The notes beneath the pieces are model-generated. The model did not search any database. It had not been told where the DNA came from and worked only from the letters and a program-made list of their open reading frames with translations. Positions 1-64,000 of a stretch of DNA of 64,000 nucleotides are shown in pieces. Each line of letters starts with the position of its first letter. Positions within the stretch are counted from its first letter, which is position 1. The stretch comes from Deltaproteobacteria bacterium (GTDB lineage Bacteria > Myxococcota_A > UBA9160 > PR03). The stretch lies in NCBI GenBank assembly GCA_035063765.1, contig JAPSFT010000013.1, positions 1 through 64,000 on the forward strand, in the 5' to 3' direction. Both the position numbers and the translations under genes were made by a program.

Positions 1-163
1 TGATCTGATAGATCATCACGATCGGCAGGCCGTAAACGAAGCCTTCCTCGGCGATGGCGTTGGCTTCGGCGAGCGTGACGTCCGCAGCGCGGGCAGACGC
101 CAATGGGAACGACGCGAGCACTGCCATCGCGCACGCAAGGGCCTTTAGTAGTGTTGTCTTCAT
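1..163 (-). CDS. DUF1254-family secreted protein, N-terminal fragment
   Basis: This gene runs off the left edge; only the first 54 residues are visible. The ATG at 163 is preceded by a good Shine-Dalgarno sequence (AAAGGAGAT). The product opens with a classical Sec signal peptide: Lys near the N-terminus, a hydrophobic core, and an Ala-X-Ala type site near residue 26. The mature start includes IAEEGFVYGLPIVMIYQ, which resembles the conserved opening of DUF1254 proteins. These are usually periplasmic and usually carry a C-terminal DUF1214 domain, which cannot be checked here. Function is unknown. The first codons are less G+C-rich than those of neighbours. A possible -10 box (TATTAT, 269-264, minus) lies about 100 nt upstream. 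Confidence 0.7.
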   Translation of the reverse strand, partial: MKTTLLKALACAMAVLASFPLASARAADVTLAEANAIAEEGFVYGLPIVMIYQI

Positions 164-509
164 GAACAGGGATCTCCTTTGGTCTGGTTGGGTGAGTGGG
201 TGGTCACCTAACGCATGATTGGCCCACACCCCCCGTTCCCTGAGAGGTGCATGGCCGGGGCGGATAATACATTCGGGCGGTGAGGGGTGGCGCGGGTTCC
301 AGCGGTGCGGCGCCGAGATGGGGGATCGGGGGTGCCAAGGGGGCCGGGGTTCGGCGGTGGGGGCGTGCAGGATATGGGCGGCTTGCTGGGACGGCTGTGA
401 AATCGCAGGCAACGCGCCCTTCGAGAGTCGGCTTCCCCGTCTCTTCGTCCGCGGCGCAGGAGCGGGGTGCGTGCGTGCGCTGTGCTCCTCGCGGGCGGAC
501 GGATCCGGG
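164..509. other. Intergenic stretch without a convincing gene
   Basis: This 346-nt gap separates the DUF1254 start from the end of the luciferase-like gene, so both genes are read leftward. The long plus-strand reading frames across it run on through the neighbouring minus-strand gene and look like high-G+C shadows. It contains the DUF1254 Shine-Dalgarno sequence at its left end and a lone AT-rich patch near 264-270 that could be a -10 box. I see no strong hairpin followed by a T-run, no repeat and no RNA gene. Confidence 0.5.
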
Positions 510-1379
510 CTACACGCGGGCGATCACCTCGTCGGCGTATCTTCGCATGGCGTCGCGCTTCTGCTGGATCGTGGAGTGGGGGCCGATCGTGTAGGTGAAG
601 GGCCAGGCGCTGGTGGAGGTGACGCCGTGCTCGGCCTCGAGACGGCGGAGCAGGGGAGGCTCGGGCGGGACGACGAGGGGCACCAGGGTCTCGAAGGGAA
701 GCTGGCCGCGCCCCGCCTTCTCTCGGTGGGCGCGGAGGCGGCCGAGGAGCTGCGGGAGCTCGTCGGGGTGCTGGCCGGTGCCGACCCAGCCGTCGCCGAG
801 CGTCCCGGCCCGGCGCAGGGCGACCTCGCTCGTGCCGCCGATCCAGATCGGCGGTGGCGCGGTGGGGGCGGGGCTCATCTGGAAGGTGCCGAGGTCGAAG
901 CAGCGGCCGCGATGCTCGACCATCGCGCCGGTCCAGGCCTTGCGCAGCACCTCGATGCTCTCGTCGAAGCGCCGGCCGCGCGCGGCGAAGTCGATCCCGA
1001 GCGCGTCGTACTCCTCGCGGATCCAGCCCGCGCCGGCGCCGAGCGCGACGCGCCCGCCCGAGAGCCGGGCGGCCGTGCCGACCTGCTTGGCGACCTCGAG
1101 CGGGTGCCGGAGCGGCAGGATGTAGACCATGGTCGAGAAGTGGAGCCGCGTCGTGACGGCCGCCATCGCGGCGATCGTCGTGAAGACGTCCGGGAACGGT
1201 GTCGTCCCGTCGAAGGCGGGCTTGCCGTCGGGCGAGTAGGGGTACTTCGACTCGAGCCGGCCCGGGAAGAACAGGTGATCGGAGAGGAGGACGCCGTGGA
1301 AGCCCGCCTCCTCCGCGCCGCGCGCGATGTCGAGGAGCTGCTCGGGCTCGCTGAACGAGACCACCTGCCAGAACTTCAT
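510..1379 (-). CDS. LLM-class F420-dependent oxidoreductase (TIGR03619-like)
   Basis: A 289-residue luciferase-like monooxygenase fold protein. The start is the ATG at 1379 (MKFWQVVSFSEPEQLL), chosen because GGGGAGG lies 4 nt upstream. The longer upstream frame reads through the repeat at 1416-1443 and is not protein-like. Family features include an SDHLFF segment near residue 35, a HPLEVAKQVGT helix and a GWIREEY segment, followed by PPIWIGGTSE in the C-terminal half. Related enzymes use coenzyme F420 (sometimes FMN) for hydride transfer on diverse substrates. The substrate is not visible. It is the last gene of the leftward MaoC/SDR/acyl-CoA dehydrogenase block, so a role in the same catabolic route is inferred. 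Confidence 0.85.
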   Translation of the reverse strand: MKFWQVVSFSEPEQLLDIARGAEEAGFHGVLLSDHLFFPGRLESKYPYSPDGKPAFDGTTPFPDVFTTIAAMAAVTTRLHFSTMVYILPLRHPLEVAKQVGTAARLSGGRVALGAGAGWIREEYDALGIDFAARGRRFDESIEVLRKAWTGAMVEHRGRCFDLGTFQMSPAPTAPPPIWIGGTSEVALRRAGTLGDGWVGTGQHPDELPQLLGRLRAHREKAGRGQLPFETLVPLVVPPEPPLLRRLEAEHGVTSTSAWPFTYTIGPHSTIQQKRDAMRRYADEVIARV

Positions 1380-1415
1380 GGTGCCTCCCCGGGGTGGGTC
1401 CCCGGCGCCCTCTCC

Positions 1416-1443
1416 GAATCGCCGGATCGCCGGGACTGTCCCC
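1416..1443. repeat. Dispersed palindromic element, single arm
   Basis: This 28-nt sequence reads GAATCGCCGGATCGCCGGG and then ACTGTCCCC. It is identical to the right arm of the inverted repeat at 27534-27624 and nearly identical to the arms at 34517-34632. Only one arm is present. It sits between the MaoC stop (1451) and the luciferase-like start (1379) on the minus strand. The repeat shape and intergenic position fit a REP-like element; a link to a REP-associated transposase is inference, since none is in the window. Confidence 0.75.
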
Positions 1444-1450
1444 GGCTGTC

Positions 1451-1909
1451 TCAGGCGTAGTAGCGGGCGATGGTGTCGAGGACGCAGGCGGGTTTGTCGC
1501 TGCCCTGGATCTCGACGGTGACGCGGTACTTGACCTGGATCGAGCCGTCCTTCTGGGGGGCGGCTTCGAGGAGCTCGGCGCCGGCGCGGATGCGCGAGCC
1601 GACCGGGACGGGCGCGGGGAAGCGCAGGCGGTCGGCGCCGTAGTTGACGCCCCTCGAGATGCCGTCCACGCGCACGATCTGGGGCAGGAAGTGGTTCACG
1701 AGCGACTGGGTCAGGTAGCCGTGCGCGATGGTGCGCCCGTAGGGCCCGCTGCGCGCGCGCTCGGGGTCGACGTGGATCCACTGGTGGTCGCCGGTGGCTT
1801 CCGCGAAGCGGTCGATGCGATCCTGCTCGATCACGAGCCAGTCGCTGTAGCCGAGGTGGCGGCCGACCGCCGCCGCCAGGTCCGCGGGCTTCTCGAAGAC
1901 GGTGGGCAT
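1451..1909 (-). CDS. MaoC-like (NodN-type) enoyl-CoA hydratase
   Basis: A 152-residue single hotdog-fold protein of the MaoC dehydratase family. These enzymes add water across trans-2-enoyl-CoA, usually R-specifically. The hydratase signature is visible as ATGDHQWIHVDPERA, with catalytic Asp41 and His46, followed by the conserved YGRTIAHGYLT segment. The full family length is present. The ATG at 1909 follows the SDR stop by 10 nt, so the two are probably cotranscribed. Together with the upstream acyl-CoA dehydrogenase and SDR it supplies the dehydrogenation, hydration and oxidation steps of a beta-oxidation-like sequence. The substrate cannot be read from the sequence. Confidence 0.85.
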   Translation of the reverse strand: MPTVFEKPADLAAAVGRHLGYSDWLVIEQDRIDRFAEATGDHQWIHVDPERARSGPYGRTIAHGYLTQSLVNHFLPQIVRVDGISRGVNYGADRLRFPAPVPVGSRIRAGAELLEAAPQKDGSIQVKYRVTVEIQGSDKPACVLDTIARYYA

Positions 1910-1919
1910 GACGGGCTCC

Positions 1920-2693
1920 TCAGGGGTGCTGGCTGCTGACCGAGACGACCTCGCCGGTCATGTAGGAGGCGAGGTCGCTGGCCAGGAAGACGATCACGTT
2001 GGCGACCTCCTCGGGGGTCGCCGAGCGGCCGAAGGCCTCGCGCCGCTCGAGCTCGGCAAGCAGGCCCGGTGGGGTCACCTTGGCCAGGAACTCGTGCATC
2101 GCGATGCTCGGCGCGACGGCGTTCACGCGCACGCCCGCGGCTGCCGCCTCCATCGCGACGCAGCGGGTGAGCGCCATCACGCCGGCCTTGGCCGCCGCGT
2201 AGTGGGCCTGCCCCTCCTGTGCGCGCCAGCCGAGCACGGAGGCGTTGTTGACGATCGCGCCGCGCCGGCGCGCGAGCATGTGCGGGAGCACGGCGCGCGT
2301 CACGCGCATCGTGCCGGTCAGGGTCACGTCGAGCACCTTCGCCCACTGCTCGTCGCTCATCTCGACGAGCTTCGCGTAGCCGCCGAGGCCCGCGTTGTTG
2401 ACGAGCACGTCGATGCTGCCGAGCTCGGCGAGGGCGGCCGCCGCCAGCGCCTCCACCTGCTCCTGCTTCGTGACGTCGCAGAGCGCGGTGGCGGGGCGCG
2501 TGCCGGTCTCGGCGGCGAGCCGCTCGGCGGCCTCGCCGAGGCGCCGCTCGTGCAGGTCCGAGATCAGGAGCCGCGCGCCGGCCTCGGCGCAGCGGCGCGC
2601 GGCGGCGTAGCCGATCCCGGTGCCCGCCGCGGCGGTGACGACGACGTTGCGGCCGGCGAGGAGCCCCGCGATCGGGACGGGCGCCCCGCTCAT
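1920..2693 (-). CDS. Short-chain dehydrogenase/reductase
   Basis: A 257-residue classical SDR that interconverts a hydroxyl and a keto group with NAD(P)H. The cofactor loop TAAAGTGIG is at residues 20-28, NNAG at 98-101, and the catalytic Ser151, Tyr164 and Lys168 (YAAAK) are all present. The loop starts with TAAAGTG rather than the commoner TGxxxGIG. The start ATG at 2693 overlaps the acyl-CoA dehydrogenase stop as ATGA, so the pair is translationally coupled. Position next to a MaoC hydratase and a FadD3-like ligase fits a 3-hydroxyacyl-CoA or ring-hydroxyl dehydrogenase role, as in steroid-ring catabolism, but this is inference. Confidence 0.85.
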   Translation of the reverse strand: MSGAPVPIAGLLAGRNVVVTAAAGTGIGYAAARRCAEAGARLLISDLHERRLGEAAERLAAETGTRPATALCDVTKQEQVEALAAAALAELGSIDVLVNNAGLGGYAKLVEMSDEQWAKVLDVTLTGTMRVTRAVLPHMLARRRGAIVNNASVLGWRAQEGQAHYAAAKAGVMALTRCVAMEAAAAGVRVNAVAPSIAMHEFLAKVTPPGLLAELERREAFGRSATPEEVANVIVFLASDLASYMTGEVVSVSSQHP

Positions 2694-3868
2694 CGCGCCT
2701 CCCGCGGCAGCCCGAGCGCGCGCTCCGCGATCAGGTTGCGCTGGATCTGGTTCGAGCCGGCGTAGATCGTGTCGGAGCGGCTGAAGAGGAACAGGCGCTG
2801 GAGGCGCGAGAGCTCGTAGGGCGGCGCGTCGGCGTGCTCGGCCTCGGGGCCGAGCACGTCCATCGCGAGCTTGCCGAGCCGGCGGTGCCAGCTCGCCCAG
2901 AAGAGCTTCGTGATCATGGCCTCGCGCGCGAGCTCCGGGCGCTCGGCGCGCGAGAGCATGCGCAGGGCGTTGTAGCGCTGGATCTGGAGCCCCATCCAGG
3001 CCTGCGCGAGGCGCTGGCGGAGCAGCGGGTCGCGGTCGGCGCCGTTGCGCCGCGCGGCGGCGATCACCAGGTCGAGCTCGTTCTGGAACTGGAGCTGCTG
3101 GCCGAGCGTCGAGGCGCCGCGCTCGAAGGCGAGCGTCCCCATCGCCACCTTCCAGCCCTCGCCGGGCCGGCCGACCACGTTCCCGGCCGCGGTGCGCGCG
3201 CCGTCGAAGAACACCTCGCTGAACTCGCTGTCGCCGGTGATCTGCACGATCGGGCGGATCTCGACGCCGGGCTGCCGCATCGGCACCAGCAGGTACGACA
3301 GCCCGTGGTGTCGCTGCGAGCCGGGCTCACTGCGGCACACGACGAAGCACCAGTCCGACCACTGCGCCCACGAGGTCCAGACCTTCTGGCCGTCGATCAC
3401 CCACTCGTCGCCCTCGCGCCGCGCGCGGGTCTGCACGTTCGCGAGGTCCGAGCCCGCGTTGGGCTCCGAGTAGCCCTGGCACCAGAGCTCCTCGCCGCGC
3501 GCGATGGGCGGCAGGAAGCGGCGCTTCTGCTCCTCGCTGCCGAAGGCGATCACGGTCGGCGCGAGGAGCCCCTCGCCGATGTGGCCGAGGCGGCCGGGCC
3601 CGCCGGCGCGCGCGTACTCCTCGTGCCAGATCACCTGCTGGAGCAGGGGCAGGCCGCGCCCGCCGGCCTCGCGCGGCCAGGCGATCCCGATCCAGCCCTC
3701 GGCGCCGAGCCGCCGCTCCCAGGCGCGCCGCTCCTCGACGAAGGCGTGCTCGTCGCCCGGGCCGCCGCGGCCGCGCAGCGCGGCGAACGCGCCCGTCAGG
3801 TTCGCGGCGAGCCACGCCTGCACCTCGCGGCGGAAGGCTTCGTCCTCGTCCGAGAAGCGGAGGTGCAA
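2690..3868 (-). CDS. Acyl-CoA dehydrogenase (FadE-like)
   Basis: A 392-residue flavoprotein of the acyl-CoA dehydrogenase family, which oxidises acyl-CoA thioesters to 2-enoyl-CoA and passes electrons to ETF. Family blocks are in order: FSDEDEAFRREVQAWL, the GYSEPNAGSDLA flavin/substrate loop, QKVWTSWAQ, and the C-terminal IYAGSNQIQRNLIAER. The last block has Ala where short- and medium-chain enzymes carry the catalytic Glu. Many actinobacterial FadE enzymes show this and place the base elsewhere. It is the first gene of the leftward block and diverges from the ligase across a 77-nt region holding a TetR-type operator candidate. Confidence 0.88.
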   Translation of the reverse strand: MHLRFSDEDEAFRREVQAWLAANLTGAFAALRGRGGPGDEHAFVEERRAWERRLGAEGWIGIAWPREAGGRGLPLLQQVIWHEEYARAGGPGRLGHIGEGLLAPTVIAFGSEEQKRRFLPPIARGEELWCQGYSEPNAGSDLANVQTRARREGDEWVIDGQKVWTSWAQWSDWCFVVCRSEPGSQRHHGLSYLLVPMRQPGVEIRPIVQITGDSEFSEVFFDGARTAAGNVVGRPGEGWKVAMGTLAFERGASTLGQQLQFQNELDLVIAAARRNGADRDPLLRQRLAQAWMGLQIQRYNALRMLSRAERPELAREAMITKLFWASWHRRLGKLAMDVLGPEAEHADAPPYELSRLQRLFLFSRSDTIYAGSNQIQRNLIAERALGLPREAR

Positions 3869-3909
3869 GGGGGCTCCTGGCCAGCGGGAGGATCGCCCGC
3901 GACGGTATT

Positions 3910-3928
3910 ATGATACGCTGCGTCTCGT
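3910..3928. promoter_or_regulatory. Candidate TetR operator in divergent promoter
   Basis: The 19-bp imperfect palindrome ATGATACGCTGCGTCTCGT lies between the divergent acyl-CoA dehydrogenase and ligase starts. It fits the form AyGAnAC-N5-GTnTCGT, and a near-copy lies at 6178-6196 beside the TetR gene. It overlaps -10-like sequence on both strands (TATTATGAT on plus; TATCAT on minus), so a bound repressor would block both directions. Binding is inferred from the matched pair of sites and the adjacent TetR gene. Confidence 0.6.
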
Positions 3929-3945
3929 ATGCAAGGAGGCCCCTG

Positions 3946-5559
3946 GTGAGCGACCCGTCCGCCGAAGCCGCGCTGCCCTTCGCCGCCCGCACGATCCCGG
4001 GCCTGGCCTTCGAGGCGGCCGATCGCTTCGGCGACGCGGTCTTCCTCGAGGACGGCCCCATCTCGGTCCGCTTCGCCGCCTTCGCGGACGAGATGCTGCG
4101 GGCCGCGCGCGCCTTCCTCGCCGCCGGCGTGGCGCCGGGCGACCGGGTCGCCGTCTGGGCGCCCAACCTGTGGGAGTGGGTGGTGGCGGCGGCCGGCCTC
4201 CAGGCCGCCGGGGGGGTGCTCGTCCCCCTCAGCACCCGGCTCAAGGGGCGCGAGGCCGGCTTCGTCCTGCGCAAGAGCCGGGCGCGCCTGCTGGTCACGC
4301 TGGGCGGGACCTTCCTCGGCATGGACTACGTGGCCGCCCTGCGCGGCGAGGAGCTGCCGGCCCTCGAGCGGATCGTCGCGCTGCGCGAGCCGGCGGCGGG
4401 CGCGCAGCCGTGGCCGGAGTTCCTCGCGACGGGCGACGCCGTGCCCGCGGCCGAGGCGCGCGCGCGCGCAGAGGCCGTCGGCCCCGGCGATCTCTCGGAC
4501 CTGCTCTTCACCTCCGGCACCACCGGCCAGCCGAAGGGCGTCATGACCGCGCACGAGCAGAACCTGCGCGTGATGGCGGTCTGGAGCGGCGTGGTCGGCC
4601 TGCGCGCCGGCGACCGCTACCTGGTGGTGAACCCCTTCTTCCACTCCTTCGGCTACAAGGCGGGCTGGCTCGCCTGCCTGATGCGCGGCGCCACCGTGCT
4701 GCCCCATGCCGTCTTCGACCCCGCGGCGGTGATCGGGCGCCTCGAGCGCGAGCGGATCTCGGTGCTGCCCGGCCCGCCGTCGCTCTACCAGGCGCTCCTC
4801 GCCCACCCGGAGCGCGCGCAGGCCGATCTCTCGTCGCTGCGGGTCGCCGTCACCGGCGCCGCCCCCGTCCCGGTCGAGCTGATCCGCCGCATGCGCGAGG
4901 AGCTGCACTTCCGCACCGTGCTCACCGCCTACGGGCTCACCGAGTCCTGCGGCATGGTCTCGATCTGCCGCCCCGAGGACGACGCCGAGACGATCTCGCA
5001 CAGCTCCGGCCGCGCGATCCCCGGCATCGAGGTGCGCTGCGTCGACGCCGAGGGCAAGGAGGTGCCGCGCGGCCAGCCGGGCGAGGTCGTGGTGCGCGGC
5101 TACAACGTGATGCGGGGCTACGTCGACGAGCCCGAGGAGACCGCGAAGGCGATCGACGCCGGCGGCTGGCTCCACACCGGCGACGTCGCGGTGATGGACG
5201 AGCGCGGCTACCTGCGCATCACGGACCGGATCAAGGACATGTTCATCGTGGGCGGCTTCAACTGCTACCCGGCCGAGATCGAGAACCTGATGTACGGGAG
5301 CGGCTGGTTCGCGGCGGTGGCGGTGGCGGGCGTGCCGGACGAGCGGATGGGCGAGGTGGGCCGTGCCTGGGTCGTGCCCGCGCCGGGCCGCAGCTTCACG
5401 CCCGAGGAGGTGATCGCCTGGTGCCGCGCCAACATGGCGAACTACAAGGCGCCGCGGCAGGTCGAGATCGTGGCCGAGCTGCCGGTGAACGCGTCGGGCA
5501 AGGTGCTGAAGTACGTGCTGCGCGAGCGGGCCGGGGGATCCCGGGCGCCGGCCGGCTAG
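3946..5559 (+). CDS. FadD3-like acyl-CoA ligase (AMP-forming)
   Basis: A 537-residue ANL-superfamily ligase that activates a carboxylic acid through an acyl-adenylate and transfers it to CoA. The GTG at 3946 is chosen because AAGGAGG lies 6 nt upstream; an earlier in-frame ATG at 3910 lies in the operator. Motifs are in order: LLFTSGTTGQPKG (phosphate loop), the YLVVNPFFHSFGYKAG block, YGLTESCG, the GGWLHTGDVA hinge, and a late Lys in NASGKVLKYVLRE. The NPFFHSFGYKAG block is typical of FadD3, which activates steroid-derived propionyl-indanes. That substrate is only a family hint. The stop shares CTAG with the convergent TetR stop. Confidence 0.85.
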   Translation: MSDPSAEAALPFAARTIPGLAFEAADRFGDAVFLEDGPISVRFAAFADEMLRAARAFLAAGVAPGDRVAVWAPNLWEWVVAAAGLQAAGGVLVPLSTRLKGREAGFVLRKSRARLLVTLGGTFLGMDYVAALRGEELPALERIVALREPAAGAQPWPEFLATGDAVPAAEARARAEAVGPGDLSDLLFTSGTTGQPKGVMTAHEQNLRVMAVWSGVVGLRAGDRYLVVNPFFHSFGYKAGWLACLMRGATVLPHAVFDPAAVIGRLERERISVLPGPPSLYQALLAHPERAQADLSSLRVAVTGAAPVPVELIRRMREELHFRTVLTAYGLTESCGMVSICRPEDDAETISHSSGRAIPGIEVRCVDAEGKEVPRGQPGEVVVRGYNVMRGYVDEPEETAKAIDAGGWLHTGDVAVMDERGYLRITDRIKDMFIVGGFNCYPAEIENLMYGSGWFAAVAVAGVPDERMGEVGRAWVVPAPGRSFTPEEVIAWCRANMANYKAPRQVEIVAELPVNASGKVLKYVLRERAGGSRAPAG

Positions 5560-6170
5560 CGCCCGCCGCCGAAGCGCCGCACCCCGTCGAGCGCCAGCTC
5601 CACCATCGGGTCCACGAGCTTCGGCTGGATCTTGCGGCCCGTGAAGAAGAGCCGCACCGCGATCGGGCCGACGATCATGTCGGCGGCCAGGTCGAGGTCG
5701 AGGCTCGCAGGCAGCTCGCCACGCTTCTGGGCGCGTTCGAGCGCCGCGGCCAGCGGGCGGCGCCGCTGGCGCAGGACCGGGTCGAGCAGCTCCGAGAGCT
5801 CGGCGTTGTGGCGGCGCTCGCCGGCGAGGCTCGGGAGCACGGCCGCGAGCGGCGTCTCGTTGAAGAGGTGCAGGTAGCTGCGCAGCATGACCCGCAGGTC
5901 CTCGGCAAGGTTGCCGGTGTCGGCGTCCTCGAGCTGCGGCAGCTCGTGGAAGGCCTCGACGACGAGCGGGAGCTTGGAAGGCCAGCGCCGGTAGATCGTG
6001 GCCTTCCCGACGCCGGCGCGCGAGGCCACCCCCTCGACGGTGAGCCCCGAGAAGCCGACCTCGCCGAGCAGCTCGAGCGTGGCTCGCAGGATCGCCTGGT
6101 GGGCCTCCTCGCTGCGAGGCCGTCCGGCGTTCGAGCCGCTCGGGGCGCCGTGCTGGGCATTCGCTGCCAC
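5556..6170 (-). CDS. TetR/AcrR-family transcriptional regulator
   Basis: A 204-residue one-component regulator. The N-terminal helix-turn-helix is clear at about residues 44-63 (TVEGVASRAGVGKATIYRR), followed by the helical ligand-binding half. The GTG at 6170 gives a normal family length and a short charged arm. No Shine-Dalgarno sequence precedes it, while a TATCGT box lies about 9 nt upstream, so the mRNA may be leaderless. A longer frame from 6341 reads across the sulfotransferase start and the operator and is rejected. The palindrome at 6178-6196 overlaps its promoter, implying autoregulation. The second site at 3910-3928 implies control of the ligase and dehydrogenase block. The ligand is unknown. 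Confidence 0.88.
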   Translation of the reverse strand: MAANAQHGAPSGSNAGRPRSEEAHQAILRATLELLGEVGFSGLTVEGVASRAGVGKATIYRRWPSKLPLVVEAFHELPQLEDADTGNLAEDLRVMLRSYLHLFNETPLAAVLPSLAGERRHNAELSELLDPVLRQRRRPLAAALERAQKRGELPASLDLDLAADMIVGPIAVRLFFTGRKIQPKLVDPMVELALDGVRRFGGGR

Positions 6171-6177
6171 GGCGATT

Positions 6178-6196
6178 ACGATACAGTACGTCTCGT
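6178..6196. promoter_or_regulatory. Candidate TetR operator between TetR and sulfotransferase genes
   Basis: The 19-bp sequence ACGATACAGTACGTCTCGT has matched half-sites ACGAnAC and GTnTCGT around a 5-bp centre. It lies 8 nt upstream of the TetR GTG and 36 nt upstream of the sulfotransferase GTG. It closely matches 3910-3928; they differ only in one outer-arm base and in the central positions. Overlap with both divergent promoters fits a repressor-operator pair. The assignment is inference from sequence pattern and position. Confidence 0.62.
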
Positions 6197-6231
6197 TCTC
6201 GAACACCCCCGGCCCGCGCCAGGAGACGACC

Positions 6232-7407
6232 GTGGCCCGCGAGGGCATGCAGGCCGCCGAGGAGGCGATGCTCGAGGCCGCGCGCGACGCGACCGGCCTC
6301 GACGACTTCGGCGCCGGCCCCTGGCGCACCCACTTCCGCACCCTCCTGCGCGCCTACGACGAGGAGTCGCGCCTGACCGAGGCGGGTCGCGCGATGGTGC
6401 AGGGCGAGATCGGCGGCGCGCTCGCGGCGCGGCTCGCCTGCGAGGCGGCCTGGAAGGCCGATCCCTCCCTGCTGCGGCACGAGATCCGCCGCCCGCTCTT
6501 CGTCCTGGGGCTCCCGCGCAGCGGCACGACCGCGCTCCACTGGCTGCTCGCCCAGGACCCCGCGAACCAGGTGCTCGAGTACTGGCTCGCGGCGGCGCCG
6601 CGCCCGCGCCCGCCGCGGGCCACCTGGGAGGCGCTGCCCGCCTACCAGGCCGCCGTCGGCGTGCTCCAGTGGGTCTACGAGACCGACCCCGACCTGCGGG
6701 CGATCCACTGGATGGAGGCCGGCGGCCCCGAGGAGTGCCGCCACCTCTTCGTGCAGTCCTTCCTCGACCACACCTTCGACTCGAACGCGACGATCCCGGG
6801 CTACACCCGCTACTTCGAGGCCCAGGACATGCGCCCGGCCTACGCCCGCCACCGCGACGTCCTGAAGCTGGTCGGCTCGACCTCGCCCGAGCGGCGCTGG
6901 GTGCTCAAGTACCCCGCCCACCTGCGCGAGCTCGACGTGCTGCTCGAGACCTACCCCGACGCCTGCATCGTGCAGACCCACCGCGACCCGGCGCGGGTGC
7001 TGCCCTCGGTGTGCTCGCTGGTGACCGGCTGGCGCCGCCTCTACGAGGGCAGCGCGGACCCGGAGGCGATCGGCGCCTGGCAGGTCGAGCTCTACGCCGG
7101 GATGATCGAGAAGGCGATGGCCGTGCGCGCGCGCAGCAGCCCCGCGCAGTTCTTCGATCTCTCCTTCGCGGAGCTCGTGACGGACCCGGTCGCCGCGATC
7201 GCGCGCATGTACGCGCACTTCGGCTTTGCGTGGGATCCCGAAGCCGAGCGCCGCCTGCGCGCCTGGCACGAGACCAACCCCCAGCACAAGCACGGCGGCC
7301 ACCACTACACGGCCGAGGCCTTCGGGCTCTCGGAAGGCGCGATCGCCGAGCGCTTCGCGCGCTACACCGAACGCTTCCAGGTGCCGCGGGAGCCCGCGCG
7401 CGGGTAG
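6232..7407 (+). CDS. PAPS-dependent sulfotransferase family protein
   Basis: A 391-residue Sulfotransfer_3-type protein, expected to move sulfate from PAPS to an alcohol or similar acceptor. The 5'-phosphosulfate-binding loop is LGLPRSGTTALHWLL, with PRSGTT at residues 95-100. The later THRDPARVLPSVCSL segment matches the 3'-phosphate-binding Arg/Ser region. The GTG at 6232 is preceded by AGGAG at 6 nt. The longer frame from 5998 overlaps the TetR gene and is not credible. It lies downstream of a TetR operator candidate and 11 nt before a transporter gene, so TetR control and cotranscription are likely. The acceptor cannot be deduced. Confidence 0.82.
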   Translation: MAREGMQAAEEAMLEAARDATGLDDFGAGPWRTHFRTLLRAYDEESRLTEAGRAMVQGEIGGALAARLACEAAWKADPSLLRHEIRRPLFVLGLPRSGTTALHWLLAQDPANQVLEYWLAAAPRPRPPRATWEALPAYQAAVGVLQWVYETDPDLRAIHWMEAGGPEECRHLFVQSFLDHTFDSNATIPGYTRYFEAQDMRPAYARHRDVLKLVGSTSPERRWVLKYPAHLRELDVLLETYPDACIVQTHRDPARVLPSVCSLVTGWRRLYEGSADPEAIGAWQVELYAGMIEKAMAVRARSSPAQFFDLSFAELVTDPVAAIARMYAHFGFAWDPEAERRLRAWHETNPQHKHGGHHYTAEAFGLSEGAIAERFARYTERFQVPREPARG

Positions 7408-7418
7408 ACTGCCCGGCG

Positions 7419-8675
7419 GTGGGGGCGCGCTCTCTCTACTTCGACCGCCGCATGCTCGCGATCGGCCTGATGGGCTTCGCGAGCGGCCTCCCGCTGCCGC
7501 TCACGGCGGGCACGCTCCTGTACTGGCTGCGCCTCGAGGGGATCGACCGGACCCAGATCGGGCTCTTCGCGCTGGTGGGGCTGCCCTACGCGCTGAAGTT
7601 CCTGTGGGCGCCGGCGGTGGACGAGCTGCGCCTGCCGTGGCTCGGCGCGCGGCTCGGGCAGCGGCGGAGCTGGGTGATCGTGAGCCAGCTCGCGCTCGCC
7701 GGGGCGTTCCTGGGCCTCGGCGCCACCGATCCGGGCGCCGATCCCTTCGCGACGGCGCGCTGGGCGCTCCTGGTCGCGTTCCTCTCCGCCACCCAGGACG
7801 TCGCGGTCGACGCCTACCGCGTGGAGGTGCTCGCGGAGCGCGAGCAGGGTGCCGGTGCGGCCGCCACCCAGGCGGGCTACCGCGGGGGGCTCCTCGCCTC
7901 GGGCGCCGGCGCGCTCGCGCTCTCGGACCACGCGCCCTTCTCGCTGGTGTTCACGGCGCTCGCGGCGCTGCTCGCGCTCGGGGCGTTCGGTGTCGCGATC
8001 GGGCCCGAGCCCCCGCTGGCGCGCGGGCGCGCCGCCGGGACGCCGATCGCGGAGCGCCTGCGCCGCTCGGTCCTCGAGCCGTTGCTCGACCTCGCGCGCC
8101 GCCCGCAGTTCGCGGCGATCGTCGCCTTCGCGGTGCTCTACAAGTTCGGCGACGCGATCGCCGGCGTGATGGCGAGCCCCTTCTACGTCGACCTCGGCTT
8201 CACGGGGACCGAGGTTGCGAGCGCGAGCCAGGTGCCGGGCCTCGCGGCAAACGTCGCGGGCGTCTTCGCGGGCGGCTGGCTGGTGGCGCGCCTGGGCGTC
8301 CTGCGGGCGCTCGTCTGGGGCGGCATCGCGCAGGCCGTCACCAACCTGCTCTTCGCGGCGCTCGCCCTGGCGGGCAAGGACGTGGCGCTCCTCGTCACGG
8401 CGGTGAGCGCCGACCAGTTCGCGGGCGGGCTCGCCTCCTCCGCCTTCGTGGCGTTCCTGTCCGCGCTCTGCAGCCCCGGCGCGGCCGCCACGCAGTACGC
8501 GCTCCTCACCTCGCTGATGGCGGTCGGCCGGACCGGCCTCTCGGCGGGCGGCGGCTGGCTCGCCGACCAGCTCGGCTGGCCGGCCTTCTTCGCCTCGACG
8601 ACGCTGCTCGCCGCGCCCGGCCTGCTGCTGCTCTGGTGGCTCGCCAGCCGGCGCGCCGCCGGACGCCCGGGCTAG
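7419..8675 (+). CDS. AmpG-like major facilitator transporter
   Basis: A 418-residue, about 12-helix inner-membrane protein. The N-terminal half resembles AmpG, the permease that imports anhydromuropeptides: GFASGLPLPLTAGTLLYWL, IGLFALVGLPYALKFLWAP and the family signature DVAVDAYRVE. The start is uncertain. The GTG at 7419 has a poor Shine-Dalgarno sequence, and the ATG at 7452 would trim 11 residues. It follows the sulfotransferase by 11 nt. The role may be peptidoglycan recycling or transport of another solute, since AmpG relatives are broad. Its TAG stop shares CTAG with the convergent gene's stop. Confidence 0.8.
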   Translation: MGARSLYFDRRMLAIGLMGFASGLPLPLTAGTLLYWLRLEGIDRTQIGLFALVGLPYALKFLWAPAVDELRLPWLGARLGQRRSWVIVSQLALAGAFLGLGATDPGADPFATARWALLVAFLSATQDVAVDAYRVEVLAEREQGAGAAATQAGYRGGLLASGAGALALSDHAPFSLVFTALAALLALGAFGVAIGPEPPLARGRAAGTPIAERLRRSVLEPLLDLARRPQFAAIVAFAVLYKFGDAIAGVMASPFYVDLGFTGTEVASASQVPGLAANVAGVFAGGWLVARLGVLRALVWGGIAQAVTNLLFAALALAGKDVALLVTAVSADQFAGGLASSAFVAFLSALCSPGAAATQYALLTSLMAVGRTGLSAGGGWLADQLGWPAFFASTTLLAAPGLLLLWWLASRRAAGRPG

Positions 8676-9220
8676 CGGAACGTCCGCGCGAAGAGCGCGT
8701 CCACCGCGGCGGCGCCGTTCTCGGCCAGGAAGCGGGTGCCGGTGCCGCAGAAGTGCGGATGCCGGATCACCGGCTCCTTCACGGCGTCGAAGCCCTCGCC
8801 CGACCACCCGAACCAGCCGTCGCGCTCCTGGTCGAAGACGAAGAGCGGCTTGTTGCACAGCTTCGCGAACTCCGCTCCCCAGCCGGTGCCGCCCTTCACG
8901 GTGTCGTCGGGCAGCACCTTGCCGACCACGTAGATCTCCTGGCCGCTGTTGACCTGGTGCCAGATCGTCTGGAGCACCCTCTTGAAGAGCGGCGTGTCGG
9001 GGTAGCTCCGGTGCATGAGCCGGCTCACGTAGGCGAGGCTCACGTCGCCGCGCCGCAGCTCCTCGTGGGTGAGCACGCGGATCCCGCGCTGGCGCGCGTC
9101 GTTGTGGCCCTCGAAGGTGAAGTTCACCTCCTCGATCCCGTAGCGCTCGGCCGCCGCGCCGAAGGCCGCCTCGGCGCCCCCGGCGGCGCCGCTGTAGAGC
9201 ACGCAGTCCTCGGTCTTCAC
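8672..9220 (-). CDS. Conserved hypothetical protein, Rossmann-like
   Basis: A 182-residue soluble protein I cannot name. It opens with a beta-strand and glycine-rich turn (CVLYSGAAGGAEAAFG), then alternates strands and helices in a Rossmann-like order. Segments such as WHQVNSGQEIYVVGK, GTGWGAEFAKLCNKPLFVFDQ and DGWFGW look conserved. The pattern recalls nucleotide- or nucleoside-binding SLOG-type folds, but this is only a structural guess. The GTG at 9220 overlaps the DUF1214 stop as GTGA and has GGAGG 8-9 nt upstream, so the two genes are translationally coupled. Its stop shares CTAG with the transporter gene. Confidence 0.7.
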   Translation of the reverse strand: MKTEDCVLYSGAAGGAEAAFGAAAERYGIEEVNFTFEGHNDARQRGIRVLTHEELRRGDVSLAYVSRLMHRSYPDTPLFKRVLQTIWHQVNSGQEIYVVGKVLPDDTVKGGTGWGAEFAKLCNKPLFVFDQERDGWFGWSGEGFDAVKEPVIRHPHFCGTGTRFLAENGAAAVDALFARTFR

Positions 9221-10323
9221 GCGCGTCCCTCCTCGAGCCGGATCACGCGCGTCGCGGGATCCGGGTGCGTCGCGGCGCCGACCCAGCGCAGGCACATCGT
9301 GCCGCGCCGGTGGCCGGCGGTGTCGAGCCAGTTGCCGAAGCCCGGGTCGCGGTCGGCGATCACGAGCCGCAGCGAGCCGTCGGGCTCGGGGCGGGCGCCG
9401 TGATGGTTCACCGCGATCCGGTGGTAGCGGTAGTCGAGCGACTCCATCCAGTGGTTGTTGAGCTGGAAGTTCCAGTACTCGCAGCGCGGCGGCGTGAAGC
9501 CGACGAGCAGCGCCTCGCCGGGCGCGAGCTCCCAGTAGCCGTGGTAGTAGACGATGTTCGGGTCGCCGTGGGCGGCGGCCGCGACGGCCGGGTCGAAGCG
9601 CGGCAGCTCGTTCGGCCGCTTCGCGAAGCCCTCGGCCCAGTCGGCGAAGAGCGACGCGGTGCCGTGGACGTAGGCGGCGGCCGCCTGGAGGCCGCGGTCG
9701 AGGAAGGCGGGCGTGAGCGGGGCCGGCCCGCCGCGCGCGCCGATCCGCTCGAGCGTCAGGTCCGCGATGCGCTCGTGCGCGCGGTCCTGGAAGGTCTGGC
9801 GCACGATCAGCGAGGAGCTGTCGGGCTCCATCGGCAGCCAGTTGCCGCCGTCGGCAGGACGCTGGCAGGAGAGCGTCACCGTGAAGCTCCCGCCGGGGCC
9901 CAGCTTCAGCTCGCGGGCATCGAGATAGCCGGTCTGGCCGCGGCGGCCTGCGGAGCCGTAGCCCCCGGCGTAGGTGCCGAAGCCCAGGTAGTGGACCGTG
10001 TTGCGCGTGCCGGCCAGGCGGTACGCGTGCGCGCCGCTCACCGCGGCGCTCTGGTAGTGGTTGTCCGGGTTGTCGGCGCCGATCTTCACGGTCTCGTGCG
10101 CCGGGCGCCGCAGCACCGGGAAGAGCGGGTCGGCGAACTCCAGGTAGGACTCGAGGGCGACGCGCGTCAGCCGGCTCAGGTAGCGGAAGCCCTCGGCGCG
10201 ATCGAAGGCGTCGCGCGGCGAGCCGGGGCGCAGGATCGCCTCGCCCGCGCGCTCGAGGGCGCGGCAGAAGTCGCGCCAGGCCTCGCCGGAGAGGACGCGC
10301 GCGTCGGCGTCGTGATCGGGCAT
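9217..10323 (-). CDS. DUF1214 domain-containing protein
   Basis: A 368-residue protein with no signal peptide. The C-terminal half carries a DUF1214 domain, seen in FGTYAGGYG, CEYWNFQLNNHWMESLDYRY and DPGFGNWLDTAGHRRGTM. DUF1214 is commonly fused to DUF1254 in secreted proteins; here it stands without that signal and domain. Function is unknown, although the domain often sits near lipid and aromatic catabolism genes. The ATG at 10323 is preferred; the frame to 10614 overlaps the divergent gene. A TATACT box 8 nt upstream (10337-10332) and no Shine-Dalgarno sequence suggest a leaderless message. Confidence 0.8.
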   Translation of the reverse strand: MPDHDADARVLSGEAWRDFCRALERAGEAILRPGSPRDAFDRAEGFRYLSRLTRVALESYLEFADPLFPVLRRPAHETVKIGADNPDNHYQSAAVSGAHAYRLAGTRNTVHYLGFGTYAGGYGSAGRRGQTGYLDARELKLGPGGSFTVTLSCQRPADGGNWLPMEPDSSSLIVRQTFQDRAHERIADLTLERIGARGGPAPLTPAFLDRGLQAAAAYVHGTASLFADWAEGFAKRPNELPRFDPAVAAAAHGDPNIVYYHGYWELAPGEALLVGFTPPRCEYWNFQLNNHWMESLDYRYHRIAVNHHGARPEPDGSLRLVIADRDPGFGNWLDTAGHRRGTMCLRWVGAATHPDPATRVIRLEEGRA

Positions 10324-10331
10324 GGCGCACG

Positions 10332-10339
10332 AGTATACT
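10332..10339. promoter_or_regulatory. Shared palindromic -10 box for divergent genes
   Basis: AGTATACT is self-complementary and so reads as TATACT on both strands. On minus it ends 8 nt before the DUF1214 ATG (10323). On plus it lies 27 nt before the SnoaL-like ATG (10367), which has its own Shine-Dalgarno sequence. It is the only AT-rich patch in the 43-nt divergent gap. I see no convincing -35 element for either direction. Confidence 0.45.
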
Positions 10340-10366
10340 GCGGCGCGACCACGAGGAGGGAAGGCG

Positions 10367-10804
10367 ATGGCGGAGGCGGCGGAGGAGCATCCGGCGAGCG
10401 AGCACCCGGCCCGGCGGGCGGCGCGGCGCTCGATGGAGGCGGTGCACCGCAAGGACAAGCGGGCGTGGCTCGACAACTTCGCGCCCGACGCGATCGTCGA
10501 GGACCCGGTCGGACCCTCGGGCTTCGATCCCGAGGGCCGCGGCCACCGCGGGCACGCCGCGATCGAGGCGTTCTGGGAGCGCTGGATCGGGCCGAACCGG
10601 GTGCTCTTCGACATGCGCGAGTCCTATGCGGGTGGCCTCGAGGTCGCGAACGTCGGGACGATCACGACCGTGCTGCCGAACGGCGCGGCGATGGTCGTGA
10701 ACGGCGTCTTCACCTATCGCGTGGACGCGTCGGGCAAGGTGGTGGCGCTGCGCGCCTTCTGGGAGCCGCCGCGCCTCAAGGCGATCGCGCCGCCCGCCGC
10801 CTGA
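10367..10804 (+). CDS. SnoaL-like / NTF2-fold protein
   Basis: A 145-residue protein of the SnoaL/ketosteroid-isomerase-like cone fold. The usual layout is visible: an N-terminal helix (SMEAVHRKDKRAWLDNFAPDA), then IVEDPVGPS, GHAAIEAFWERW, and a C-terminal strand pair ending VVALRAFWEP. Members include isomerases, dehydratases and ring-cleavage accessory enzymes, so function is open. The ATG at 10367 follows GAGGAGG; an ATG at 10322 lies in the promoter of the divergent gene and is rejected. It is followed 35 nt later by the fucosidase. Confidence 0.78.
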   Translation: MAEAAEEHPASEHPARRAARRSMEAVHRKDKRAWLDNFAPDAIVEDPVGPSGFDPEGRGHRGHAAIEAFWERWIGPNRVLFDMRESYAGGLEVANVGTITTVLPNGAAMVVNGVFTYRVDASGKVVALRAFWEPPRLKAIAPPAA

Positions 10805-10839
10805 GGGCGCGCACCGCCGCGTCGTTTGCGGAGACTCGC

Positions 10840-12285
10840 GTGGCCAGCTTCGATCCGAACCCCGCGGCGCTGCGGCGCCACCCCGTTCCCGCCTGGTTCG
10901 AGGACGCGAAGCTCGGGATCTTCGTACACTGGGGGCTGTCGTGCGTGCCCGCCTTCGCGCCCCGCGCGGGCACGGTCCCCGAGCTCCTGCGCACCCGCTA
11001 CGACGAGCTCCAGGCGCTCTCGCCCTATGCCGAGTGGTACGAGAACGCGCTGCGCATCCCGGGCAGCCCGGCCGCGCGCCATCACGCGGCGGTCTTCGGC
11101 GGCGCGCCCTACGAGCGCTTCCGCGAGCCCTTCGAGGCGATGCTGGCGCGCTGGGACCCGGCGCCCTGGGCGGCGCTCTTCGCGGCGGCCGGGGCGCGCT
11201 ACGTCGTCCAGGTCACCAAGCACCACGACGGCTACTGCCTGTGGCCGAGCGCGGTGCGCAACCCGCGCCGCCCCGGCTGGCACGCGCCGCGCGACGTGGT
11301 GGGCGAGCTCGCCGCCGCCGTGCGCGCGCGCGGCCTGCGCTTCGGCGTCTACTACTCGGGGGGGCTCGACTGGAGCTTCGAGCCGCGTCCGATCCGCACC
11401 GCCGCCGACGGCCTCGCGGCCGTCCCCCTCGACCCCGCCTACGAGCGCTACGCCGACGCCCAGGTGCGCGAGCTCGTCGAACGGCTGCGCCCGAGCGTGC
11501 TGTGGAACGACATCGCCTGGCCGCCCCACGCGGGCCGCCTCTGGCGCCTGCTCGCCGACTACTACGCGGCCGTCGGCGAGGGCGTGGTGAACGACCGCTT
11601 CGGGCCCGCGCCGCGCTGGCTCGTGCGCGCCCTGCGCCAGCCGCCCCTGCGAGCCGCCGCCGACGCGTTGCTGCGTCGCATCGTCCGCCGGCCCGGCTAC
11701 CAGATGATCCCGCCGCTCCCGCCCGTTGCCGACTTCCGGACGCCCGAGTACGCGCACGTGGCCGAGGCGAGCCGCAAGAAGTGGGAGGCGACCCGCGGCA
11801 TCGGCCACAGCTTCGGCATGAACGACCAGGAGGACGAGGCGAACCTCATCGACCCCGACGAGCTCGTGCGGAGCTTCGTCGACGTCGTGGCGAAGAACGG
11901 CAACCTGCTCCTGAACGTGGGCCCCACGCGCGACGGCGAGATCCACCCGCGCGAGCGCCGGCGCCTCGAGGCCCTCGGCGCCTGGCTCGCCGCGAGCGGC
12001 GAGGCCGTCTACGGCACGCGCCCGTGGCAGCGCGCGGAGGGCACGAGCGCCTGCGGCGTGGCGCTGCGCTTCACGGCCCGGGGCGGCACCGTGTACGCGA
12101 CGCTCCTCGATACGCCGGAGGGGGCGGAGCTGCGGCTGCGCGACTTCGCGCCGCCGGCGGCACGGGTCGAGCTGCTCGGTCACGGCCCGCTGCGCTTCCG
12201 CCGCGAAGGCGCGGACCTGCTCGTTGCCTGGCCGCGAGAGGCACCCGCCCGCGCCGCGCATGCGCTCGCGTGCCGGCCGGCCTGA
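10840..12285 (+). CDS. GH29 alpha-L-fucosidase
   Basis: A 481-residue retaining glycosidase that releases alpha-linked L-fucose. Family blocks are in order: WFEDAKLGIFVHWGL with His30, YVVQVTKHHDGYCLW (residues 121-135), FGVYYSGGLDW, and the strand SVLWNDIAWP carrying the likely nucleophile Asp224. NGNLLLNVGPTRDGEI closes the barrel. No signal peptide is present, so a cytoplasmic enzyme is suggested. The GTG at 10840 has only a weak GGAGA upstream. No other fucose-metabolism gene is nearby, so it looks like an isolated acquisition or a scavenging enzyme. A small C-terminal beta domain follows the barrel. Confidence 0.88.
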   Translation: MASFDPNPAALRRHPVPAWFEDAKLGIFVHWGLSCVPAFAPRAGTVPELLRTRYDELQALSPYAEWYENALRIPGSPAARHHAAVFGGAPYERFREPFEAMLARWDPAPWAALFAAAGARYVVQVTKHHDGYCLWPSAVRNPRRPGWHAPRDVVGELAAAVRARGLRFGVYYSGGLDWSFEPRPIRTAADGLAAVPLDPAYERYADAQVRELVERLRPSVLWNDIAWPPHAGRLWRLLADYYAAVGEGVVNDRFGPAPRWLVRALRQPPLRAAADALLRRIVRRPGYQMIPPLPPVADFRTPEYAHVAEASRKKWEATRGIGHSFGMNDQEDEANLIDPDELVRSFVDVVAKNGNLLLNVGPTRDGEIHPRERRRLEALGAWLAASGEAVYGTRPWQRAEGTSACGVALRFTARGGTVYATLLDTPEGAELRLRDFAPPAARVELLGHGPLRFRREGADLLVAWPREAPARAAHALACRPA

Positions 12286-12321
12286 CAGGGTTGCCAGGAA
12301 TCGGTCTGTCGTGCGGCGCGG

Positions 12322-12355
12322 GAGCGCGGGCGGGAGGAAGGGCCCGCCTCCGCTC
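12322..12355. terminator. Possible bidirectional terminator hairpin
   Basis: In the 135-nt gap between the convergent fucosidase and luciferase-like genes, GAGCG and GGCGGG pair with CCCGCC and CGCTC across a short loop. There is a 2-nt internal mismatch. The position at a convergent junction fits termination, but there is no T-run, so an intrinsic terminator is only a possibility. The rest of the gap shows no gene. Confidence 0.35.
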
Positions 12356-12420
12356 CGACTCGGCCGCGCGCCGGGTCTGCCGCGGAGGCGCGGGAGACCG
12401 TACCCGCCGCGCGCCCTGCC

Positions 12421-13431
12421 TCAGCGAAGCGCGTCGGCGAAGAGCCGGAGCGTGGCGGGCTCGCGTGCCGTGATCATGAGCGTCGTCACCGGGCTCGCGC
12501 TCCACACCTGCAGGCGCTCGCGGATCCGCTCGGGCGGGCCCACGAGCGAGATCTCGTCCGCCATCTCCTCGGGCACCGCCGCGAAGGCTTCCGCGCGGCG
12601 GCCGGCCAGGAAGAGCTCCTGCACCTTCTCCGCCTCGGGCCCCCAGCCGAGCCGGCGCGCCAGGTCGAGGTGGAAGTTCTTCTCCCGGGCTCCCATCCCG
12701 CCCAGGTAGAAGCCGAGCGAGGTCTTCACGAAGCCGAGGCCCGCCCGGACGTCGGGGGTCACGATCGTGGTGACCGTGCAGGCGATCTCGAAGCCCGGCT
12801 TGCGCTTCGCGAGGGCCTCGCGGTAGAGCTCCGTCCGGTAGGGCGAGAAGAAGAGCGGCAGCCAGCCGTCCGCGATCTCGAGCGTCTGCGCGACGTTCTT
12901 CGGCCCCTCGGCCCCGATGTACACGGGGATCGTGTCGCGCAGCGGCGCGTTGATCAGCTTGAGCGGCTTGCCGAGCCCGGTGCCGCCCGCGATCGGGAGC
13001 TGGTAGTGGCGGCCCTGGAAGGCCACGGGCTCCTGGCGCGCGATCATCCGGCGGAAGAGCTCCACCCACTCGCGGGTGCGCTCGAGCGGGCGCGGGAAGG
13101 GCTGGCCGTACCAGCCCTCCACGACCTGCGGGCCCGAGACGCCGACGCCCAGGACGAGCCGCCCGCCCGAGAGGTGGTCGATCGTCATCGCGGTCATCGC
13201 GGCCGAGGCGGGGCTGCGCGCGGAGAGCTGCATGACCGCGGTGCCGAGCCGGATGCGCGAGGTGTGCGCGCCGATCCAGCACAGCGGCGAGAAGCAGTCG
13301 GAGCCGTAGGCCTCGGCGGTCCACACCGAGTCGAAGCCGAGCCGCTCGGCCTCCTGCGCGATCGCGACCCCTGCCTTGTCGCCGGGGTCGGGCGGGGTCA
13401 TCCAGTAGCCGAGCTGCAGGCCGAGCTTCAT
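12421..13431 (-). CDS. LLM-class F420-dependent oxidoreductase
   Basis: A 336-residue luciferase-like monooxygenase family member, distinct from the one at 510-1379. It has the pattern of the mycobacterial F420-dependent group: MKLGLQLGYW start, LGFDSVWTAEAYGSD, then IRLGTAVMQLSARSP, the GGRLVLGVGVSGPQVVEGWYG loop and PVYIGAEGPKN. The likely cofactor is F420; the substrate is unknown. The ATG at 13431 has GGGAG upstream. The enoyl-CoA hydratase gene ends 21 nt before it on the same strand, so the two may be one unit. A shared lipid-catabolic role is inferred. Confidence 0.87.
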   Translation of the reverse strand: MKLGLQLGYWMTPPDPGDKAGVAIAQEAERLGFDSVWTAEAYGSDCFSPLCWIGAHTSRIRLGTAVMQLSARSPASAAMTAMTIDHLSGGRLVLGVGVSGPQVVEGWYGQPFPRPLERTREWVELFRRMIARQEPVAFQGRHYQLPIAGGTGLGKPLKLINAPLRDTIPVYIGAEGPKNVAQTLEIADGWLPLFFSPYRTELYREALAKRKPGFEIACTVTTIVTPDVRAGLGFVKTSLGFYLGGMGAREKNFHLDLARRLGWGPEAEKVQELFLAGRRAEAFAAVPEEMADEISLVGPPERIRERLQVWSASPVTTLMITAREPATLRLFADALR

Positions 13432-13452
13432 CGCGGTCTCCCTCGCAGGTCC

Positions 13453-14253
13453 TCAGCGCCCGGTGAACCGGGGCTCGCGCTTCTCGAGCAGCGCGCGGAT
13501 GCCCTCGCGGGCGTCCTCGCTGCCCATGGTGGCGGCCTGCGCGAAGGCCTCCGCGCGCGCCGCCGTGCGCGGATCCCAGCCGGCGCCCTGGTAGAGCGAG
13601 CGCTTCATGAGCCGCACCGCCTCGGGCGCGCAGGCGGCGATCGCGCGCGCCTTCGCCTGCGCCGTCGCGAGCACCTCCTCAGGCGCCACCGCCTCGTGTA
13701 CGAGGCCGATGGCGGCGGCCTCGGCGCCCGAGACGAGCCGGCCGGTGAAGAGCAGGTCGGCGGCGAGCGGCACGCCGACGATGCGCGGCAGGAGATGGCT
13801 GATCGCCATGCCCGAGTGGAAGCCCAGGCGCGCGAAGTTGGCGCCGTAGCGCGCCTCGCGGTTCGCGACGCGCAGGTCGCAGACCAGGGCCAGGCCGAAG
13901 CCGCCGCCCACGGCATGTCCGTTCATGGCGGCCACCACCGGCATCGGCAGGTCGAAGACGTCGAGGAAGGGCTCGTAGGTGGCGTAGAGGCGCTCGTAGG
14001 GCGCGAGCGACGCCGGCTCCGGAGCGTCGCCGGGCAACGGCGAGGCGCTGCGGAAGTCGGCCCCCGCGCAGAAGCTCGTGCCGCGGCCCGTGATCACCAC
14101 GGCGCGCAGGGTGCGGTCCGCCGCCGCGGCCGCGACGGCCGCCCGGAACGCCGCCATCACGTCCGGGGTCATGCTGTTGCGGTTCGCCGGCCGGTTCAGC
14201 GTGATCGTCGCCACGCCGCCGTCGGCCTCGCAGAGGACCGGTGCGCCGTCCAT
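13453..14253 (-). CDS. Enoyl-CoA hydratase/isomerase family protein
   Basis: A 266-residue crotonase-fold protein. The oxyanion-hole segments are FCAGADF and MNGHAVGGGFGLALVCDLRV, and catalytic Glu candidates lie in the region following HLLPRIVGVPLA. The family hydrates or isomerises enoyl-CoA thioesters. The ATG at 14253 gives the normal MDGAPVLCE opening. An ATG at 14283 would add ten unlikely residues. No Shine-Dalgarno sequence is seen, but TACCAC lies 9 nt upstream (14268-14263), so the transcript could be leaderless. It diverges from mtoX across 47 nt. Confidence 0.87.
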   Translation of the reverse strand: MDGAPVLCEADGGVATITLNRPANRNSMTPDVMAAFRAAVAAAAADRTLRAVVITGRGTSFCAGADFRSASPLPGDAPEPASLAPYERLYATYEPFLDVFDLPMPVVAAMNGHAVGGGFGLALVCDLRVANREARYGANFARLGFHSGMAISHLLPRIVGVPLAADLLFTGRLVSGAEAAAIGLVHEAVAPEEVLATAQAKARAIAACAPEAVRLMKRSLYQGAGWDPRTAARAEAFAQAATMGSEDAREGIRALLEKREPRFTGR

Positions 14254-14300
14254 GGGGGCCAAGTGGTAGCATGGGCGGTGCACCCGCCGAGGAGCCCCCC

Positions 14301-15605
14301 ATGCCTCGACCGACCGTGCCGGCCCTGGCGCTCGCCGCCCTGCTCGCGACCGGCCTTCCCGCCTCCCCCGGTCCGGCTCGCGCCGACGAGCCCTGCCAGT
14401 CGCCCTACCTGCCGAAGATCGTCGGGCAGGAGGACTTCCTCTACGTCTGGACGCTCGGGGTCGAGGGGCTCGGGGACGGCTCCGACAAGCTCGTGACCGT
14501 CGCGGTGGACCCGGCGCGGCCCGACTACGGGAAGGTGATCGCCTCGACCTCGGTCGGGGGCCGCCACGAGGCGCACCACGGCGGCTTCACCGACGACCGT
14601 CGCCAGCTCTGGCTCGGCGGCCTCGACACGAGCGAGATCTTCGTCTTCGACGTGGCCTCCGACCCGGCGAAGCCGAAGCTCGTGAAGCGGATCGCCGACT
14701 TCGTCGAGAAGAGCGGCGGCGTGGTCGGCCCGCACACGCACTATCCGCTGCCCGGCCGCATGCTGATCAGCGCGCTCTCGAACTCCGAAGGAACCGGGCG
14801 CACCGCGCTCGTCGAGTACTCGAACCAGGGTGAGTACGTGCGCACCACCTGGATGCCGGCCGGCGCCGAGTACGGCTACGACCTGCGCGTGAACGCGAAC
14901 CTGAACCGCATGCTCACCTCGTCCTTCACGGGCCGCAACAACTACATGCGACCGCTGTCCGAGCTGCTCGGCGACGCCGGGGCGATGAAGCGCTTCGGCA
15001 ACACCGTCGTGGTGTGGGACGCACACACCCGCAAGCCTCTCCAGACGCTCGCGGTGCCGGGCGCGCCGCTCGAGATCCGCTGGGCGCTCGAGCCCGATCA
15101 CCACTATGCGTTCACCACGTCCGCGCTGACGTCCCGGCTGTGGGGGATCTTCCTCGGGGACGACGGCAGCTTCGAGGCGGTGGACCTCGCGCCGATCGGC
15201 GATCCCGCGCAGACACCGCTGCCGGTCGACATCAGCCTCTCGGCCGACGACCGCTTCCTCTTCGTGTCGACCTTCACGGACGGCAAGGTGCGCGTCTTCG
15301 ACGTCTCCGACCCGCGCAAGCCCCGGGTCGTGCACGAGCAGACGATCGGCCGGCAGGTCAACATGGTCTCGCAGTCGTGGGACGGGAAACGCGTGTACTT
15401 CACGTCCTCGCTGCTCTCGCAGTGGGACAAGACGGGGGCGGACGGCGAGCAGTTCCTGCGTGGCTACGCCTGGGACGGGAAGGGCCTCAGCCCGCGCTTC
15501 GCGATCGACTTCACGGCCGAGGAGCTCGGCCGCCCGCACATCATGAACTTCGGCTCGGCGGCCTTCTACGGGGGGCGGGTCGCGGCGGCCGGGAGCGGCG
15601 GATGA
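14301..15605 (+). CDS. mtoX: Methanethiol oxidase / selenium-binding protein (SBP56 family)
   Basis: A 434-residue periplasmic member of the SBP56 family. Bacterial methanethiol oxidase MtoX, a copper enzyme, oxidises CH3SH to formaldehyde, H2S and H2O2. A Sec signal peptide occupies about residues 1-28. Conserved His-rich segments that fit metal binding are GGRHEAHHGGF (His89, 92, 93) and GPHTHYPLPG (His145, 147), and HIMNFGSAAFYGG ends the beta-propeller. ATG 14301 has GGAG at 7 nt. The next gene is an SCO copper chaperone overlapping by 4 nt, matching known mtoX operons; the MauG-like partner of some operons is absent. The exact substrate is inferred. Confidence 0.78.
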   Translation: MPRPTVPALALAALLATGLPASPGPARADEPCQSPYLPKIVGQEDFLYVWTLGVEGLGDGSDKLVTVAVDPARPDYGKVIASTSVGGRHEAHHGGFTDDRRQLWLGGLDTSEIFVFDVASDPAKPKLVKRIADFVEKSGGVVGPHTHYPLPGRMLISALSNSEGTGRTALVEYSNQGEYVRTTWMPAGAEYGYDLRVNANLNRMLTSSFTGRNNYMRPLSELLGDAGAMKRFGNTVVVWDAHTRKPLQTLAVPGAPLEIRWALEPDHHYAFTTSALTSRLWGIFLGDDGSFEAVDLAPIGDPAQTPLPVDISLSADDRFLFVSTFTDGKVRVFDVSDPRKPRVVHEQTIGRQVNMVSQSWDGKRVYFTSSLLSQWDKTGADGEQFLRGYAWDGKGLSPRFAIDFTAEELGRPHIMNFGSAAFYGGRVAAAGSGG

Positions 15606-16282
15606 GGGCCCGCGCGCTGCTCGCCGCCTCGCTGCTGGCCTGCACCGCCGCGGGCGCGCACGATGCGCCCCCCGTCGCCCGGGGTGAGCCGGCGCCGGCG
15701 CTGCCGGCGCCGGGAAGCTACGAGCTGCCGCCGATCACGCACGTCCCGGAGGCGACCCTGCTCGACGAGACCGGCGCTCCGGCTCCGCTCCTCGCCCTGG
15801 CGCCGGGCCAGGTCGCGGTCGTCTCCTTCGTGTACACGCACTGCGCCGACGCCGGCGGCTGCCCGCGCGCCCTGGCGACCCTCCAGCGGCTCGATCGCGC
15901 CGTCGCCGCCGACCCGGAGCTGGAGGGCCGCGTGCGCCTCGTCACGGTGAGCTTCGACCCCGCACGCGACACGCCCGCCGTGATGCGTGCCCTGCGCGAG
16001 CGCCTGCACCCGGCCGGCGACTGGCGCTTCCGCACCGCCGCCGACGAGCGGGCGATCGCGGCGGTGCTCGCGGCCTTCGGACAGGACGCGCGGCCCCTCG
16101 TCGACCCGCGCGGCCGGGCGAGCGGCGTCGTGCGGCACCTGCTGAAGGTGTTCCTCGTCGACGGCCGGGGCGCCGTGCGCAACATCTACGGCGCCGGCTT
16201 CCTGTCGGCCGAGCTCCTGGCCGTCGATGCGCGCACGGTGCTGCTCGAAGGCCGGCGCGCCGCGGCCGGAGCGGTGCCGTGA
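15602..16282 (+). CDS. SCO1/SenC-family copper chaperone with atypical Cys spacing
   Basis: A 226-residue exported thioredoxin-fold protein, with a signal peptide at about residues 1-19. SCO proteins bind copper through a CxxxC pair and a distant His and deliver it to cuproenzymes. Here the pair is Cys81 and Cys87 in VYTHCADAGGCPRA, a CX5C arrangement, with the expected His179 in VVRHLLKVFLVD. The ATG overlaps the mtoX stop as ATGA, so the two are translationally coupled. The most likely client is the mtoX product. The wider cysteine spacing is directly visible; its effect on copper binding is not. Confidence 0.82.
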   Translation: MRARALLAASLLACTAAGAHDAPPVARGEPAPALPAPGSYELPPITHVPEATLLDETGAPAPLLALAPGQVAVVSFVYTHCADAGGCPRALATLQRLDRAVAADPELEGRVRLVTVSFDPARDTPAVMRALRERLHPAGDWRFRTAADERAIAAVLAAFGQDARPLVDPRGRASGVVRHLLKVFLVDGRGAVRNIYGAGFLSAELLAVDARTVLLEGRRAAAGAVP

Positions 16283-17319
16283 GCAGCGCGCTCTTCGCCC
16301 CGGCGCCCCTCGAGTCGCACCGCGACCTCTACGGCCCCTTCGCCGCGGCGGTGGAGGCGCTGCGCCACGTCCCCTGCGACGCGCTCGCCCGCCCGAGCCG
16401 GCGCATCGAGACCGCCGATCCGGACGACCTGCTCCTGGTCGCGGCCAGCCGGATGGGCTGGCGCAAGGTGGGCGCGCTCGGGGTGGTGCGCGAGGGGCGG
16501 CTGGTCGGCGTGCTCTCCGAGGACGACCTCCTGCGGGTCACGGCGCAGCGGCTCGGCGAGCTGGCCACCCACGTGGCCGACGTCGGCGATGCGCTGGTGC
16601 TCTGGCAGGACCTGCTCGGCGGCCTGCGGGTCGGCGACGTGATGACGCCGCTCGACGCGCTCGCCATCGCGAAGCCGGGGCTCGACATGGTGACCGGGCT
16701 CGCCCGCATCTGTGCCGCCACCCGCTTCGGGACGCGCTTCCGCTACCTCTGGATCCTCGACGACGCCGGCGCCGTCGAGCGCGTGGTCTCGGTGCGGGAC
16801 ATGGCGCGCAGCCTCACCCGGATCTACGACGGCGACTTCCCGGACGACGCCCTCCGCGACCCGGGGCGGGCCGCCGAGCTGCGCTTCCTGGTCGCCGCGC
16901 TGCTCGACCTCACGATCGGCACGATCCGCGAGCGCCTGGCGCTGGGCCACGGGCCGAGCGTGATCCGGGTCGACGCCTCGGGCGAGGAGACCGTGGCGCG
17001 CATGTGGGTCGACCGGCGCGGCTACGTCCTCACGACGCTGCGCGACGGCGCCGCGCAGGGCATCTGCACCCGGCGCGACCTGGTGCGCGGCCTGCGCGAC
17101 CCGTTCGCGGACCTGGGCGACCTGCGCGTCGCCAATCTGATGACCGGGCAGGTGAAGACGGTCTCCGACACCAACACCCTGTGCGGCCTCTTCAAGCTGA
17201 TGGCGATCGAGGGCTGCCGGCACATGCCGCTGGTGGACGCCTCCGACCGCGTGGTGCGGATGATCTCGATGTGGGAGGCCCTGTCGCTCTTCGCGCCGCG
17301 GCGCGAGGCGGCGATCTGA
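16279..17319 (+). CDS. Protein with four CBS domains
   Basis: A 346-residue cytoplasmic protein that appears to be two Bateman modules and little else. The repeats fall near residues 40-90 (GVVREGRLVGVLSEDDLLRV), 115-180 (VMTPLDALAIAK, YLWILDDAG), 229-275 (GICTRRDLVRGL) and 285-338 (LMTGQVKTVSDTNTLC, HMPLVDASDRVVRMIS). CBS pairs usually bind adenine nucleotides or SAM and regulate a partner. No catalytic domain is seen. The GTG at 16279 overlaps the SCO stop as GTGA, placing it in the mtoX operon. A ligand-sensing role tied to C1/sulfur flux is conceivable but unproven. Confidence 0.8.
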   Translation: MSSALFAPAPLESHRDLYGPFAAAVEALRHVPCDALARPSRRIETADPDDLLLVAASRMGWRKVGALGVVREGRLVGVLSEDDLLRVTAQRLGELATHVADVGDALVLWQDLLGGLRVGDVMTPLDALAIAKPGLDMVTGLARICAATRFGTRFRYLWILDDAGAVERVVSVRDMARSLTRIYDGDFPDDALRDPGRAAELRFLVAALLDLTIGTIRERLALGHGPSVIRVDASGEETVARMWVDRRGYVLTTLRDGAAQGICTRRDLVRGLRDPFADLGDLRVANLMTGQVKTVSDTNTLCGLFKLMAIEGCRHMPLVDASDRVVRMISMWEALSLFAPRREAAI

Positions 17320-17331
17320 GGGGAGGCGCGC

Positions 17332-18513
17332 GTGGACCCGGAGGCCCTGAAGAGCGACGCGTGCCGTGCCGTCGACGAGCGGCGCACACTGCTGCTCGCC
17401 GTCGCGCACGAGATCCACGCGCACCCGGAGCTGGCCTTCGAGGAGCATCGCGCGGCCGCGCTGCTGGTGCGCGTCCTGAAGGACGCGGGCCTGCCCGTCG
17501 AGGCGCCGGTCTACGGGCTCGAGACCGCCTTCGAGTGCCAGATCGGCGAGCACGGCCCCGTCGTGGCCCTGCTCGCCGAGTACGACGCGCTGCCCGGGAT
17601 CGGCCATGCCTGCGGGCACAACCTGATCGCCACGGCGGCGCTCGGCGCCGGGCTCGCGCTCGCCTCGCTCGGCACGCGTCTCCCGGGCCGGCTGCGGGTG
17701 CTCGGCACGCCGGCCGAGGAGCGCGGCGGCGGCAAGGAGCTCCTGGCGCGCGCGGGCGCCTTCGAGGGTGTCGACGCGGCGCTGATGGTGCACCCGGCCG
17801 GCGTCGACCTCGCGACGATGCCCTCGCTCGCGCTCGCGGAGGCCCACGTCGTGTACCACGGCCGCGCCGCGCACGCCGCGGCGATGCCCGAGCGCGGCGT
17901 GAACGCGCTCGACGCGCTGGTGGGCGCCTACCAGGCGATCGCGCAGCTGCGCCAGCACATCCGCCCGAGCGAGCGCATCCACGGCATCTTCACCGAGGCC
18001 GGCACGGCGCCGAACGTGGTGCCGGAGCGCGCCGCCGGCCGCTTCTACGTGCGCGCGGCGAACGCGGGCGAGCTGGCCGAGCTGAAGCGCCGCGTCGAGG
18101 GCTGCTTCCGCGCCGGCGCCGAGGCCACCGGCGCCACCCTCGAGCTCGCCTGGCAGGATCCCGACTACCTCGAGCTGCGCACGAGCTGGCCGCTCGCCGA
18201 GCGCTACCAGGCCAACGCCGAGGCCCTGGGCCGCCGTTTCTTCCCGCTCGACAAGCTCCCGGCCGGCGCGATGGGCACCACCGACATGGGCAACGTGAGC
18301 CACCGCGTGCCCTCGATCCACCCGATGATCGCCGCGGCGCCCTGGCACTGCACGATCCACGCCGCCGAGTTCGCCGAGCATGCGGCGAGCCCCCTCGGCG
18401 AGCGCGCTGCGCTCGACGGCGCGAAGGCGCTCGCGATGACGGCGCTCGACTTCTGGCTCGATCCCGACCTGCGCGCGCGCACGCGGGCCGCCTTCGACGC
18501 GGCTGCCTCCTGA
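17332..18513 (+). CDS. M20-family metallopeptidase (PM20D2-like amidohydrolase)
   Basis: A 393-residue two-domain zinc peptidase. Metal-site segments are ALLAEYDALPGIGHACGHN and the PAEERGGGKELL glutamates, and the C-terminal TTDMGNVSHRVPSIHP is characteristic of the PM20D2/AbgB-like group. The dimerisation domain includes VVYHGRAAHAAAMPERGVNALD. Relatives cleave N-acyl or dipeptide amide bonds, including beta-alanyl dipeptides and aminobenzoyl-glutamate. The GTG at 17332 follows GGGGAGG, 12 nt after the CBS gene, so it likely belongs to the mtoX operon. The link to methanethiol metabolism is not obvious. Confidence 0.85.
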   Translation: MDPEALKSDACRAVDERRTLLLAVAHEIHAHPELAFEEHRAAALLVRVLKDAGLPVEAPVYGLETAFECQIGEHGPVVALLAEYDALPGIGHACGHNLIATAALGAGLALASLGTRLPGRLRVLGTPAEERGGGKELLARAGAFEGVDAALMVHPAGVDLATMPSLALAEAHVVYHGRAAHAAAMPERGVNALDALVGAYQAIAQLRQHIRPSERIHGIFTEAGTAPNVVPERAAGRFYVRAANAGELAELKRRVEGCFRAGAEATGATLELAWQDPDYLELRTSWPLAERYQANAEALGRRFFPLDKLPAGAMGTTDMGNVSHRVPSIHPMIAAAPWHCTIHAAEFAEHAASPLGERAALDGAKALAMTALDFWLDPDLRARTRAAFDAAAS

Positions 18514-18523
18514 GGAGGGCGCG

Positions 18524-19399
18524 ATGAGCGAGCTCGTGGCGCTCGACCACGTGATCGTGCTCGTGCACGACGTCGACGCGGCGACCCCGACCTACGCCCG
18601 CCTGCTCGGGCGCACCCCGTCGTGGCGTGGCGAGCACCCGGGGCAGGGCAGCGCGAACGCGCTCTTCCGGCTCGACAACACCTACCTCGAGCTGCTCGCG
18701 CCGAGCGGTCCGGGCGCGCTCGGCGCGCTCCTCCGTGCGCGGCTCGCCGCCGCCGGCGAGGGCCCGCTCGGCTTCGCGCTCACGACACCCGACGCGGACG
18801 TCTGCGCCGCCGCGCTGCGCGCGCGGGGCCTGGCCGCGAGCGATCCCGTCCCGGGCGTGGGGCGCGACGAGCCGAGCGGCGCCTGGCGCCGCTGGCGCCA
18901 CGTCCTGCTCCCCGGCGACGCCGCACGCGGGGTCCTGGTCTTCGCGATCGAGCACCTCTCGCCGCCCGAGCTGCTGCCGCCGGCGCAGCCGCTCGGAGCG
19001 CCGGAGGCCGCGGTGGCCGGCCTCGATCACGTGGTGGTGCGCAGCGACGCGCCCGAGGCGGCGATCGCCTTCTACCGCGACGCGCTGGGCCTGCGCCTCG
19101 CCCTCGACCGCTGCTTCGAGAGCTTCGGCGCGCGCCTGCTCTTCTTCCGCGTGGGCGGCGTCACGATCGAGGTGGCGGCGCCCGCGAAGCCGCCGCCGGC
19201 GCCCGGACCCGAGGACTCCTGCTGGGGCTTCTCCTGGCGCGTTCCCGACGTCGCCGCCGCGCGCGCCCGCCTGCTCGACACCGGCTTCGACGTCTCGGAG
19301 GTCCGCGCAGGGCGCAAGCCCGGCACGCGGGTGTGTACCGTGCGCGCCCCCACCCATGGCGTCGCGACGCTGCTGCTCGAGCCGCCGCCCCGCGGCTGA
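18524..19399 (+). CDS. VOC-superfamily (glyoxalase-like) protein, two modules
   Basis: A 291-residue protein made of two vicinal-oxygen-chelate modules. The first begins LDHVIVLVHDVDAATPTYARLLG. The second begins near residue 167 with LDHVVVRSDAPEAAIAFYRDALGL and ends with GVATLLLEPP. Candidate metal ligands are the His of each LDHV strand and late Glu residues (YLELLAP, ITIEVAAP-type strands). The superfamily includes glyoxalases, dioxygenases and resistance proteins, so no substrate is assigned. It starts 10 nt after the M20 stop with GAGG upstream and ends the rightward operon. Its stop is 5 nt from the convergent hydrolase stop. Confidence 0.8.
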   Translation: MSELVALDHVIVLVHDVDAATPTYARLLGRTPSWRGEHPGQGSANALFRLDNTYLELLAPSGPGALGALLRARLAAAGEGPLGFALTTPDADVCAAALRARGLAASDPVPGVGRDEPSGAWRRWRHVLLPGDAARGVLVFAIEHLSPPELLPPAQPLGAPEAAVAGLDHVVVRSDAPEAAIAFYRDALGLRLALDRCFESFGARLLFFRVGGVTIEVAAPAKPPPAPGPEDSCWGFSWRVPDVAAARARLLDTGFDVSEVRAGRKPGTRVCTVRAPTHGVATLLLEPPPRG

Positions 19400-19404
19400 G
19401 CGGG

Positions 19405-20622
19405 CTACCAGCGGCGCGGGCCGGCGCGGTGCGACGATCGCATCCACGGCCACCACGGGACCCGCGGCGGCCGGCGGAAGAGGTCGAGGTCCGGCTCCCG
19501 GGCCCAGAGGCGGCCCGGGACCAGGTACCGCTGGTAGCGGAGATCGCCGGCCAGGAAGCGGCGCAGGAACGAGACCGTGACGAGGTTGGTGAGCCGGTGC
19601 GCCTCGGCCACCGGCATCAGGTCGGGCGCACAGCCCTCCTCGTAGGCGCCCCCGAGCGTGTCGGTGACGAGATCGGGCGGGAAGCCCGCCTCCGCCACCA
19701 GCTCGATCACGTCGCACACGTTCGTGAACGAGAAGTGCGCGGCGCCGACCAGATCGGCCCGGTAGAGCTCGCGCGTGCGCAGGATCTCGTAGGGTCGGGT
19801 GATCTCGGGCACGAGGGGAGTCGTCTCGTCGAGCGTACCGCCGACCAGCAGGGTCGGTACGCGGATGCGCTCGAGCTCGCGATCGCTGAGCGGGGTCGAG
19901 GCGGGCGCGATCGGCACGATCGCACGCACGCGGGGATCCGCCGGGTAGGGCTCGAAGCCCTCGGGCACCTCGACGCCGAAGTCGTCCGCTGCGTCGCCGT
20001 CGAAGCCCGCGGCGACGGCCAGCGCCGTGAAGCCCCCGAAGGAGTGCCCCGTCACGCCGATCGCGAAGGGGTTCAGCGCGTGGCGGAAGCGATCGTTGCG
20101 GTCGAGGTTCCGCGCGAGCATCCAGTCGATCAGGAAGGACACGTCGCGCGGCCGGTCCTGGGCCGACTGGAGCAGCGCCTCCGCGTCGAGGTTGCCGAGG
20201 AAGGCGTCCAGGAAGGTGTCGCCGACGTGGTCGGGCGCCACGACCACGAAGCCGTGGCTCGCGAGCGCCTCGGTCAGGAAGTAGGACTGGATCGCGATGC
20301 CGCCGTTGCCGTGGGAGAAGACCACGAGCGGGAAGAACCCGCGGCGGGCGATCGGCGCGTCCTCGATCGCGACCTCGGACTCGAGTCCGAGGAAGAGGAT
20401 GCTGTAGACCGTCGGCGGGCCCTGGGCGCGTCCGGGTGCGACCGGATACCAGACGTGGACCGGGAGCGTGCGGTTGCGCGCTGCGTCGTAGGCCTCGAAG
20501 GAGTCGTGGCCGACTGCGTAGGGGCCGAGCGCGTCGGGGCGGTGCGGAACGCGCGCGCCGGCGGGCAGGGCGAGCAGCAGGACGGCGAGCAGGAGGGACG
20601 GGCGGCGCAGCCGGTGCAGCAC
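19405..20622 (-). CDS. Exported alpha/beta hydrolase (PAF acetylhydrolase/PET-hydrolase-like)
   Basis: A 405-residue serine esterase candidate with a signal peptide at about residues 1-24. The nucleophile elbow GVTGHSFGGFTAL, an oxyanion region FPLVVFSHGNGG, a GTLDETTPLVPE acid region and GAAHFSFTNVCD with the likely His give a complete triad. The lipid-esterase/dienelactone-hydrolase-like architecture (PVHVWYPVAP near the N-terminus) resembles PAF acetylhydrolases and cutinase-like polyester hydrolases. The GTG at 20622 has GGAGG at 6 nt. The C-terminus is Arg/Trp-rich. Substrate is unknown; a periplasmic or extracellular site is inferred. Confidence 0.82.
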   Translation of the reverse strand: MLHRLRRPSLLLAVLLLALPAGARVPHRPDALGPYAVGHDSFEAYDAARNRTLPVHVWYPVAPGRAQGPPTVYSILFLGLESEVAIEDAPIARRGFFPLVVFSHGNGGIAIQSYFLTEALASHGFVVVAPDHVGDTFLDAFLGNLDAEALLQSAQDRPRDVSFLIDWMLARNLDRNDRFRHALNPFAIGVTGHSFGGFTALAVAAGFDGDAADDFGVEVPEGFEPYPADPRVRAIVPIAPASTPLSDRELERIRVPTLLVGGTLDETTPLVPEITRPYEILRTRELYRADLVGAAHFSFTNVCDVIELVAEAGFPPDLVTDTLGGAYEEGCAPDLMPVAEAHRLTNLVTVSFLRRFLAGDLRYQRYLVPGRLWAREPDLDLFRRPPRVPWWPWMRSSHRAGPRRW

Positions 20623-20711
20623 GGGAGCCTCCGGGTCGGTTCACGGGCGGGGGAGCCTCTGTTACCACGGCGCGAGGGTGCGTGTCGAGCGCGAAGACGC
20701 CCGGCCGGCGC

Positions 20712-21722
20712 TCAGGCGGCGCACCAGAAGTCCAGGTCCTCGCGCAGCCCGAGCCGCCGGCAGCTCGCGCGGATCTCCGCGCGCGCGAAGGCGCCGGAGA
20801 CCGCGGCCACGAGCGGGAGCCCCCGCCGCAGCCCCGGGATCGCCTCCGGCCGCACGACCGGCGCGCCGCCGATCCGCCGCCCGATCCGGCGCGGGTGGAT
20901 CTCGACGATCGCCGCGGGCTGCCGCCCCTCGGCGGCGAGCGCCCGGCGCAGCGCGCGCCCGCTGGCACCGTGCCCCCAGAGCAGGTACCCGGCGCCGTCG
21001 CGGAGCGGACCGCGCGCCAGGAAGCGCGCCTTGCAGGCGACGAAGCGCGCGGGCGTGTAGGCCGGACTCGTGCGCCACAGGCGCGCGGGTCCGTCGCGCC
21101 AGCCGACGAGCCGCTTCGGCACGACCCCGATCCGCCGCCCAGCTTCGAGCCAGCGCAGGAGGAGGTCGTAGTCCTCGGGCCCGCCGGCGTCGCGCCAGGG
21201 CGCTGCGACCAGCTCCTCGCGCCGCAGCATCCAGGTCGGATGCGGCAGCGGGCACTCGACGAAGCGCTCGGCGCGCACGGCGCGCGCGTCGCGGATCGTG
21301 CGCAGCCAGGCCTCGTAGGCGCGCAGGCCCGGACGCAGGCCCGCACGCGGGAACACCCGGACGTGACAGCCGACGCCGGCCAGCGTCCGGTCGGCCGCGA
21401 GCGCCGCGGCCTGGAGCTCGAGGCGCCGGCGGTGGGCCAAGTCGTCGGCGTCGAGGCGGGCGACGAGCGGCGCGCGACAGGCGGCGAGGCCCGCGAGCAG
21501 GGCGGGCACGATCCCGCGCGCCTCGGTCGCGAGCACGCGGAAGCGCGGGTCGGCGGCGGCGAAGCGCTCGGCGACGGCGCGGGTCGCGTCGGTCGAGCCG
21601 TCGTCGACGACCAGGCACTCGAAGCGCGGCTCGCTCTGGCGGCGCACGCTCGCGAGGCAGGCCGCGAGGGTCGCAGCGGCGTCGCGCGCCGGGATCAGGA
21701 CCGAGACGAGCGGTGCCGTCAC
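20712..21722 (-). CDS. Family 2 glycosyltransferase
   Basis: A 336-residue GT-A glycosyltransferase. The N-terminal catalytic domain has VSVLIPARDAAATLAACLAS, LVVDDGSTDATRAVAERF, and the metal-binding LVARLDADDLAHRRRLELQ; the later PEDYDLLLRWLEAG carries the probable base. A C-terminal region with GYLLWGHGASGRALRRAL looks like a small Rossmann-like extension. The donor and acceptor are unknown. The GTG at 21722 overlaps the methyltransferase stop as GTGA, so the pair is coupled. No polysaccharide cluster surrounds it, so a cell-surface role is only the general expectation. Confidence 0.85.
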   Translation of the reverse strand: MTAPLVSVLIPARDAAATLAACLASVRRQSEPRFECLVVDDGSTDATRAVAERFAAADPRFRVLATEARGIVPALLAGLAACRAPLVARLDADDLAHRRRLELQAAALAADRTLAGVGCHVRVFPRAGLRPGLRAYEAWLRTIRDARAVRAERFVECPLPHPTWMLRREELVAAPWRDAGGPEDYDLLLRWLEAGRRIGVVPKRLVGWRDGPARLWRTSPAYTPARFVACKARFLARGPLRDGAGYLLWGHGASGRALRRALAAEGRQPAAIVEIHPRRIGRRIGGAPVVRPEAIPGLRRGLPLVAAVSGAFARAEIRASCRRLGLREDLDFWCAA

Positions 21723-22588
21723 GGCGGTGGATCCAGGGCGCCGGGCCTCCCGCGGAGCGGGCCGGCGAGCACGCGCGCGCCGAGCACGCGGTGGTCGAGG
21801 CCGGCGGCGCGGTCGAGGCGCGCGATCCACTCGGGGAGCACGACGCGCAGCTTGTGGCGCGGCTCCTCGACCCCAAGCGGGGCGAGGGCATCGGCCCATT
21901 CCCGCCACCAGGGCGAGGCGGGGCCCGCGAGCGGCTCGAGGAGGAGGAGCTGCGCGCCGGCCGCGAGCACGCGGCGCAGCCCGGCGAGCAGGCCCGCGCG
22001 CGCGAGCGGATCCAGCTCGTTGACGGCCCAGCCGAGCACGACGAGATCGCCCGCGCCGGCGCGCGGCGCCGTCGCCGGGAGCACGCCGCGAAGCGTGCGC
22101 GCGGCGAGCCCGAAGGCGGCGTAGGTCCGGCGCGCCTCGCCGAGAGCGAAGCCCGAGCGGTCGAGGGCGAGCACGGCGGGCGGCGCCGCGCCGGTGGCGG
22201 CGAGGGTCGCCGCCGCCGCCGCCCCCGCCGCCCCCGTGCCGCAGCCGAGGTCCAGCACCCGGCGCACCGCCCCGAACGGCGTGGGACCCCCCGCCGCGAG
22301 CAGGTGGTGCACGGTCAGGAAGTGGAGCGGCGCGTAGCAGGTGGCGATCGCCGCGCGCTTGCCGCGGCCCTCGATCGCGCGCGCCGCCAGGTCCACGCCG
22401 GGCCGCCGCTCGACGTAGAGCGCGGAGAGCGCCTGCACGCCCTTGCGGATCTCGCGGAGCTCGAGCGCGCGGGAGTGGCGCGCCACCGCCTCGCCCAGCC
22501 AGGCGTCGAAGGCGGCGCGCAGGACACCTTCCAGGTACGGTTGCGGGCACGTGGAGCGCCGCGCGCCCGCGCTCACCTCCGCCGCCAT
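21719..22588 (-). CDS. Class I SAM methyltransferase (Rsm22-like)
   Basis: A 289-residue methyltransferase. The SAM-binding motif I is VLDLGCGTGAAGAAAAATL, preceded by a helical region with ELREIRKGVQALSALYV, which recalls the Rsm22 family associated with small-subunit ribosomes. Motif IV-like LVVLGWAVNELDPLAR and a later LLLLEPL strand complete the fold. The ATG at 22588 has only a weak AAGAGG immediately upstream and lies 28 nt after the acyl-CoA dehydrogenase stop. It is coupled to the glycosyltransferase. The target could be rRNA, as for Rsm22, or another substrate. Confidence 0.75.
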   Translation of the reverse strand: MAAEVSAGARRSTCPQPYLEGVLRAAFDAWLGEAVARHSRALELREIRKGVQALSALYVERRPGVDLAARAIEGRGKRAAIATCYAPLHFLTVHHLLAAGGPTPFGAVRRVLDLGCGTGAAGAAAAATLAATGAAPPAVLALDRSGFALGEARRTYAAFGLAARTLRGVLPATAPRAGAGDLVVLGWAVNELDPLARAGLLAGLRRVLAAGAQLLLLEPLAGPASPWWREWADALAPLGVEEPRHKLRVVLPEWIARLDRAAGLDHRVLGARVLAGPLRGRPGALDPPP

Positions 22589-22616
22589 CCTCTTGCCATC
22601 TTCGCCTCGTCTCCCG

Positions 22617-23852
22617 TCAGTCCCGCGGCAGCCCGACGAGCTGCCGCGCCATCAACACGCGCTGGATCTGTCCGGTCCCCTCGACGATGTCCATCGCCTT
22701 CACGTCGCGGAAGAGCTTCTCGATCAGGTGATCGCCGCGCCCGCCCTCCTCGCCGAGCAGCTCCATGCCGAGCGCGGCGGCCTCGAAGGCGGCCTGGGGG
22801 GCCACGGCCTTGGCCATCGAGGCCTCGAGCACGTTCGGGCGCTGCTGGTCGGCGAGCCAGGCAGCGCGCCAGCAGAGCAGGCGTGCGGCCTGGAGCTTGC
22901 GGCGCGAGCGCTCGAGCCGATCGCGCACGCGCGGGTCGCCGAGCCGGTCGTGGCTGCGCGCGAAGGCGAGCGTCTCGTCGAGCGCCGCGCGGCCGATGCC
23001 GACCGCCATCGCGCCGATCATCGGGCGCGTCGCGTTGAAGGACTGCATCGCGCCCTTGAAGCCGGCGCGCCCGGACTGGCGCTCCTCGCCACCCAGCAGG
23101 TTCGCGGCCGGCACGCGGCAGCCGCGCAGGGTGAACGAGGTCGACTCGTAGGCCTCGAGGCCCATCTTGCGCTCGATCCGGAAGTCGCCGAGCCCCGGCG
23201 TGCCGCGCTCGACGACGAAGGCGCGATGGCCGGCCCGCCCGAGGGCAGGGTCGCAGGTGGCGAAGACGACGATCCAGTCCGCGCGGCTCGCGTTGGCGGC
23301 GAAGGACTTGTCGCCGTCGAGCACCCAGTCGGCGCCGTCGCGCCGGCACGCGGTGCGGATCGCGGCGACGTCGGAGCCCGCGCCCGGCTCGGTCATCGCG
23401 AACGAGCCCCAGCGCGGGCGGTCCGGCGCGCGGAAGGGGCCGAGGAAGCGCTGCTTCTGCTCGGGCGTGCCCATCGCGAGGATGGGCGGCTCCCCGAGCC
23501 CGGGGCCCGGGAAGGCCACCGCCACGCCGCGATCCCAGTAGGCCAGCTCCTCGGCCAGCACGACGCCCGTGAAGGAGGGCGAGCCACGCTCGCCCCGGGT
23601 CTCTTCGTCGCGCTCGCTGCGCTCGCGCCGAGCCTCGGTCGTTGTCGGGCCGGCGTCGTCGGGGTCCTCGCCGCCGAGCCAGCGCGTGCGCCCGAGGCCG
23701 AGCCGGACCAGCTCCGCGAAGAAGGGATGATCGGGCGGCAGCGGCGCGCCGGCGCGGTCGGCCTCGAGCCCGACCGGACGGATGCGCGCGGCGCCGAGGG
23801 CGCGGATCCGCGCGAGGCGATTGCAGAGGGCGTCCTCGAGGGCGAGGTTCAT
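22617..23852 (-). CDS. Acyl-CoA dehydrogenase with intact catalytic Glu
   Basis: A 411-residue flavoprotein dehydrogenase. Family segments include VLAEELAYWDRGVAVAFPGPG, SFAMTEPGAGSD, GLEAYESTSFTLRGCRVP and GMELLGEEGGRGDHLIEKLF. The C-terminal IVEGTGQIQRVLMARQL contains the expected catalytic glutamate. An unusual charged stretch (EARRERSERDEETRGERG) sits before VLAEEL and looks like an insertion. The ATG at 23852 overlaps the stop of the upstream acyl-CoA dehydrogenase as ATGA. Because that partner lacks the Glu, the two may form a mixed complex, as described for paired FadE proteins. The substrate is unknown. Confidence 0.87.
   Translation of the reverse strand: MNLALEDALCNRLARIRALGAARIRPVGLEADRAGAPLPPDHPFFAELVRLGLGRTRWLGGEDPDDAGPTTTEARRERSERDEETRGERGSPSFTGVVLAEELAYWDRGVAVAFPGPGLGEPPILAMGTPEQKQRFLGPFRAPDRPRWGSFAMTEPGAGSDVAAIRTACRRDGADWVLDGDKSFAANASRADWIVVFATCDPALGRAGHRAFVVERGTPGLGDFRIERKMGLEAYESTSFTLRGCRVPAANLLGGEERQSGRAGFKGAMQSFNATRPMIGAMAVGIGRAALDETLAFARSHDRLGDPRVRDRLERSRRKLQAARLLCWRAAWLADQQRPNVLEASMAKAVAPQAAFEAAALGMELLGEEGGRGDHLIEKLFRDVKAMDIVEGTGQIQRVLMARQLVGLPRD
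23571..23640 (-). other. Charged low-complexity insertion inside acyl-CoA dehydrogenase
   Basis: This in-frame stretch encodes an Arg/Glu-rich segment between the N-terminal helical domain and the VLAEELAYWDRG block. The DNA contains a direct repeat of GCGCTCGC (within 23610-23628). Homologues usually have a short linker here. It looks like a small in-frame insertion or slippage expansion; no disruption of flanking motifs is seen. Confidence 0.45.
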
Positions 23853-24937
23853 CGCGGCGCCGTTCCGGCGAGCGCGAGCGGTGCGTCGCTCGCGACGAGC
23901 GCACGCCCCGCGTCCTCGCGCGCCGCGTCGACACCGCCGTGGAGCAGGCTCAGGGCGCGCGCCTCGCGCATCCACTTCTCGATCGGGTAGTCCTGCACGA
24001 AGCCGTGCCCGCCGAGGATCTGGAGCGCGTTCGGGGTCACGAAGAGCGCCTGCTCGGCCGCCTCGACGAACGCCGCGGCACAGGCGCCGTCCGCGTCCTC
24101 CTCCGCGTCGAGCCGCAGCGCCGCGTCGTGCACGAGCAGCCGCGCGCCGTCGACCGCGCTGGCCATGTCGGCGATCAGGAAGGCGAGCGCCTGGTGGTGC
24201 GCGATCGGGCGGCCGAAGGCCACCCGCTGCAGCGCGTACGCGCGCGAGAGCTCGGCGGCGGCGCGCGCGACGCCGACCAGCAGCGCCGCCAGGTCGAGGC
24301 GCGCACGCGCGAGCGCGCGCCGCGCGCCGCGCGGGTGCACCCACCAGGCACGCACCGGCGCGCCGGCGAGCACGACCTCGGAGGCTCCGGCGGCGCGCAG
24401 ACCGGCGCCGCGCAGAGGCGCGAGGGGCAGGCCGTCCGCCTCGACCACGGCGGCGGCGTCGCGGTCGAGGAGGACCAGGAGATCGAGCCGGTCCGCGGGG
24501 ACCCAGGGCAGGCGCCCGTCGGCGCGGCCGCCGCGCAGTGTCACCCGGCCGTCACCGTTCCAGGCGAGCCAGGCCCGGGCGCCTGGCCGGCCGATGAGGG
24601 GCCCTGCGTGGGTCCGGAGCGCCGGCTCGCCCCCGAGCTCCGCGAGCGCGTGAACGGCCGGCCCCAGAGGATCCAGGGCGAGCGCGGCGCCCGGGTCGGC
24701 AGCGGCCAGCTCCTCGAGCACCACGGCGCGTCCCAGGGCTCCGAGGGCGGCGCCGCCGAGGCTCTCGGGCCACGCAGCCGCTGCCAGACCGATCTCGGCC
24801 GCTGCGGCCAGGTTCGGCGCGCCGACGGCGCGCGCCGCCTCGGACTCGCGTTCGCGCGGCCGCAGGCGCTCGGCCCCGAAGCGGCGCGCCGTCTCGCGGA
24901 GCAGCTCGAGGGCGGGGTCGAGATCGAAGTCGATCAT
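23849..24937 (-). CDS. Acyl-CoA dehydrogenase-like subunit lacking catalytic Glu
   Basis: A 362-residue protein of the acyl-CoA dehydrogenase fold. The N-terminus (MIDFDLDPALELLRETARRF), middle region (AYALQRVAFGRPIAHHQALAF) and LQILGGHGFVQDYPIEKWMR are typical. Where catalytic enzymes carry a Glu-Gly-Thr motif, this one reads LSLLHGGVDAARED, so the base is missing. The flavin-loop region is also weak. ATG 24937 has no Shine-Dalgarno sequence, but TACCAT lies 9 nt upstream (24952-24947), suggesting a leaderless mRNA. It is coupled (ATGA) to the intact dehydrogenase downstream, consistent with a heteromeric enzyme. Confidence 0.82.
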   Translation of the reverse strand: MIDFDLDPALELLRETARRFGAERLRPRERESEAARAVGAPNLAAAAEIGLAAAAWPESLGGAALGALGRAVVLEELAAADPGAALALDPLGPAVHALAELGGEPALRTHAGPLIGRPGARAWLAWNGDGRVTLRGGRADGRLPWVPADRLDLLVLLDRDAAAVVEADGLPLAPLRGAGLRAAGASEVVLAGAPVRAWWVHPRGARRALARARLDLAALLVGVARAAAELSRAYALQRVAFGRPIAHHQALAFLIADMASAVDGARLLVHDAALRLDAEEDADGACAAAFVEAAEQALFVTPNALQILGGHGFVQDYPIEKWMREARALSLLHGGVDAAREDAGRALVASDAPLALAGTAPR

Positions 24938-25112
24938 CGGGCGGTCATGGTAGGGGGCATCCGTAGGGCGGGAGAGGGGCCCGCGTCGCCTCCGGGATGA
25001 CGCCGGCATGGCGCCAGGGCCTTGTTGGCCGTCGGGCGAGCCGCGATCCTCCTCCCATGGCCCTCCCCCCCTCCGGCGCCTCGGGCGCCCGCTGCCGCGC
25101 GCGGAGCGCGTG

Positions 25113-25547
25113 ATGCGCGGCTTCGCCGCCCTGCTCACCGCCGCCGCGCTCTTCGGCGCCATCACCTGGTTCGCCCTCGAGAGCAACGAGGTGGCGGTGC
25201 TGCGCACGCGCACTCCGACCGGCGCGTTCGAGGAGACACGCGTCTGGGTCGCCGACGTGGACGGCGCCGCGCTCATCGAGGCGGCTACGCCCGAGCGGCC
25301 CTGGTACCAGAGCCTGCGCACCCACCCCGATGTCGAGCTGCTGCGCGACGGAGCGCCGCTTCGTTATCGCGCGCTTCCCGAGCCCGGCCCCGAAGGTCGC
25401 GAGCGGATCCGCACGCTGCTGCGCGCGAAGTACGGCTGGGCCGACTGGTGGGTGAGCCTGCTCCAGGACAGCTCGGACTCGGTGCTGATCCGGCTCGAGC
25501 CCCTCGATCGGGCGAGCGCCGCGCACCGCTACGCCACGGTCGAGTAG
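25113..25547 (+). CDS. Membrane-anchored small protein, split-barrel (nitroreductase-like) candidate
   Basis: A 144-residue protein with one N-terminal membrane segment (GFAALLTAAALFGAITWFAL). The rest reads VAVLRTRTPTGAFEETRVWVAD, ALIEAATPERPWYQSLR, THPDVELLRDG and LLRAKYGWADWWV. This order resembles the F420/FMN split beta-barrel family, in which a TxGRxSGxxRxTxVWxxxxDG pattern binds the cofactor, but it is diverged. The ATG at 25113 follows GGAG by 6 nt. It is a lone rightward gene between leftward operons, convergent with the hotdog gene at a 15-nt gap. Function is not assigned. Confidence 0.65.
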   Translation: MRGFAALLTAAALFGAITWFALESNEVAVLRTRTPTGAFEETRVWVADVDGAALIEAATPERPWYQSLRTHPDVELLRDGAPLRYRALPEPGPEGRERIRTLLRAKYGWADWWVSLLQDSSDSVLIRLEPLDRASAAHRYATVE

Positions 25548-25562
25548 GCCGCTGCACGCTCC

Positions 25563-26420
25563 TCAGGCCAGGATCCGGTAGAGCACCGTTCCGCGCGCGC
25601 ACACGCGGCGCGATCGCTCGCCACACACCTCCACGTCGCACGAGAAGGCGCTCCCGTCGCGGTGGGTGCAGTCGCCGTGGGCGATCAGCGTCTCGGCCGG
25701 CGGCGGCGACAGGAACCGGGCCTGGAGCGCCGGGGTCGACGCCTTGTACGGGCCCGGCCCCGTCACCGCCCACGCCGCCATCGCTCCCGTCGTGTCGAGC
25801 AGCGCGAGGACGGCGCCCTCGGCGAAGCCTGCGCCACCGCCGCCGTCGGTGTGCTCGGGACGGAAGGGCAGCACGATCCGCGAGCGGCCGCCGGCCATGT
25901 GCTCGACGCGGATCCCGAGCCGGGCCAGGAAGGGGATCCTCTCGATGTGGGGGCCGAGCGGGCCGGGGTCGGCGGCCCCGTCGTCGCCGCTGGCGGCCGG
26001 CAGCGCGGCGGCCGGCGCGCCGAAGCGGCCGCGGGCCGCGACGAGCCCCTGGGCGATCGGGCGCCCGTCGGCGCCGCGCACCGCGACGTCGACGAAGACC
26101 AGCTCCTTGCCCTCGCGCAGGCGCGCGGCCTCGACCGCGACCGCCTCTTCGCGGGCGGCGGCCAGGTAGGCGACCTCGAGACCCCAGGTGTGGAAGGGCG
26201 CCGCCTCGGGGCCCAGCGTGGCGCGCGCGACCGCCTGTCCGGCCAGGGCCACCAGCGAGGCGGCGACACCGCCGTGGAGCACGCCGCCGGGGTTCGTGTT
26301 GGCAGCCGCGAAGGGAAGCCGCAGGCGCACGCGGCCCGGTGTCACCACGAGAGGTTCGACCCCGAGCGCGTGCGCATACGCAGAGCCCTCGAGCCAGTGG
26401 CGGGCGTCCGCTTCGCTCAT
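25563..26420 (-). CDS. Double-hotdog thioesterase-like protein
   Basis: A 285-residue protein made of two PaaI/YdiI-type hotdog domains. The first has PGGVLHGGVAASLVALAGQAV at about residues 47-67. The second has FAEGAVLALLDTTGAMAAW at about residues 203-221. In this family the Asn/Gly-HGG or Glu/Asp near the central helix activates water for acyl-CoA hydrolysis. The first HGG motif is intact and the second is divergent. The ATG at 26420 overlaps the alcohol dehydrogenase stop as ATGA. Its place after a dehydrogenase and a thiolase suggests CoA release in the same pathway. Substrate range is unknown. Confidence 0.8.
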   Translation of the reverse strand: MSEADARHWLEGSAYAHALGVEPLVVTPGRVRLRLPFAAANTNPGGVLHGGVAASLVALAGQAVARATLGPEAAPFHTWGLEVAYLAAAREEAVAVEAARLREGKELVFVDVAVRGADGRPIAQGLVAARGRFGAPAAALPAASGDDGAADPGPLGPHIERIPFLARLGIRVEHMAGGRSRIVLPFRPEHTDGGGGAGFAEGAVLALLDTTGAMAAWAVTGPGPYKASTPALQARFLSPPPAETLIAHGDCTHRDGSAFSCDVEVCGERSRRVCARGTVLYRILA

Positions 26421-27514
26421 CGCCGATCCCCTCCGGCGTCCGGCAGGAGACAACAGTGCACGGCCTGTTCGCCCGGCACCTCGCCGGCGAGGGTGCGCAG
26501 CGCGCGCTCGGCATCGCGCAGCGCGAAGCGGTGGGTCTGGAGGCGCTCGAGCGGGAGCCGGCGCGACTCGATCAGCCGGATCGCCTGCTCGTAGGAGCTC
26601 CAGGTGACCCCGATCGCCCCGCGCAGCGTGATCTCCTTCAGCACCACCTTGTCGGAGACGAAGTCGGGTACCGCCTTCATGCCCTTGACACCCGCCAGCA
26701 CCACCGTGCCGCCCGGCGCGCAGCAGTCGATCGCGTCGCGCACCGGCTCGACCGCGAAGGCCGTCACCTCGACGACCACGTCCGCGCCGCGCCCGCCGGT
26801 GAGCTCGCGCACGCGTGCGACCAGGTCCTCGCGCTCGACGTCGATCGTGTGGTCGGCGCCGAGCTCGCGGGCCAGCGCGAGCTTGTGGGCGTCGCGCGAG
26901 AGGCCGGTCACCAGGATCGTCCCGGCGCCGGCCTCGCGGCAGGCGATCACCGACGCGAGGCCGCGCTGGCCGGGCCCCAGGACGAGGACGGTGTCGCCGG
27001 GCCGGGTGCGCGGGAGCTCGACCGCCCAGCGGAAGCCGGCGCCGAGCGGGTTGAAGAGCACCGCGAGTTCGGGCGGCAGCGTCGGGTCCACCTTGTGCAC
27101 GATCGCGTTCGGCGGCAGGTACAGGTATTCGGCGTACGCGCCCCACAGCCCGGGCGCGACCGAGAGCGGCACGTAGGAGTAGATCCGGCGCTGCGGGCAC
27201 AGGTGGTAGGCGCCGCCGCGACAGCGGGCGCAGGCGCCGCAGGGGAGCATGGTCTCGACCGCGACGCGGTCGCCCTCGGCGACGCCCCAGCGGCGCGCCG
27301 CGCGCTCCCCGATCGCCGCGATCCGCCCGAGCGGCTCGTGCCCCGGCACGAGCGGGAGCGGCACCTTCAGGACCCCCTGGAACTGCTCGACGTCGCTTCC
27401 GCAGATGCCGCACGCCTCGATCCGCAGCAGCGCATCGTCGGCACCCACCGCCGGCAGCGGCAGCTCCCGCGCCTCGATCCGCTCCACCCCCACCTGCACC
27501 ATCGCCAGCGCCAT
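26417..27514 (-). CDS. Zinc-dependent medium-chain alcohol dehydrogenase
   Basis: A 365-residue MDR-superfamily enzyme. Catalytic-zinc ligands appear as ACGICGSD (Cys35) and GHEP (His59-Glu60). The structural-zinc lobe is PCGACARCRGGAYHLC, and the NAD(P)-binding motif is VLVLGPGQRGLASV. It would oxidise an alcohol or polyol, or reduce the aldehyde. The ATG at 27514 is separated from the upstream thiolase-like gene by the palindromic repeat at 27534-27624, so readthrough would transcribe the repeat. It is coupled to the downstream hotdog gene. The substrate is not visible. Confidence 0.86.
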   Translation of the reverse strand: MALAMVQVGVERIEARELPLPAVGADDALLRIEACGICGSDVEQFQGVLKVPLPLVPGHEPLGRIAAIGERAARRWGVAEGDRVAVETMLPCGACARCRGGAYHLCPQRRIYSYVPLSVAPGLWGAYAEYLYLPPNAIVHKVDPTLPPELAVLFNPLGAGFRWAVELPRTRPGDTVLVLGPGQRGLASVIACREAGAGTILVTGLSRDAHKLALARELGADHTIDVEREDLVARVRELTGGRGADVVVEVTAFAVEPVRDAIDCCAPGGTVVLAGVKGMKAVPDFVSDKVVLKEITLRGAIGVTWSSYEQAIRLIESRRLPLERLQTHRFALRDAERALRTLAGEVPGEQAVHCCLLPDAGGDRR

Positions 27515-27533
27515 CTCGATGCCTCGCTGTGTG

Positions 27534-27624
27534 GCGGGGACAGTCCCGGCGATCCGGCGATTCTGGACCCCTCCGCTGCCCTCGCCGTCCGAGAGAATCG
27601 CCGGATCGCCGGGACTGTCCCCGC
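27534..27624. repeat. Palindromic repeat element with 31-nt perfect inverted arms
   Basis: The arms 27534-27564 and 27594-27624 are perfect reverse complements, around a 29-nt spacer. Each arm contains GGGGACAGTCCCGGCGATCC (20 of the 31 nt) followed by GGCGATTCT. The same arm occurs at 1416-1443 and in variant form at 34517-34632. It fills the gap between the thiolase-like stop (27626) and the alcohol dehydrogenase start (27514). In RNA it would fold into a long hairpin and could terminate or stabilise transcripts. No transposase is nearby, so a REP/MITE-like nature is inferred. Confidence 0.85.
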
Positions 27625-27625
27625 T

Positions 27626-29137
27626 TCAATCCGGCTCGAAGAGCTGGAGGGGCTGGCCGGGGCGGAGGCGCCCCGGGGTTCCGATCGGGTCGCGGGCTGC
27701 CAGCGCCTCGAGCAGGGTACGGTCCGGCGGGGTGTTGGCGACTGCGCGGCGGCCGTCGGCGAGCCTGGCCAGGACGATCCCGCGCACGGGCGCACCCTCG
27801 CGGTCGAAGAGGACCGTGTAGGTCTCGACGCTGCCCTCGGCCGCCTCCTCCGCGAGCTCGACCGGCAGCGAGGTCGAGGGCGCGACGGCGATCGAGCCGA
27901 TCGCGGGCGCGGCGTCCGGCCGCGGCGCCGCGCCGAGGACGACCGCCGAGTGCTTCGAGAGGTACCAGCCGACGCCGGTGACGAGAGCGTGCGTGCCGGG
28001 CGCCGCGCGCAGCCGCCCGGCGGCGCGCGCGAGGGCGTGCAGCGTGTAGGCGTTGCCCGGCCCGCCTGCGTAGGGGAGCCCGCCCGTCAGCGTCACGGGG
28101 CGCGGATCGTCGTCGGCGATGCCGAGGGCGTCGCGCGCGAGCTGCACGGCGCTCGGGAAGCACGAGTAGAGGTCGAGGTGCTCGACCTCGCCGATCGTGA
28201 GGCCCGCCTCGGCGAGCGCGGCAGCGCCGACGCGCGCCACCCCGGGCGAGCGCGAGAGGTCGGGACGCAGGGCGACGGGCCACGGCTCCTCCTTCGCGTC
28301 GCCACCTCCCCACCAGTGGACGAGCCGCTCCTCTGGCACCCCGAGCGCACGCGCCCGCGCGCGCGAGCACAGGATCAGCGCGGCTCCCTGGTCCACCTCG
28401 AGCACCGCGTTCATGTACTTCGTGTACGGGAAGGCCACCATCCGGTTCGCGGTCGCAGGCGTCGCGATCTCGCCGGCGCTGCGCCGCACCGGGAACCAGG
28501 CATGGGGATTCGCGGCCGCCACCTCGGTCATCGGCGCGAGCAGCGCGCCGAGCCGCCGGCGGTGCTCGTCGAGGCTCCAGCCGCGGCGCGCCCGCCAGGC
28601 GTTCTCGAAGAGGGGATAGACGCTCGACGGCGCCACCATGCCGTGTCGCTGCTCGACCTCGAGCACCGGCGAGGCGTCGTCGCCGGCCGCCTCGGAGCGC
28701 CCGTCCCCGCCGGTCGGCCAGGCGAGCCGGACCCCGCGCCTGCGCGCCTGCAGCACGGAGAAGAACACGTCGCAGCCCGCCACCAGCACGGCCTCGCAGC
28801 GCCCGCCGGCGATCTCGCGCGCGAAGCGGTTCACGAGCATCGTGGGCGTGTTGCCGCCGATCGGGGTGGCGACGCGGCGCGCCGGGGCGATTCCGAGCGC
28901 CTCGACCAGCAGGCCCGCGGCGTCCCGCATGCGCCAGGCCGTGACGCTCGGGACGGCCACGGTGTCGAGCGCCTCGAGCAGGGCCTTGCCGGCGCCGGCG
29001 TCGTCGGCGGCGCGCCGTGCCACCGCGGCCAGGATCTCGACGGGGCCGGCCGCCGCGGCCGGGTCGTCGCGCCGCTCGCTCCACTGCGCGGCGCCGACGA
29101 GGACCGGATCGCGATCCCGCCCCTCGTTCAACGCCAC
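27626..29137 (-). CDS. Thiolase-like protein (acetyl-CoA acetyltransferase family) without the N-terminal Cys
   Basis: A 503-residue thiolase-fold protein with a C-terminal OB-fold-like tail (GSVETYTVLFDREGAPVRGI). In catalytic thiolases the first domain has a nucleophilic Cys in a CASG-type motif. Here the equivalent stretch reads ATPIGGNTPTMLVNRFA with no Cys. Later thiolase segments are present (LDLYSCFPSAVQLARDALG, TLTGGLPYAGGPGNAYTLHA). The GTG at 29137 overlaps the last ten bases of the Nudix gene. Its partners (alcohol dehydrogenase, hotdog protein) suggest an acyl-CoA route. It could be a degradative thiolase using another residue or a non-catalytic relative. Confidence 0.78.
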   Translation of the reverse strand: MALNEGRDRDPVLVGAAQWSERRDDPAAAAGPVEILAAVARRAADDAGAGKALLEALDTVAVPSVTAWRMRDAAGLLVEALGIAPARRVATPIGGNTPTMLVNRFAREIAGGRCEAVLVAGCDVFFSVLQARRRGVRLAWPTGGDGRSEAAGDDASPVLEVEQRHGMVAPSSVYPLFENAWRARRGWSLDEHRRRLGALLAPMTEVAAANPHAWFPVRRSAGEIATPATANRMVAFPYTKYMNAVLEVDQGAALILCSRARARALGVPEERLVHWWGGGDAKEEPWPVALRPDLSRSPGVARVGAAALAEAGLTIGEVEHLDLYSCFPSAVQLARDALGIADDDPRPVTLTGGLPYAGGPGNAYTLHALARAAGRLRAAPGTHALVTGVGWYLSKHSAVVLGAAPRPDAAPAIGSIAVAPSTSLPVELAEEAAEGSVETYTVLFDREGAPVRGIVLARLADGRRAVANTPPDRTLLEALAARDPIGTPGRLRPGQPLQLFEPD

Positions 29138-29760
29138 GCGAACACCGGCTGTTCGAAGTGGGCGACGCGGGTCGGCTCGCCGCGGATCACCACCTCGCGG
29201 AGCTGGTAGACGATCGCCGCCGTCGGCGCGTGGACGTCGGCGACCGGGAGCGGGATCGAGAGCACCGGCCGGTCGCTCTCCGGGATGCGGCGCAGGCGCG
29301 GCACCTCGGGCCGCAGGAGCGCGGCGAGCGGGATGCGGTGCACCTCGGCAACCTCGCGCGGATCGGCGCGCAGCTCCGGCTCGTCGCCGCCCCAGACGAC
29401 GACCGGCGTGATCACGTAGCCGGAGCGGGTCGGGTAGTCGTCGAGGAGGCCCAGGACGGCGGAGTCCGGGAGGTCGAGGCCCACCTCCTCGGCGAGCTCG
29501 CGCAGCGCCGCACCCTGCGCGCTCTCGCCCGGGTCGACGCGCCCGCCCGGCAGCGCCCACTGCCCCGCGTGGCGCGCGAGACGGTTCGCGCGCCGGGTCA
29601 GCACCCAGCAGGGCCGCCCCTCCGCGTCCGGCACCAGCGTCAGCGCGACGGCCGCGGCGCGCCGCCCGTCGAGGGCGGCGGGCACGCGTTCGAAGGCGCG
29701 CAGGCGCGCGGCCGCCGTCGCGCGCAGCGCCTCGCCGAAGCCGCCGGGTTCGAGGTCCAT
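29128..29760 (-). CDS. Nudix hydrolase
   Basis: A 210-residue Nudix-fold pyrophosphohydrolase. The Nudix box is complete at about residues 72-94: GGRVDPGES, then REL, then AEEVGL, with the metal-binding glutamates in place. Length and the preceding RANRLARHAGQWALPGG resemble CoA/NADH-type Nudix enzymes, so CoA or a nucleotide sugar is a plausible substrate. The ATG at 29760 lacks a Shine-Dalgarno sequence, but TATGAT ends 9 nt before it, suggesting a leaderless mRNA. The frame extending to 30039 overlaps the divergent hydrolase and is rejected. Confidence 0.86.
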   Translation of the reverse strand: MDLEPGGFGEALRATAAARLRAFERVPAALDGRRAAAVALTLVPDAEGRPCWVLTRRANRLARHAGQWALPGGRVDPGESAQGAALRELAEEVGLDLPDSAVLGLLDDYPTRSGYVITPVVVWGGDEPELRADPREVAEVHRIPLAALLRPEVPRLRRIPESDRPVLSIPLPVADVHAPTAAIVYQLREVVIRGEPTRVAHFEQPVFAWR

Positions 29761-29769
29761 GGCGGGCGG

Positions 29770-29775
29770 ATCATA
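29770..29775 (-). promoter_or_regulatory. -10 box for leaderless Nudix transcript
   Basis: TATGAT reads on the minus strand and ends 9 nt before the Nudix ATG. With normal -10 to +1 spacing the transcript would begin at or within a few bases of the ATG. The intervening bases CCGCCCGCC contain no Shine-Dalgarno sequence. No clear -35 element is seen. Similar boxes precede several other genes in the window. Confidence 0.45.
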
Positions 29776-29833
29776 GCCCCGCCCTCGGTTACCCTCGCCG
29801 GAGCGAGGCGGCGCCGCTCGCGGGAGAGGGTCG

Positions 29834-30796
29834 ATGCAGGGCAGCCAACCCGCGCGCAGCCGCACCGCCGCGACGAGCGGCCCCGTGGCGCGCCGGCTCG
29901 AGCTGCCCGGGCGGGGCGTCACCATCGCGCTCCTCGACTGGCAGGACGAGGCCGCCGCCGCGGACGCGCCGCTCGTCCTGATGCACCACGCGAACGGCTT
30001 CTGCGCGGGAACCCTCGCCCTCGTGGCGCAGGCCCTCACGCCCGCCTTTCGCGTGATCGGGATGGACGCGCGCGGCCACGGCGGCTCGAGCCGGCCCGTA
30101 GGCGCCGGCGCCTACGGCTGGGACGAGTTCGCCCTCGACGCGCTGGCCGTCGCCGAGGCGCTCGCACCCGCCCACGGCGGGCGCATCGCGGTCGGGCTCG
30201 GGCACTCCTTCGGCGGCACCGCGATGCTCGGCGCCGCCGCGCGCCGCCCCGCGCTCTTCGAGCGGCTCGTGCTGGTCGACCCGGTGCTCCCCACGCCCGA
30301 GTGGGCCAGCGCCGACCCCGAACGCGGCCAGCGCGGTGCGCGCCTCGTGGAAGGTGCCCGTCGACGCCGATCGGTGTGGGCGAGCCGCGCCGAGGCACGC
30401 GCCCACTTCGCGGGCCGCTCGCTCTTCCGCCGCTGGCAGCCGGCCGCCCTCGACGCCTACGTCGAGCACGGGCTTCGCGAGCGCGCGGACGGGCAGGTCG
30501 AGCTCGCCTGTCCGGGCGCGGTCGAGGCCACGATCTTCGCCGCCGCCGCCCTGGGCCTCGACGTCGTCGACCTCGCGCGGCGCGCCGCGCCCGTGCCCGC
30601 GACCGTGCTCTGGGCGCGCCACGGCGACTTCCCGCGCGCCGTCTTCGAGCGCGTCTTCGCCGCCATGCCCGGCGCCCGCCTCGTGGACGCCGAGGCCGGC
30701 CACCTGATCCCGATGGAACGGCCGGAGCTGGTGGTGCGCGAGGTCGCCGCCGCCGCTTCCGCCCGCGCCGAGAGGAGCTCCCCGTGCGCACCATGA
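29834..30796 (+). CDS. Alpha/beta hydrolase
   Basis: A 320-residue soluble alpha/beta-hydrolase. The oxyanion strand VLMHHANGFCAGT, GMDARGHGGSS, the nucleophile elbow VGLGHSFGGTAML (Ser near residue 128) and the late AGHLIPMERPE with the catalytic His are all present, so the triad appears intact. It lacks a signal peptide. The ATG at 29834 has GGGAGAGGG upstream. The downstream acidic ORF overlaps its end by 13 nt, so they share a message. The substrate is unknown; esterases, epoxide hydrolases and C-C hydrolases all share this layout. Confidence 0.85.
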   Translation: MQGSQPARSRTAATSGPVARRLELPGRGVTIALLDWQDEAAAADAPLVLMHHANGFCAGTLALVAQALTPAFRVIGMDARGHGGSSRPVGAGAYGWDEFALDALAVAEALAPAHGGRIAVGLGHSFGGTAMLGAAARRPALFERLVLVDPVLPTPEWASADPERGQRGARLVEGARRRRSVWASRAEARAHFAGRSLFRRWQPAALDAYVEHGLRERADGQVELACPGAVEATIFAAAALGLDVVDLARRAAPVPATVLWARHGDFPRAVFERVFAAMPGARLVDAEAGHLIPMERPELVVREVAAAASARAERSSPCAP

Positions 30797-31017
30797 CCCT
30801 CAGCGACGACGAGCTCGACCTGCTCTTCGAGGTGCTCGACACCGCCTGCGAAGCGGTCGCGTCCGACTTCGACCTGCTCGACGCCGAGGGCGCTGCGCCC
30901 CGGGAGGACGAGGAGGTCGAGCTCGACGAGGGGCAGGCGCAGGCGCTCGAGTGGCTCCAGCGCGTGATCGGGCTGCGCGAGCGGCTCGAGACGCAGTCGG
31001 TGCTCGGAGGCCGGTGA
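30784..31017 (+). CDS. Small acidic protein of unknown function
   Basis: A 77-residue, strongly acidic, probably helical protein (EDEEVELDEGQAQALEWLQ). I do not recognise a family. The GTG at 30784 is preferred because GAGGAG lies 6 nt upstream. An ATG at 30793 would be too far from that site. It starts 13 nt inside the end of the alpha/beta hydrolase gene in another frame, typical of coupled genes. Lack of Cys, membrane segments or a nucleic-acid motif leaves the role open; a small partner of the hydrolase is one possibility. Confidence 0.6.
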   Translation: MRTMTLSDDELDLLFEVLDTACEAVASDFDLLDAEGAAPREDEEVELDEGQAQALEWLQRVIGLRERLETQSVLGGR

Positions 31018-31110
31018 ACGGCGGCGGCCCGCCCGTCCGGGCGGGAAACCCGGACGCGCAGGGGCGCGCCTGCGGGCGTACCGGTGCCGATGGGTCCCGT
31101 GCGGCGGCTT

Positions 31111-31776
31111 TCAGCCTCGCGCGGGCCGCGGGCGGCGGCGCCGCAGCAGGTGTGCGAGCGCGCCGAGCGCCGCGGCCGCTCCGGCACCTCCCGGCTCCGG
31201 GACGACGCTCACGTCGTCCCAGCTCGCTTCGAAGACCTCCGGCGAGCCGGGATCGACGGTTACGACGACCCCCACGTAGAGGAGCACCGAGTCCGCCCCG
31301 GCGGGCACCTCTGGAGAGAACGGCCCGAGGCTCGTCCAGGTGTCGGGCGGCGGCGTGAAGACAGGAGCGTCGTAATTGCCCAGGATGGAGCCACCGCAGC
31401 CGGGCTCCTCCCACCACTGGAACGAGAGGAAGGCCGCCCCCGCGGCCGACTGCGTCGGGATCCGGAGCCGGGCGGACAGGTCGAGCTGGGTTCCTGGCAC
31501 GGTTTCGATGCACTGGGTGACACGCAGCGAGTTCGGGTTCTCTCCGAGCTTCTTGCGCAGGAGCAGTGACCACGAACCGGCGTCCCCGGTCGCGTCGGCA
31601 TCGACCCCGATGGTCGAGGTGTCGAAGATCTGGAGGTTCCATTCGGCGAGCGTCGGGTCGTCGAAGCCGCCGTCCGTCACCAGCTCGGCAGCTCGGGCTG
31701 TCGCCCCCACTGCGCACGCCAGCCACGCGCCGAGCCCGAGCGCGATCCATCGCCACCCCCGTGCAGATCCCCCCAT
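31111..31776 (-). CDS. Secreted protein with PEP-CTERM-like sorting signal
   Basis: A 221-residue protein with a signal peptide (about residues 1-29) and a mostly beta body (LVTDGGFDDPTLAEWNLQ near the mature start, a carbohydrate-binding-like opening). The C-terminus is VPEPGGAGAAAALGALAHLL followed by an Arg cluster. This matches the three-part PEP-CTERM signal (VPEP, hydrophobic segment, basic tail) cleaved by exosortase. No exosortase is in the window. The ATG at 31776 follows AAAGGGGG. A 13-bp tandem repeat lies just upstream (31814-31891). Role is unknown; an extracellular matrix or surface function is inferred from the tag. Confidence 0.75.
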   Translation of the reverse strand: MGGSARGWRWIALGLGAWLACAVGATARAAELVTDGGFDDPTLAEWNLQIFDTSTIGVDADATGDAGSWSLLLRKKLGENPNSLRVTQCIETVPGTQLDLSARLRIPTQSAAGAAFLSFQWWEEPGCGGSILGNYDAPVFTPPPDTWTSLGPFSPEVPAGADSVLLYVGVVVTVDPGSPEVFEASWDDVSVVPEPGGAGAAAALGALAHLLRRRRPRPARG

Positions 31777-31813
31777 TTACACCCCCTTTCCGGACAGTCT
31801 CCGGGCTCCCACC

Positions 31814-31891
31814 GGGAGTGTCAATCGGGATCGTGGACTGGGAGTGTCGATCAGGAGTGTCGATCGGGTGTGGGGATCGGGCGTGAGGACC
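31814..31891. repeat. Six-unit 13-bp tandem repeat
   Basis: The units start at 31814, 31827, 31840, 31853, 31866 and 31879. The best copies read GGGAGTGTCGATC and AGGAGTGTCGATC; the outer copies are degenerate. The array lies 38 nt upstream of the PEP-CTERM-like gene start and downstream of the deacylase-like lipoprotein stop, within a 158-nt gap. Iterons of this kind can be regulator sites or slippage products. The rest of the gap shows nothing else. Confidence 0.7.
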
Positions 31892-31934
31892 GGGTGCCTC
31901 GCCCGGCGCCCTCGACCGGAGGACTCCGATCGTT

Positions 31935-33215
31935 CTATTCGGGCCGCTCCTCCGCCAGCTCGTGTCGCCGGACGGGGTCGCTCCCGGCCGCGCCGTCCCC
32001 GTTCGCGGGCGGCACGCCCGGCTCGCGCGGTTCTGCGATCGGCATCGGCGCGTCCTCGATGCCGATGTGGAAGAGCGCGAAGCCCGGCATCACGACCTGC
32101 CCGAGCGCCATGCCGATCACGCGCCCGGTCACGGGGGCGACGATCGCGTCGCGCCGGCTCGAGAACGGATCGCTCACCTCGGCGAGGACCTGCCCCGGCT
32201 GCACCTCGGCGCCGAGCGCGACGAGCGGGACGTAGATCCCCGAAGCGTCCGCGCGCACCCATTGGGCGCGTCCGTAGAGGCGCTGGGTGACCTCCGGCGC
32301 GGCGGCTCCCTGGAGCATGCCGAGCGAGCCGAGCACGCTCTGGATCGCCGCGACGCCCTGCTCGACCTGCGCCCGGTCGATGCGGCCCGGCTCGCCGGCC
32401 TCGTAGAGGACGGCAGCGATGCCGGCGTCGTCGGCGGCGCGCCGCAGGGTGCCGGGCTGGGGGACGCTGTGGACCACGTGCTCGGTCGCGAACCCCCAGG
32501 CGAGCCGCAGGTTGTCCACCTGGGCGAGGTCGGTGCGGATCTGGGGGACGTTGGCGCGGTTCAGCGAGCCCGTGTGGAGATCGACCAGCTCGTCGCAGCC
32601 GCGCACCACCTGCTCGAAGAACTGGTGGGCGATGCGGGCGGCGGCGCTGCCCTCGGGCCGGCCGGGGAAGGAGCGGTTGAGGTCGCGGCGGTCGGGCAGG
32701 TAGCGCGAGCCGGTGCGGAAGCCGTAGGCGTTCACGACCGGCACCACGACGAGCGTGCCGGCGAGCGCGCGCGGATCGGTCTCCTCGCCGAGCCGGCGCG
32801 CGATTGCGATGCCGTTGAGCTCGTCGCCGTGAACGCCGGCGGTCACGCACACGGTGGGCCCCGGGGCCACGCCGCGCAGGGCGACCACGCCGGCCGTGAA
32901 GTCGTCGAGGCTCTCGAAGCGCAGGCGCCGTGCTTCGCCGGGGGGGATCGCCTCCCCGAGGAAGTCGAGCGGGCCCCACGTGATGCCCGCGGATGCGGGA
33001 GCGGCGGGTGGGCCCGCGGGCGCCGCGGCCGCCGCGACCTCCGGCCCGGCGGCCGGCGGCAGGACCGCTCCCGCCTCGAGCGCAGCCGGCGCCTGCGCCG
33101 GCGCGGCGATCTCCATCGGGCTCGGGTCCCCGGCCGCGGCGAGCCCCGCACAGCCCACAGCCAGAGCCGCCAGCAGCAACAGGGTCGGGCTCCGGGTGCG
33201 CAGCGCCGCCGTCAC
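31935..33215 (-). CDS. Lipoprotein with succinylglutamate desuccinylase/aspartoacylase-like domain
   Basis: A 426-residue M14-like zinc deacylase with an N-terminal hydrophobic stretch ending LAVGC, a likely lipoprotein site at Cys22. After a Pro/Ala-rich linker, the zinc site appears as CVTAGVHGDELNG (His and Glu) and CDELVDLHTGS (His). DRRDLNRSFPG supplies substrate-binding residues. A C-terminal barrel (YVPLVALGAEVQPGQVLAEV) resembles a lipoyl-like domain, as in many AstE/Aspartoacylase relatives. The GTG at 33215 has no Shine-Dalgarno sequence; TTAGGC lies 8 nt upstream. Exposure to the periplasm suggests cleavage of an amide in the envelope. It diverges from the P450 gene. Confidence 0.78.
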   Translation of the reverse strand: MTAALRTRSPTLLLLAALAVGCAGLAAAGDPSPMEIAAPAQAPAALEAGAVLPPAAGPEVAAAAAPAGPPAAPASAGITWGPLDFLGEAIPPGEARRLRFESLDDFTAGVVALRGVAPGPTVCVTAGVHGDELNGIAIARRLGEETDPRALAGTLVVVPVVNAYGFRTGSRYLPDRRDLNRSFPGRPEGSAAARIAHQFFEQVVRGCDELVDLHTGSLNRANVPQIRTDLAQVDNLRLAWGFATEHVVHSVPQPGTLRRAADDAGIAAVLYEAGEPGRIDRAQVEQGVAAIQSVLGSLGMLQGAAAPEVTQRLYGRAQWVRADASGIYVPLVALGAEVQPGQVLAEVSDPFSSRRDAIVAPVTGRVIGMALGQVVMPGFALFHIGIEDAPMPIAEPREPGVPPANGDGAAGSDPVRRHELAEERPE

Positions 33216-33272
33216 GCGGCCGAGCCTAACCGATCGCGTGTATCCTCCCACGGCGCGCGCCGAGGAGACGAC

Positions 33273-34517
33273 ATGACGGGTCCCGCCGAGCTCGGGCACG
33301 AAACCTCCCGGGCTCCTTCCGACGCACCGGCCTGGCACGGATTCGACCTGAGCACGATGCGCGGGACGCCGCTCTACGACGATCCGCACCCGGCGCTCCA
33401 CCGCCTGCGCGCCGAGGCTCCCGTCCACGAGACCCCCATCGGATCGTGGCGGCTCGCCCGCTACGACGACTGCGTGCGCCTGCTGCGGGGGACGCGCTGC
33501 GGGGTGCGCCGGCGCGACGGCACGCTGCCGCGCCGCGACGATGCCGAGGGGCCGGCGGAGTTCATGCTCCAGCAGGACCCGCCCAACCACACGCGCCTGC
33601 GCAAGCTCGTCTCGAAGGCCTTCACGCCGCGCGCGGTCGAGAGCTGGCGGCCACGGGTGCGCGCGATCGTGGAGCAGCAGCTTGCCCCGGCGCTCGCGGC
33701 GGGCGAGATGGACGTGGTCGCGACCCTCGCGCTGCCGGTGCCGGCGACGCTCATCTGCGAGCTGCTCGGCGTGCCGGTGTCGGATCGCGACCGCTTCACC
33801 GTCTGGACCGCCGACGCGACCCATGGCCTCGCCGGCGATCTGGCGCCGCCGGAGGTGCGGGAGCGAGCGAGCCAGGCCGCGCTGGCCCTCGCCGGCTACT
33901 TCACGGCCCTGATCGAGGAGCGCCGCAAGCGCCTGACCGACGATCTGCTCTCGGTCCTGATCCGCGCCGAGGAGGAAGGCGACCGGCTCAGCCCGAGCGA
34001 GCTGATCGTGCAGTCGATCGGGCTCCTGATCGCCGGCTTCGAGACCACGATCGGCCTGATCGGCAACGGCGCGGCGGCCTTCGCGCGCCACCCGGCCGAG
34101 CGCGAGCGGGTGCGCGCGAACCCAGGCCTCGTGCCGAACGCCGTCGAGGAGTGCCTGCGCTACGACGGCCCGATCGGGCTCACCGTGCGCGTGCTGCACG
34201 AGGACGCCGCCTTCGGCGGCCGCCGCATTCCCGCCGACACCGAGGTGCTCGCCCTCCTGTGGGGCGCCAACCGCGACCCCGCCGTGTTCCCGGACCCCGA
34301 CCGCTTCGACGTGACGCGCCCGAACGCCCGCGAGCACCTGGCCTTCGGCGGTGGCACCCACCTGTGCCTCGGCGCGCACCTGGCCCGCATGGAGGCCCAG
34401 GAGGCGCTCGGCGCGCTCGTCACGCGGGCGCCCGGGCTCACGCTCGCGAGCGAGCGCATGGAGTGGGGACCGTCCCTCTTCCGCGTCCCCGCGCGCCTCC
34501 CCGTCCATCTGCGATGA
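33273..34517 (+). CDS. Cytochrome P450
   Basis: A 414-residue class I bacterial P450. The I-helix AGFETTIG (about residues 252-259), the EECLR ExxR motif, and the heme loop FGGGTHLCLGAHLARME with the thiolate Cys near residue 364 are all intact. MLQQDPPNHTRLRKLVSKAF is the usual C-helix region. It hydroxylates an organic substrate with O2 and electrons from a ferredoxin not encoded here. The ATG at 33273 has GAGGAG at 5 nt, and TATCCT at 33241-33246 is a likely -10 box. The TGA stop lies at the first base of the repeat at 34517. The substrate may be lipid or terpenoid, by analogy only. Confidence 0.9.
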   Translation: MTGPAELGHETSRAPSDAPAWHGFDLSTMRGTPLYDDPHPALHRLRAEAPVHETPIGSWRLARYDDCVRLLRGTRCGVRRRDGTLPRRDDAEGPAEFMLQQDPPNHTRLRKLVSKAFTPRAVESWRPRVRAIVEQQLAPALAAGEMDVVATLALPVPATLICELLGVPVSDRDRFTVWTADATHGLAGDLAPPEVRERASQAALALAGYFTALIEERRKRLTDDLLSVLIRAEEEGDRLSPSELIVQSIGLLIAGFETTIGLIGNGAAAFARHPAERERVRANPGLVPNAVEECLRYDGPIGLTVRVLHEDAAFGGRRIPADTEVLALLWGANRDPAVFPDPDRFDVTRPNAREHLAFGGGTHLCLGAHLARMEAQEALGALVTRAPGLTLASERMEWGPSLFRVPARLPVHLR

Positions 34518-34640
34518 ACGGGGACAGTCCCGGCGATTCGGCGATTCTGCGAGAGGTAACGGGGAGGAACGGGGACAGTCCCCGAATCACCGAATCGCCG
34601 GGAATCGCCGAATCGCCGGGACTGTCCCCGTTACCTCTCG
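34517..34640. repeat. Compound palindromic repeat element, three copies
   Basis: The arms 34517-34547 and 34602-34632 are perfect 31-nt reverse complements. A third partial copy (AACGGGGACAGTCCCC) occupies 34568-34583 between them, itself nearly palindromic. GAGAGGTAACGGGG also occurs in both orientations (34551-34564 and 34639-34626). The element lies between the convergent P450 and rhodanese genes and overlaps the ends of both. The rhodanese stop codon and last two codons are inside it. It is the most complex member of the family seen at 1416 and 27534. Confidence 0.85.
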
Positions 34641-35020
34641 ATCGGGAGGTTGCGGGCGGTCCAGCCGGTCCAGCCTTCGGCGAGCGAGCGGACGTCGGTG
34701 AAGCCCATCTGCTGGAGCGTGTGCGCCGCCAGCGCGCTGCGGTGGCCGCCGCCGCAGTAGAGGACGAGCCTGCGCGAGCGGTCGGCGAGCCAGGGGTCGC
34801 GCTTGTAGTGCTCGAGGTCGGCGCGCACCTCGAGGAAGCCGCGCGGGTAGGAGCGCGCGCCGGGCAGGTGGCCGGCGGCGTACTCGTCGGGCTCGCGCAC
34901 GTCGAGGAGCTCGATGCCGCCACGGTCGGGCAGCGCGAGCAGGCGCTGCACCTCCTCGGGCCGCACCTCCTCGACGTGGGCGAGCGCCTCGCGCACGAAG
35001 TCGGCTAGCGAGCGCGCCAT
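34631..35020 (-). CDS. Rhodanese-domain protein
   Basis: A 129-residue single rhodanese domain. The N-terminal VRPEEVQRLLAL and ELLDVREPDEYAAGHLPGA blocks and the active loop LVLYCGGGHRSALAA, with the persulfide-forming Cys, are intact. It likely handles sulfane sulfur; a periplasmic signal is absent. The ATG at 35020 lacks a Shine-Dalgarno sequence; TATACT ends 6 nt upstream, so the mRNA is probably leaderless. Its last codons and TAA stop lie within the repeat at 34517-34640, so the C-terminus may have been set by the element. It diverges from the cupin gene with a 20-nt gap. Confidence 0.87.
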   Translation of the reverse strand: MARSLADFVREALAHVEEVRPEEVQRLLALPDRGGIELLDVREPDEYAAGHLPGARSYPRGFLEVRADLEHYKRDPWLADRSRRLVLYCGGGHRSALAAHTLQQMGFTDVRSLAEGWTGWTARNLPIER

Positions 35021-35026
35021 GCGCGC

Positions 35027-35034
35027 AGTATATC
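35027..35034. promoter_or_regulatory. Overlapping -10 boxes in a 20-bp divergent gap
   Basis: AGTATATC gives TATACT on minus (35032-35027) and TATATC on plus (35029-35034). Each is 6 nt from a start codon: the rhodanese ATG at 35020 and the cupin GTG at 35041. With normal spacing, both transcripts would begin at or near the start codon. RNA polymerase could serve only one direction at a time. No -35 elements are obvious. Confidence 0.5.
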
Positions 35035-35040
35035 GGCGGT

Positions 35041-35370
35041 GTGGAGCATCCGAGCGCGATCCGGCCCGAGGAGCACGCGAGCTTCCGGCCCGACAGGATG
35101 GGCAAGGCCACCCTGTTCGGCTCCGAGCGCCTGCTGGTCGGCCTCAACTGCTTCGAGCCCGGCCAGGAGCACGCACTCCACGCCCACGCCGGAATGGACA
35201 AGCTCTACGTGGTGGTCTCGGGCGCCGGGGAGTTCCTGCTCGAGGGTCGGTGCGTTCCCATGAGCGCCGGTCAGATCCTGGTAGCGCCGGAGGGGATTCC
35301 CCACGGCATCCGGAACTCAGGGGGCGAGAGGCTGATCGTACTCGCCGTCCTCGCCCCCGGCCCCCCCTAG
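35041..35370 (+). CDS. Cupin-domain protein
   Basis: A 109-residue single-domain cupin. The metal-binding cupin motif 1 appears as GQEHALHAHAGMDKLYVVVSG (split here between His of ALHAHA and Glu-free DKLYVV), and motif 2 as ILVAPEGIPHGIRNSG with its His. The usual motif-1 Glu is replaced, so metal binding may be altered. Such small cupins include isomerases, dioxygenases and sensors. The GTG at 35041 has no Shine-Dalgarno sequence and a TATATC box 6 nt upstream, suggesting a leaderless transcript. It is divergent from the rhodanese gene and followed 46 nt later by the kinase gene. Function is unassigned. Confidence 0.8.
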   Translation: MEHPSAIRPEEHASFRPDRMGKATLFGSERLLVGLNCFEPGQEHALHAHAGMDKLYVVVSGAGEFLLEGRCVPMSAGQILVAPEGIPHGIRNSGGERLIVLAVLAPGPP

Positions 35371-35416
35371 CTCCCCCATCCTCAATGACGGCGCGGGTCT
35401 CGCCGATCCGAGCGCC

Positions 35417-38400
35417 GTGGCGAGCAGCACGACCCGTCCGGCATTCCTCGCGCTTGCGGTGGCGGCGACGCTTCTCGCGCCGGCTGCTGCGCGCGCGGTC
35501 CGCAGCCCCGCCCTCGTCCTGCCGCCGCGCGCCGACGCGCGCTACGAGTGGGTCGCGCTCGGCGCTACCGAGTGGGTGCGCCAGCGCCTCGTCGAAGCGG
35601 GCATCGAGTCGTCGCCCGAGTTCGTCGCTGCGGATGGCCTCGACGCGAGCCGCGGCGCGGCACTTCCCGACGCGGCCACGATGGCTGCGCTCGCCGGCGT
35701 GCACGGCGCGGCGCGGGGCTGGACGCTCGATCTCCAGGTGCGCGGCGGGGAGGCGCGCGTGCGGCTGCTGCTCGTCGACCTCCAGGCCGGGACGCTCGAG
35801 GCATCGGCGCGCGCGGAGGCCCCGCTTGCGAGCCTCGGCGAGGCGCTCGCCGAGGCGACCGGCGCGCTGGCTTCGCAGCAGGGGCTCGCGCCGCCCGCGC
35901 TGGATCTGCCCAGGATCACCGAGCTCGATCGCTACGGCCGTGCGCTCGCCCACCTGCGCGCGGGCCGGCCGGCCGCTGCGTGGCTCGAGCTCGGCACGCG
36001 CCTCACGCCGACGGCGCGCGCCCTCCAGGAGCGCATCGCGGCCCTCGGCGCCTCGGAGACGCTGCCGCTCGGCGAACGCGCGCGCCTCGCGGTGGCCCGG
36101 GGCCAGGGCGAGCGCGCCCGCCTCTGGCTCCGCGCCCATCTTGCCGAGACCCGGGATCCCGCCCTGGTGCTGGCCGCGGCCGAGTCCGCCGAGCAGATCT
36201 CCGAGTGGGAGCGCGCGCTCTCGCTCCACGAGCGGGTGCTCGCGCTCGATCCCACCTCCGGCACCGCTGCGGTGGGCCGCCTGCGCGCGCTGCTCCAGCT
36301 CGGGCGTGGCGCCGAGCTGGCGGCCCTGCTCTCGACCCCGCTGCCGCCCGACGCCGACCCGGGCGCCCTCGGCGAGCTCACGGAGCTCCCCGGGCTCGAC
36401 GCGCCTGCGCTCGCCCAGCTCCACCTGCGCGTCGCCGAGCTCGCCGGGGCGCGCTTCGACGACGAGCTCGCCACCGCGCACCTGGAGCGTGCGAGCGCAG
36501 CCGATCCCGCCCTCGAGCCCGCGGCCCAGCGTGCATCCGCGCTGCTCCACGCGTCGATGGGCGAATCCGAGCGCGCGCGCACCGCCGCCGAGCGCGCGGT
36601 CGAGCTCGGGGGCGCCGACGCATCGGTCCTCGAGGTGCTCGGCTCGGCGCGCCGCCGGGCGGGCGACGTGGCCGGGGCGAAGCAGGCCTTCGAGCAGGCC
36701 CGCGCGCTCGAGCCCGAGCGCCCGGCCGTGCTGGTTGGCCTCGCCGAGATCGCCCGCGAGGAGAACGAGTCGGGCCGCGCGGTGGAGCTGCTCCGCGAGG
36801 CGGTGGCCGTCGAGCCCCGCGCCGCCGGGTCGAGGGTCCTGCTCGCCGGGCTGCTGCGTTCGATGGGCGACATCGACGGTGCGCTCGCCGCGCTCGAAGG
36901 AGGCGACCCGCGCCGCCGCGGCGCACCGCTCCTGCGCGAGGCCGCCGCGCTGCGCGCCGAACGCGGCGAGACCGAGGCGGCGGCAACGCTCCTCGCCGAG
37001 GCCGCGCTCCTCGAGCCCGACGACGCCACGCTCCTCGAGGAGCGGGCCGCCGTCGAGGAGCAGCGCGGGAACGCCGAGGCGGCGACCCGGCTGCGCGCGC
37101 GCGCCGAGCGCCAGGTCGGAGCGCTCGCTGCGGAGCCCGACACGCTCGCGGCGGCTGCGGACGGCGCTGCACAGGACGCGCTCCGCACGGCTGCCTCCGT
37201 CGCCGACCTGGTGGCGACCTTCCCGACCCGGCTCGCCGGACGCGAGCGCCCGATCGAGGTGGTGGCGCTGCTCGCGCCGGCGCACGACGCGGCGAGTGAA
37301 GGCTGGCTGCGCTGGCTCCGGCCGCGCCGGATCGACGGCGCCGCGGTGGAGCGGCTGCTCGCAGCGGCGCTCGCGGAGCAATACGTGGTGGTCGCGCCGG
37401 GCGAGATCCCGGCCGAGCTGGAGGCACCCGACCAGCAGGCCCTGCGCGCCGGCGCCGGCGACCCCGCCTCCGTGGCGCGCCTGAACGCGGCCCTCGCGAG
37501 CGACGCCGTCGCCACGGTGCGCTTCGCCGACGCCGGGGGCGGCACGCTGCGCATCGAGCTCCGCATGGGGATCGGCGAGCTCGAGCCGACCGTGCGCCGC
37601 TTCCGCAACGAGGCGCGCGTGCCGGGCGCCGCCGCCGAGCTCTCGCAGTGGAATCCGAGCGCGCTCGCGGTCGCCGCCCTCGCGCTGGCGCTCGCGGCGC
37701 TTCCGCTCCTGCGCGGCTGGGGCGGGCTCGTGGTGGGGATCCAGTACGCCTCGCTCGGCAAGGGCTTCTTCAGCATCAAGCTCTCGCGCCGCTCGGAGCC
37801 GGCCGGCAAGGGACGCCAGGGCGGCGCGGGCAGCGAGGCGCGCTTCCTGCGCCGCATGCGCATGATGGGGCGCTACCAGCGCCGCATGGTCGGCCGCGAG
37901 ACGCACTTCAAGCTCCTGCCGGCGCGCCGCTACTACGTGCAGGTCCACGGACTGCTCCAGGACCCCGCCAGCGAAGCGGTCGTGGGCAACTACTTCGAAG
38001 AGCAGGTGGTCCAGGTCGGGCGCGGGAAGACGGCGCGGCTCGACTTCGACTTCCGGCCCAAGGAAGCCGCCCTCGAGCTGACCATCCTCGACGGCGAGGC
38101 ACCGGTGCCGCGCGCCCTCGTCGCGCTGCGCGGGCAGCCCGCGAGCCTTCGCTACGCCCGCGTCGGCCAGGCGCTGCTCCCGCTGGCACCCGGCCGCCAT
38201 CGGATCCTCGTGGGCGCGGGCGACCGGGTGCTCGAGCGAGAGATCGGAATCGAGGGCTTCGCGCCGGCCGCCCTCGTGATCGAGATCCACGACGAGACGG
38301 CGCTGCTCTTCAGCGGCTGCGCCGAGGCGGTGGAGCCGTACCTGCAGGGCCAGCTCGCGGTCGCCGCCGACGCGCTCGAGCGCGCGGGGCAGGCCACGGC

Positions 38401-39925
38401 GGCCGCGCGCGTGCGCGGCGAGCTCTTCGCGGCGCAGGGCGACGTCCAGCAGGCGGCGCGCAGCTTCCAGGAGGCCGGGCGCTTCGAGGACGCTGCGGCG
38501 CTGGCGTCGGAAGGCCCGGACCCGCGCAGCGCCGCGGAGCTCTACGAGCAGGCCGGCAACCTCGCCAAGGCCGCCGAGGCCTGGCGCGCGGCCGGCGACC
38601 CGGCGCGTGCCGCCGGTCTCTTCGAGGAGCTCTACCGCTACGAGGACGCGCTCGACTGCTGGCGGGCCGCCTCCAACACCGAGAAGTGCTGCGACCTCTC
38701 GGAGAAGCTCGCCCGCAACCTCGATGCCGCCGAGTGTGCCCTCGAGCTGGGCGACGCCGACCGCGCGATCCGCAACCTCCAGATGGTGGAGCTGCGCGAC
38801 GCCGGCTACGGCGAGGCGTGCCGGATGCTCGCCAGGGTCTTCGCGGAGCGCGGCGAGCCCGAGCTGGCGACCCAGAAGCTCGACGAGGCGGTGACCGCGG
38901 TGGGTGGCGCCGAGGCCGCACCGCTCGAGCTGCTCGCCGAGTACGGCGACGCGCTCGAGCGGTCGGGTCGCATCGCGGAGGCGATCACCGTCTGGGAGTC
39001 CGTGCGTGCCCGCGACTTCCACTGGCCCGAGGCCGCCACGCGCGTCGACTCGCTGCGCCAGGCGCTCGAGAGCGAGCGCACGGTCGCCGAGGCACGCAGC
39101 ACGATCGTGCGCGGCGCGGCGGCCGCCGAGAGCCGCTACGAGCTGCTCGGCGAGATCGGCCGCGGCGGGATGGGCGTCGTGTTCAAGGCGCGCGACCGCC
39201 GGCTCGGCCGGATCGTCGCGCTCAAGCGCCTGCCCGACAACCTGCGCAACCACCCGACCGCGGTGCGCCTCTTCCTGCGCGAGGCGCGCGCCGCCGCCGC
39301 GCTCAACCACCGCAACATCGTGACGCTCTACGACGCCGACCAGGAAGGCGACGCCTACTTCCTGACCATGGAGTTCCTCGACGGCTTCCCGCTCCACGAG
39401 ATCCTGGCCCGGCGCGGGAAGCTCTCGCCGCGCGACGTGGCGCGGATCGGGAGCCAGGCGGCGGTCGGCCTCGACTACGCCCACGCGCACGGGGTCGTCC
39501 ACCGCGACATCAAGACCTCGAACCTGTTCTTCACGCGCGACAAGGTCGTGAAGATCATGGACTTCGGGCTCGCCAAGATGGCCGAGGAGGTGCGCCGCGC
39601 CGCGACCGTGGTGGGCGGCACGCCCTACTACATGGCTCCCGAGCAGGCCGCCGGGCACGACGTCGACCACCGCGCCGACCTCTACGCCTTCGGGGTGACG
39701 CTCTACGAGCTGCTGGCGGGCGAGGTGCCGTTCCGGCAGGGCGACATCGCGCGCCACCATCGCGAGAGCCCCGTGCCCGATCCCCGCGAGAAGGCCCCCG
39801 AGGCGCCGGCGGAGCTGGTCGATCTGATCCACGGGCTCATGGCGAAGGCGCCCGAGGACCGGATCGGCTCGGCCGGCGAGGTGGCGGCCCGCCTGCAGCG
39901 CGCCGCGAAGCAGCTCGCCGGCTGA
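35417..39925 (+). CDS. Transmembrane TPR-containing Ser/Thr protein kinase, C-terminal kinase domain
   Basis: A 1502-residue protein. An N-terminal signal-like segment (residues 1-27) is followed by about 700 residues of TPR-like Ala/Leu/Glu-rich helices, then a membrane segment near 748-770 (SALAVAALALALAALPLL). A basic region, a beta domain and further TPR-like helices (AASFQEAG-type repeats) follow. The kinase domain is at about 1240-1500: glycine loop GEIGRGGMGVVF, Lys in VALKRL near 1269, HRDIKTSN near 1361, DFG near 1382, APE near 1408. All catalytic residues are present. If the first segment is a signal peptide, the TPR half is periplasmic, a receptor-like topology reversed from most bacterial kinases. 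sucA lies next, about 140 nt downstream. Confidence 0.85.
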   Translation: MASSTTRPAFLALAVAATLLAPAAARAVRSPALVLPPRADARYEWVALGATEWVRQRLVEAGIESSPEFVAADGLDASRGAALPDAATMAALAGVHGAARGWTLDLQVRGGEARVRLLLVDLQAGTLEASARAEAPLASLGEALAEATGALASQQGLAPPALDLPRITELDRYGRALAHLRAGRPAAAWLELGTRLTPTARALQERIAALGASETLPLGERARLAVARGQGERARLWLRAHLAETRDPALVLAAAESAEQISEWERALSLHERVLALDPTSGTAAVGRLRALLQLGRGAELAALLSTPLPPDADPGALGELTELPGLDAPALAQLHLRVAELAGARFDDELATAHLERASAADPALEPAAQRASALLHASMGESERARTAAERAVELGGADASVLEVLGSARRRAGDVAGAKQAFEQARALEPERPAVLVGLAEIAREENESGRAVELLREAVAVEPRAAGSRVLLAGLLRSMGDIDGALAALEGGDPRRRGAPLLREAAALRAERGETEAAATLLAEAALLEPDDATLLEERAAVEEQRGNAEAATRLRARAERQVGALAAEPDTLAAAADGAAQDALRTAASVADLVATFPTRLAGRERPIEVVALLAPAHDAASEGWLRWLRPRRIDGAAVERLLAAALAEQYVVVAPGEIPAELEAPDQQALRAGAGDPASVARLNAALASDAVATVRFADAGGGTLRIELRMGIGELEPTVRRFRNEARVPGAAAELSQWNPSALAVAALALALAALPLLRGWGGLVVGIQYASLGKGFFSIKLSRRSEPAGKGRQGGAGSEARFLRRMRMMGRYQRRMVGRETHFKLLPARRYYVQVHGLLQDPASEAVVGNYFEEQVVQVGRGKTARLDFDFRPKEAALELTILDGEAPVPRALVALRGQPASLRYARVGQALLPLAPGRHRILVGAGDRVLEREIGIEGFAPAALVIEIHDETALLFSGCAEAVEPYLQGQLAVAADALERAGQATAAARVRGELFAAQGDVQQAARSFQEAGRFEDAAALASEGPDPRSAAELYEQAGNLAKAAEAWRAAGDPARAAGLFEELYRYEDALDCWRAASNTEKCCDLSEKLARNLDAAECALELGDADRAIRNLQMVELRDAGYGEACRMLARVFAERGEPELATQKLDEAVTAVGGAEAAPLELLAEYGDALERSGRIAEAITVWESVRARDFHWPEAATRVDSLRQALESERTVAEARSTIVRGAAAAESRYELLGEIGRGGMGVVFKARDRRLGRIVALKRLPDNLRNHPTAVRLFLREARAAAALNHRNIVTLYDADQEGDAYFLTMEFLDGFPLHEILARRGKLSPRDVARIGSQAAVGLDYAHAHGVVHRDIKTSNLFFTRDKVVKIMDFGLAKMAEEVRRAATVVGGTPYYMAPEQAAGHDVDHRADLYAFGVTLYELLAGEVPFRQGDIARHHRESPVPDPREKAPEAPAELVDLIHGLMAKAPEDRIGSAGEVAARLQRAAKQLAG

Positions 39926-40067
39926 TCCGTCCCCCGGCCACCCGGCGACGGCGCCGCGCGGGCGGAACGGGCTCAGGACCGCCGTGGAAGTGCCGATGAC
40001 GCTGCTGTAACCTGCTCGCTCCCCGGTGAGCCGTCGCTGCCTTCCCCTCGCGAGGATCCCGACCAAC

Positions 40068-42926
40068 ATGGACCGCTCCGGCGCCGCGCCCGCCGCCGCC
40101 GACTCCGCACAGTACGAGTCCGAAGACCGCCCACCCGAACCCGCGCGTCTCGAGCCGATCCGCTTCGACGCGGGCAGCGCCGGCGCGCTCGCCGACTTCG
40201 GGGTGAACGCCGCCGCGGTCGAGGAGATCCAGGCGCGCTGGGCCGGCGATCCCGGCTCGGTCGACCCCGCCTGGGCCGCCGTCTTCGACGCCGAGGAGTC
40301 GGCCGCAGGTGCCCGCCTGGACCGCCGCACCGCCGAGAAGCACGCGCGCGTCCTGCGGCTGATCCACGCCTATCGCGCGCGCGGCCATCGCATCGCGGAG
40401 ATCGACCCGCTCGGCGGCCGCCGGGACTCGTACTTCCCCGAGCTCGACCCCGGCCACTACGGGCTCGGCCACGACGACCTCGATCGCCCGTTCCTGGCCG
40501 GCGATCTGCCGGGCGGCCCGGTGCAGCCGCTGCGCGACATCCTGGCGCTCCTGCGCGAGACCTACTGCGGCAAGGTCGGGGTCGAGTTCACCCACATCCA
40601 GGACCCCGGGCGCAAGGTCTGGGTGCAGCGCCGGCTCGAGGAGAGCCGCAACCGCAGCCTGTTCGGGAAGGACGACCGGCTGCGTATCCTCGAGCGGCTC
40701 GCCGAGGCGGAGCTCTTCGAGCGCTTCCTGCACACCAAGTTCCTGGGCCAGAAGCGCTTCTCGCTGGAGGGCGCCGAGACCCTGATCGCGCTGCTCGACG
40801 CGGTCGTCGAGGCGGCGCCCGGCCACGGCGTGCGCGAGCTCACGCTCGGCATGGCCCACCGCGGGCGGCTCAACGTGCTCTCGAACGTGCTCGGCAAGTC
40901 GCTCGAGTCGATCTTCGGCGAGTTCGAGGACATCGAGAACGTGGCGGCGCCCTTCGGCTCGGGCGACGTCAAGTACCACAAGGGCTTCTCGAACACCCGC
41001 CGCACGCGCTCGGGCCAGCGCGTCCACCTCTCGCTCACCGGCAACCCCTCCCATCTCGAGGCGGTGAACCCCGTCGTCGAGGGGCGCGCGCGCGCCAAGC
41101 AGGCGTCGATCGGCGATCGGCGCGGGCGCACGATCGTGCCCCTGTTGATCCACGGCGACGCCGCCTTCGCCGGCCAGGGCGTGGTGGCCGAGACGCTCAA
41201 CCTGTCGCGGCTCGCGGGCTACTCGACCGGCGGCACGATCCACGTGGTGGTGAACAACCAGATCGGCTTCACCGCCACGCCTGCCGAGACGCGCTCGACC
41301 CTCTACTGCACCGACGTCGCCAAGATGCTCCAGGCGCCCGTCTTCCACGTGAACGGCGACGACCCGGAGGCGGTGGTGCACGTGGCGCTCTTCGCGCTCG
41401 AGTACCGGCAGCGTTTCGGCGAGGACGTGGTGATCGACCTGGTCTGCTACCGGCGCCACGGCCACAACGAGGGCGACGAGCCGAGCTTCACCCAGCCGCT
41501 GCTCTACGAGAAGATCCGCAGCACGCAGCCGGTCCGGCACCTCTACCAGGAGTCGCTGCTCGCCGCCGGCGTGATCACGCGCGAGGACGCCGAGCGCATG
41601 GAGAAGCAGGAGAACGAGCAGCTCCTGCACGCGCTCGAGACGATCAAGACGCGGCCGCCCGGGCCCGACGAGCCCTACGAGCCCGGCGGGCCGTGGACCG
41701 GCTTCTCGCGCCGGGCGCCGCGCGAGCCGCTCGAGACCGGTGTCGCGATCGAGCGGCTCCAGCAGATCGGCGAGCGCCTCGCGGAGGTGCCGCCCGGCTT
41801 CGAGCTGCACCGCAAGCTCGTGCCCTTCCTCGAGAAGCGGCGCAAGGCGATCGCCGAGGGCGCCGAGCTCGACTGGGCCTTCGCCGAGGCGCTGGCCTTC
41901 GGCTCGCTGCTGCTCGAGGGCTACGCGGTGCGGCTCTCCGGGCAGGATTCCTCGCGCGGCACCTTCAGCCACCGCCACGCCGTGCTGGTCGACCAGAGCA
42001 GCGAAGCCGAGTACGCGCCGCTCGCGCACCTCGCGAACGGCCAGGGCCGCTTCGAGGTCTACGACAGCCTGCTCTCCGAGGCGGCGGTGCTCGGCTTCGA
42101 GTACGGCTACGCCTCGACCGACCCGATGACCCTGGTGCTCTGGGAGGCGCAGTTCGGGGACTTCGCGAACGGCGCCCAGGTCATCATCGACCAGTTCGTC
42201 GCGTCGGCCGGGGTCAAGTGGGGCCGGATCAACGGCCTCGTCCTGCTGCTGCCCCACGGCTACGAAGGACAGGGCCCCGAGCACTCGAGCGGGCGCATCG
42301 AGCGCTACCTCCAGCTCTGCGCCGAGGACAACCTGCAGGTGGTGAACTGCACCACCCCCGCGCAGTACTTCCACGTGCTGCGCCGCCAGATGCGCCGCAA
42401 CTACCGCGCGCCGCTGGTCGTCTTCACGCCGAAGAGCCTGCTGCGCGCGCCGCGTGCCACCTCGAAGCCGGCCGCGCTCGCCGACGGCCGCTTCCAGACC
42501 GTGCTCGCCGACCCGCTCGCGCGCCCGGAGCAGGTGCGCCGGGTCCTGCTCTGCTCGGGCAAGATCTACTACGAGCTCCTCGAGGAGCGCGACAAGCGCT
42601 TCGGCGAGGGCCAGCCGGGCGACGTCGCGATCCTGCGCCTCGAGCAGCTCTATCCCTTCGACGCCGAGGCGCTGGCCGGCGCGCTGGCGCCCCTCGCCGC
42701 GAGCGCCGAGCACTTCACCTGGGTGCAGGAGGAGCCGCGCAACATGGGCGCGTGGAGCTTCGTGCAGGAGCGGATCGAGCCCCTGCTCCCGGCCGGTCGC
42801 GCGCTCGGCTATGCCGGGCGCCTCGCCTACGCCGCCCCGGCCGGCGGCTCGATGCGCGTGCACCGCCGGCGCCAGTCGGCGCTCATCGCCCAGGCCTTCG
42901 GCGACGACGTCTCGCCGGCGCCCTGA
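40068..42926 (+). CDS. sucA: 2-oxoglutarate dehydrogenase E1 component
   Basis: A 952-residue thiamine-diphosphate enzyme of the TCA cycle that decarboxylates 2-oxoglutarate and passes succinyl to the E2 lipoyl group. Landmarks are LTLGMAHRGRLNVLSNVLGK, NPSHLEAVNPVVEG, HGDAAFAGQGVVAETLNLS and VVVNNQIGFTA with the ThDP/Mg site, and CYRRHGHNEGDEPSFTQPL. The length matches the family. The start is uncertain: ATG 40068 has a distant GAGG, while GTG 40026 lies 12 nt after TAACCT and could be leaderless. No E2 or E3 gene adjoins it, unlike the usual sucAB order. The neighbour upstream is the TPR kinase. Confidence 0.93.
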   Translation: MDRSGAAPAAADSAQYESEDRPPEPARLEPIRFDAGSAGALADFGVNAAAVEEIQARWAGDPGSVDPAWAAVFDAEESAAGARLDRRTAEKHARVLRLIHAYRARGHRIAEIDPLGGRRDSYFPELDPGHYGLGHDDLDRPFLAGDLPGGPVQPLRDILALLRETYCGKVGVEFTHIQDPGRKVWVQRRLEESRNRSLFGKDDRLRILERLAEAELFERFLHTKFLGQKRFSLEGAETLIALLDAVVEAAPGHGVRELTLGMAHRGRLNVLSNVLGKSLESIFGEFEDIENVAAPFGSGDVKYHKGFSNTRRTRSGQRVHLSLTGNPSHLEAVNPVVEGRARAKQASIGDRRGRTIVPLLIHGDAAFAGQGVVAETLNLSRLAGYSTGGTIHVVVNNQIGFTATPAETRSTLYCTDVAKMLQAPVFHVNGDDPEAVVHVALFALEYRQRFGEDVVIDLVCYRRHGHNEGDEPSFTQPLLYEKIRSTQPVRHLYQESLLAAGVITREDAERMEKQENEQLLHALETIKTRPPGPDEPYEPGGPWTGFSRRAPREPLETGVAIERLQQIGERLAEVPPGFELHRKLVPFLEKRRKAIAEGAELDWAFAEALAFGSLLLEGYAVRLSGQDSSRGTFSHRHAVLVDQSSEAEYAPLAHLANGQGRFEVYDSLLSEAAVLGFEYGYASTDPMTLVLWEAQFGDFANGAQVIIDQFVASAGVKWGRINGLVLLLPHGYEGQGPEHSSGRIERYLQLCAEDNLQVVNCTTPAQYFHVLRRQMRRNYRAPLVVFTPKSLLRAPRATSKPAALADGRFQTVLADPLARPEQVRRVLLCSGKIYYELLEERDKRFGEGQPGDVAILRLEQLYPFDAEALAGALAPLAASAEHFTWVQEEPRNMGAWSFVQERIEPLLPAGRALGYAGRLAYAAPAGGSMRVHRRRQSALIAQAFGDDVSPAP

Positions 42927-42931
42927 AGAGG

Positions 42932-42973
42932 GCGGGCACCCCCACCAGCGGACTTCGGGGGGCGGGGGCCCGC
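42932..42973. terminator. Possible terminator hairpin after sucA
   Basis: GCGGGC near 42932 pairs with GCCCGC near 42968, and an inner CCCCC pairs with GGGGG, in the 73-nt gap between sucA and the convergent hypothetical gene. No T-run follows. The position supports termination; the structure alone is weak evidence in such G+C-rich DNA. Confidence 0.3.
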
Positions 42974-42999
42974 GTGACCGCCGATCGCGGTCCGTGCCG

Positions 43000-44211
43000 T
43001 CAGGGCTGCGCGGGTGCGGCTGCCCCGCTCCGGGCCGCGGCGGGCGGCGCCTCCGTCCCGCCGGGCCGGGGCGGGACCACGACCGCGACCCCGCGCGCCA
43101 GGTCCTCGCGCATCAGCTCCACCATGTGGAGCTCGTGGGCGTCGACGTGGGATGCGTTCGTGAACACGTCGAGCGGGTAGCGCCTCGTCTTGTGGCGCCC
43201 GGGCAGCAGCAGCAGCTCCTCGCGGTCCGGGAAGCGGCCGTCGAGGAAGCGGTAGCCGCGCACCTCGCCGATCGTGTAGGGCCCCGGCACGCCGGCGTCG
43301 CGCAGGATCTTGCCGTAGACGTCGAGCGGGACGGTCTGGGCGCCGGGCGCGAGCTCGCCCTTGAAGCTCGCGAAGGCCAGCGGCTCGCCGTCGGCTCCGT
43401 AGACGTTGGCGTCGAAGCGGTAGAAGCCGGCCTGGTCGAGATCGATGCCGACCCCGATGCGCAGGCTCCCCTCGTAGAGGCTGTCGTGGACGCTCGCGAA
43501 GCGGCCGGGGATGCGGTCGGCGGGCGTCGAGAAGATCCGCAGCGCGTCCTCGTGCTCGCGGCCGGGCGCCCACGCGAAGCGCACGGTGAGCAGGATCGCC
43601 CCGTGGTGGTCCGCGAAGCGGTGGAGCGGGAGCTCCGTCACGAGCCGATCGCCTTCGGGACGGAACACGAGGGGGTACGGCTCGCCGACGGGGCCCGACC
43701 GCCCCTCGCGCACGGCGCTCGCCGCGACGACCTCGACCGGCACCGCCGCCTCCCCCTGCCGGACCTCGAGCCAGGCGTGCACGGTGTCGGGGCCGACGTA
43801 GGCCCAGTGGTCGGCGGTGAAGAGCCAGGTCACCTGCTCGCCGGGCGGTGCGCCGGCGGTGTCCGGGATCGGACGCGGGCGCTCGTGACGGCGGTTCGGG
43901 AAGAGCAGGTCCTCGTGCGCGCGCGTGAGGCGCCCGGAGCTCGCGGGATAGGGCGTCGCCTCGAGGAAGCGGCGGATCGGCTCGGGGAGCGGCTCGGGCG
44001 CCGGGGCCGGGCGCCTTCTCGCCCGCCCCGGTGCCGTCGCGCCAGCACCGGATGCGGGCGGCGGCGGGGCGGCCGACACGGCCAGCGGCGCGCTCAGGCG
44101 TGCGTGCGTGCGCGAACGCCAGGACCAGACGCCGAGGCCGGTCGCCAGCGCTGCGAGCAGGACGAGCGCGCCGGCGCGCCGGCGCGTCCGTCCTGCCTCG
44201 CGTCCGCCCAA
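43000..44211 (-). CDS. Membrane-anchored hypothetical protein
   Basis: A 403-residue protein I do not recognise. An Arg-rich N-terminus and one hydrophobic segment (AGALVLLAALATGLGVWSW, residues 13-31) suggest an inner-membrane anchor with a periplasmic body. A Pro/Ala-rich linker leads to a mostly beta region with AHEDLLFPNRRHERPRPI and FDANVYGADGEPLAFASFKG. The C-terminus is again Pro/Ala-rich. The start is a TTG at 44211 with GGTGAGG just upstream, 4 nt after the stop of the somatomedin-B protein, so the two are a unit. The second beta part resembles an Ig-like domain by strand pattern only. Confidence 0.7.
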   Translation of the reverse strand: MGGREAGRTRRRAGALVLLAALATGLGVWSWRSRTHARLSAPLAVSAAPPPPASGAGATAPGRARRRPAPAPEPLPEPIRRFLEATPYPASSGRLTRAHEDLLFPNRRHERPRPIPDTAGAPPGEQVTWLFTADHWAYVGPDTVHAWLEVRQGEAAVPVEVVAASAVREGRSGPVGEPYPLVFRPEGDRLVTELPLHRFADHHGAILLTVRFAWAPGREHEDALRIFSTPADRIPGRFASVHDSLYEGSLRIGVGIDLDQAGFYRFDANVYGADGEPLAFASFKGELAPGAQTVPLDVYGKILRDAGVPGPYTIGEVRGYRFLDGRFPDREELLLLPGRHKTRRYPLDVFTNASHVDAHELHMVELMREDLARGVAVVVPPRPGGTEAPPAAARSGAAAPAQP

Positions 44212-44215
44212 ATCC

Positions 44216-45178
44216 TCACCACCCCATGTTGGTGATGAACTTGGTCTTCATCTCGTAGTGGTCGAGGTCGTAGCCGCTGCAGGTCCAGGCGGCCGCGTGG
44301 TTCGTCCACTTGGGCGTCGAGCACATGTTGCTGGTCGACGCCGTGCTGGTCCGCGCGCCCGCCGAGTGGAAGGCCACCGCACCGTCGTCCTCGCCCGGCA
44401 GCAGCCACGAGGAGTACCACCAGCCGTCGTAGCCCCCGACGTGGTAGACGGTCTTGCCGTTGGTGTCGTTGTGGTTGTAGGCGTTGCGCACCTCGCTGGT
44501 GCCGAGGTGGCCGGCGTAGTCGCAGGGGCCGAAGACGTCGGCCAGGAGGTTTCCCGACAGCTCGCTGCCGCCGCCCGCGCCGCCACTCGTGCCCACCCAG
44601 AACACGTTCCAGTTGGTCGAGGAGTTGGCGAAGCGGTGGCCCATGACGGCGTCGCCGCCGCTGTAGTTGAGCACGTAGCAGGCGTTCGAGCCGGTGCAGC
44701 ACTGGTCGAGGTAGCGGCCGAGCGTGTAGCTCGAGTCGGAGAGCCCCGAGTGGTTGGTCTGCACGGCGCGCACGTCGATCGAGGTATAGCCGCTGGCGGC
44801 GGCATAGCGGTCGTTCCAGCCCTGCGAGCACATGCCCCCGAGGTGCAGGATGTAGCGGCGGTTCGCGTTCGCCACGCAACCGGTGTTGTTGTTGCAGACG
44901 GGCTGGTAGTCGGCGCAGCAGTCGCCCTGGCTCGCACAGGCCGCGTCGCACCAGCAGCCGTTGCCGTTGTCGCCCGCGCCGTAGCCGCCACAGGCGCTGA
45001 CGCAGGTACCCGCGTTGTCGCCCCCCTTGCCGGCCTGCGCGGGCCCGGCGGCGATCATCGCCATCGTGACCGCCAGCACCGCGCACGCGGGAGCCAGCCA
45101 GGCGAGCCCCTTCCCGTTCGGGTCCGGGCGCTCTTCGGGACGCACGGGTCCCCGGATGCCGCGACGAACACAGCCCAT
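44216..45178 (-). CDS. Secreted protein with somatomedin-B domain
   Basis: A 320-residue exported protein. After a signal region (residues 24-49, ending AQA), residues 59-95 carry eight cysteines in the somatomedin-B pattern: TCVSAC, GCWCDAAC, GDCCADYQPVC. This disulfide knot is best known from animal vitronectin and ENPP proteins. The rest (residues 100-320) includes YILHLGGMCSQGWNDRY, CYVLNYSGGDAVMGHRFA and VAFHSAGART, which may be a lipase-like alpha/beta-hydrolase fold with a Y-S-G-G elbow. The ATG at 45178 has GGAGGAGGGG upstream; the earlier frame to 45235 crosses the promoter. Asn/Ser/Thr-rich composition differs from its Ala-rich neighbours. Confidence 0.75.
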   Translation of the reverse strand: MGCVRRGIRGPVRPEERPDPNGKGLAWLAPACAVLAVTMAMIAAGPAQAGKGGDNAGTCVSACGGYGAGDNGNGCWCDAACASQGDCCADYQPVCNNNTGCVANANRRYILHLGGMCSQGWNDRYAAASGYTSIDVRAVQTNHSGLSDSSYTLGRYLDQCCTGSNACYVLNYSGGDAVMGHRFANSSTNWNVFWVGTSGGAGGGSELSGNLLADVFGPCDYAGHLGTSEVRNAYNHNDTNGKTVYHVGGYDGWWYSSWLLPGEDDGAVAFHSAGARTSTASTSNMCSTPKWTNHAAAWTCSGYDLDHYEMKTKFITNMGW

Positions 45179-45194
45179 GGACTTCCCCTCCTCC

Positions 45195-45210
45195 GGTGCA
45201 CCCCTGCACC
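45195..45210. promoter_or_regulatory. Perfect hairpin in 5' leader of the somatomedin-B gene
   Basis: GGTGCACCCCTGCACC forms a 6-bp stem with a 4-nt loop on either strand. It lies between a -10-like TAGGAT (45227-45222, minus) and the Shine-Dalgarno sequence of the gene starting at 45178. It could be an operator or a leader RNA hairpin. The function is inference. Confidence 0.4.
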
Positions 45211-45244
45211 GCGGGGCCATCCTACGCGCGGCCACGCACCGGAA

Positions 45245-45808
45245 TCAACGGCTTCGTGTCGCACCCGGGGGATCGGAGGTGCGCGCAGGGCAGGCGCGCC
45301 GGGCCAGCTCGCGCTGCCACGCTTCACGGGGCGGCGTGGTGCACAACACCTCGAGGTCGGAGCGGCGCGCGGGCGCGTCGGCGAGCGAGCCGTGCAGCAC
45401 GAGGGCACCGCCGGCGTCGTGCGCGCCGGGCCCGCGCACGAACCCGTAGGCGGGGTGCACGAAGCCGTACGCGGGAGCGTAGACGCGGGTCACCCACATG
45501 CGGGGGTCGGGCGCCCACTGCGCCGGGAAGGCGAAGCGCCCGCGGGCGTCGCTGGTCGCGAAGCGCGCGTGCCGCGTGGGCTGGGGCGCGCCGCCCACGC
45601 CGGCCCCGTGCCACCACTCGATCACCGTCGCCCCCGCGATCGGCGCTCCCGTCCCGGCGTCGGCCACGCGCCCCTCGACGGCCGGCAGCCGGCACGTGCC
45701 CCCTCCCGGCACGCAGCCGGCGAACGCGAGCGCCACCACCGCCAGCGCCTGCGCCCCGCGCGAACGCTGGCAGCGGGGACGCGAAGGCGCGGCTCGTGCA
45801 CGTTGCAC
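45245..45808 (-). CDS. Lipoprotein with carboxypeptidase-regulatory-like domain
   Basis: A 187-residue putative lipoprotein: a hydrophobic stretch ends AFAGC at Cys32. The mature part starts with EGRVADAGTGAPIAGATVIEWW, the classic opening of a carboxypeptidase-regulatory-like beta-sandwich, and continues with ARFATSDARGRFAFPAQW. Such domains often mediate surface interactions. The GTG at 45808 is preferred to the ATG at 45820, because that ATG lies inside a TATGAT -10 box (45821-45816) and the GTG is 7 nt downstream, implying a leaderless mRNA. It is on the same strand as, and just upstream of, the somatomedin-B unit. Confidence 0.7.
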   Translation of the reverse strand: MQRARAAPSRPRCQRSRGAQALAVVALAFAGCVPGGGTCRLPAVEGRVADAGTGAPIAGATVIEWWHGAGVGGAPQPTRHARFATSDARGRFAFPAQWAPDPRMWVTRVYAPAYGFVHPAYGFVRGPGAHDAGGALVLHGSLADAPARRSDLEVLCTTPPREAWQRELARRACPARTSDPPGATRSR

Positions 45809-45849
45809 GGCGGCGATCATACGCCGGAGGGAGGTTCGGTGCGCGCGCC

Positions 45850-45909
45850 CCGGGCCGCGCGGGCCCGGCTGTGCGTGCTGCATGCCCCGTGCAGCGGCCG
45901 GCCGGCCGC
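45850..45909. other. Cluster of three strong hairpins
   Basis: In the 164-nt divergent gap between the lipoprotein and wax-ester synthase genes lie three structures: CCGGGCC/GGCCCGG (45850-45868, 5-nt loop), GCTGCA/TGCAGC (45877-45895, 7-nt loop) and the 16-nt palindrome GCGGCCGGCCGGCCGC (45894-45909). They would lie in the leader of the synthase mRNA if its promoter is far upstream, or block extension from either side. No conserved riboswitch pattern is recognised. Confidence 0.45.
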
Positions 45910-45972
45910 GCGTGGACCGGGTCCGGAACGTCCGCCATCCTAGGTCCGGGGGGTGGGTCGAAGGGTTGCAGG

Positions 45973-47391
45973 GTGACGCACTACGACCGGCTCTCGGCCC
46001 AGGATCGCAGCTTCCTCGACCTCGAAGGCCCCACGACGCACATGCACGTGGCCGGCGCCTTCCTGTTCGAGCGGGGGGCGCTGGCGACGCCGCAGGGCGG
46101 CGTCGACATCGACACGATCCGTGCCTACGTCGAGGCGCGCCTGTACCGGATCCCGCGCTACCGCCAGCGCCTCGCCTGGATCCCGATCGAGAGCCACCCG
46201 GTCTGGGTGGACGACGACCGCTTCAACGTCCACTACCACGTGCGCCACACCGCGCTGCCCGCGCCGGGGGACGAGCGCCAGCTCAAGCGCCTGTGCGCGC
46301 GCGTCCTGTCCCAGCCGCTCGACCGCGATCGGCCGCTCTGGGAGATGTGGGTCGTCGAGGGGCTCGAGCACGATCGCTTCGCGCTCGTGTGCAAGACGCA
46401 CCACTGCATGGTCGACGGCATCTCGGGCGTGGACCTGCTGGCGGTGCTCCTGTCACCGACGCCCGACAAGGAGTTCGAGCCCGGCCCCGACTGGTACCCG
46501 AACCCCCCGCCGGGCAGGCTCACGCTGCTGCGCGACGCCGCGTGGCGGCGCGCCACGACGCCCTTCGCGCTGGCCGGCGCGACGGTCGCGGCGCTGCGCC
46601 AGCCCGAGGTCACCTGGGAGCGCGCGCGAGAGATCGCGGGCGGGCTCGCGCAGACCCTGACGGCGGCGCTCTCCCCGGCCGCCGATACGCCCTTCAACCG
46701 CCCGATCGGCCCACACCGGCGCTTCGACTGGGTGGGCTTCGACCTCGCCGAGGTGAAGCGGGTCAAGGACCGGCTGGGTGGCACCGTGAACGACGTCGTG
46801 CTGGCGACCGTGGCCGGCGCGGCCTCGCGCTTCCTCGAGCAGCGCGGCATCCCGCTGCGCCGGCAGCGGGAGATGGACTTCCGCGCCTTCTGTCCGGTGT
46901 CGGTGCGCAGCGCCGAGGAGCGCGGCGCGCTCGGCAACCGCGTCTCCTCGATCGTGGCGCGCCTGCCGATCGCCGAGCGCGACCCGGCGCAGTGCCTGGC
47001 GGCGGTGCACGAGGTCACGGCGGACCTGAAGGAGTCGAAGCAGGCGCTCGGGGCCGAGGTGCTGACGTCGGTGTCGGAGTGGACGGCCCCCACGCTGGCG
47101 GCGCTGGCCGCGCGGCTGGCGTTTGCGAACCGGCTCTCGAACCTGATCGTGACCAACGTGCCGGGCCCGCAGGTCCCGCTCTACCTGCTCGGGGCGCGCA
47201 TGCTCGAGACCTACCCGATGGCGCCGCTCTTCGAGGGCCAGGGGTTGGGCATCGCGCTGTTCAGCTACTGCGGCGGGCTGTACTGGGGCTTCAACGCGGA
47301 CTGGGAGCAGTTCCCGGACCTGCACGACTTCGTGGTGGCGATCGACGCCTCCTTCCGCGAGCTGGGCGAGGCGGCCGACGCCGCCGACTAG
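45973..47391 (+). CDS. Wax-ester synthase / diacylglycerol acyltransferase
   Basis: A 472-residue WS/DGAT-family enzyme that makes wax esters or triacylglycerol from acyl-CoA at the membrane surface. The catalytic HHxxxDG motif is KTHHCMVDGISGVD near residue 143-149. GGTVNDVVLATVAGA and SNLIVTNVPGPQVPLYLLGA are the conserved second-domain blocks. MHVAGAFLFE lies near the N-terminus as usual. The GTG at 45973 has only AAGGG at a distance, and CATCCT near 45935 is a possible -10 box. It lies 83 nt before glgC, so lipid and glycogen storage genes adjoin. Specificity for alcohols or diacylglycerol cannot be read. Confidence 0.92.
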   Translation: MTHYDRLSAQDRSFLDLEGPTTHMHVAGAFLFERGALATPQGGVDIDTIRAYVEARLYRIPRYRQRLAWIPIESHPVWVDDDRFNVHYHVRHTALPAPGDERQLKRLCARVLSQPLDRDRPLWEMWVVEGLEHDRFALVCKTHHCMVDGISGVDLLAVLLSPTPDKEFEPGPDWYPNPPPGRLTLLRDAAWRRATTPFALAGATVAALRQPEVTWERAREIAGGLAQTLTAALSPAADTPFNRPIGPHRRFDWVGFDLAEVKRVKDRLGGTVNDVVLATVAGAASRFLEQRGIPLRRQREMDFRAFCPVSVRSAEERGALGNRVSSIVARLPIAERDPAQCLAAVHEVTADLKESKQALGAEVLTSVSEWTAPTLAALAARLAFANRLSNLIVTNVPGPQVPLYLLGARMLETYPMAPLFEGQGLGIALFSYCGGLYWGFNADWEQFPDLHDFVVAIDASFRELGEAADAAD

Positions 47392-47474
47392 CGCGGAGCG
47401 GGCTGTCGTCCGGCGGACGGTGCTGGCCGCCTTGCTCCGTCGGGACCGCGCGTTATCCACCCGAGGGAGGCCCG

Positions 47475-48731
47475 ATGCGAGACACGCTCGCGCTCGTGCT
47501 CGCTGGCGGCGAAGGCCGCCGGCTCGACCCGCTGACCCGCGAGCGCAGCAAGCCCGCCATGCACTTCGGCGGCCGCTACCGGCTGATCGACTTCGTGCTC
47601 TCGAACCTGGTCAACAGCGGCTTCCAGCGCATCAAGGTGCTGACCCAGTACCGCGCGACCTCGCTCGTGCGCCACCTCGCGCGCGGCTGGTCGCTGGCCT
47701 CGACGGTCGTCGACGAGTTCATCGAGCCGGTGCCCGCGGCGATGAACATCGGCCCCACCTGGTTCCGCGGCACCGCCGACGCGATCTGGCAGAACCTCGA
47801 CCTGCTGCGCGAGTCGCGGCCGGCCGACGTGCTCGTGTTCGGCGCCGACCACGTCTACAAGATGGACATCGGGCTGATGGCGGAGCACCACCGCGCGGTA
47901 GGCGCCGACCTCACCGTCGCCGTGCTCTCGGTGCCCCGCGCGGAGGCGGCTGGCGCCTTCGGCTGCATCGAGGTCGACGATTCGGGCTGGGTGCGCGGCT
48001 TCGTCGAGAAGCCCGCCGACCCTCCGCCGATCCCCGGTGACCCCGAGCACACCCTGGTGTCGATGGGCAACTACGTGTTCCGCACCCGCAGCCTGATCGA
48101 GGAGCTGCGCCGCAACGCCGGGCGCAGCGAGAGCACCCACGATTTCGGGCGCGACATCCTGACCAGCGTCTACGGGCGTGCCAAGGTCGCAGCCTACGAC
48201 TTCACCTCCCAGCTCTGCCCCGGCGAGAGCGAGCGCAGCCGCGGCTACTGGCGCGACGTCGGCACCATCGACGCGTTCTTCGAGGCCAACATGGATCTCG
48301 TGTCGGTGGAGCCGCGCCTCAACCTCTACAACGAGCTGTGGCCGATCCGGGGAGTGCAGTCGGGCGGGGGGCCCTGCAAGTTCGTGTTCGCGGACGAGGC
48401 GCGCAACCGCGTCGGTGCCGCCGTGGACTCGATCGTCGGCACGGGCTCGATCGTGTCGGGTGGCTACGTCGAGAACACCGTGGTCTCCAACCGCGTGCGC
48501 GTGAACAGCTACAGCCACGTCTCGGAGAGCGTGCTCTTCCCGAACGTCGACGTCGGGCGCGGCGCGCGCCTGCGCCGCTGCGTGGTCGACAAGGGCGTCG
48601 CGGTCCCGGCCGGCGAGGAGATCGGCTACGACGCCGAGCGCGACCGCGCGCGCTTCACGGTGAGCGAGGGCGGCGTCGTCGTGGTGACCCGCAAGGACTT
48701 CGGCCAGCGCGACGAGTTCGACGTCGAGTGA
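47475..48731 (+). CDS. glgC: Glucose-1-phosphate adenylyltransferase
   Basis: A 418-residue ADP-glucose pyrophosphorylase, the committed step of glycogen synthesis from ATP and glucose-1-phosphate. LVLAGGEGRRLDPLTRERSK is the nucleotide-binding start, and FGADHVYKMD is the catalytic loop. GFVEKPADPP marks the sugar site, and the left-handed beta-helix C-terminus (SYSHVSESVLFPNVDVGRGA) bears allosteric surfaces. The ATG at 47475 has GGGAGG at 4 nt. TTGCTC (47432) and TTATCC (47453) are a weak candidate promoter. It heads the operon with glgA, whose ATG overlaps its stop by one base. Confidence 0.94.
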   Translation: MRDTLALVLAGGEGRRLDPLTRERSKPAMHFGGRYRLIDFVLSNLVNSGFQRIKVLTQYRATSLVRHLARGWSLASTVVDEFIEPVPAAMNIGPTWFRGTADAIWQNLDLLRESRPADVLVFGADHVYKMDIGLMAEHHRAVGADLTVAVLSVPRAEAAGAFGCIEVDDSGWVRGFVEKPADPPPIPGDPEHTLVSMGNYVFRTRSLIEELRRNAGRSESTHDFGRDILTSVYGRAKVAAYDFTSQLCPGESERSRGYWRDVGTIDAFFEANMDLVSVEPRLNLYNELWPIRGVQSGGGPCKFVFADEARNRVGAAVDSIVGTGSIVSGGYVENTVVSNRVRVNSYSHVSESVLFPNVDVGRGARLRRCVVDKGVAVPAGEEIGYDAERDRARFTVSEGGVVVVTRKDFGQRDEFDVE

Positions 48732-50188
48732 TGCCGGCCAGGAAGGGTCACCGCCTGCGCCTGCACTTCGCGGCCGCCGAGCTGGCGCCGCTCGCGCTCT
48801 CGGGCGGCCTCGGCGAGGCGGTCGCCGGGCTGGCCGCGGCGCTCGCCGCACGCGGGCACGAGCTGACCTGCCTCCTGCCGGCGCATCGCCGGGCGCTCGA
48901 GAGCCCGGCCCTCCCGCCGCTCACGGAGGCGGGCGCGGTGCGGCTCGCGGTGCCCGGCGGCGCGGGCGCGCTCGCCGGACGCTGGCTCGAGGGCCGGCTC
49001 GGCGCACTGCGCGTTCTGCTCCTCGACCTGCCCGCCCTCTACGACCGGCCGCGCCTCTACGACGGGACCGCCGGCGCCGGCGAGGCGCTGCGCTTCGTCG
49101 CCTTTGCGCGCGCGGTGGCGGAACGGGCCGCCGCCGAGACGCCCGAGGTGCTGGTGGCCCACGACTGGCACGCGGCGCTCGCGCTCGCCTGCCTGCGCAC
49201 CCTCCACGACTTCGGCGCCGCCCGCGCGATCGGCTGCGTGCAGGTGGTGCACAACAGCGCCTACCAGGGACGCTTCGCGGCCTCGGCGATGGCGCTGACC
49301 GGCCTCCCGCCGGAGCTCTTCCATCCCGATGCGCTCGAGTTCTGGGGCGACCTGTGCCTCCTGAAGGGCGGTCTCGTGTGGGCCGACCGCATCGTCACGG
49401 TGTCGCCCACCCACGCCGGGGAGCTCCAGACCGCCGCCTTCGGCGGCGGGCTCGAGGGCCTCTACCGCTGGCGGGCCCGGCGGCTGGTCGGGATCGCGAA
49501 CGGGATCGACGTCGAGCGACACGATCCGGCGACGGACCCGGCGCTGGCGGCCCGCTACGACGCGCACTACCCGAAGCCGAAGGCCGCCTGCCGCGAGGCG
49601 CTGCTCGGCGCGCTCGGCCTGGCGACACCCGCACCCGGGCGCCTGCTCGGCGCGATCGGGCGGCTGGCCGAGCAGAAGGGCTGGGACGTGCTCGCCGACG
49701 CGATCCCCCGGCTCGTCGAGCAGGGCGCCTCGCTGGTGCTGCTCGGCGACGGCGACGCGCTCCTTGCCGAGCGGCTGCGCGCGGCAGCGGGCCGGTTCCC
49801 GGCGCGGGTGGCGGTCGTGATCGGCTGGGACGAGGGCCTGGCCCGCCGGATCTACGCGGGCGCCGACGGCATGCTCGTGCCCTCGCGCTTCGAGCCGTGC
49901 GGGCTCGTCCAGCTCGTGGCGCAGCGCTACGGGACGCTGCCCGTGGCGCATCGCGTCGGCGGGCTCGCCGACACGATCGAGGACGGGGTGAGCGGCGTCC
50001 TGTTCGAGCCGCTCACGCCGACGGCGATCGCCGGCGCGGCCGAGCGCGCGGCGCTCCTGGTCCAGGAGCAGGGCGCCGACAAGGTCGCACGCCGGCTGCT
50101 CGCGCTCGACGTCTCGTGGCGGGCGCCGGCCGCGGCGTACGAGACGCTCCTCGCCGCGGTCGCGCGCGAAGCCCGGCGGCGGCTCTGA
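48731..50188 (+). CDS. glgA: Glycogen synthase (GT5), with altered KxGG motif
   Basis: A 485-residue ADP-glucose-dependent glycogen synthase extending alpha-1,4-glucan. The C-terminal donor site is normal: GRLAEQKGWDVL, LVPSRFEPCGLVQLVAQRYG, HRVGGLADTIED. The N-terminal motif that is KTGGLADV in E. coli reads LSGGLGEAV here, so Leu23 replaces the conserved Lys that contacts ADP-glucose phosphate. The ATG at 48731 shares its A with the glgC TGA stop. glgX follows after 4 nt. Either the enzyme tolerates the change or its donor or activity differs. Confidence 0.88.
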   Translation: MPARKGHRLRLHFAAAELAPLALSGGLGEAVAGLAAALAARGHELTCLLPAHRRALESPALPPLTEAGAVRLAVPGGAGALAGRWLEGRLGALRVLLLDLPALYDRPRLYDGTAGAGEALRFVAFARAVAERAAAETPEVLVAHDWHAALALACLRTLHDFGAARAIGCVQVVHNSAYQGRFAASAMALTGLPPELFHPDALEFWGDLCLLKGGLVWADRIVTVSPTHAGELQTAAFGGGLEGLYRWRARRLVGIANGIDVERHDPATDPALAARYDAHYPKPKAACREALLGALGLATPAPGRLLGAIGRLAEQKGWDVLADAIPRLVEQGASLVLLGDGDALLAERLRAAAGRFPARVAVVIGWDEGLARRIYAGADGMLVPSRFEPCGLVQLVAQRYGTLPVAHRVGGLADTIEDGVSGVLFEPLTPTAIAGAAERAALLVQEQGADKVARRLLALDVSWRAPAAAYETLLAAVAREARRRL

Positions 50189-50192
50189 GCGG

Positions 50193-52307
50193 ATGCGCGT
50201 CCTCCCGGGCGCACCGGCGCCGCTCGGCGCCCGCTTCCGCCACGACGAGCAGGGCGCGGGCGTCGACTTCGCGGTCGCGTCCTCGCAGGCGACGCGGATC
50301 GAGGTGTGCCTCTTCGACACCCCCGGCGCGGCCGTCGAGTCGGCACGCGTCGCGCTGCCCGAGCGCAGCGGCGACGTCTGGCACGGGCGCCTGCTCGGCC
50401 TGCGCCCCGGGCAGCTCTACGGCCTGCGCGCCCACGGGCCCTGGCGGCCCGAGGCGGGGCAGCGCTGCAACCCCGCCAAGCTGCTCGTCGATCCCTACGC
50501 CCGCGCCCTCTCGGGCCCCGTCGTCTGGGACGAAGCGCTGCGCGGCACGCGCCCCGGGTCGCCCGCCGAGCCCGATCCTCGCGACACCGCCCGGTGGATG
50601 CCGAAGGGCGTGCTCCTCGACGACGGCTTCGACTGGGAAGGTGACGCGCCGCCGGGCACGCCCTGGAGCCGCACCGTCCTCTACGAGTGCCACGTGAAGG
50701 GCATGACCCAGTGCCATCCGGGCGTGCCGGCCGAGCAGCGCGGGCGCTTCCTCGGGCTCGCCGCCGGGCCGGTGGTCGAGCACCTGCTCGCGCTCGGTGC
50801 CACCGCCGTCGAGCTGCTCCCGGTGCAGCACCACGCGATCGACGCGCACCTGGCCGCACTCGGGCTCCCGAACTACTGGGGCTACATGACGCTCGGCTTC
50901 TTCGCGCCCGACCCGCGCTTCGCGAGCGGCGCGCTCGGCCAGCAGGTCTCCGAGTTCCGCACGATGGTGAAGCGCCTGCACCGGGCGGGCCTCGAGGTGA
51001 TCCTCGACGTCGTCTACAACCACACCCCGGAAGGTGGGGCCGACGGGCCCACCCTCTCGCTGCGCGGGCTCGACGACGCGGGCTACTACCGGCACCGTCC
51101 CGACGCGCCCGGCGAGTACCTCGACTTCACGGGCTGCGGGAACAGCCTCGACACCGGCCGCCCGCGCGCGCTCCAGCTCGTGCTCGACAGCCTGCGCTAC
51201 TGGGTCGAGGAGATGCACGTCGACGGCTTCCGCTTCGACCTCGCGACCGTGCTCGCGCGCGACGGCCACCAGTTCGAGCCCTTCGGGCGTTTCTTCGAGT
51301 TCGTGCGCCAGGACCCGGTGCTGGCCGGCGTCAAGCTGATCGCCGAGCCCTGGGACCTCGGGCCCGGCGGCTGGCAGCTCGGTCGCTTCCCCGTCGGCTG
51401 GTCGGAGTGGAACGACCGCTTCCGCGACGCGACCCGCCGCTTCTGGCGCGGCGACGGCGGCCAGCTCCCCGAGCTGGCGTCGCGGATCGCCGGCTCGAGC
51501 GACTTCTTCGGCGCCGGCGGCCGTCCGCCGCAGGCCAGCGTCAACTTCGTCGCCGCCCACGACGGCCTGACCCTGCGCGACCTGGTCAGCTACGCGCGCA
51601 AGCACAACGAGGCCAACGGGGAGGGCAACCGCGACGGCGGTCACGACGAGAGCGCCAACTGGGGCGTCGAGGGCGAGAGCGCCTCGCTGCGGGTGCGCAA
51701 GCTGCGCGCGCGGGTGCGCCGCAACCTGTTCGCGACCCTGGCGCTCGCCCAGGGCGTCCCGATGATCTCGCACGGCGACGAGCTCGGCCGCACCCAGGGC
51801 GGCAACAACAACGCCTACTGCATCGACGACGAGCGGACCTGGATCGACTGGGAGGGCGCCGACGCCGAGATGCTCGCCTTCGCGCGCGCGGCGCTCGCGC
51901 TCCGCCGCGACAACGCCGTGTTCCGCCGCCGGCGCTTCTTCCGCGGCGAGGCGGCGGTGCCCGGCCTCCCCGGCGACGTGGCCTGGCTGCGCCCGGAGGG
52001 CGGACCCATGCAGGAGGCGGACTGGCACGATGCGAGCCGGCGCGCCCTCGGGCTCCTGATCCCCGCGGCGTCGGCGGATCCCGCCGACGAGCGCGGCCGC
52101 CCGCAGGCTGCCCGCACCGTGCTCCTCCTGCTCAACGGCGGGCCGCGCACGCAGGGCTTCTTGCTCCCGGATCCAGGAGGGGAGGGCGTCTGGTGCGAGC
52201 TGCTCGACAGCGCCTGCGCGCAGGGGAGCCGCTCGTTCCGCGCAGGCGAGCGGCTGCCGGTCGCGGCGCACGGACTGCTCCTCCTGGCCGCCGGGGCGGG
52301 CGGGTGA
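50193..52307 (+). CDS. glgX: Glycogen debranching enzyme
   Basis: A 704-residue GH13 debranching enzyme that hydrolyses alpha-1,6 branches in phosphorylase-limit glycogen. An N-terminal CBM48-like domain (DFAVASSQATRIEVCLFD) precedes the barrel. Conserved regions are LEVILDVVYNHTPEG, the nucleophile Asp in VDGFRFDLATVL, the acid/base Glu in KLIAEPWDLG and the Asp in VNFVAAHDG. The full family length is present. The ATG at 50193 follows the glgA stop by 4 nt; GGAT/GAG is weak, so coupling is likely. Its TGA stop overlaps the malQ GTG. Confidence 0.93.
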   Translation: MRVLPGAPAPLGARFRHDEQGAGVDFAVASSQATRIEVCLFDTPGAAVESARVALPERSGDVWHGRLLGLRPGQLYGLRAHGPWRPEAGQRCNPAKLLVDPYARALSGPVVWDEALRGTRPGSPAEPDPRDTARWMPKGVLLDDGFDWEGDAPPGTPWSRTVLYECHVKGMTQCHPGVPAEQRGRFLGLAAGPVVEHLLALGATAVELLPVQHHAIDAHLAALGLPNYWGYMTLGFFAPDPRFASGALGQQVSEFRTMVKRLHRAGLEVILDVVYNHTPEGGADGPTLSLRGLDDAGYYRHRPDAPGEYLDFTGCGNSLDTGRPRALQLVLDSLRYWVEEMHVDGFRFDLATVLARDGHQFEPFGRFFEFVRQDPVLAGVKLIAEPWDLGPGGWQLGRFPVGWSEWNDRFRDATRRFWRGDGGQLPELASRIAGSSDFFGAGGRPPQASVNFVAAHDGLTLRDLVSYARKHNEANGEGNRDGGHDESANWGVEGESASLRVRKLRARVRRNLFATLALAQGVPMISHGDELGRTQGGNNNAYCIDDERTWIDWEGADAEMLAFARAALALRRDNAVFRRRRFFRGEAAVPGLPGDVAWLRPEGGPMQEADWHDASRRALGLLIPAASADPADERGRPQAARTVLLLLNGGPRTQGFLLPDPGGEGVWCELLDSACAQGSRSFRAGERLPVAAHGLLLLAAGAGG

Positions 52308-54459
52308 GCGCCGGCCGGCCGGCGCTGCGCGCGCTCGCGGAGCGGCTCGGCATCGTCTCCTCGTACTGGGACCTGACGGGTCGCGAGCGGGTCACCTCGG
52401 ATGCGACGCGCGAGGCGCTGCTCGCGGCGATGCGCGTGGACGCGTCCGACGAGCGGGCCGCCACGTCGGCGCTCGCAGCGCTCGAGGACCACGAGCGGGC
52501 ACGCTGGCTCGAGCCCGTCCTGGTCTGGCGCGAGTACGCTGGCTCGGCGCCGGCGGTCCCGCTGCGGATCCCGCCCGGGATCGACACCGGCTCGTGGCGG
52601 CTCACGCTCCACGAGGAGGGGGGGGCCGCCCACGTCAACGAGGGGCGCCTGCCGCCGGCGAGCGGGCGGGACGCGGCGGGCCGGGTGACCCTGCCGCTGC
52701 CCTGTACGCCGCCGCCGGGGTACCACGAGCTCGAGCTCGAGGTGCAGGGAGCCGGCTTCGCGCAGCGCGCGCGCCAGCGCTTCGTGATGGCGCCGCGCAC
52801 GGCGTGCGGCGTCGACGAGCGGCCCGGCGCGCGCGGCGCCTTCGGCCTCTGGGCCAACCTCTACACGCTGCGCAGCCGGACGAACCAGGGCTTCGGCGAC
52901 CTCGGCGACCTGGGCTCGCTGCTCGCCTGGTGCGCCGAGGCGGGCGGCGCCTTCGTCGGCGTGAACCCCCTGCACGCGATCGCCGCGCGCGGGCTCGCGA
53001 TCACGCCCTACAGCCCCGTGAGCCGGCTCTATCGCAGCGTGCTCTACCTCGACGTCGAGGCGGTGCCGGAGCTCGCGGCGTGCGACGCAGCGCGTGCCGT
53101 GCGGAGCCGCGCAGCGTACCAGGCCGAGCGCGCGCGCCTGCGCGCGGCCCACACGATCGACTACGGCGCGGTGCTCGACGCGAAGCTCGCGCTCCTGCGC
53201 CCGCTCTTCGCCTGCTTCCGGGCGTCCGGCTCCACACCGCGAGCCGCCGCATTCGGCGCCTGGCGCGCGCACGAGGGCGAGGCGCTCGAGGACTTTGCCG
53301 CCCACCAGGCGCTCGCGGAGCGCTTCGGGGCCCCGGGTGCCCCCGCCAGCGACTGGCGTGCGTGGCCGGAGCCCTTCCGCGATCCCCGCGGCCCGGCGGT
53401 CGCCGCGTTCCGCCGCGAGCAGGCCGAGGCGGTCACCTTCCATGCGTGGCTCCAGTTCGAGCTCGACCGCCAGCTCGCGGCCGCCGCCGAGCGCGGGCGC
53501 GCGGCCGGGCTCGCGATCGGCCTCTACCAGGATCTCGCGATCGGCTCGGCACCGGGCTCGGCCGACACCTGGATGGCACGGGATCTCTTCGCGCAAGGCG
53601 CCACCGTCGGCGCTCCGCCCGACGACTACGCGCCCGGCGGCCAGGACTGGGGCTTCCCGCCGCTCGACCCCCACCGCCTGCGCGCCGACGGCTACCGGCT
53701 TTGGAGCCGGCTCCTGCGGGCGGGCTTCGCCCACGCCGGCGCGCTGCGCATCGACCACGCGATGGCCATGGCGAGGCTGTTCTGGATCCCGGAAGGCCGG
53801 CCGGGGAGCGAGGGGGCGTACGTGCGCGCCCACGCCGGCGAGATGCTGGGCGTGCTCGCGCTCGAGAGCCGGCGGGCGGGTGCGCTCGTGATCGCCGAGG
53901 ATCTCGGCACGGTCCCGCCGGAGTTCCGCGAACGGCTCGCCGAGTGGGACGTGCTGTCCTCGGCGGTCGCCTGGTTCGAGCGGGACGGCGCGCGCTTCCG
54001 CCCCGTCTCGGCCTGGCCGGTGCGTGCGCTCGCGACGATCGGGACCCACGACCTCGTGCCCCTCGCCGGCCATCGCGACGGCGTGGATCTCCGGATCCGC
54101 CGGCGCGCCGGCCAGATCGAGGACGACGAGGCGCTCGCGGCGGCGCTGGTCGAGCGCGCGCGCGAGCATGCGGGCCTGCTCGCGCTCCTGCGCGAGGAAG
54201 GGCTGCTCGAAGGGGAGGGCGAGCCGCCGGAGGCCGAGCTGTGCGCTGCCGTACACGCACTCCTCGCCGCGGCACCCTCGGTCCTGGTGGCCGCCTCGCT
54301 CGACGACCTGGCGGGCGAGCGCGAGCCCGTGAACGTGCCCGGCGTCCCGGTCGAGCGACACCGGAGCTGGTCGCGGCGCATGGCTCGCTCGCTCGAGGAG
54401 CTGCGCGCGGATCCGCGGGTTGCGGCGCAGCTCGGCGCGCTGCGCGCGCGGCGCGGGCT

Positions 54460-54463
<4 letters not shown>
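52304..54463 (+). CDS. malQ: 4-alpha-glucanotransferase (amylomaltase)
   Basis: A 719-residue GH77 enzyme that transfers maltooligosyl units between alpha-1,4 glucans. NLYTLRSRTNQGFGDLGDL is the usual start of the barrel. The nucleophile Asp is in LRIDHAMAMARLFWIP, the acid/base Glu in LVIAEDLGTVPP, and the third acid in GTHDLVPLAGH. An N-terminal extension of about 170 residues matches the long bacterial form. The GTG at 52304 overlaps the glgX stop as GTGA. Codons 2-8 lie in a perfect 20-nt palindrome (52307-52326) that could restrain initiation. The product processes oligomers left by GlgX and GlgP. Confidence 0.93.
52307..52326. repeat. Perfect 20-nt palindrome at the malQ start
   Basis: AGCGCCGGCCGGCCGGCGCT is its own reverse complement and begins just after the malQ GTG. 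In mRNA it could fold back or dimerise and mask the start until a ribosome finishing glgX opens it. In DNA of this composition a chance origin is also possible. Confidence 0.5.
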
Positions 54464-56997
<2,534 letters not shown>

Positions 56998-57031
56998 GGC
57001 GGGCTGGCTGATCGGCTCGCTTGCGGGCTGC

Positions 57032-57037
57032 TATGAT
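57032..57037 (+). promoter_or_regulatory. Extended -10 box for the thioredoxin-fold lipoprotein gene
   Basis: TGCTATGAT contains an extended -10 (TGnTATGAT) with TATGAT at 57032-57037, 35 nt after the glgP stop. The start codon at 57066 lies 28 nt downstream with its own AGGAGG. This suggests independent transcription after the glycogen operon. No good -35 is seen, as expected for an extended -10 promoter. Confidence 0.5.
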
Positions 57038-57065
57038 GCCGCGCCCCCGGACCCCAGGAGGTTCC

Positions 57066-58319
57066 ATGCATTCCGCCCGCCACTCCTTCCGGCTCGCCGC
57101 GGCACTCGTGCTGCTGGCGGCGTCCGCCTGCTCCCCGCCGGCCGAGCGTTCCGCCCCGGGCGCGCCGGCGCCGGAGGCCGCCGGCGGCGAGGACGAGCTG
57201 GCCGGCCGCTTCGCGGGCCGCGACGTGACGGTGGGCGACGTCGACGAGTGGATCCGCGAGAAGCTCTTCGAGAACGCCACCGGCAACCGCAACCCCTCGC
57301 GGCTCTACGAGGTCCGCAAGCGTGCGCTCGAGCAGATGGCCGTCGAGCAGGCCATGGAGACCGCGGTGGCGCAGACCGGGAAGGACCGCGACACCCTGCT
57401 GCGCGAGGAGCTCGACAAACGAGCAGCCGTGAGCGACGAGGAGGTGAAGGCCTTCTACGAGCAGAACAAGGATCGCTACGCGGGCCGTGACTTCGCGCAG
57501 CTCCAGCCGTCGATCCGCCGCCAGCTCGAGCAGCAGGCGCGCCAGAAGGCGGTCGAGGAGTACCTGACCAGCCTGCGTGCCTCGACCGGCTTCGAAAGCG
57601 TGCTCGAGGCGCCGCGCTTCGAGATCGGCGGTGAGGGACCCGCGCGCGGCCCGGCCGATGCGCCGATCACGGTGGTGGAGTTCAGCGACTACCAGTGCCC
57701 CTTCTGCAAGAGCGCGGAGGCCGTCGTCTCGCAAGTGCTGGAACGCTACCCGACGCAAGTTCGTGTCGAGTTCCGCCAGTTCCCGCTCGACAACCTCCAC
57801 CCCCAGGCGCGTCTCGCCGCGGAGGCGGCCCTGTGCGCCGCCGACCAGGGCCAGTACTGGACGTATCACGAGGCGCTCTTCCGCAACTCGCCCAAGCTCG
57901 AGAAGGCCCAGCTCGAGAGCTACGCGTCGCAGATCGGCCTCGACCGGGCCGCCTTCGACGCCTGCCTCGCCGAGAAGCGCCACGCCGCCCACGTCGACGC
58001 GGACGTGGCGGCGGGCAAGGCCGCCGGGGTGGCCGGGACGCCGGCCTTCTACGTCAACGGCCTCCCGGTCTCCGGCGGTCGCAGCCTGGCGCAGTTCGCC
58101 GCGGTGATCGACGGCGAGCTCGAGCGGCTCGGGCTGCCGGTGCCCCCGCCGCCTCCGCCGGCCGCGGCCCCGGCGCTCCCCGCACCGGCCGCCGCCGCGC
58201 CGCCGAGGCCGGCTCCCGCCCCTGCGGCCCCGGTGGCAAGGCCCGCCCCCGCGGCGCCGGCGGCGGAGTCCGCCCCCGCGCCCGCGCCCGCGGCGGCCCC
58301 CGCGCCGAAGGCGCCCTGA
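57066..58319 (+). CDS. Lipoprotein with DsbA/DsbG-like thioredoxin domain
   Basis: A 417-residue envelope protein. A signal ends AASAC, predicting lipidation at Cys22. A helical region (residues 40-170, RALEQMAVEQAMETAVAQTG, VKAFYEQNKDRY) resembles the SurA/PpiC N-terminal chaperone arm. The thioredoxin domain begins VVEFSDYQCPFCKSAEA with a CPFC pair near residue 212, and includes GVAGTPAFYVNGLPVSG with the cis-Pro. It may oxidise or isomerise disulfides, or hold unfolded clients. The last about 65 residues are almost only Pro and Ala, a likely wall-spanning spacer. The ATG at 57066 follows AGGAGG. Confidence 0.83.
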   Translation: MHSARHSFRLAAALVLLAASACSPPAERSAPGAPAPEAAGGEDELAGRFAGRDVTVGDVDEWIREKLFENATGNRNPSRLYEVRKRALEQMAVEQAMETAVAQTGKDRDTLLREELDKRAAVSDEEVKAFYEQNKDRYAGRDFAQLQPSIRRQLEQQARQKAVEEYLTSLRASTGFESVLEAPRFEIGGEGPARGPADAPITVVEFSDYQCPFCKSAEAVVSQVLERYPTQVRVEFRQFPLDNLHPQARLAAEAALCAADQGQYWTYHEALFRNSPKLEKAQLESYASQIGLDRAAFDACLAEKRHAAHVDADVAAGKAAGVAGTPAFYVNGLPVSGGRSLAQFAAVIDGELERLGLPVPPPPPPAAAPALPAPAAAAPPRPAPAPAAPVARPAPAAPAAESAPAPAPAAAPAPKAP

Positions 58320-58362
58320 GCCGGCGCGGGCTCGGCCGCACGGGCGGTGGCGCCACGGGGCG

Positions 58363-59385
58363 TCACGGCACGAGCAGCACCTTCCCGAGGTTGCGGCGGT
58401 CCTGCACGTAGTGGTGCGCCTCGGCGGCGCGAGCGAAGGGGAAGCGCTCGGCGACGACGGGGCGGATCGCGCCGTCGCGCCAGTAGCCGAGCAGGGTCTC
58501 CATCCAGCCCGCCACGCGCTCGCCCTCCTCCCAGAGGTGGCCGAGGTTCACGCCGAAGACGCCCTTGTTCTCGTTCATGAGCCCGAGCGGTCCCCAGCGC
58601 AGCCGCAGCGTCGCGAGGCCGGCCCGCAGCGCGGCGAGCGGCCGGCGGCGCTTGTCGGTCGCCGCGGCCGAGAGGCCGAACATGCCGAGGCGGCCGGTCG
58701 GCGCGAGCACGCGGAAGCCGTCGCGGAACGACGTCGCGCCGACCGCATCGAGGATCAGCTCGACGCCGCGCCCGCCCGTGAGCGCGCGCGCGCGTGCGGC
58801 GAAATCCTCGTTCCGGTAGTCGATGCAGTGCTCGACCCCCATCGCACGCAGCGCCTCGTGCTTGCCGGCCGAGGCGGTGCCGATCACGCGCGCGCCGATC
58901 CGGCGCGCGAGCTGGATCGCCGCGATCCCGACGCCCCCGCCGGCGGAGTGGATCAGGACGGTGTCGCCCGCGCGCAGGCTCCCCATCACCTCGACGAGCT
59001 GGAAGGCGGTCAGGTAGTTCACCGGCAGCGCCGCGCCCGCGTCGGCACCCATGCCCTCCGGGCGCGTGAAGGCCTGGCGCTCGGGGACGCACACCACGTC
59101 CGCGTAGCCGCCGAAGCGCGTCATCGCGAGGACGTCGCGCCCGACCCAGTCGGGGAAGGTGCCGGGGCCCACCGCGTCGATCCGGCCGGCCACCTCGTAG
59201 CCCGGCACGACCGGCATCGGCGGGAGGTCCGGGTAGAGCCCGAGCCGGCCCATCACGTCGGCGAAGTTCAGGCCGGCGGCGTCGACCCGGATCCGCACCT
59301 CGCCGGGGCCGGGCAGGGGATCGCGCGCCTCGCGGAGCTCCAGCACCTCGGGCGGGCCGGCCTTCGGGATCCAGACCTGGCGCAT
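58363..59385 (-). CDS. Zinc-free quinone oxidoreductase-like MDR enzyme
   Basis: A 340-residue MDR protein of the quinone reductase/VAT-1 group. It has VDAAGLNFADVMGRLGLYP at the N-terminus, the NADPH-binding LIHSAGGGVGIAAIQLARR, and YQ-like PVNYLTAFQLVEV. No catalytic-zinc Cys/His set is present, as in crotonyl-CoA reductase and quinone reductase relatives. It may reduce quinones or enones with NADPH. The ATG at 59385 is 6 nt after the aminopeptidase stop, so the two leftward genes are probably cotranscribed. A short gap with the palindrome GTGGCGCCAC separates it from the convergent thioredoxin gene. Confidence 0.86.
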   Translation of the reverse strand: MRQVWIPKAGPPEVLELREARDPLPGPGEVRIRVDAAGLNFADVMGRLGLYPDLPPMPVVPGYEVAGRIDAVGPGTFPDWVGRDVLAMTRFGGYADVVCVPERQAFTRPEGMGADAGAALPVNYLTAFQLVEVMGSLRAGDTVLIHSAGGGVGIAAIQLARRIGARVIGTASAGKHEALRAMGVEHCIDYRNEDFAARARALTGGRGVELILDAVGATSFRDGFRVLAPTGRLGMFGLSAAATDKRRRPLAALRAGLATLRLRWGPLGLMNENKGVFGVNLGHLWEEGERVAGWMETLLGYWRDGAIRPVVAERFPFARAAEAHHYVQDRRNLGKVLLVP

Positions 59386-59391
59386 GCCCGC

Positions 59392-62025
59392 CTAGCCCTC
59401 CAGCCAGCGCGCGAGGTCCCGCCGCGCCAGGCGGCAGAAGGCGGCGTCGAGCTCGAAGCGCTCGAGCGCCTGCTCGAGGGCACGCGCGCCGGCCGGCAGC
59501 GGATGCGCGCGGAAGAAGCGCGCCACGTCGGCGCGCGCGCGGGCGCCGAGCGCCGGTGTCGCCTCGACGAGCCGCGTCGCGAGCATCGGCGGCATGCGCC
59601 GGCGCAGCCGGGCCCAGTGCTGCTTCGTGAAGGCCCAGGCGGCGGCGCGTGCCGCGGGGTTCGCGAGCAGGCGCGCGAGCACGATCGCGACGTCCTGGGT
59701 GGGGATCCGCGGCGTGAGGCAGAGCGCGAGGCTCCGCTGCACGAGCCTCGGATCGCGGAAGTCCGCCAGCGCCAGCAGGAAGCGCCGCCGCTCCTGGGGC
59801 GTCGCGGCGGCCTCGAAGGCGGCGAACATCGCCTCGTAGCGCGTGGCGTCGCCGGTCCGCGCCGCCAGCGCCACCACCGCATCGGCGAGGTTCGGGTCGA
59901 GCGCGTCGCGGCGGGCCAGGTAGGCGTCGAAGCGCTTCGCTGCGGTGGCCAGCACCGGCGGCCAGGCGGCGACGTCGCCGAGCAGGCCCACCAGCACCCC
60001 GCGCCGCACGCGCGTCGTGACCGGCTCGCGCGGCGGCGGGTCCCAGCCGATCTCGGCGAGCGCAGGGCCGAAGCGCTCGGCCACCCGGTCGCGGAAGGCC
60101 TCGACGGCACGCTCACCGAGCGCCGGTGCGAGGCGGTCCTCGAGGAAGGCGAGCGGCCCGCGGAGTGCGGTCAGCACGTCGGCTTCGGGCTCGTCGCCGA
60201 GCCGATCCACCAGCGCGAGGAGGTCGCCGAGCGGCGCGCGCCCCGCGCGGGCCAGCGCCCACTGGTGGTCGACGAGGCCCATGCGCTCGACGGCGGAGAG
60301 GGCCGGCAGGTGCCGGGCGAGCGCGCGGGTGCCGGCGGCGTCGTGGAGCGGGCGGAAGAAGCCGCCCTCGTCGGCGTTGCCATGGACGAAGCGGGGGGTG
60401 CCGGGGCCGAGGTCGACGCGGTCGCGGGCGGCGCGCACGAGCTTGCGCACGAGCCGCGGGCGGCCCCGCGCGCCCGCCACCCGGCCCACCCAGGGGATCG
60501 GCCAGCGCTGCCCCGCCGCGCTCGCGCCGGCTCTCGAGGATGCCGCCTTCCGGGACGCCGGTCGCGCGCGGAAGCGCTCCTGGCGCAGTTGCAGGATCGT
60601 CCGGCCGTTGCGGCGCACGGTCGCAAGCGACAGCACCGGCAGTCCCGCCTGCTCGATCCAGCCCCGCACGATCGGCTCGACGGGCTCGCCGGCAGCGTGC
60701 GCGAGCGCCTGCCACAGGTCGGCGGCGACGGCGTTCGACTCGCGGTGGCGGCGGATGTAGGCGCGCACGCCCTTGCGGAACGTCGCCGGCCCGAGGTAGC
60801 GCTCGAGCATGCGCACCACCGAGGCGCCCTTCTCGTAGGTGATCAGGTCGAAGTTCTCGGTGGCCTCGGCGGGCGTCCGCACGTCCGTGTGGATCGGGTG
60901 GGTGTGCGCCAGCGCGTCGAGGCGCAGCGCCGCCGCCCGGTGGTGCTGGAAGTCCTGCCACATCTTCCACTCGGGCTTCCAGTCGTCGACGATCGCGAAG
61001 GCCATCCAGGTGGCGAAGGCCTCGTTGAGCCACAGGTCGTCCCACCAGGCCATCGTGACGAGATCGCCGTACCACATGTGGGCGAGCTCGTGGCAGATCA
61101 CCTCGGCGGCGCGCTTCTGCTCCGCGAGGGTCGCGCTCTTCGCGTCGAGCAGCAGCAGGTTCTCGCGGAAGAAGACGGCGCCCGCGTTCTCCATGGCACC
61201 GGCCTCGAAGTCGGGCACCGCCACCAGGTCGAGCTTCGCGTAGGGATAGGGCAGGGCGAACCAGCGCTCGAGCCGCGCCAGCGTCGCGCGGGCCGCCTCG
61301 AGCGCGAAGCCGACGAGCCCGCCCTTGCCGGGGACGTGCCAGACACGGATCTCGGTCGGTCCCAGCTTCACCGCGCGCGAGCGCTCGAGCGCGCCCACGC
61401 CGAGCGCCACGAGGTAGGTCGAGAGCTTCGGGGTCTCGGCGAAGTGCACGCGCTGGCGGCCGCCCGGGAGCTTCTCGCTGCGCGCGATCGGCGCGTTCGA
61501 GACGGTCGCCAGCCCGGCGCGCGTCTCTACCACGAGCGTGAAGCGCGCCTTCATCGCGGGCTCGTCGAAGCAGGGGAAGAAGCGGCGCGCCTCGGCGGCC
61601 TCGAGCTGCGTGAAGGCGTAGCGGTGGGGGCCGGCGGAGGCGGCGTAGAGCCCGCGCAGGTCGCCGCGCAGGCGCCCCGAGAAGGCGACCCGCAGCGTCG
61701 CCTCGCCGGGACCCACCGGCCGCGCGAGCTCGAGCGTCACGGTCTGCCGCGCCGGATCGAGCCGCACGCGCGCGGCGGCCGAGCCCTTTGCGCTCTCGAC
61801 GCGGGCGCTCCCGATCCCGAGCTCCGCGGCGTGCAGCTCGATCCGGCGGCGGGCGGCACCGAGCCGGACGCGGATCTCCACCTCGCCCTGGTAGGCCGGC
61901 CCGCGCGTGGGGTCCACGTCGAGGACGAGCCGGTACGCGCTCGGGCGGACCTCGGGATCGAGCCGATGCGCGGCCCCGGTGCTCTTCGCGCCCGCCCTGC
62001 GCTTCGGCGCGTTGCTCTTCGGCAC
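59392..62025 (-). CDS. M1-family metallo-aminopeptidase
   Basis: An 877-residue zinc aminopeptidase of the APN/ERAP type that trims N-terminal residues from peptides. FEAGAMENAGAVFF is near residue 275, and HELAHMWYGDLVTMAWWDDLWLNE holds the HEXXH (near 310) and the third ligand Glu 18 residues on, here shortened for length: HELAHMWYG and LWLNEAFATW. TYEKGASVVRML is also typical. The C-terminal domain has alpha-helical ERAP-like repeats. GTG 62025 is chosen over ATG 62052 because that ATG sits within TATGAT and AAGGAGG lies 4 nt before the GTG. No signal peptide is seen, so it is probably cytoplasmic. Confidence 0.9.
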   Translation of the reverse strand: MPKSNAPKRRAGAKSTGAAHRLDPEVRPSAYRLVLDVDPTRGPAYQGEVEIRVRLGAARRRIELHAAELGIGSARVESAKGSAAARVRLDPARQTVTLELARPVGPGEATLRVAFSGRLRGDLRGLYAASAGPHRYAFTQLEAAEARRFFPCFDEPAMKARFTLVVETRAGLATVSNAPIARSEKLPGGRQRVHFAETPKLSTYLVALGVGALERSRAVKLGPTEIRVWHVPGKGGLVGFALEAARATLARLERWFALPYPYAKLDLVAVPDFEAGAMENAGAVFFRENLLLLDAKSATLAEQKRAAEVICHELAHMWYGDLVTMAWWDDLWLNEAFATWMAFAIVDDWKPEWKMWQDFQHHRAAALRLDALAHTHPIHTDVRTPAEATENFDLITYEKGASVVRMLERYLGPATFRKGVRAYIRRHRESNAVAADLWQALAHAAGEPVEPIVRGWIEQAGLPVLSLATVRRNGRTILQLRQERFRARPASRKAASSRAGASAAGQRWPIPWVGRVAGARGRPRLVRKLVRAARDRVDLGPGTPRFVHGNADEGGFFRPLHDAAGTRALARHLPALSAVERMGLVDHQWALARAGRAPLGDLLALVDRLGDEPEADVLTALRGPLAFLEDRLAPALGERAVEAFRDRVAERFGPALAEIGWDPPPREPVTTRVRRGVLVGLLGDVAAWPPVLATAAKRFDAYLARRDALDPNLADAVVALAARTGDATRYEAMFAAFEAAATPQERRRFLLALADFRDPRLVQRSLALCLTPRIPTQDVAIVLARLLANPAARAAAWAFTKQHWARLRRRMPPMLATRLVEATPALGARARADVARFFRAHPLPAGARALEQALERFELDAAFCRLARRDLARWLEG

Positions 62026-62047
62026 GTCCCCTCCTTCGCGAGGCGGG

Positions 62048-62053
62048 ATCATA
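62048..62053 (-). promoter_or_regulatory. -10 box of the aminopeptidase promoter
   Basis: TATGAT reads on the minus strand just after the substrate-binding-protein stop (62066). Transcription would start near 62041, giving a leader of about 16 nt with AAGGAGG before the GTG at 62025. An apparent ATG start at 62052 is the centre of this box. Confidence 0.45.
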
Positions 62054-62065
62054 GCCAGCGCTCCG

Positions 62066-63037
62066 CTACCGCGCGCCGCCCTCGAGCACCACGAAGCACG
62101 CCTGCGGTACCGGCTCCTTGTCGATCAGCGCGAGCTCGCGGAGCTGCTTGCCGAGCTGCGTCCAGCGCTCCAGCGACATCGCCCCCAGTCCGTGCGTGCG
62201 CGTGAAGGCGGTCTCGACGAGCGGGGCCTGCGCCGCGGCAGCGAGGCGGAAGGTCTCGGCGTCCATCTCGCGGTTGAGCTGACCCATCTCCGCGTTGGTG
62301 GGCCCGGGGTCGTCGAGGTAGCCGCGCCAGCCCTCGCGCAGGGCGGCGACCAAGGCGTCCACCTCGCGGCGGCGCTCCCGCACCCGGTCCCCCCGCGTGA
62401 TCACGACCGCGGCGTAGGGGTCGAAGCCCGAATCGGCGATCAGGAACACCGTCGGCTCGACGCCCTCGCGCCGGACCGCGATCGGCTCGGAGGTGACGAA
62501 GACCTGCTGGGCGAGCTTCGGATCGGAGAGGAAGGGCGCGATGCTGTAGGTGTAGGGAACGATCCGCCACCGCGAGAGGTCGTAGCGATTCCGGAACCAC
62601 TGGACGTAGGAGAGCCCCGGCTCGACGGCGAGCGTTCCGGGCTCGCCGTCGAAGAGCTCGTCGAGCGATCCGAGACCGCGGCTCGCGCGTACCATGATGC
62701 CCTGCGGGTTGGTCTGGTAGGTCGCGTACACCGACACGATGTCGGTCCCGCGGTCGCGGGCCATCAGCACCTCGTCGGCCGCGGCGATCCCGTAGGCGAC
62801 CTGCCCGGAGGCGACCATCTGCACGACCGGGGCACCGGGCCCCCCGGTGATCTCGACGACGAGGCCGCGCCGCGCGAAGGCGCCCGCGCGGCGCGCCTCG
62901 TAGAGGCCGCCGAACTCCGGCTCCGGCTTCCAGTTGAGGGCGATCGAGAGCGCGCCATCCGCCGGCTCGCCGCCCGAGCAGGCGACCGCGCCGGCGAGCA
63001 GGCACGCGGCGAGCAGCCAGGATCCGGGACGCTTCAC
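62066..63037 (-). CDS. ABC transporter substrate-binding lipoprotein (NMT1/THI5-like)
   Basis: A 323-residue periplasmic binding protein. The signal ends GAVAC, predicting lipidation at Cys20. The mature protein begins LSIALNWKPEPEFGGLYEA, typical of the NMT1/THI5 group that binds pyrimidine precursors, taurine or nitrate-like anions. VQMVASGQVAYGIAAADEVL and GTLAVEPGLSYVQWF follow. The GTG at 63037 overlaps the permease stop as GTGA and has GGAGG at 8 nt. With the permease and ATPase it forms an importer. The ligand may be a pyrimidine such as HMP-like or riboflavin-like precursor, but is unconfirmed. Confidence 0.87.
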   Translation of the reverse strand: MKRPGSWLLAACLLAGAVACSGGEPADGALSIALNWKPEPEFGGLYEARRAGAFARRGLVVEITGGPGAPVVQMVASGQVAYGIAAADEVLMARDRGTDIVSVYATYQTNPQGIMVRASRGLGSLDELFDGEPGTLAVEPGLSYVQWFRNRYDLSRWRIVPYTYSIAPFLSDPKLAQQVFVTSEPIAVRREGVEPTVFLIADSGFDPYAAVVITRGDRVRERRREVDALVAALREGWRGYLDDPGPTNAEMGQLNREMDAETFRLAAAAQAPLVETAFTRTHGLGAMSLERWTQLGKQLRELALIDKEPVPQACFVVLEGGAR

Positions 63038-63798
63038 GAGACGACCTCCGAGACGTGCCAGCGCCGCAAGAGGAGATGGGCGAGCCCGTTGACGGCGGCG
63101 AAGAGCGCGAGCCCGAGCAGCGAGGCGTGGAGCACGGCGGCGAACACCAGGTCGGTGCGCTGCTGGCGCATCGCCTCGAGCACCACCACGCCGAGCCCGC
63201 CACCGCCCACGAACTCGCCCACGATCGCGCCGATCACGGCGAGCCCCGCGGCCACGCGCAGGCCGGTCAGCACGTCGGGCAGCGCCCAGGGCAGCTCGAG
63301 CGCGAGCAGCCGCGCGCGCCGCCCGGCGCCGTAGAGCCGGAAGAGGTCGCGCAAGGCGGGGTCGACCGAGCGCAGGCCCGCCAGCGTGTTCGCGATCACC
63401 GGGAAGACCGAGACGATGAAGGCCGCCGCGATCACGGCCCGGCGGCCGTAGCCGAACCAGATCACGAGCAGCGGGGCGATCGCGACGATCGGCACGATCT
63501 GGAAGAAGATCGCGTAGGGGTAGAAGGCGCGCTCCACCCAGCGCGAGGTGGCGAGGGCCACGGCGGCCAGGATGCCCACGGCGGCGCTCGTCGCCAGGCC
63601 CACGAGGACGGCCCCGGTCGTCGCGGCGAGCGCCGGCCACAGGATTCCGCCCTGGCTCCAGGCCGCGCGCGCCACCGCGGAGGGAGCCGGGACGAGCAGC
63701 GGCGACACGCCCGTCGTGCGCACCACCACCTCGGCCACGGCCATCGTCGCGACGAAGGTGGCGAGAGGCGGACCGAAACGCTCCCCGATGCGCCTCAT
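63034..63798 (-). CDS. ABC transporter permease (SsuC/TauC-like)
   Basis: A 254-residue inner-membrane permease with about six helices. FYPYAIFFQIVPIVAIAPLLVIWFG (read as FYPYAIFFQIVPIVAIAPLL) is a hallmark of the family, and ALELPWALPDVLTGLRVAAG contains the EAA-like coupling loop. The ATG at 63798 overlaps the ATPase stop as ATGA. Together with the binding protein downstream it forms a nitrate/sulfonate/thiamine-precursor type importer. The proximal gene is the ATPase at the window edge. Confidence 0.88.
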   Translation of the reverse strand: MRRIGERFGPPLATFVATMAVAEVVVRTTGVSPLLVPAPSAVARAAWSQGGILWPALAATTGAVLVGLATSAAVGILAAVALATSRWVERAFYPYAIFFQIVPIVAIAPLLVIWFGYGRRAVIAAAFIVSVFPVIANTLAGLRSVDPALRDLFRLYGAGRRARLLALELPWALPDVLTGLRVAAGLAVIGAIVGEFVGGGGLGVVVLEAMRQQRTDLVFAAVLHASLLGLALFAAVNGLAHLLLRRWHVSEVVS

Positions 63799-64000
63799 CG
63801 CGGGGCGCTCGGCGGCGGATCGGTCCCCTCGCTGCCCCGGCGCAGGGCGTCCTGCAGCACGCCCGTCTCCCGAGCGAAGCGCGGGTCCGCGCGCAGCGCC
63901 GCGGAGCGCTCGGGCGGCAGGTCGATACGGTGCTCGAGCACGACCCGCGCCGGACGCTGCGTCAGGACCACCGCGCGCTCGGCCAGGAAGGCCGCTTCCC
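63795..64000 (-). CDS. ABC transporter ATP-binding protein, C-terminal fragment
   Basis: Only the last 67 residues are inside the window; the gene continues past the right edge. The visible part starts EAAFLAERAVVLTQRPARVV, the post-H-loop strand of SsuB/TauB-type ATPases (the segment after the switch His, where EAxxLaDRvvvL is usual). It then runs to a Pro-rich tail. The stop overlaps the permease ATG as ATGA. It would energise the importer encoded by the next two genes. Walker motifs lie outside the window and cannot be checked. Confidence 0.8.
   Translation of the reverse strand, partial: EAAFLAERAVVLTQRPARVVLEHRIDLPPERSAALRADPRFARETGVLQDALRRGSEGTDPPPSAPR

What the first reader, a model, noticed from the sequence alone, without database searches (positions are those of the whole stretch)
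44216..45178. Bacterial secreted protein with a somatomedin-B domain fused to a possible hydrolase
Residues 59-95 carry eight Cys in the exact somatomedin-B spacing with GDCCADY, a domain mainly known from animal extracellular proteins. The C-terminal part resembles a lipase-like fold with a Y-S-G-G elbow, and composition differs from neighbours. It may be an effector or adhesin, possibly horizontally acquired. It is paired with an unknown membrane-anchored protein.
Basis: partly seen in the sequence, partly recalled or inferred. Interest (0 to 1): 0.58.

Follow-up and report, generated by a model that had tools for sequence, protein, structure and literature searches.

The report
Somatomedin-B lipase-like enzyme with membrane partner
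A little-known bacterium carries a secreted enzyme bearing a small cysteine-rich domain best known from animal blood proteins, and the enzyme's gene almost always sits next to one for a membrane-tethered partner that may help the enzyme fold.

Summary
The ORF is on the minus strand, 44216-45178 (320 aa). Residues 58-97 pass the Pfam somatomedin-B (SMB) cut-off (28.4 vs 23.1 bits). The C-terminal 217 aa match no Pfam family, but Ser173, His236, Asp265 and His307 are invariant in 24 of 24 diverse relatives and the elbow grades from NYSGG into canonical A/G-H-S-x-G: a lipase-like serine hydrolase, inferred. The neighbour 43000-44211 is its partner: membrane helix, disordered linker, two beta-sandwiches with the DUF4785 (NttD) fold, adjacent in 16 of 18 distant loci. 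An upstream lipoprotein completes a three-gene cassette absent at this site in a congener. Best explanation: a secreted hydrolase with an SMB add-on and a dedicated membrane-tethered maturation partner, working like lipase-specific foldases; the foldase role is not shown. Animal-to-bacterium transfer of this gene is not supported: SMB occurs in 81 of 377 genomes of the phylum, the nearest outside SMBs are bacterial, codon use is native. The interest lies in the hydrolase-partner pair and in SMB as a recurrent add-on of bacterial secreted enzymes.

The parts
44216..45178 (-). SMB-hydrolase, 320 aa; ATG at 45178 preceded by GGAGGAGG; signal-peptide-like residues 1-49, SMB 58-97, hydrolase domain 104-320
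44888..45007 (-). somatomedin-B domain (residues 58-97)
   Evidence: Pfam PF01033 28.4 bits; 33.0 bits in the genome search at these coordinates
44219..44869 (-). lipase-like hydrolase domain (residues 104-320); Ser173, His236, Asp265, His307 invariant in 24 of 24
   Evidence: link to lipase A and Abhydrolase_6 only through two bridging relatives
43000..44211 (-). membrane-tethered partner, 403 aa (TTG start 5 nt after the hydrolase stop): TM helix, disordered linker, two beta-sandwiches, DUF4785-like fold
   Evidence: AlphaFold2 pLDDT 83.2; 4kh9 Z 13.9; co-occurrence
45245..45883 (-). small lipoprotein-like protein with carboxypeptidase-regulatory-like domain, upstream member of the cassette
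   Evidence: PF13620 24.6 bits, below its cut-off 32.3; lipobox-like Cys in relatives whose N-terminus is in the alignment; upstream of the hydrolase in 12 of 13 class loci with upstream DNA
42927..45972 (.). 3046-bp stretch with the three genes between the OGDH E1 gene and the WS/DGAT gene; not at this site in congener G021 or in G024

Best explanation
A secreted, disulfide-rich serine hydrolase of the alpha/beta-hydrolase type (lipase or esterase activity, triad Ser173-Asp265-His307) carries an N-terminal SMB domain as a small disulfide-locked protein-binding or retention module. It is made with a dedicated partner: an inner-membrane protein whose N-terminal helix and flexible linker tether two Ig-like domains in the periplasm. 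The partner most likely binds the newly exported hydrolase and helps it fold, or holds it until release, as lipase-specific foldases (Lif/LipH) do, but with an unrelated beta fold. In the window's class a lipoprotein is added and the three genes form one cassette. Shown: SMB domain, gene pairing, predicted topology and fold of the partner, the insertion. Inferred: catalysis, foldase role, role of SMB.
For: SMB: above the Pfam cut-off, Cys frame conserved. Hydrolase: Ser173, His236, Asp265, His307 invariant in 24 of 24 relatives; elbow grades NYSGG, xYSNG, xHSAG, AHSMG/GHSTG. With the two canonical relatives included, the profile's 12 best of 15 PDB rows are lipase A type, best E 0.011. hhalign to Abhydrolase_6 is in register at the elbow, E 7.8e-5 with and 0.074 without the bridges, against 0.5 and 0.75 for a Rossmann control. 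One bridge (L013/L027) sits next to a partner homologue, independent support that it belongs. Pairing: partner adjacent to the hydrolase in 16 of 18 distant loci, in hydrolase-then-partner order in 15 of those 16, and in 14 of 14 class loci with downstream DNA. Topology: 27 of 27 partner homologues have a hydrophobic N-terminal segment (mean hydropathy 1.26-3.29) behind basic residues; model TM 8-39, residues 38-70 disordered, then beta-sandwiches. PMC13381987 (passages) describes the known steric foldases this way: periplasmic domain on a TM helix and an unstructured linker (commonly 30-55 residues in LipH homologues), one operon with the lipase.
Against: No profile finds the window's own C-terminal domain (0 Pfam families); without the two bridging relatives the PDB search finds nothing. 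The AlphaFold2 model of the SMB-hydrolase is poor, pLDDT 40, so its fold is not shown. The partner has no match to a lipase chaperone family and its fold is beta, not helical. Its best structural match, NttD of Legionella, is listed as a secreted protein, not as a foldase. Two of 18 loci have a hydrolase relative without the partner. Pro+Ala content of the linker is low in the three L042-L044 rows (0.09-0.16).
Confidence: 0.48

Rival explanations
1. Effector-immunity pair: the hydrolase acts on other bacteria, and the membrane-tethered partner protects the producer by binding it in the periplasm.
For: Close adjacency; within the class the partner evolves faster (37-54% identity) than the hydrolase (78-86%); patchy distribution, 13 of 90 genomes of the class.
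Against: Signal-peptide-like N-terminus; no PADLOC or PHROGs hit; no partner seen without hydrolase away from a contig edge except a weak hit in G002 (E 9.6e-4); the hydrolase is unusually conserved, 52-54% even to L042-L044, unlike fast-diversifying toxins.
Confidence: 0.2
2. Surface-retention complex: partner and lipoprotein display the hydrolase on the producer's envelope, SMB being the docking module.
For: Membrane anchor plus lipoprotein in the class cassette; SMBs are protein-binding modules in animals (recalled).
Against: The partner is kept in L042-L044 and most phylum loci where the hydrolase has no SMB, so SMB cannot be what the partner binds there.
Confidence: 0.2
3. The C-terminal domain is a catalytically dead alpha/beta fold that serves as a binding protein.
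For: Non-canonical N-Y-S-G-G elbow; no profile match of the window sequence itself.
Against: Ser, Asp and His invariant in 24 of 24, which binding alone would not require.
Confidence: 0.1

Closest known systems
Somatomedin-B domain (PF01033) of ENPP1-3 and of EndoU
   Same: Same eight-Cys frame; also N-terminal to a secreted hydrolase
   Different: Catalytic domains unrelated (phosphodiesterase, endoribonuclease); second loop longer here
Bacillus subtilis lipase A (lipase class 2) and Abhydrolase_6
   Same: Position of the nucleophile elbow and order Ser-Asp-His, reached through bridging relatives
   Different: The window sequence has no profile hit; N-Y-S-G-G elbow; conserved Cys161, Cys167, Cys286 and invariant His236
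Lipase-specific foldase Lif/LipH
   Same: Gene next to the lipase-like gene, TM helix, unstructured linker, periplasmic domain
   Different: Two beta-sandwiches instead of a helical clamp; no sequence match; function not tested
DUF4785 protein NttD (lpg0956, PDB 4kh9)
   Same: Fold of the partner, Z 13.9 over 219 residues, next row 9.6; weak DUF4785_3rd matches in 8 of 14 partner homologues
   Different: NttD is listed as type II-secreted (PMC6617341, one passage seen); the window partner is membrane-anchored and paired with a hydrolase

Membership tests
Somatomedin-B domain (PF01033) | Profile score above the curated cut-off | tested here: met
   28.4 bits against 23.1
Somatomedin-B domain (PF01033) | Eight Cys in the SMB order | tested here: met
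   Cys 59, 63, 75, 77, 81, 87, 88, 95; in 9 of 9 rows that reach the domain, of 11 rows
Somatomedin-B domain (PF01033) | SMB disulfide connectivity and fold | tested here: inconclusive
   AlphaFold2 pLDDT 29-57 in this region
alpha/beta-hydrolase, lipase class 2 type | Family profile matches the protein | tested here: not met
   0 Pfam families for the window's C-terminal domain at E up to 5
alpha/beta-hydrolase, lipase class 2 type | Ser-Asp-His in order, invariant | tested here: met
   S173, D265, H307 in 24 of 24
alpha/beta-hydrolase, lipase class 2 type | Fold | tested here: inconclusive
   Model pLDDT 40.2; Foldseek best E 0.51
Lipase-specific foldase (Lif) | Encoded with a lipase, TM helix plus flexible linker | tested here: met
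   description of the family
Lipase-specific foldase (Lif) | Lif profile and helical chaperone fold | tested here: not met
   0 Pfam families at E up to 1; model is beta-sandwich
Lipase-specific foldase (Lif) | Activates its lipase | not testable with these tools
   needs an experiment
DUF4785 | Fold of 4kh9 | tested here: met
   Z 13.9, rmsd 4.5, 219 aligned
DUF4785 | Profile match of the window's partner | tested here: not met
   0 families for the window protein; 8 of 14 members of the alignment match PF20943 weakly, best 4e-4

The most novel reading that the evidence does not exclude
The hydrolase and its tethered two-Ig partner are a new class of enzyme-plus-steric-foldase system, spread over more than one phylum, that uses a beta-sandwich chaperone in place of the helical Lif clamp; and Myxococcota use SMB domains as a general add-on of secreted enzymes, as animals do.
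Probability: 0.3. Interest if true: 0.75.

Novelty: new variant of a known kind. Interest (0 to 1): 0.5.

Why it matters
Few membrane-tethered steric foldases are known (discussion passage of PMC13381987); an unrelated fold doing the same job would show that the strategy arose more than once, and this pair makes that testable. Separately, SMB is usually discussed as an animal domain (one green alga protein is also mentioned in PMC5082852, one passage seen); here it is common in one bacterial phylum and fused to nuclease, arginine deiminase, CAP and lipase-like domains, which makes its origin a testable question. Searches of the held paper library for SMB with bacterial terms listed nothing on bacterial SMB proteins (one search showed 15 of 1,569 papers, none holding the word somatomedin); that library is incomplete.

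Tried and rejected
Animal origin of the gene: rejected on SMB neighbours and codon use. Which kingdom had SMB first was not settled: domains of about 35 residues do not support a tree, and only four animal SMBs were compared.

VirB1 lytic transglycosylase: weak NCBIfam hit, E 0.06-0.11, 12-13 bits against a cut-off of 212; rejected. Relatives in phage, plasmid and viral-contig collections: none found. Anti-phage families: none.

Fold search with the poor SMB-hydrolase model: several alpha/beta-hydrolases among 50 rows but best E 0.51; not used as evidence. No Lif structure was listed; that is no evidence of absence.

Borders of the insert: no direct or inverted repeat of 9 or more bases between the flanks tested (42901-43010 and 45871-45960), one tRNA in the window, far away, no Rfam match. 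In some searches the WS/DGAT query was in the wrong frame (start 45954); its place is right, its identity values are not used; the right frame is 45973-47388. L136's gap of 1010 nt comes, I think, from a second weak domain row; the two ORFs are adjacent.

Identities compared with OGDH E1: SMB-hydrolase over 9 genomes, Spearman 0.09; over 7, leaving out the two partial genes (G084, G045), 0.86; partner over 9, 0.70. G051 gave no OGDH match and is not in these counts. No clear sign of recent transfer, from few points.

Full report
Observation. The ORF at 44216-45178 is on the minus strand and encodes 320 aa. ATG at 45178 follows GGAGGAGG; a basic stretch and a hydrophobic segment ending near residue 49 look like a signal peptide (sequence reading). 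Pfam finds one family, Somatomedin_B, residues 58-97, 28.4 bits against a cut-off of 23.1. The Cys frame C-x3-C-x11-C-x-C-x3-C-x5-CC-x6-C is complete in the 9 alignment rows that reach it, of 11 rows. The best PDB matches of that stretch are EndoU and ENPP SMB domains.

Relatives. In the class 13 of 90 genomes match: the window's own, 10 others with the SMB-hydrolase or pieces of it at 76-84% identity, one with SMB alone (G059) and one with a distant hydrolase (G083). The named-genome scan gave 16 loci: 13 from Deltaproteobacteria/Myxococcota-type, Proteobacteria-titled or unnamed bacterial MAGs, and 3 (L042-L044) with 51-53% identity to the hydrolase domain and no SMB. L043 and L044 are titled Spirochaetota and Spirochaetia; L042, an uncultured bacterium, shares their gene neighbourhood. 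In a phylum sample 82 of 377 genomes match the alignment profile, many through SMB alone. That the phylum is Myxococcota is inferred from the record titles.

Catalytic domain. In 24 aligned relatives Ser173, His236, Asp265 and His307 never change, and the elbow passes from NYSGG through xYSNG and xHSAG to AHSMG and GHSTG. Profiles reach known hydrolases only with the two canonical relatives L013 and L069: lipase A types take the 12 best of 15 PDB rows, best E 0.011; without the two there is no row. hhalign against Abhydrolase_6 aligns the elbow, E 7.8e-5 with and 0.074 without the bridges; the short-chain dehydrogenase control gave 0.5 and 0.75 (13 of 15 Abhydrolase loci gave a sequence). The gene of L013 (in L027) lies next to a partner homologue, which supports its membership independently. 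AlphaFold2 with 16 rows failed, pLDDT 40.

Partner. The protein at 43000-44211 starts 5 nt after the hydrolase stop. Its model is good, pLDDT 83.2: helix 8-39, disorder to about residue 70, then beta-sandwich domains. The best solved match is 4kh9, Legionella NttD, DUF4785, Z 13.9 over 219 residues; the next entries, alpha-2-macroglobulins, have Z 9.6. All 27 partner homologues examined have a hydrophobic N-terminal segment behind basic residues (several rows are trimmed, start codons not checked). The partner lies beside the hydrolase in 16 of 18 loci outside the class cassette set: 12 of 14 phylum loci (misses L133 and L135), L027, and L042-L044; in 15 of 16 the order is hydrolase then partner, L123 being the exception. 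In class loci with downstream DNA it follows in 14 of 14 (G077 counted through its second contig). Partner homologues without a visible hydrolase are near contig edges (G020, G076), apart from a weak hit in G002. A search of the whole phylum sample with the partner profile failed twice, so its frequency without hydrolase outside the class is not known.

Third gene. A small lipoprotein-like protein with a carboxypeptidase-regulatory-like domain (24.6 bits, below the cut-off 32.3) precedes the hydrolase in 12 of 13 class loci with upstream DNA, the miss being L035, and was not found in the 19 loci scanned outside that set. No other gene family was shared as widely around the cassette; the other large clusters are overlapping frames of the same genes.

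Insertion. Of five family relatives fetched, G021 (same genus) and G024 have the OGDH E1 gene followed within about 130-150 nt by the WS/DGAT gene, where the window has 3046 bp with exactly these three genes. G025 has the same order with a longer gap that I did not analyse; G022 and G023 have other neighbours there, and G023 carries the cassette elsewhere (C278). So the unit was gained or lost as a block; no repeats mark the borders. Codon use is native: GC3 0.947. OGDH identities to nine cassette genomes are 65-75% (G051 gave no match), the hydrolase 76-84%, the partner 42-57%: the hydrolase is strongly constrained and transfer, if any, is not recent.

SMB in the phylum. PF01033 passes its cut-off in 81 of 377 genomes, with up to 19 matches each, best 50.6 bits, and in 0 of 14 control genomes. 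Of 10 such proteins scanned (out of 30 loci that one search gave), all 10 hit SMB and four carry another domain above cut-off: SNase nuclease, CAP, arginine deiminase (PAD, E 1.5e-54), collagen repeats. Outside its own family the window's SMB is up to 59% identical to bacterial SMBs and 32-47% to four animal ones. In G226 an SMB (21.2 bits, below the cut-off; the genome's one match passes) also precedes the hydrolase domain.

Mechanism. PMC13381987 (search listing, abstract and passages) describes known steric foldases as periplasmic domains tethered by a TM helix and an unstructured linker and encoded with the lipase. The partner has that layout with a different fold. I therefore favour a dedicated maturation partner, with immunity and surface retention as rivals. 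SMB is not needed for the pairing, since SMB-less hydrolases keep the partner; it is an add-on, probably for binding something outside the cell (inference).

Verdict. A real SMB domain on a lipase-like enzyme, not an animal import on this evidence, inside a near-obligate two-gene unit of wide distribution. New variant of a known kind.

Noticed in passing
phylum survey; loci L081-L110: SMB is an expanded domain family in the phylum: 81 of 377 genomes, often tandem copies, up to 19 matches per genome in one family.
   Followed up: partly
L110:1-2043 (-): Bacterial protein with SMB and a protein-arginine deiminase domain (PAD, E 1.5e-54); SMB is also joined to SNase (L083) and CAP (L100).
   Followed up: no
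L094:235-2823 (-): Bacterial protein with two SMB domains and collagen repeats.
   Followed up: no
L012/L026 (G059): A different SMB protein in the window's order, 316 aa, without the hydrolase domain.
   Followed up: no
L135/L069 (G158): Hydrolase relative with canonical GHSTG elbow in a 1184-aa frame with BNR-like repeats, without the partner.
   Followed up: no
window 45973-52304 (+): WS/DGAT gene followed by ADP-glucose pyrophosphorylase-, glycogen synthase- and amylase-family genes: a wax-ester and glycogen storage run by reading.
   Followed up: no
window 35417-39922 (+): 1502-aa frame with TPR repeats and a C-terminal protein kinase domain.
   Followed up: no
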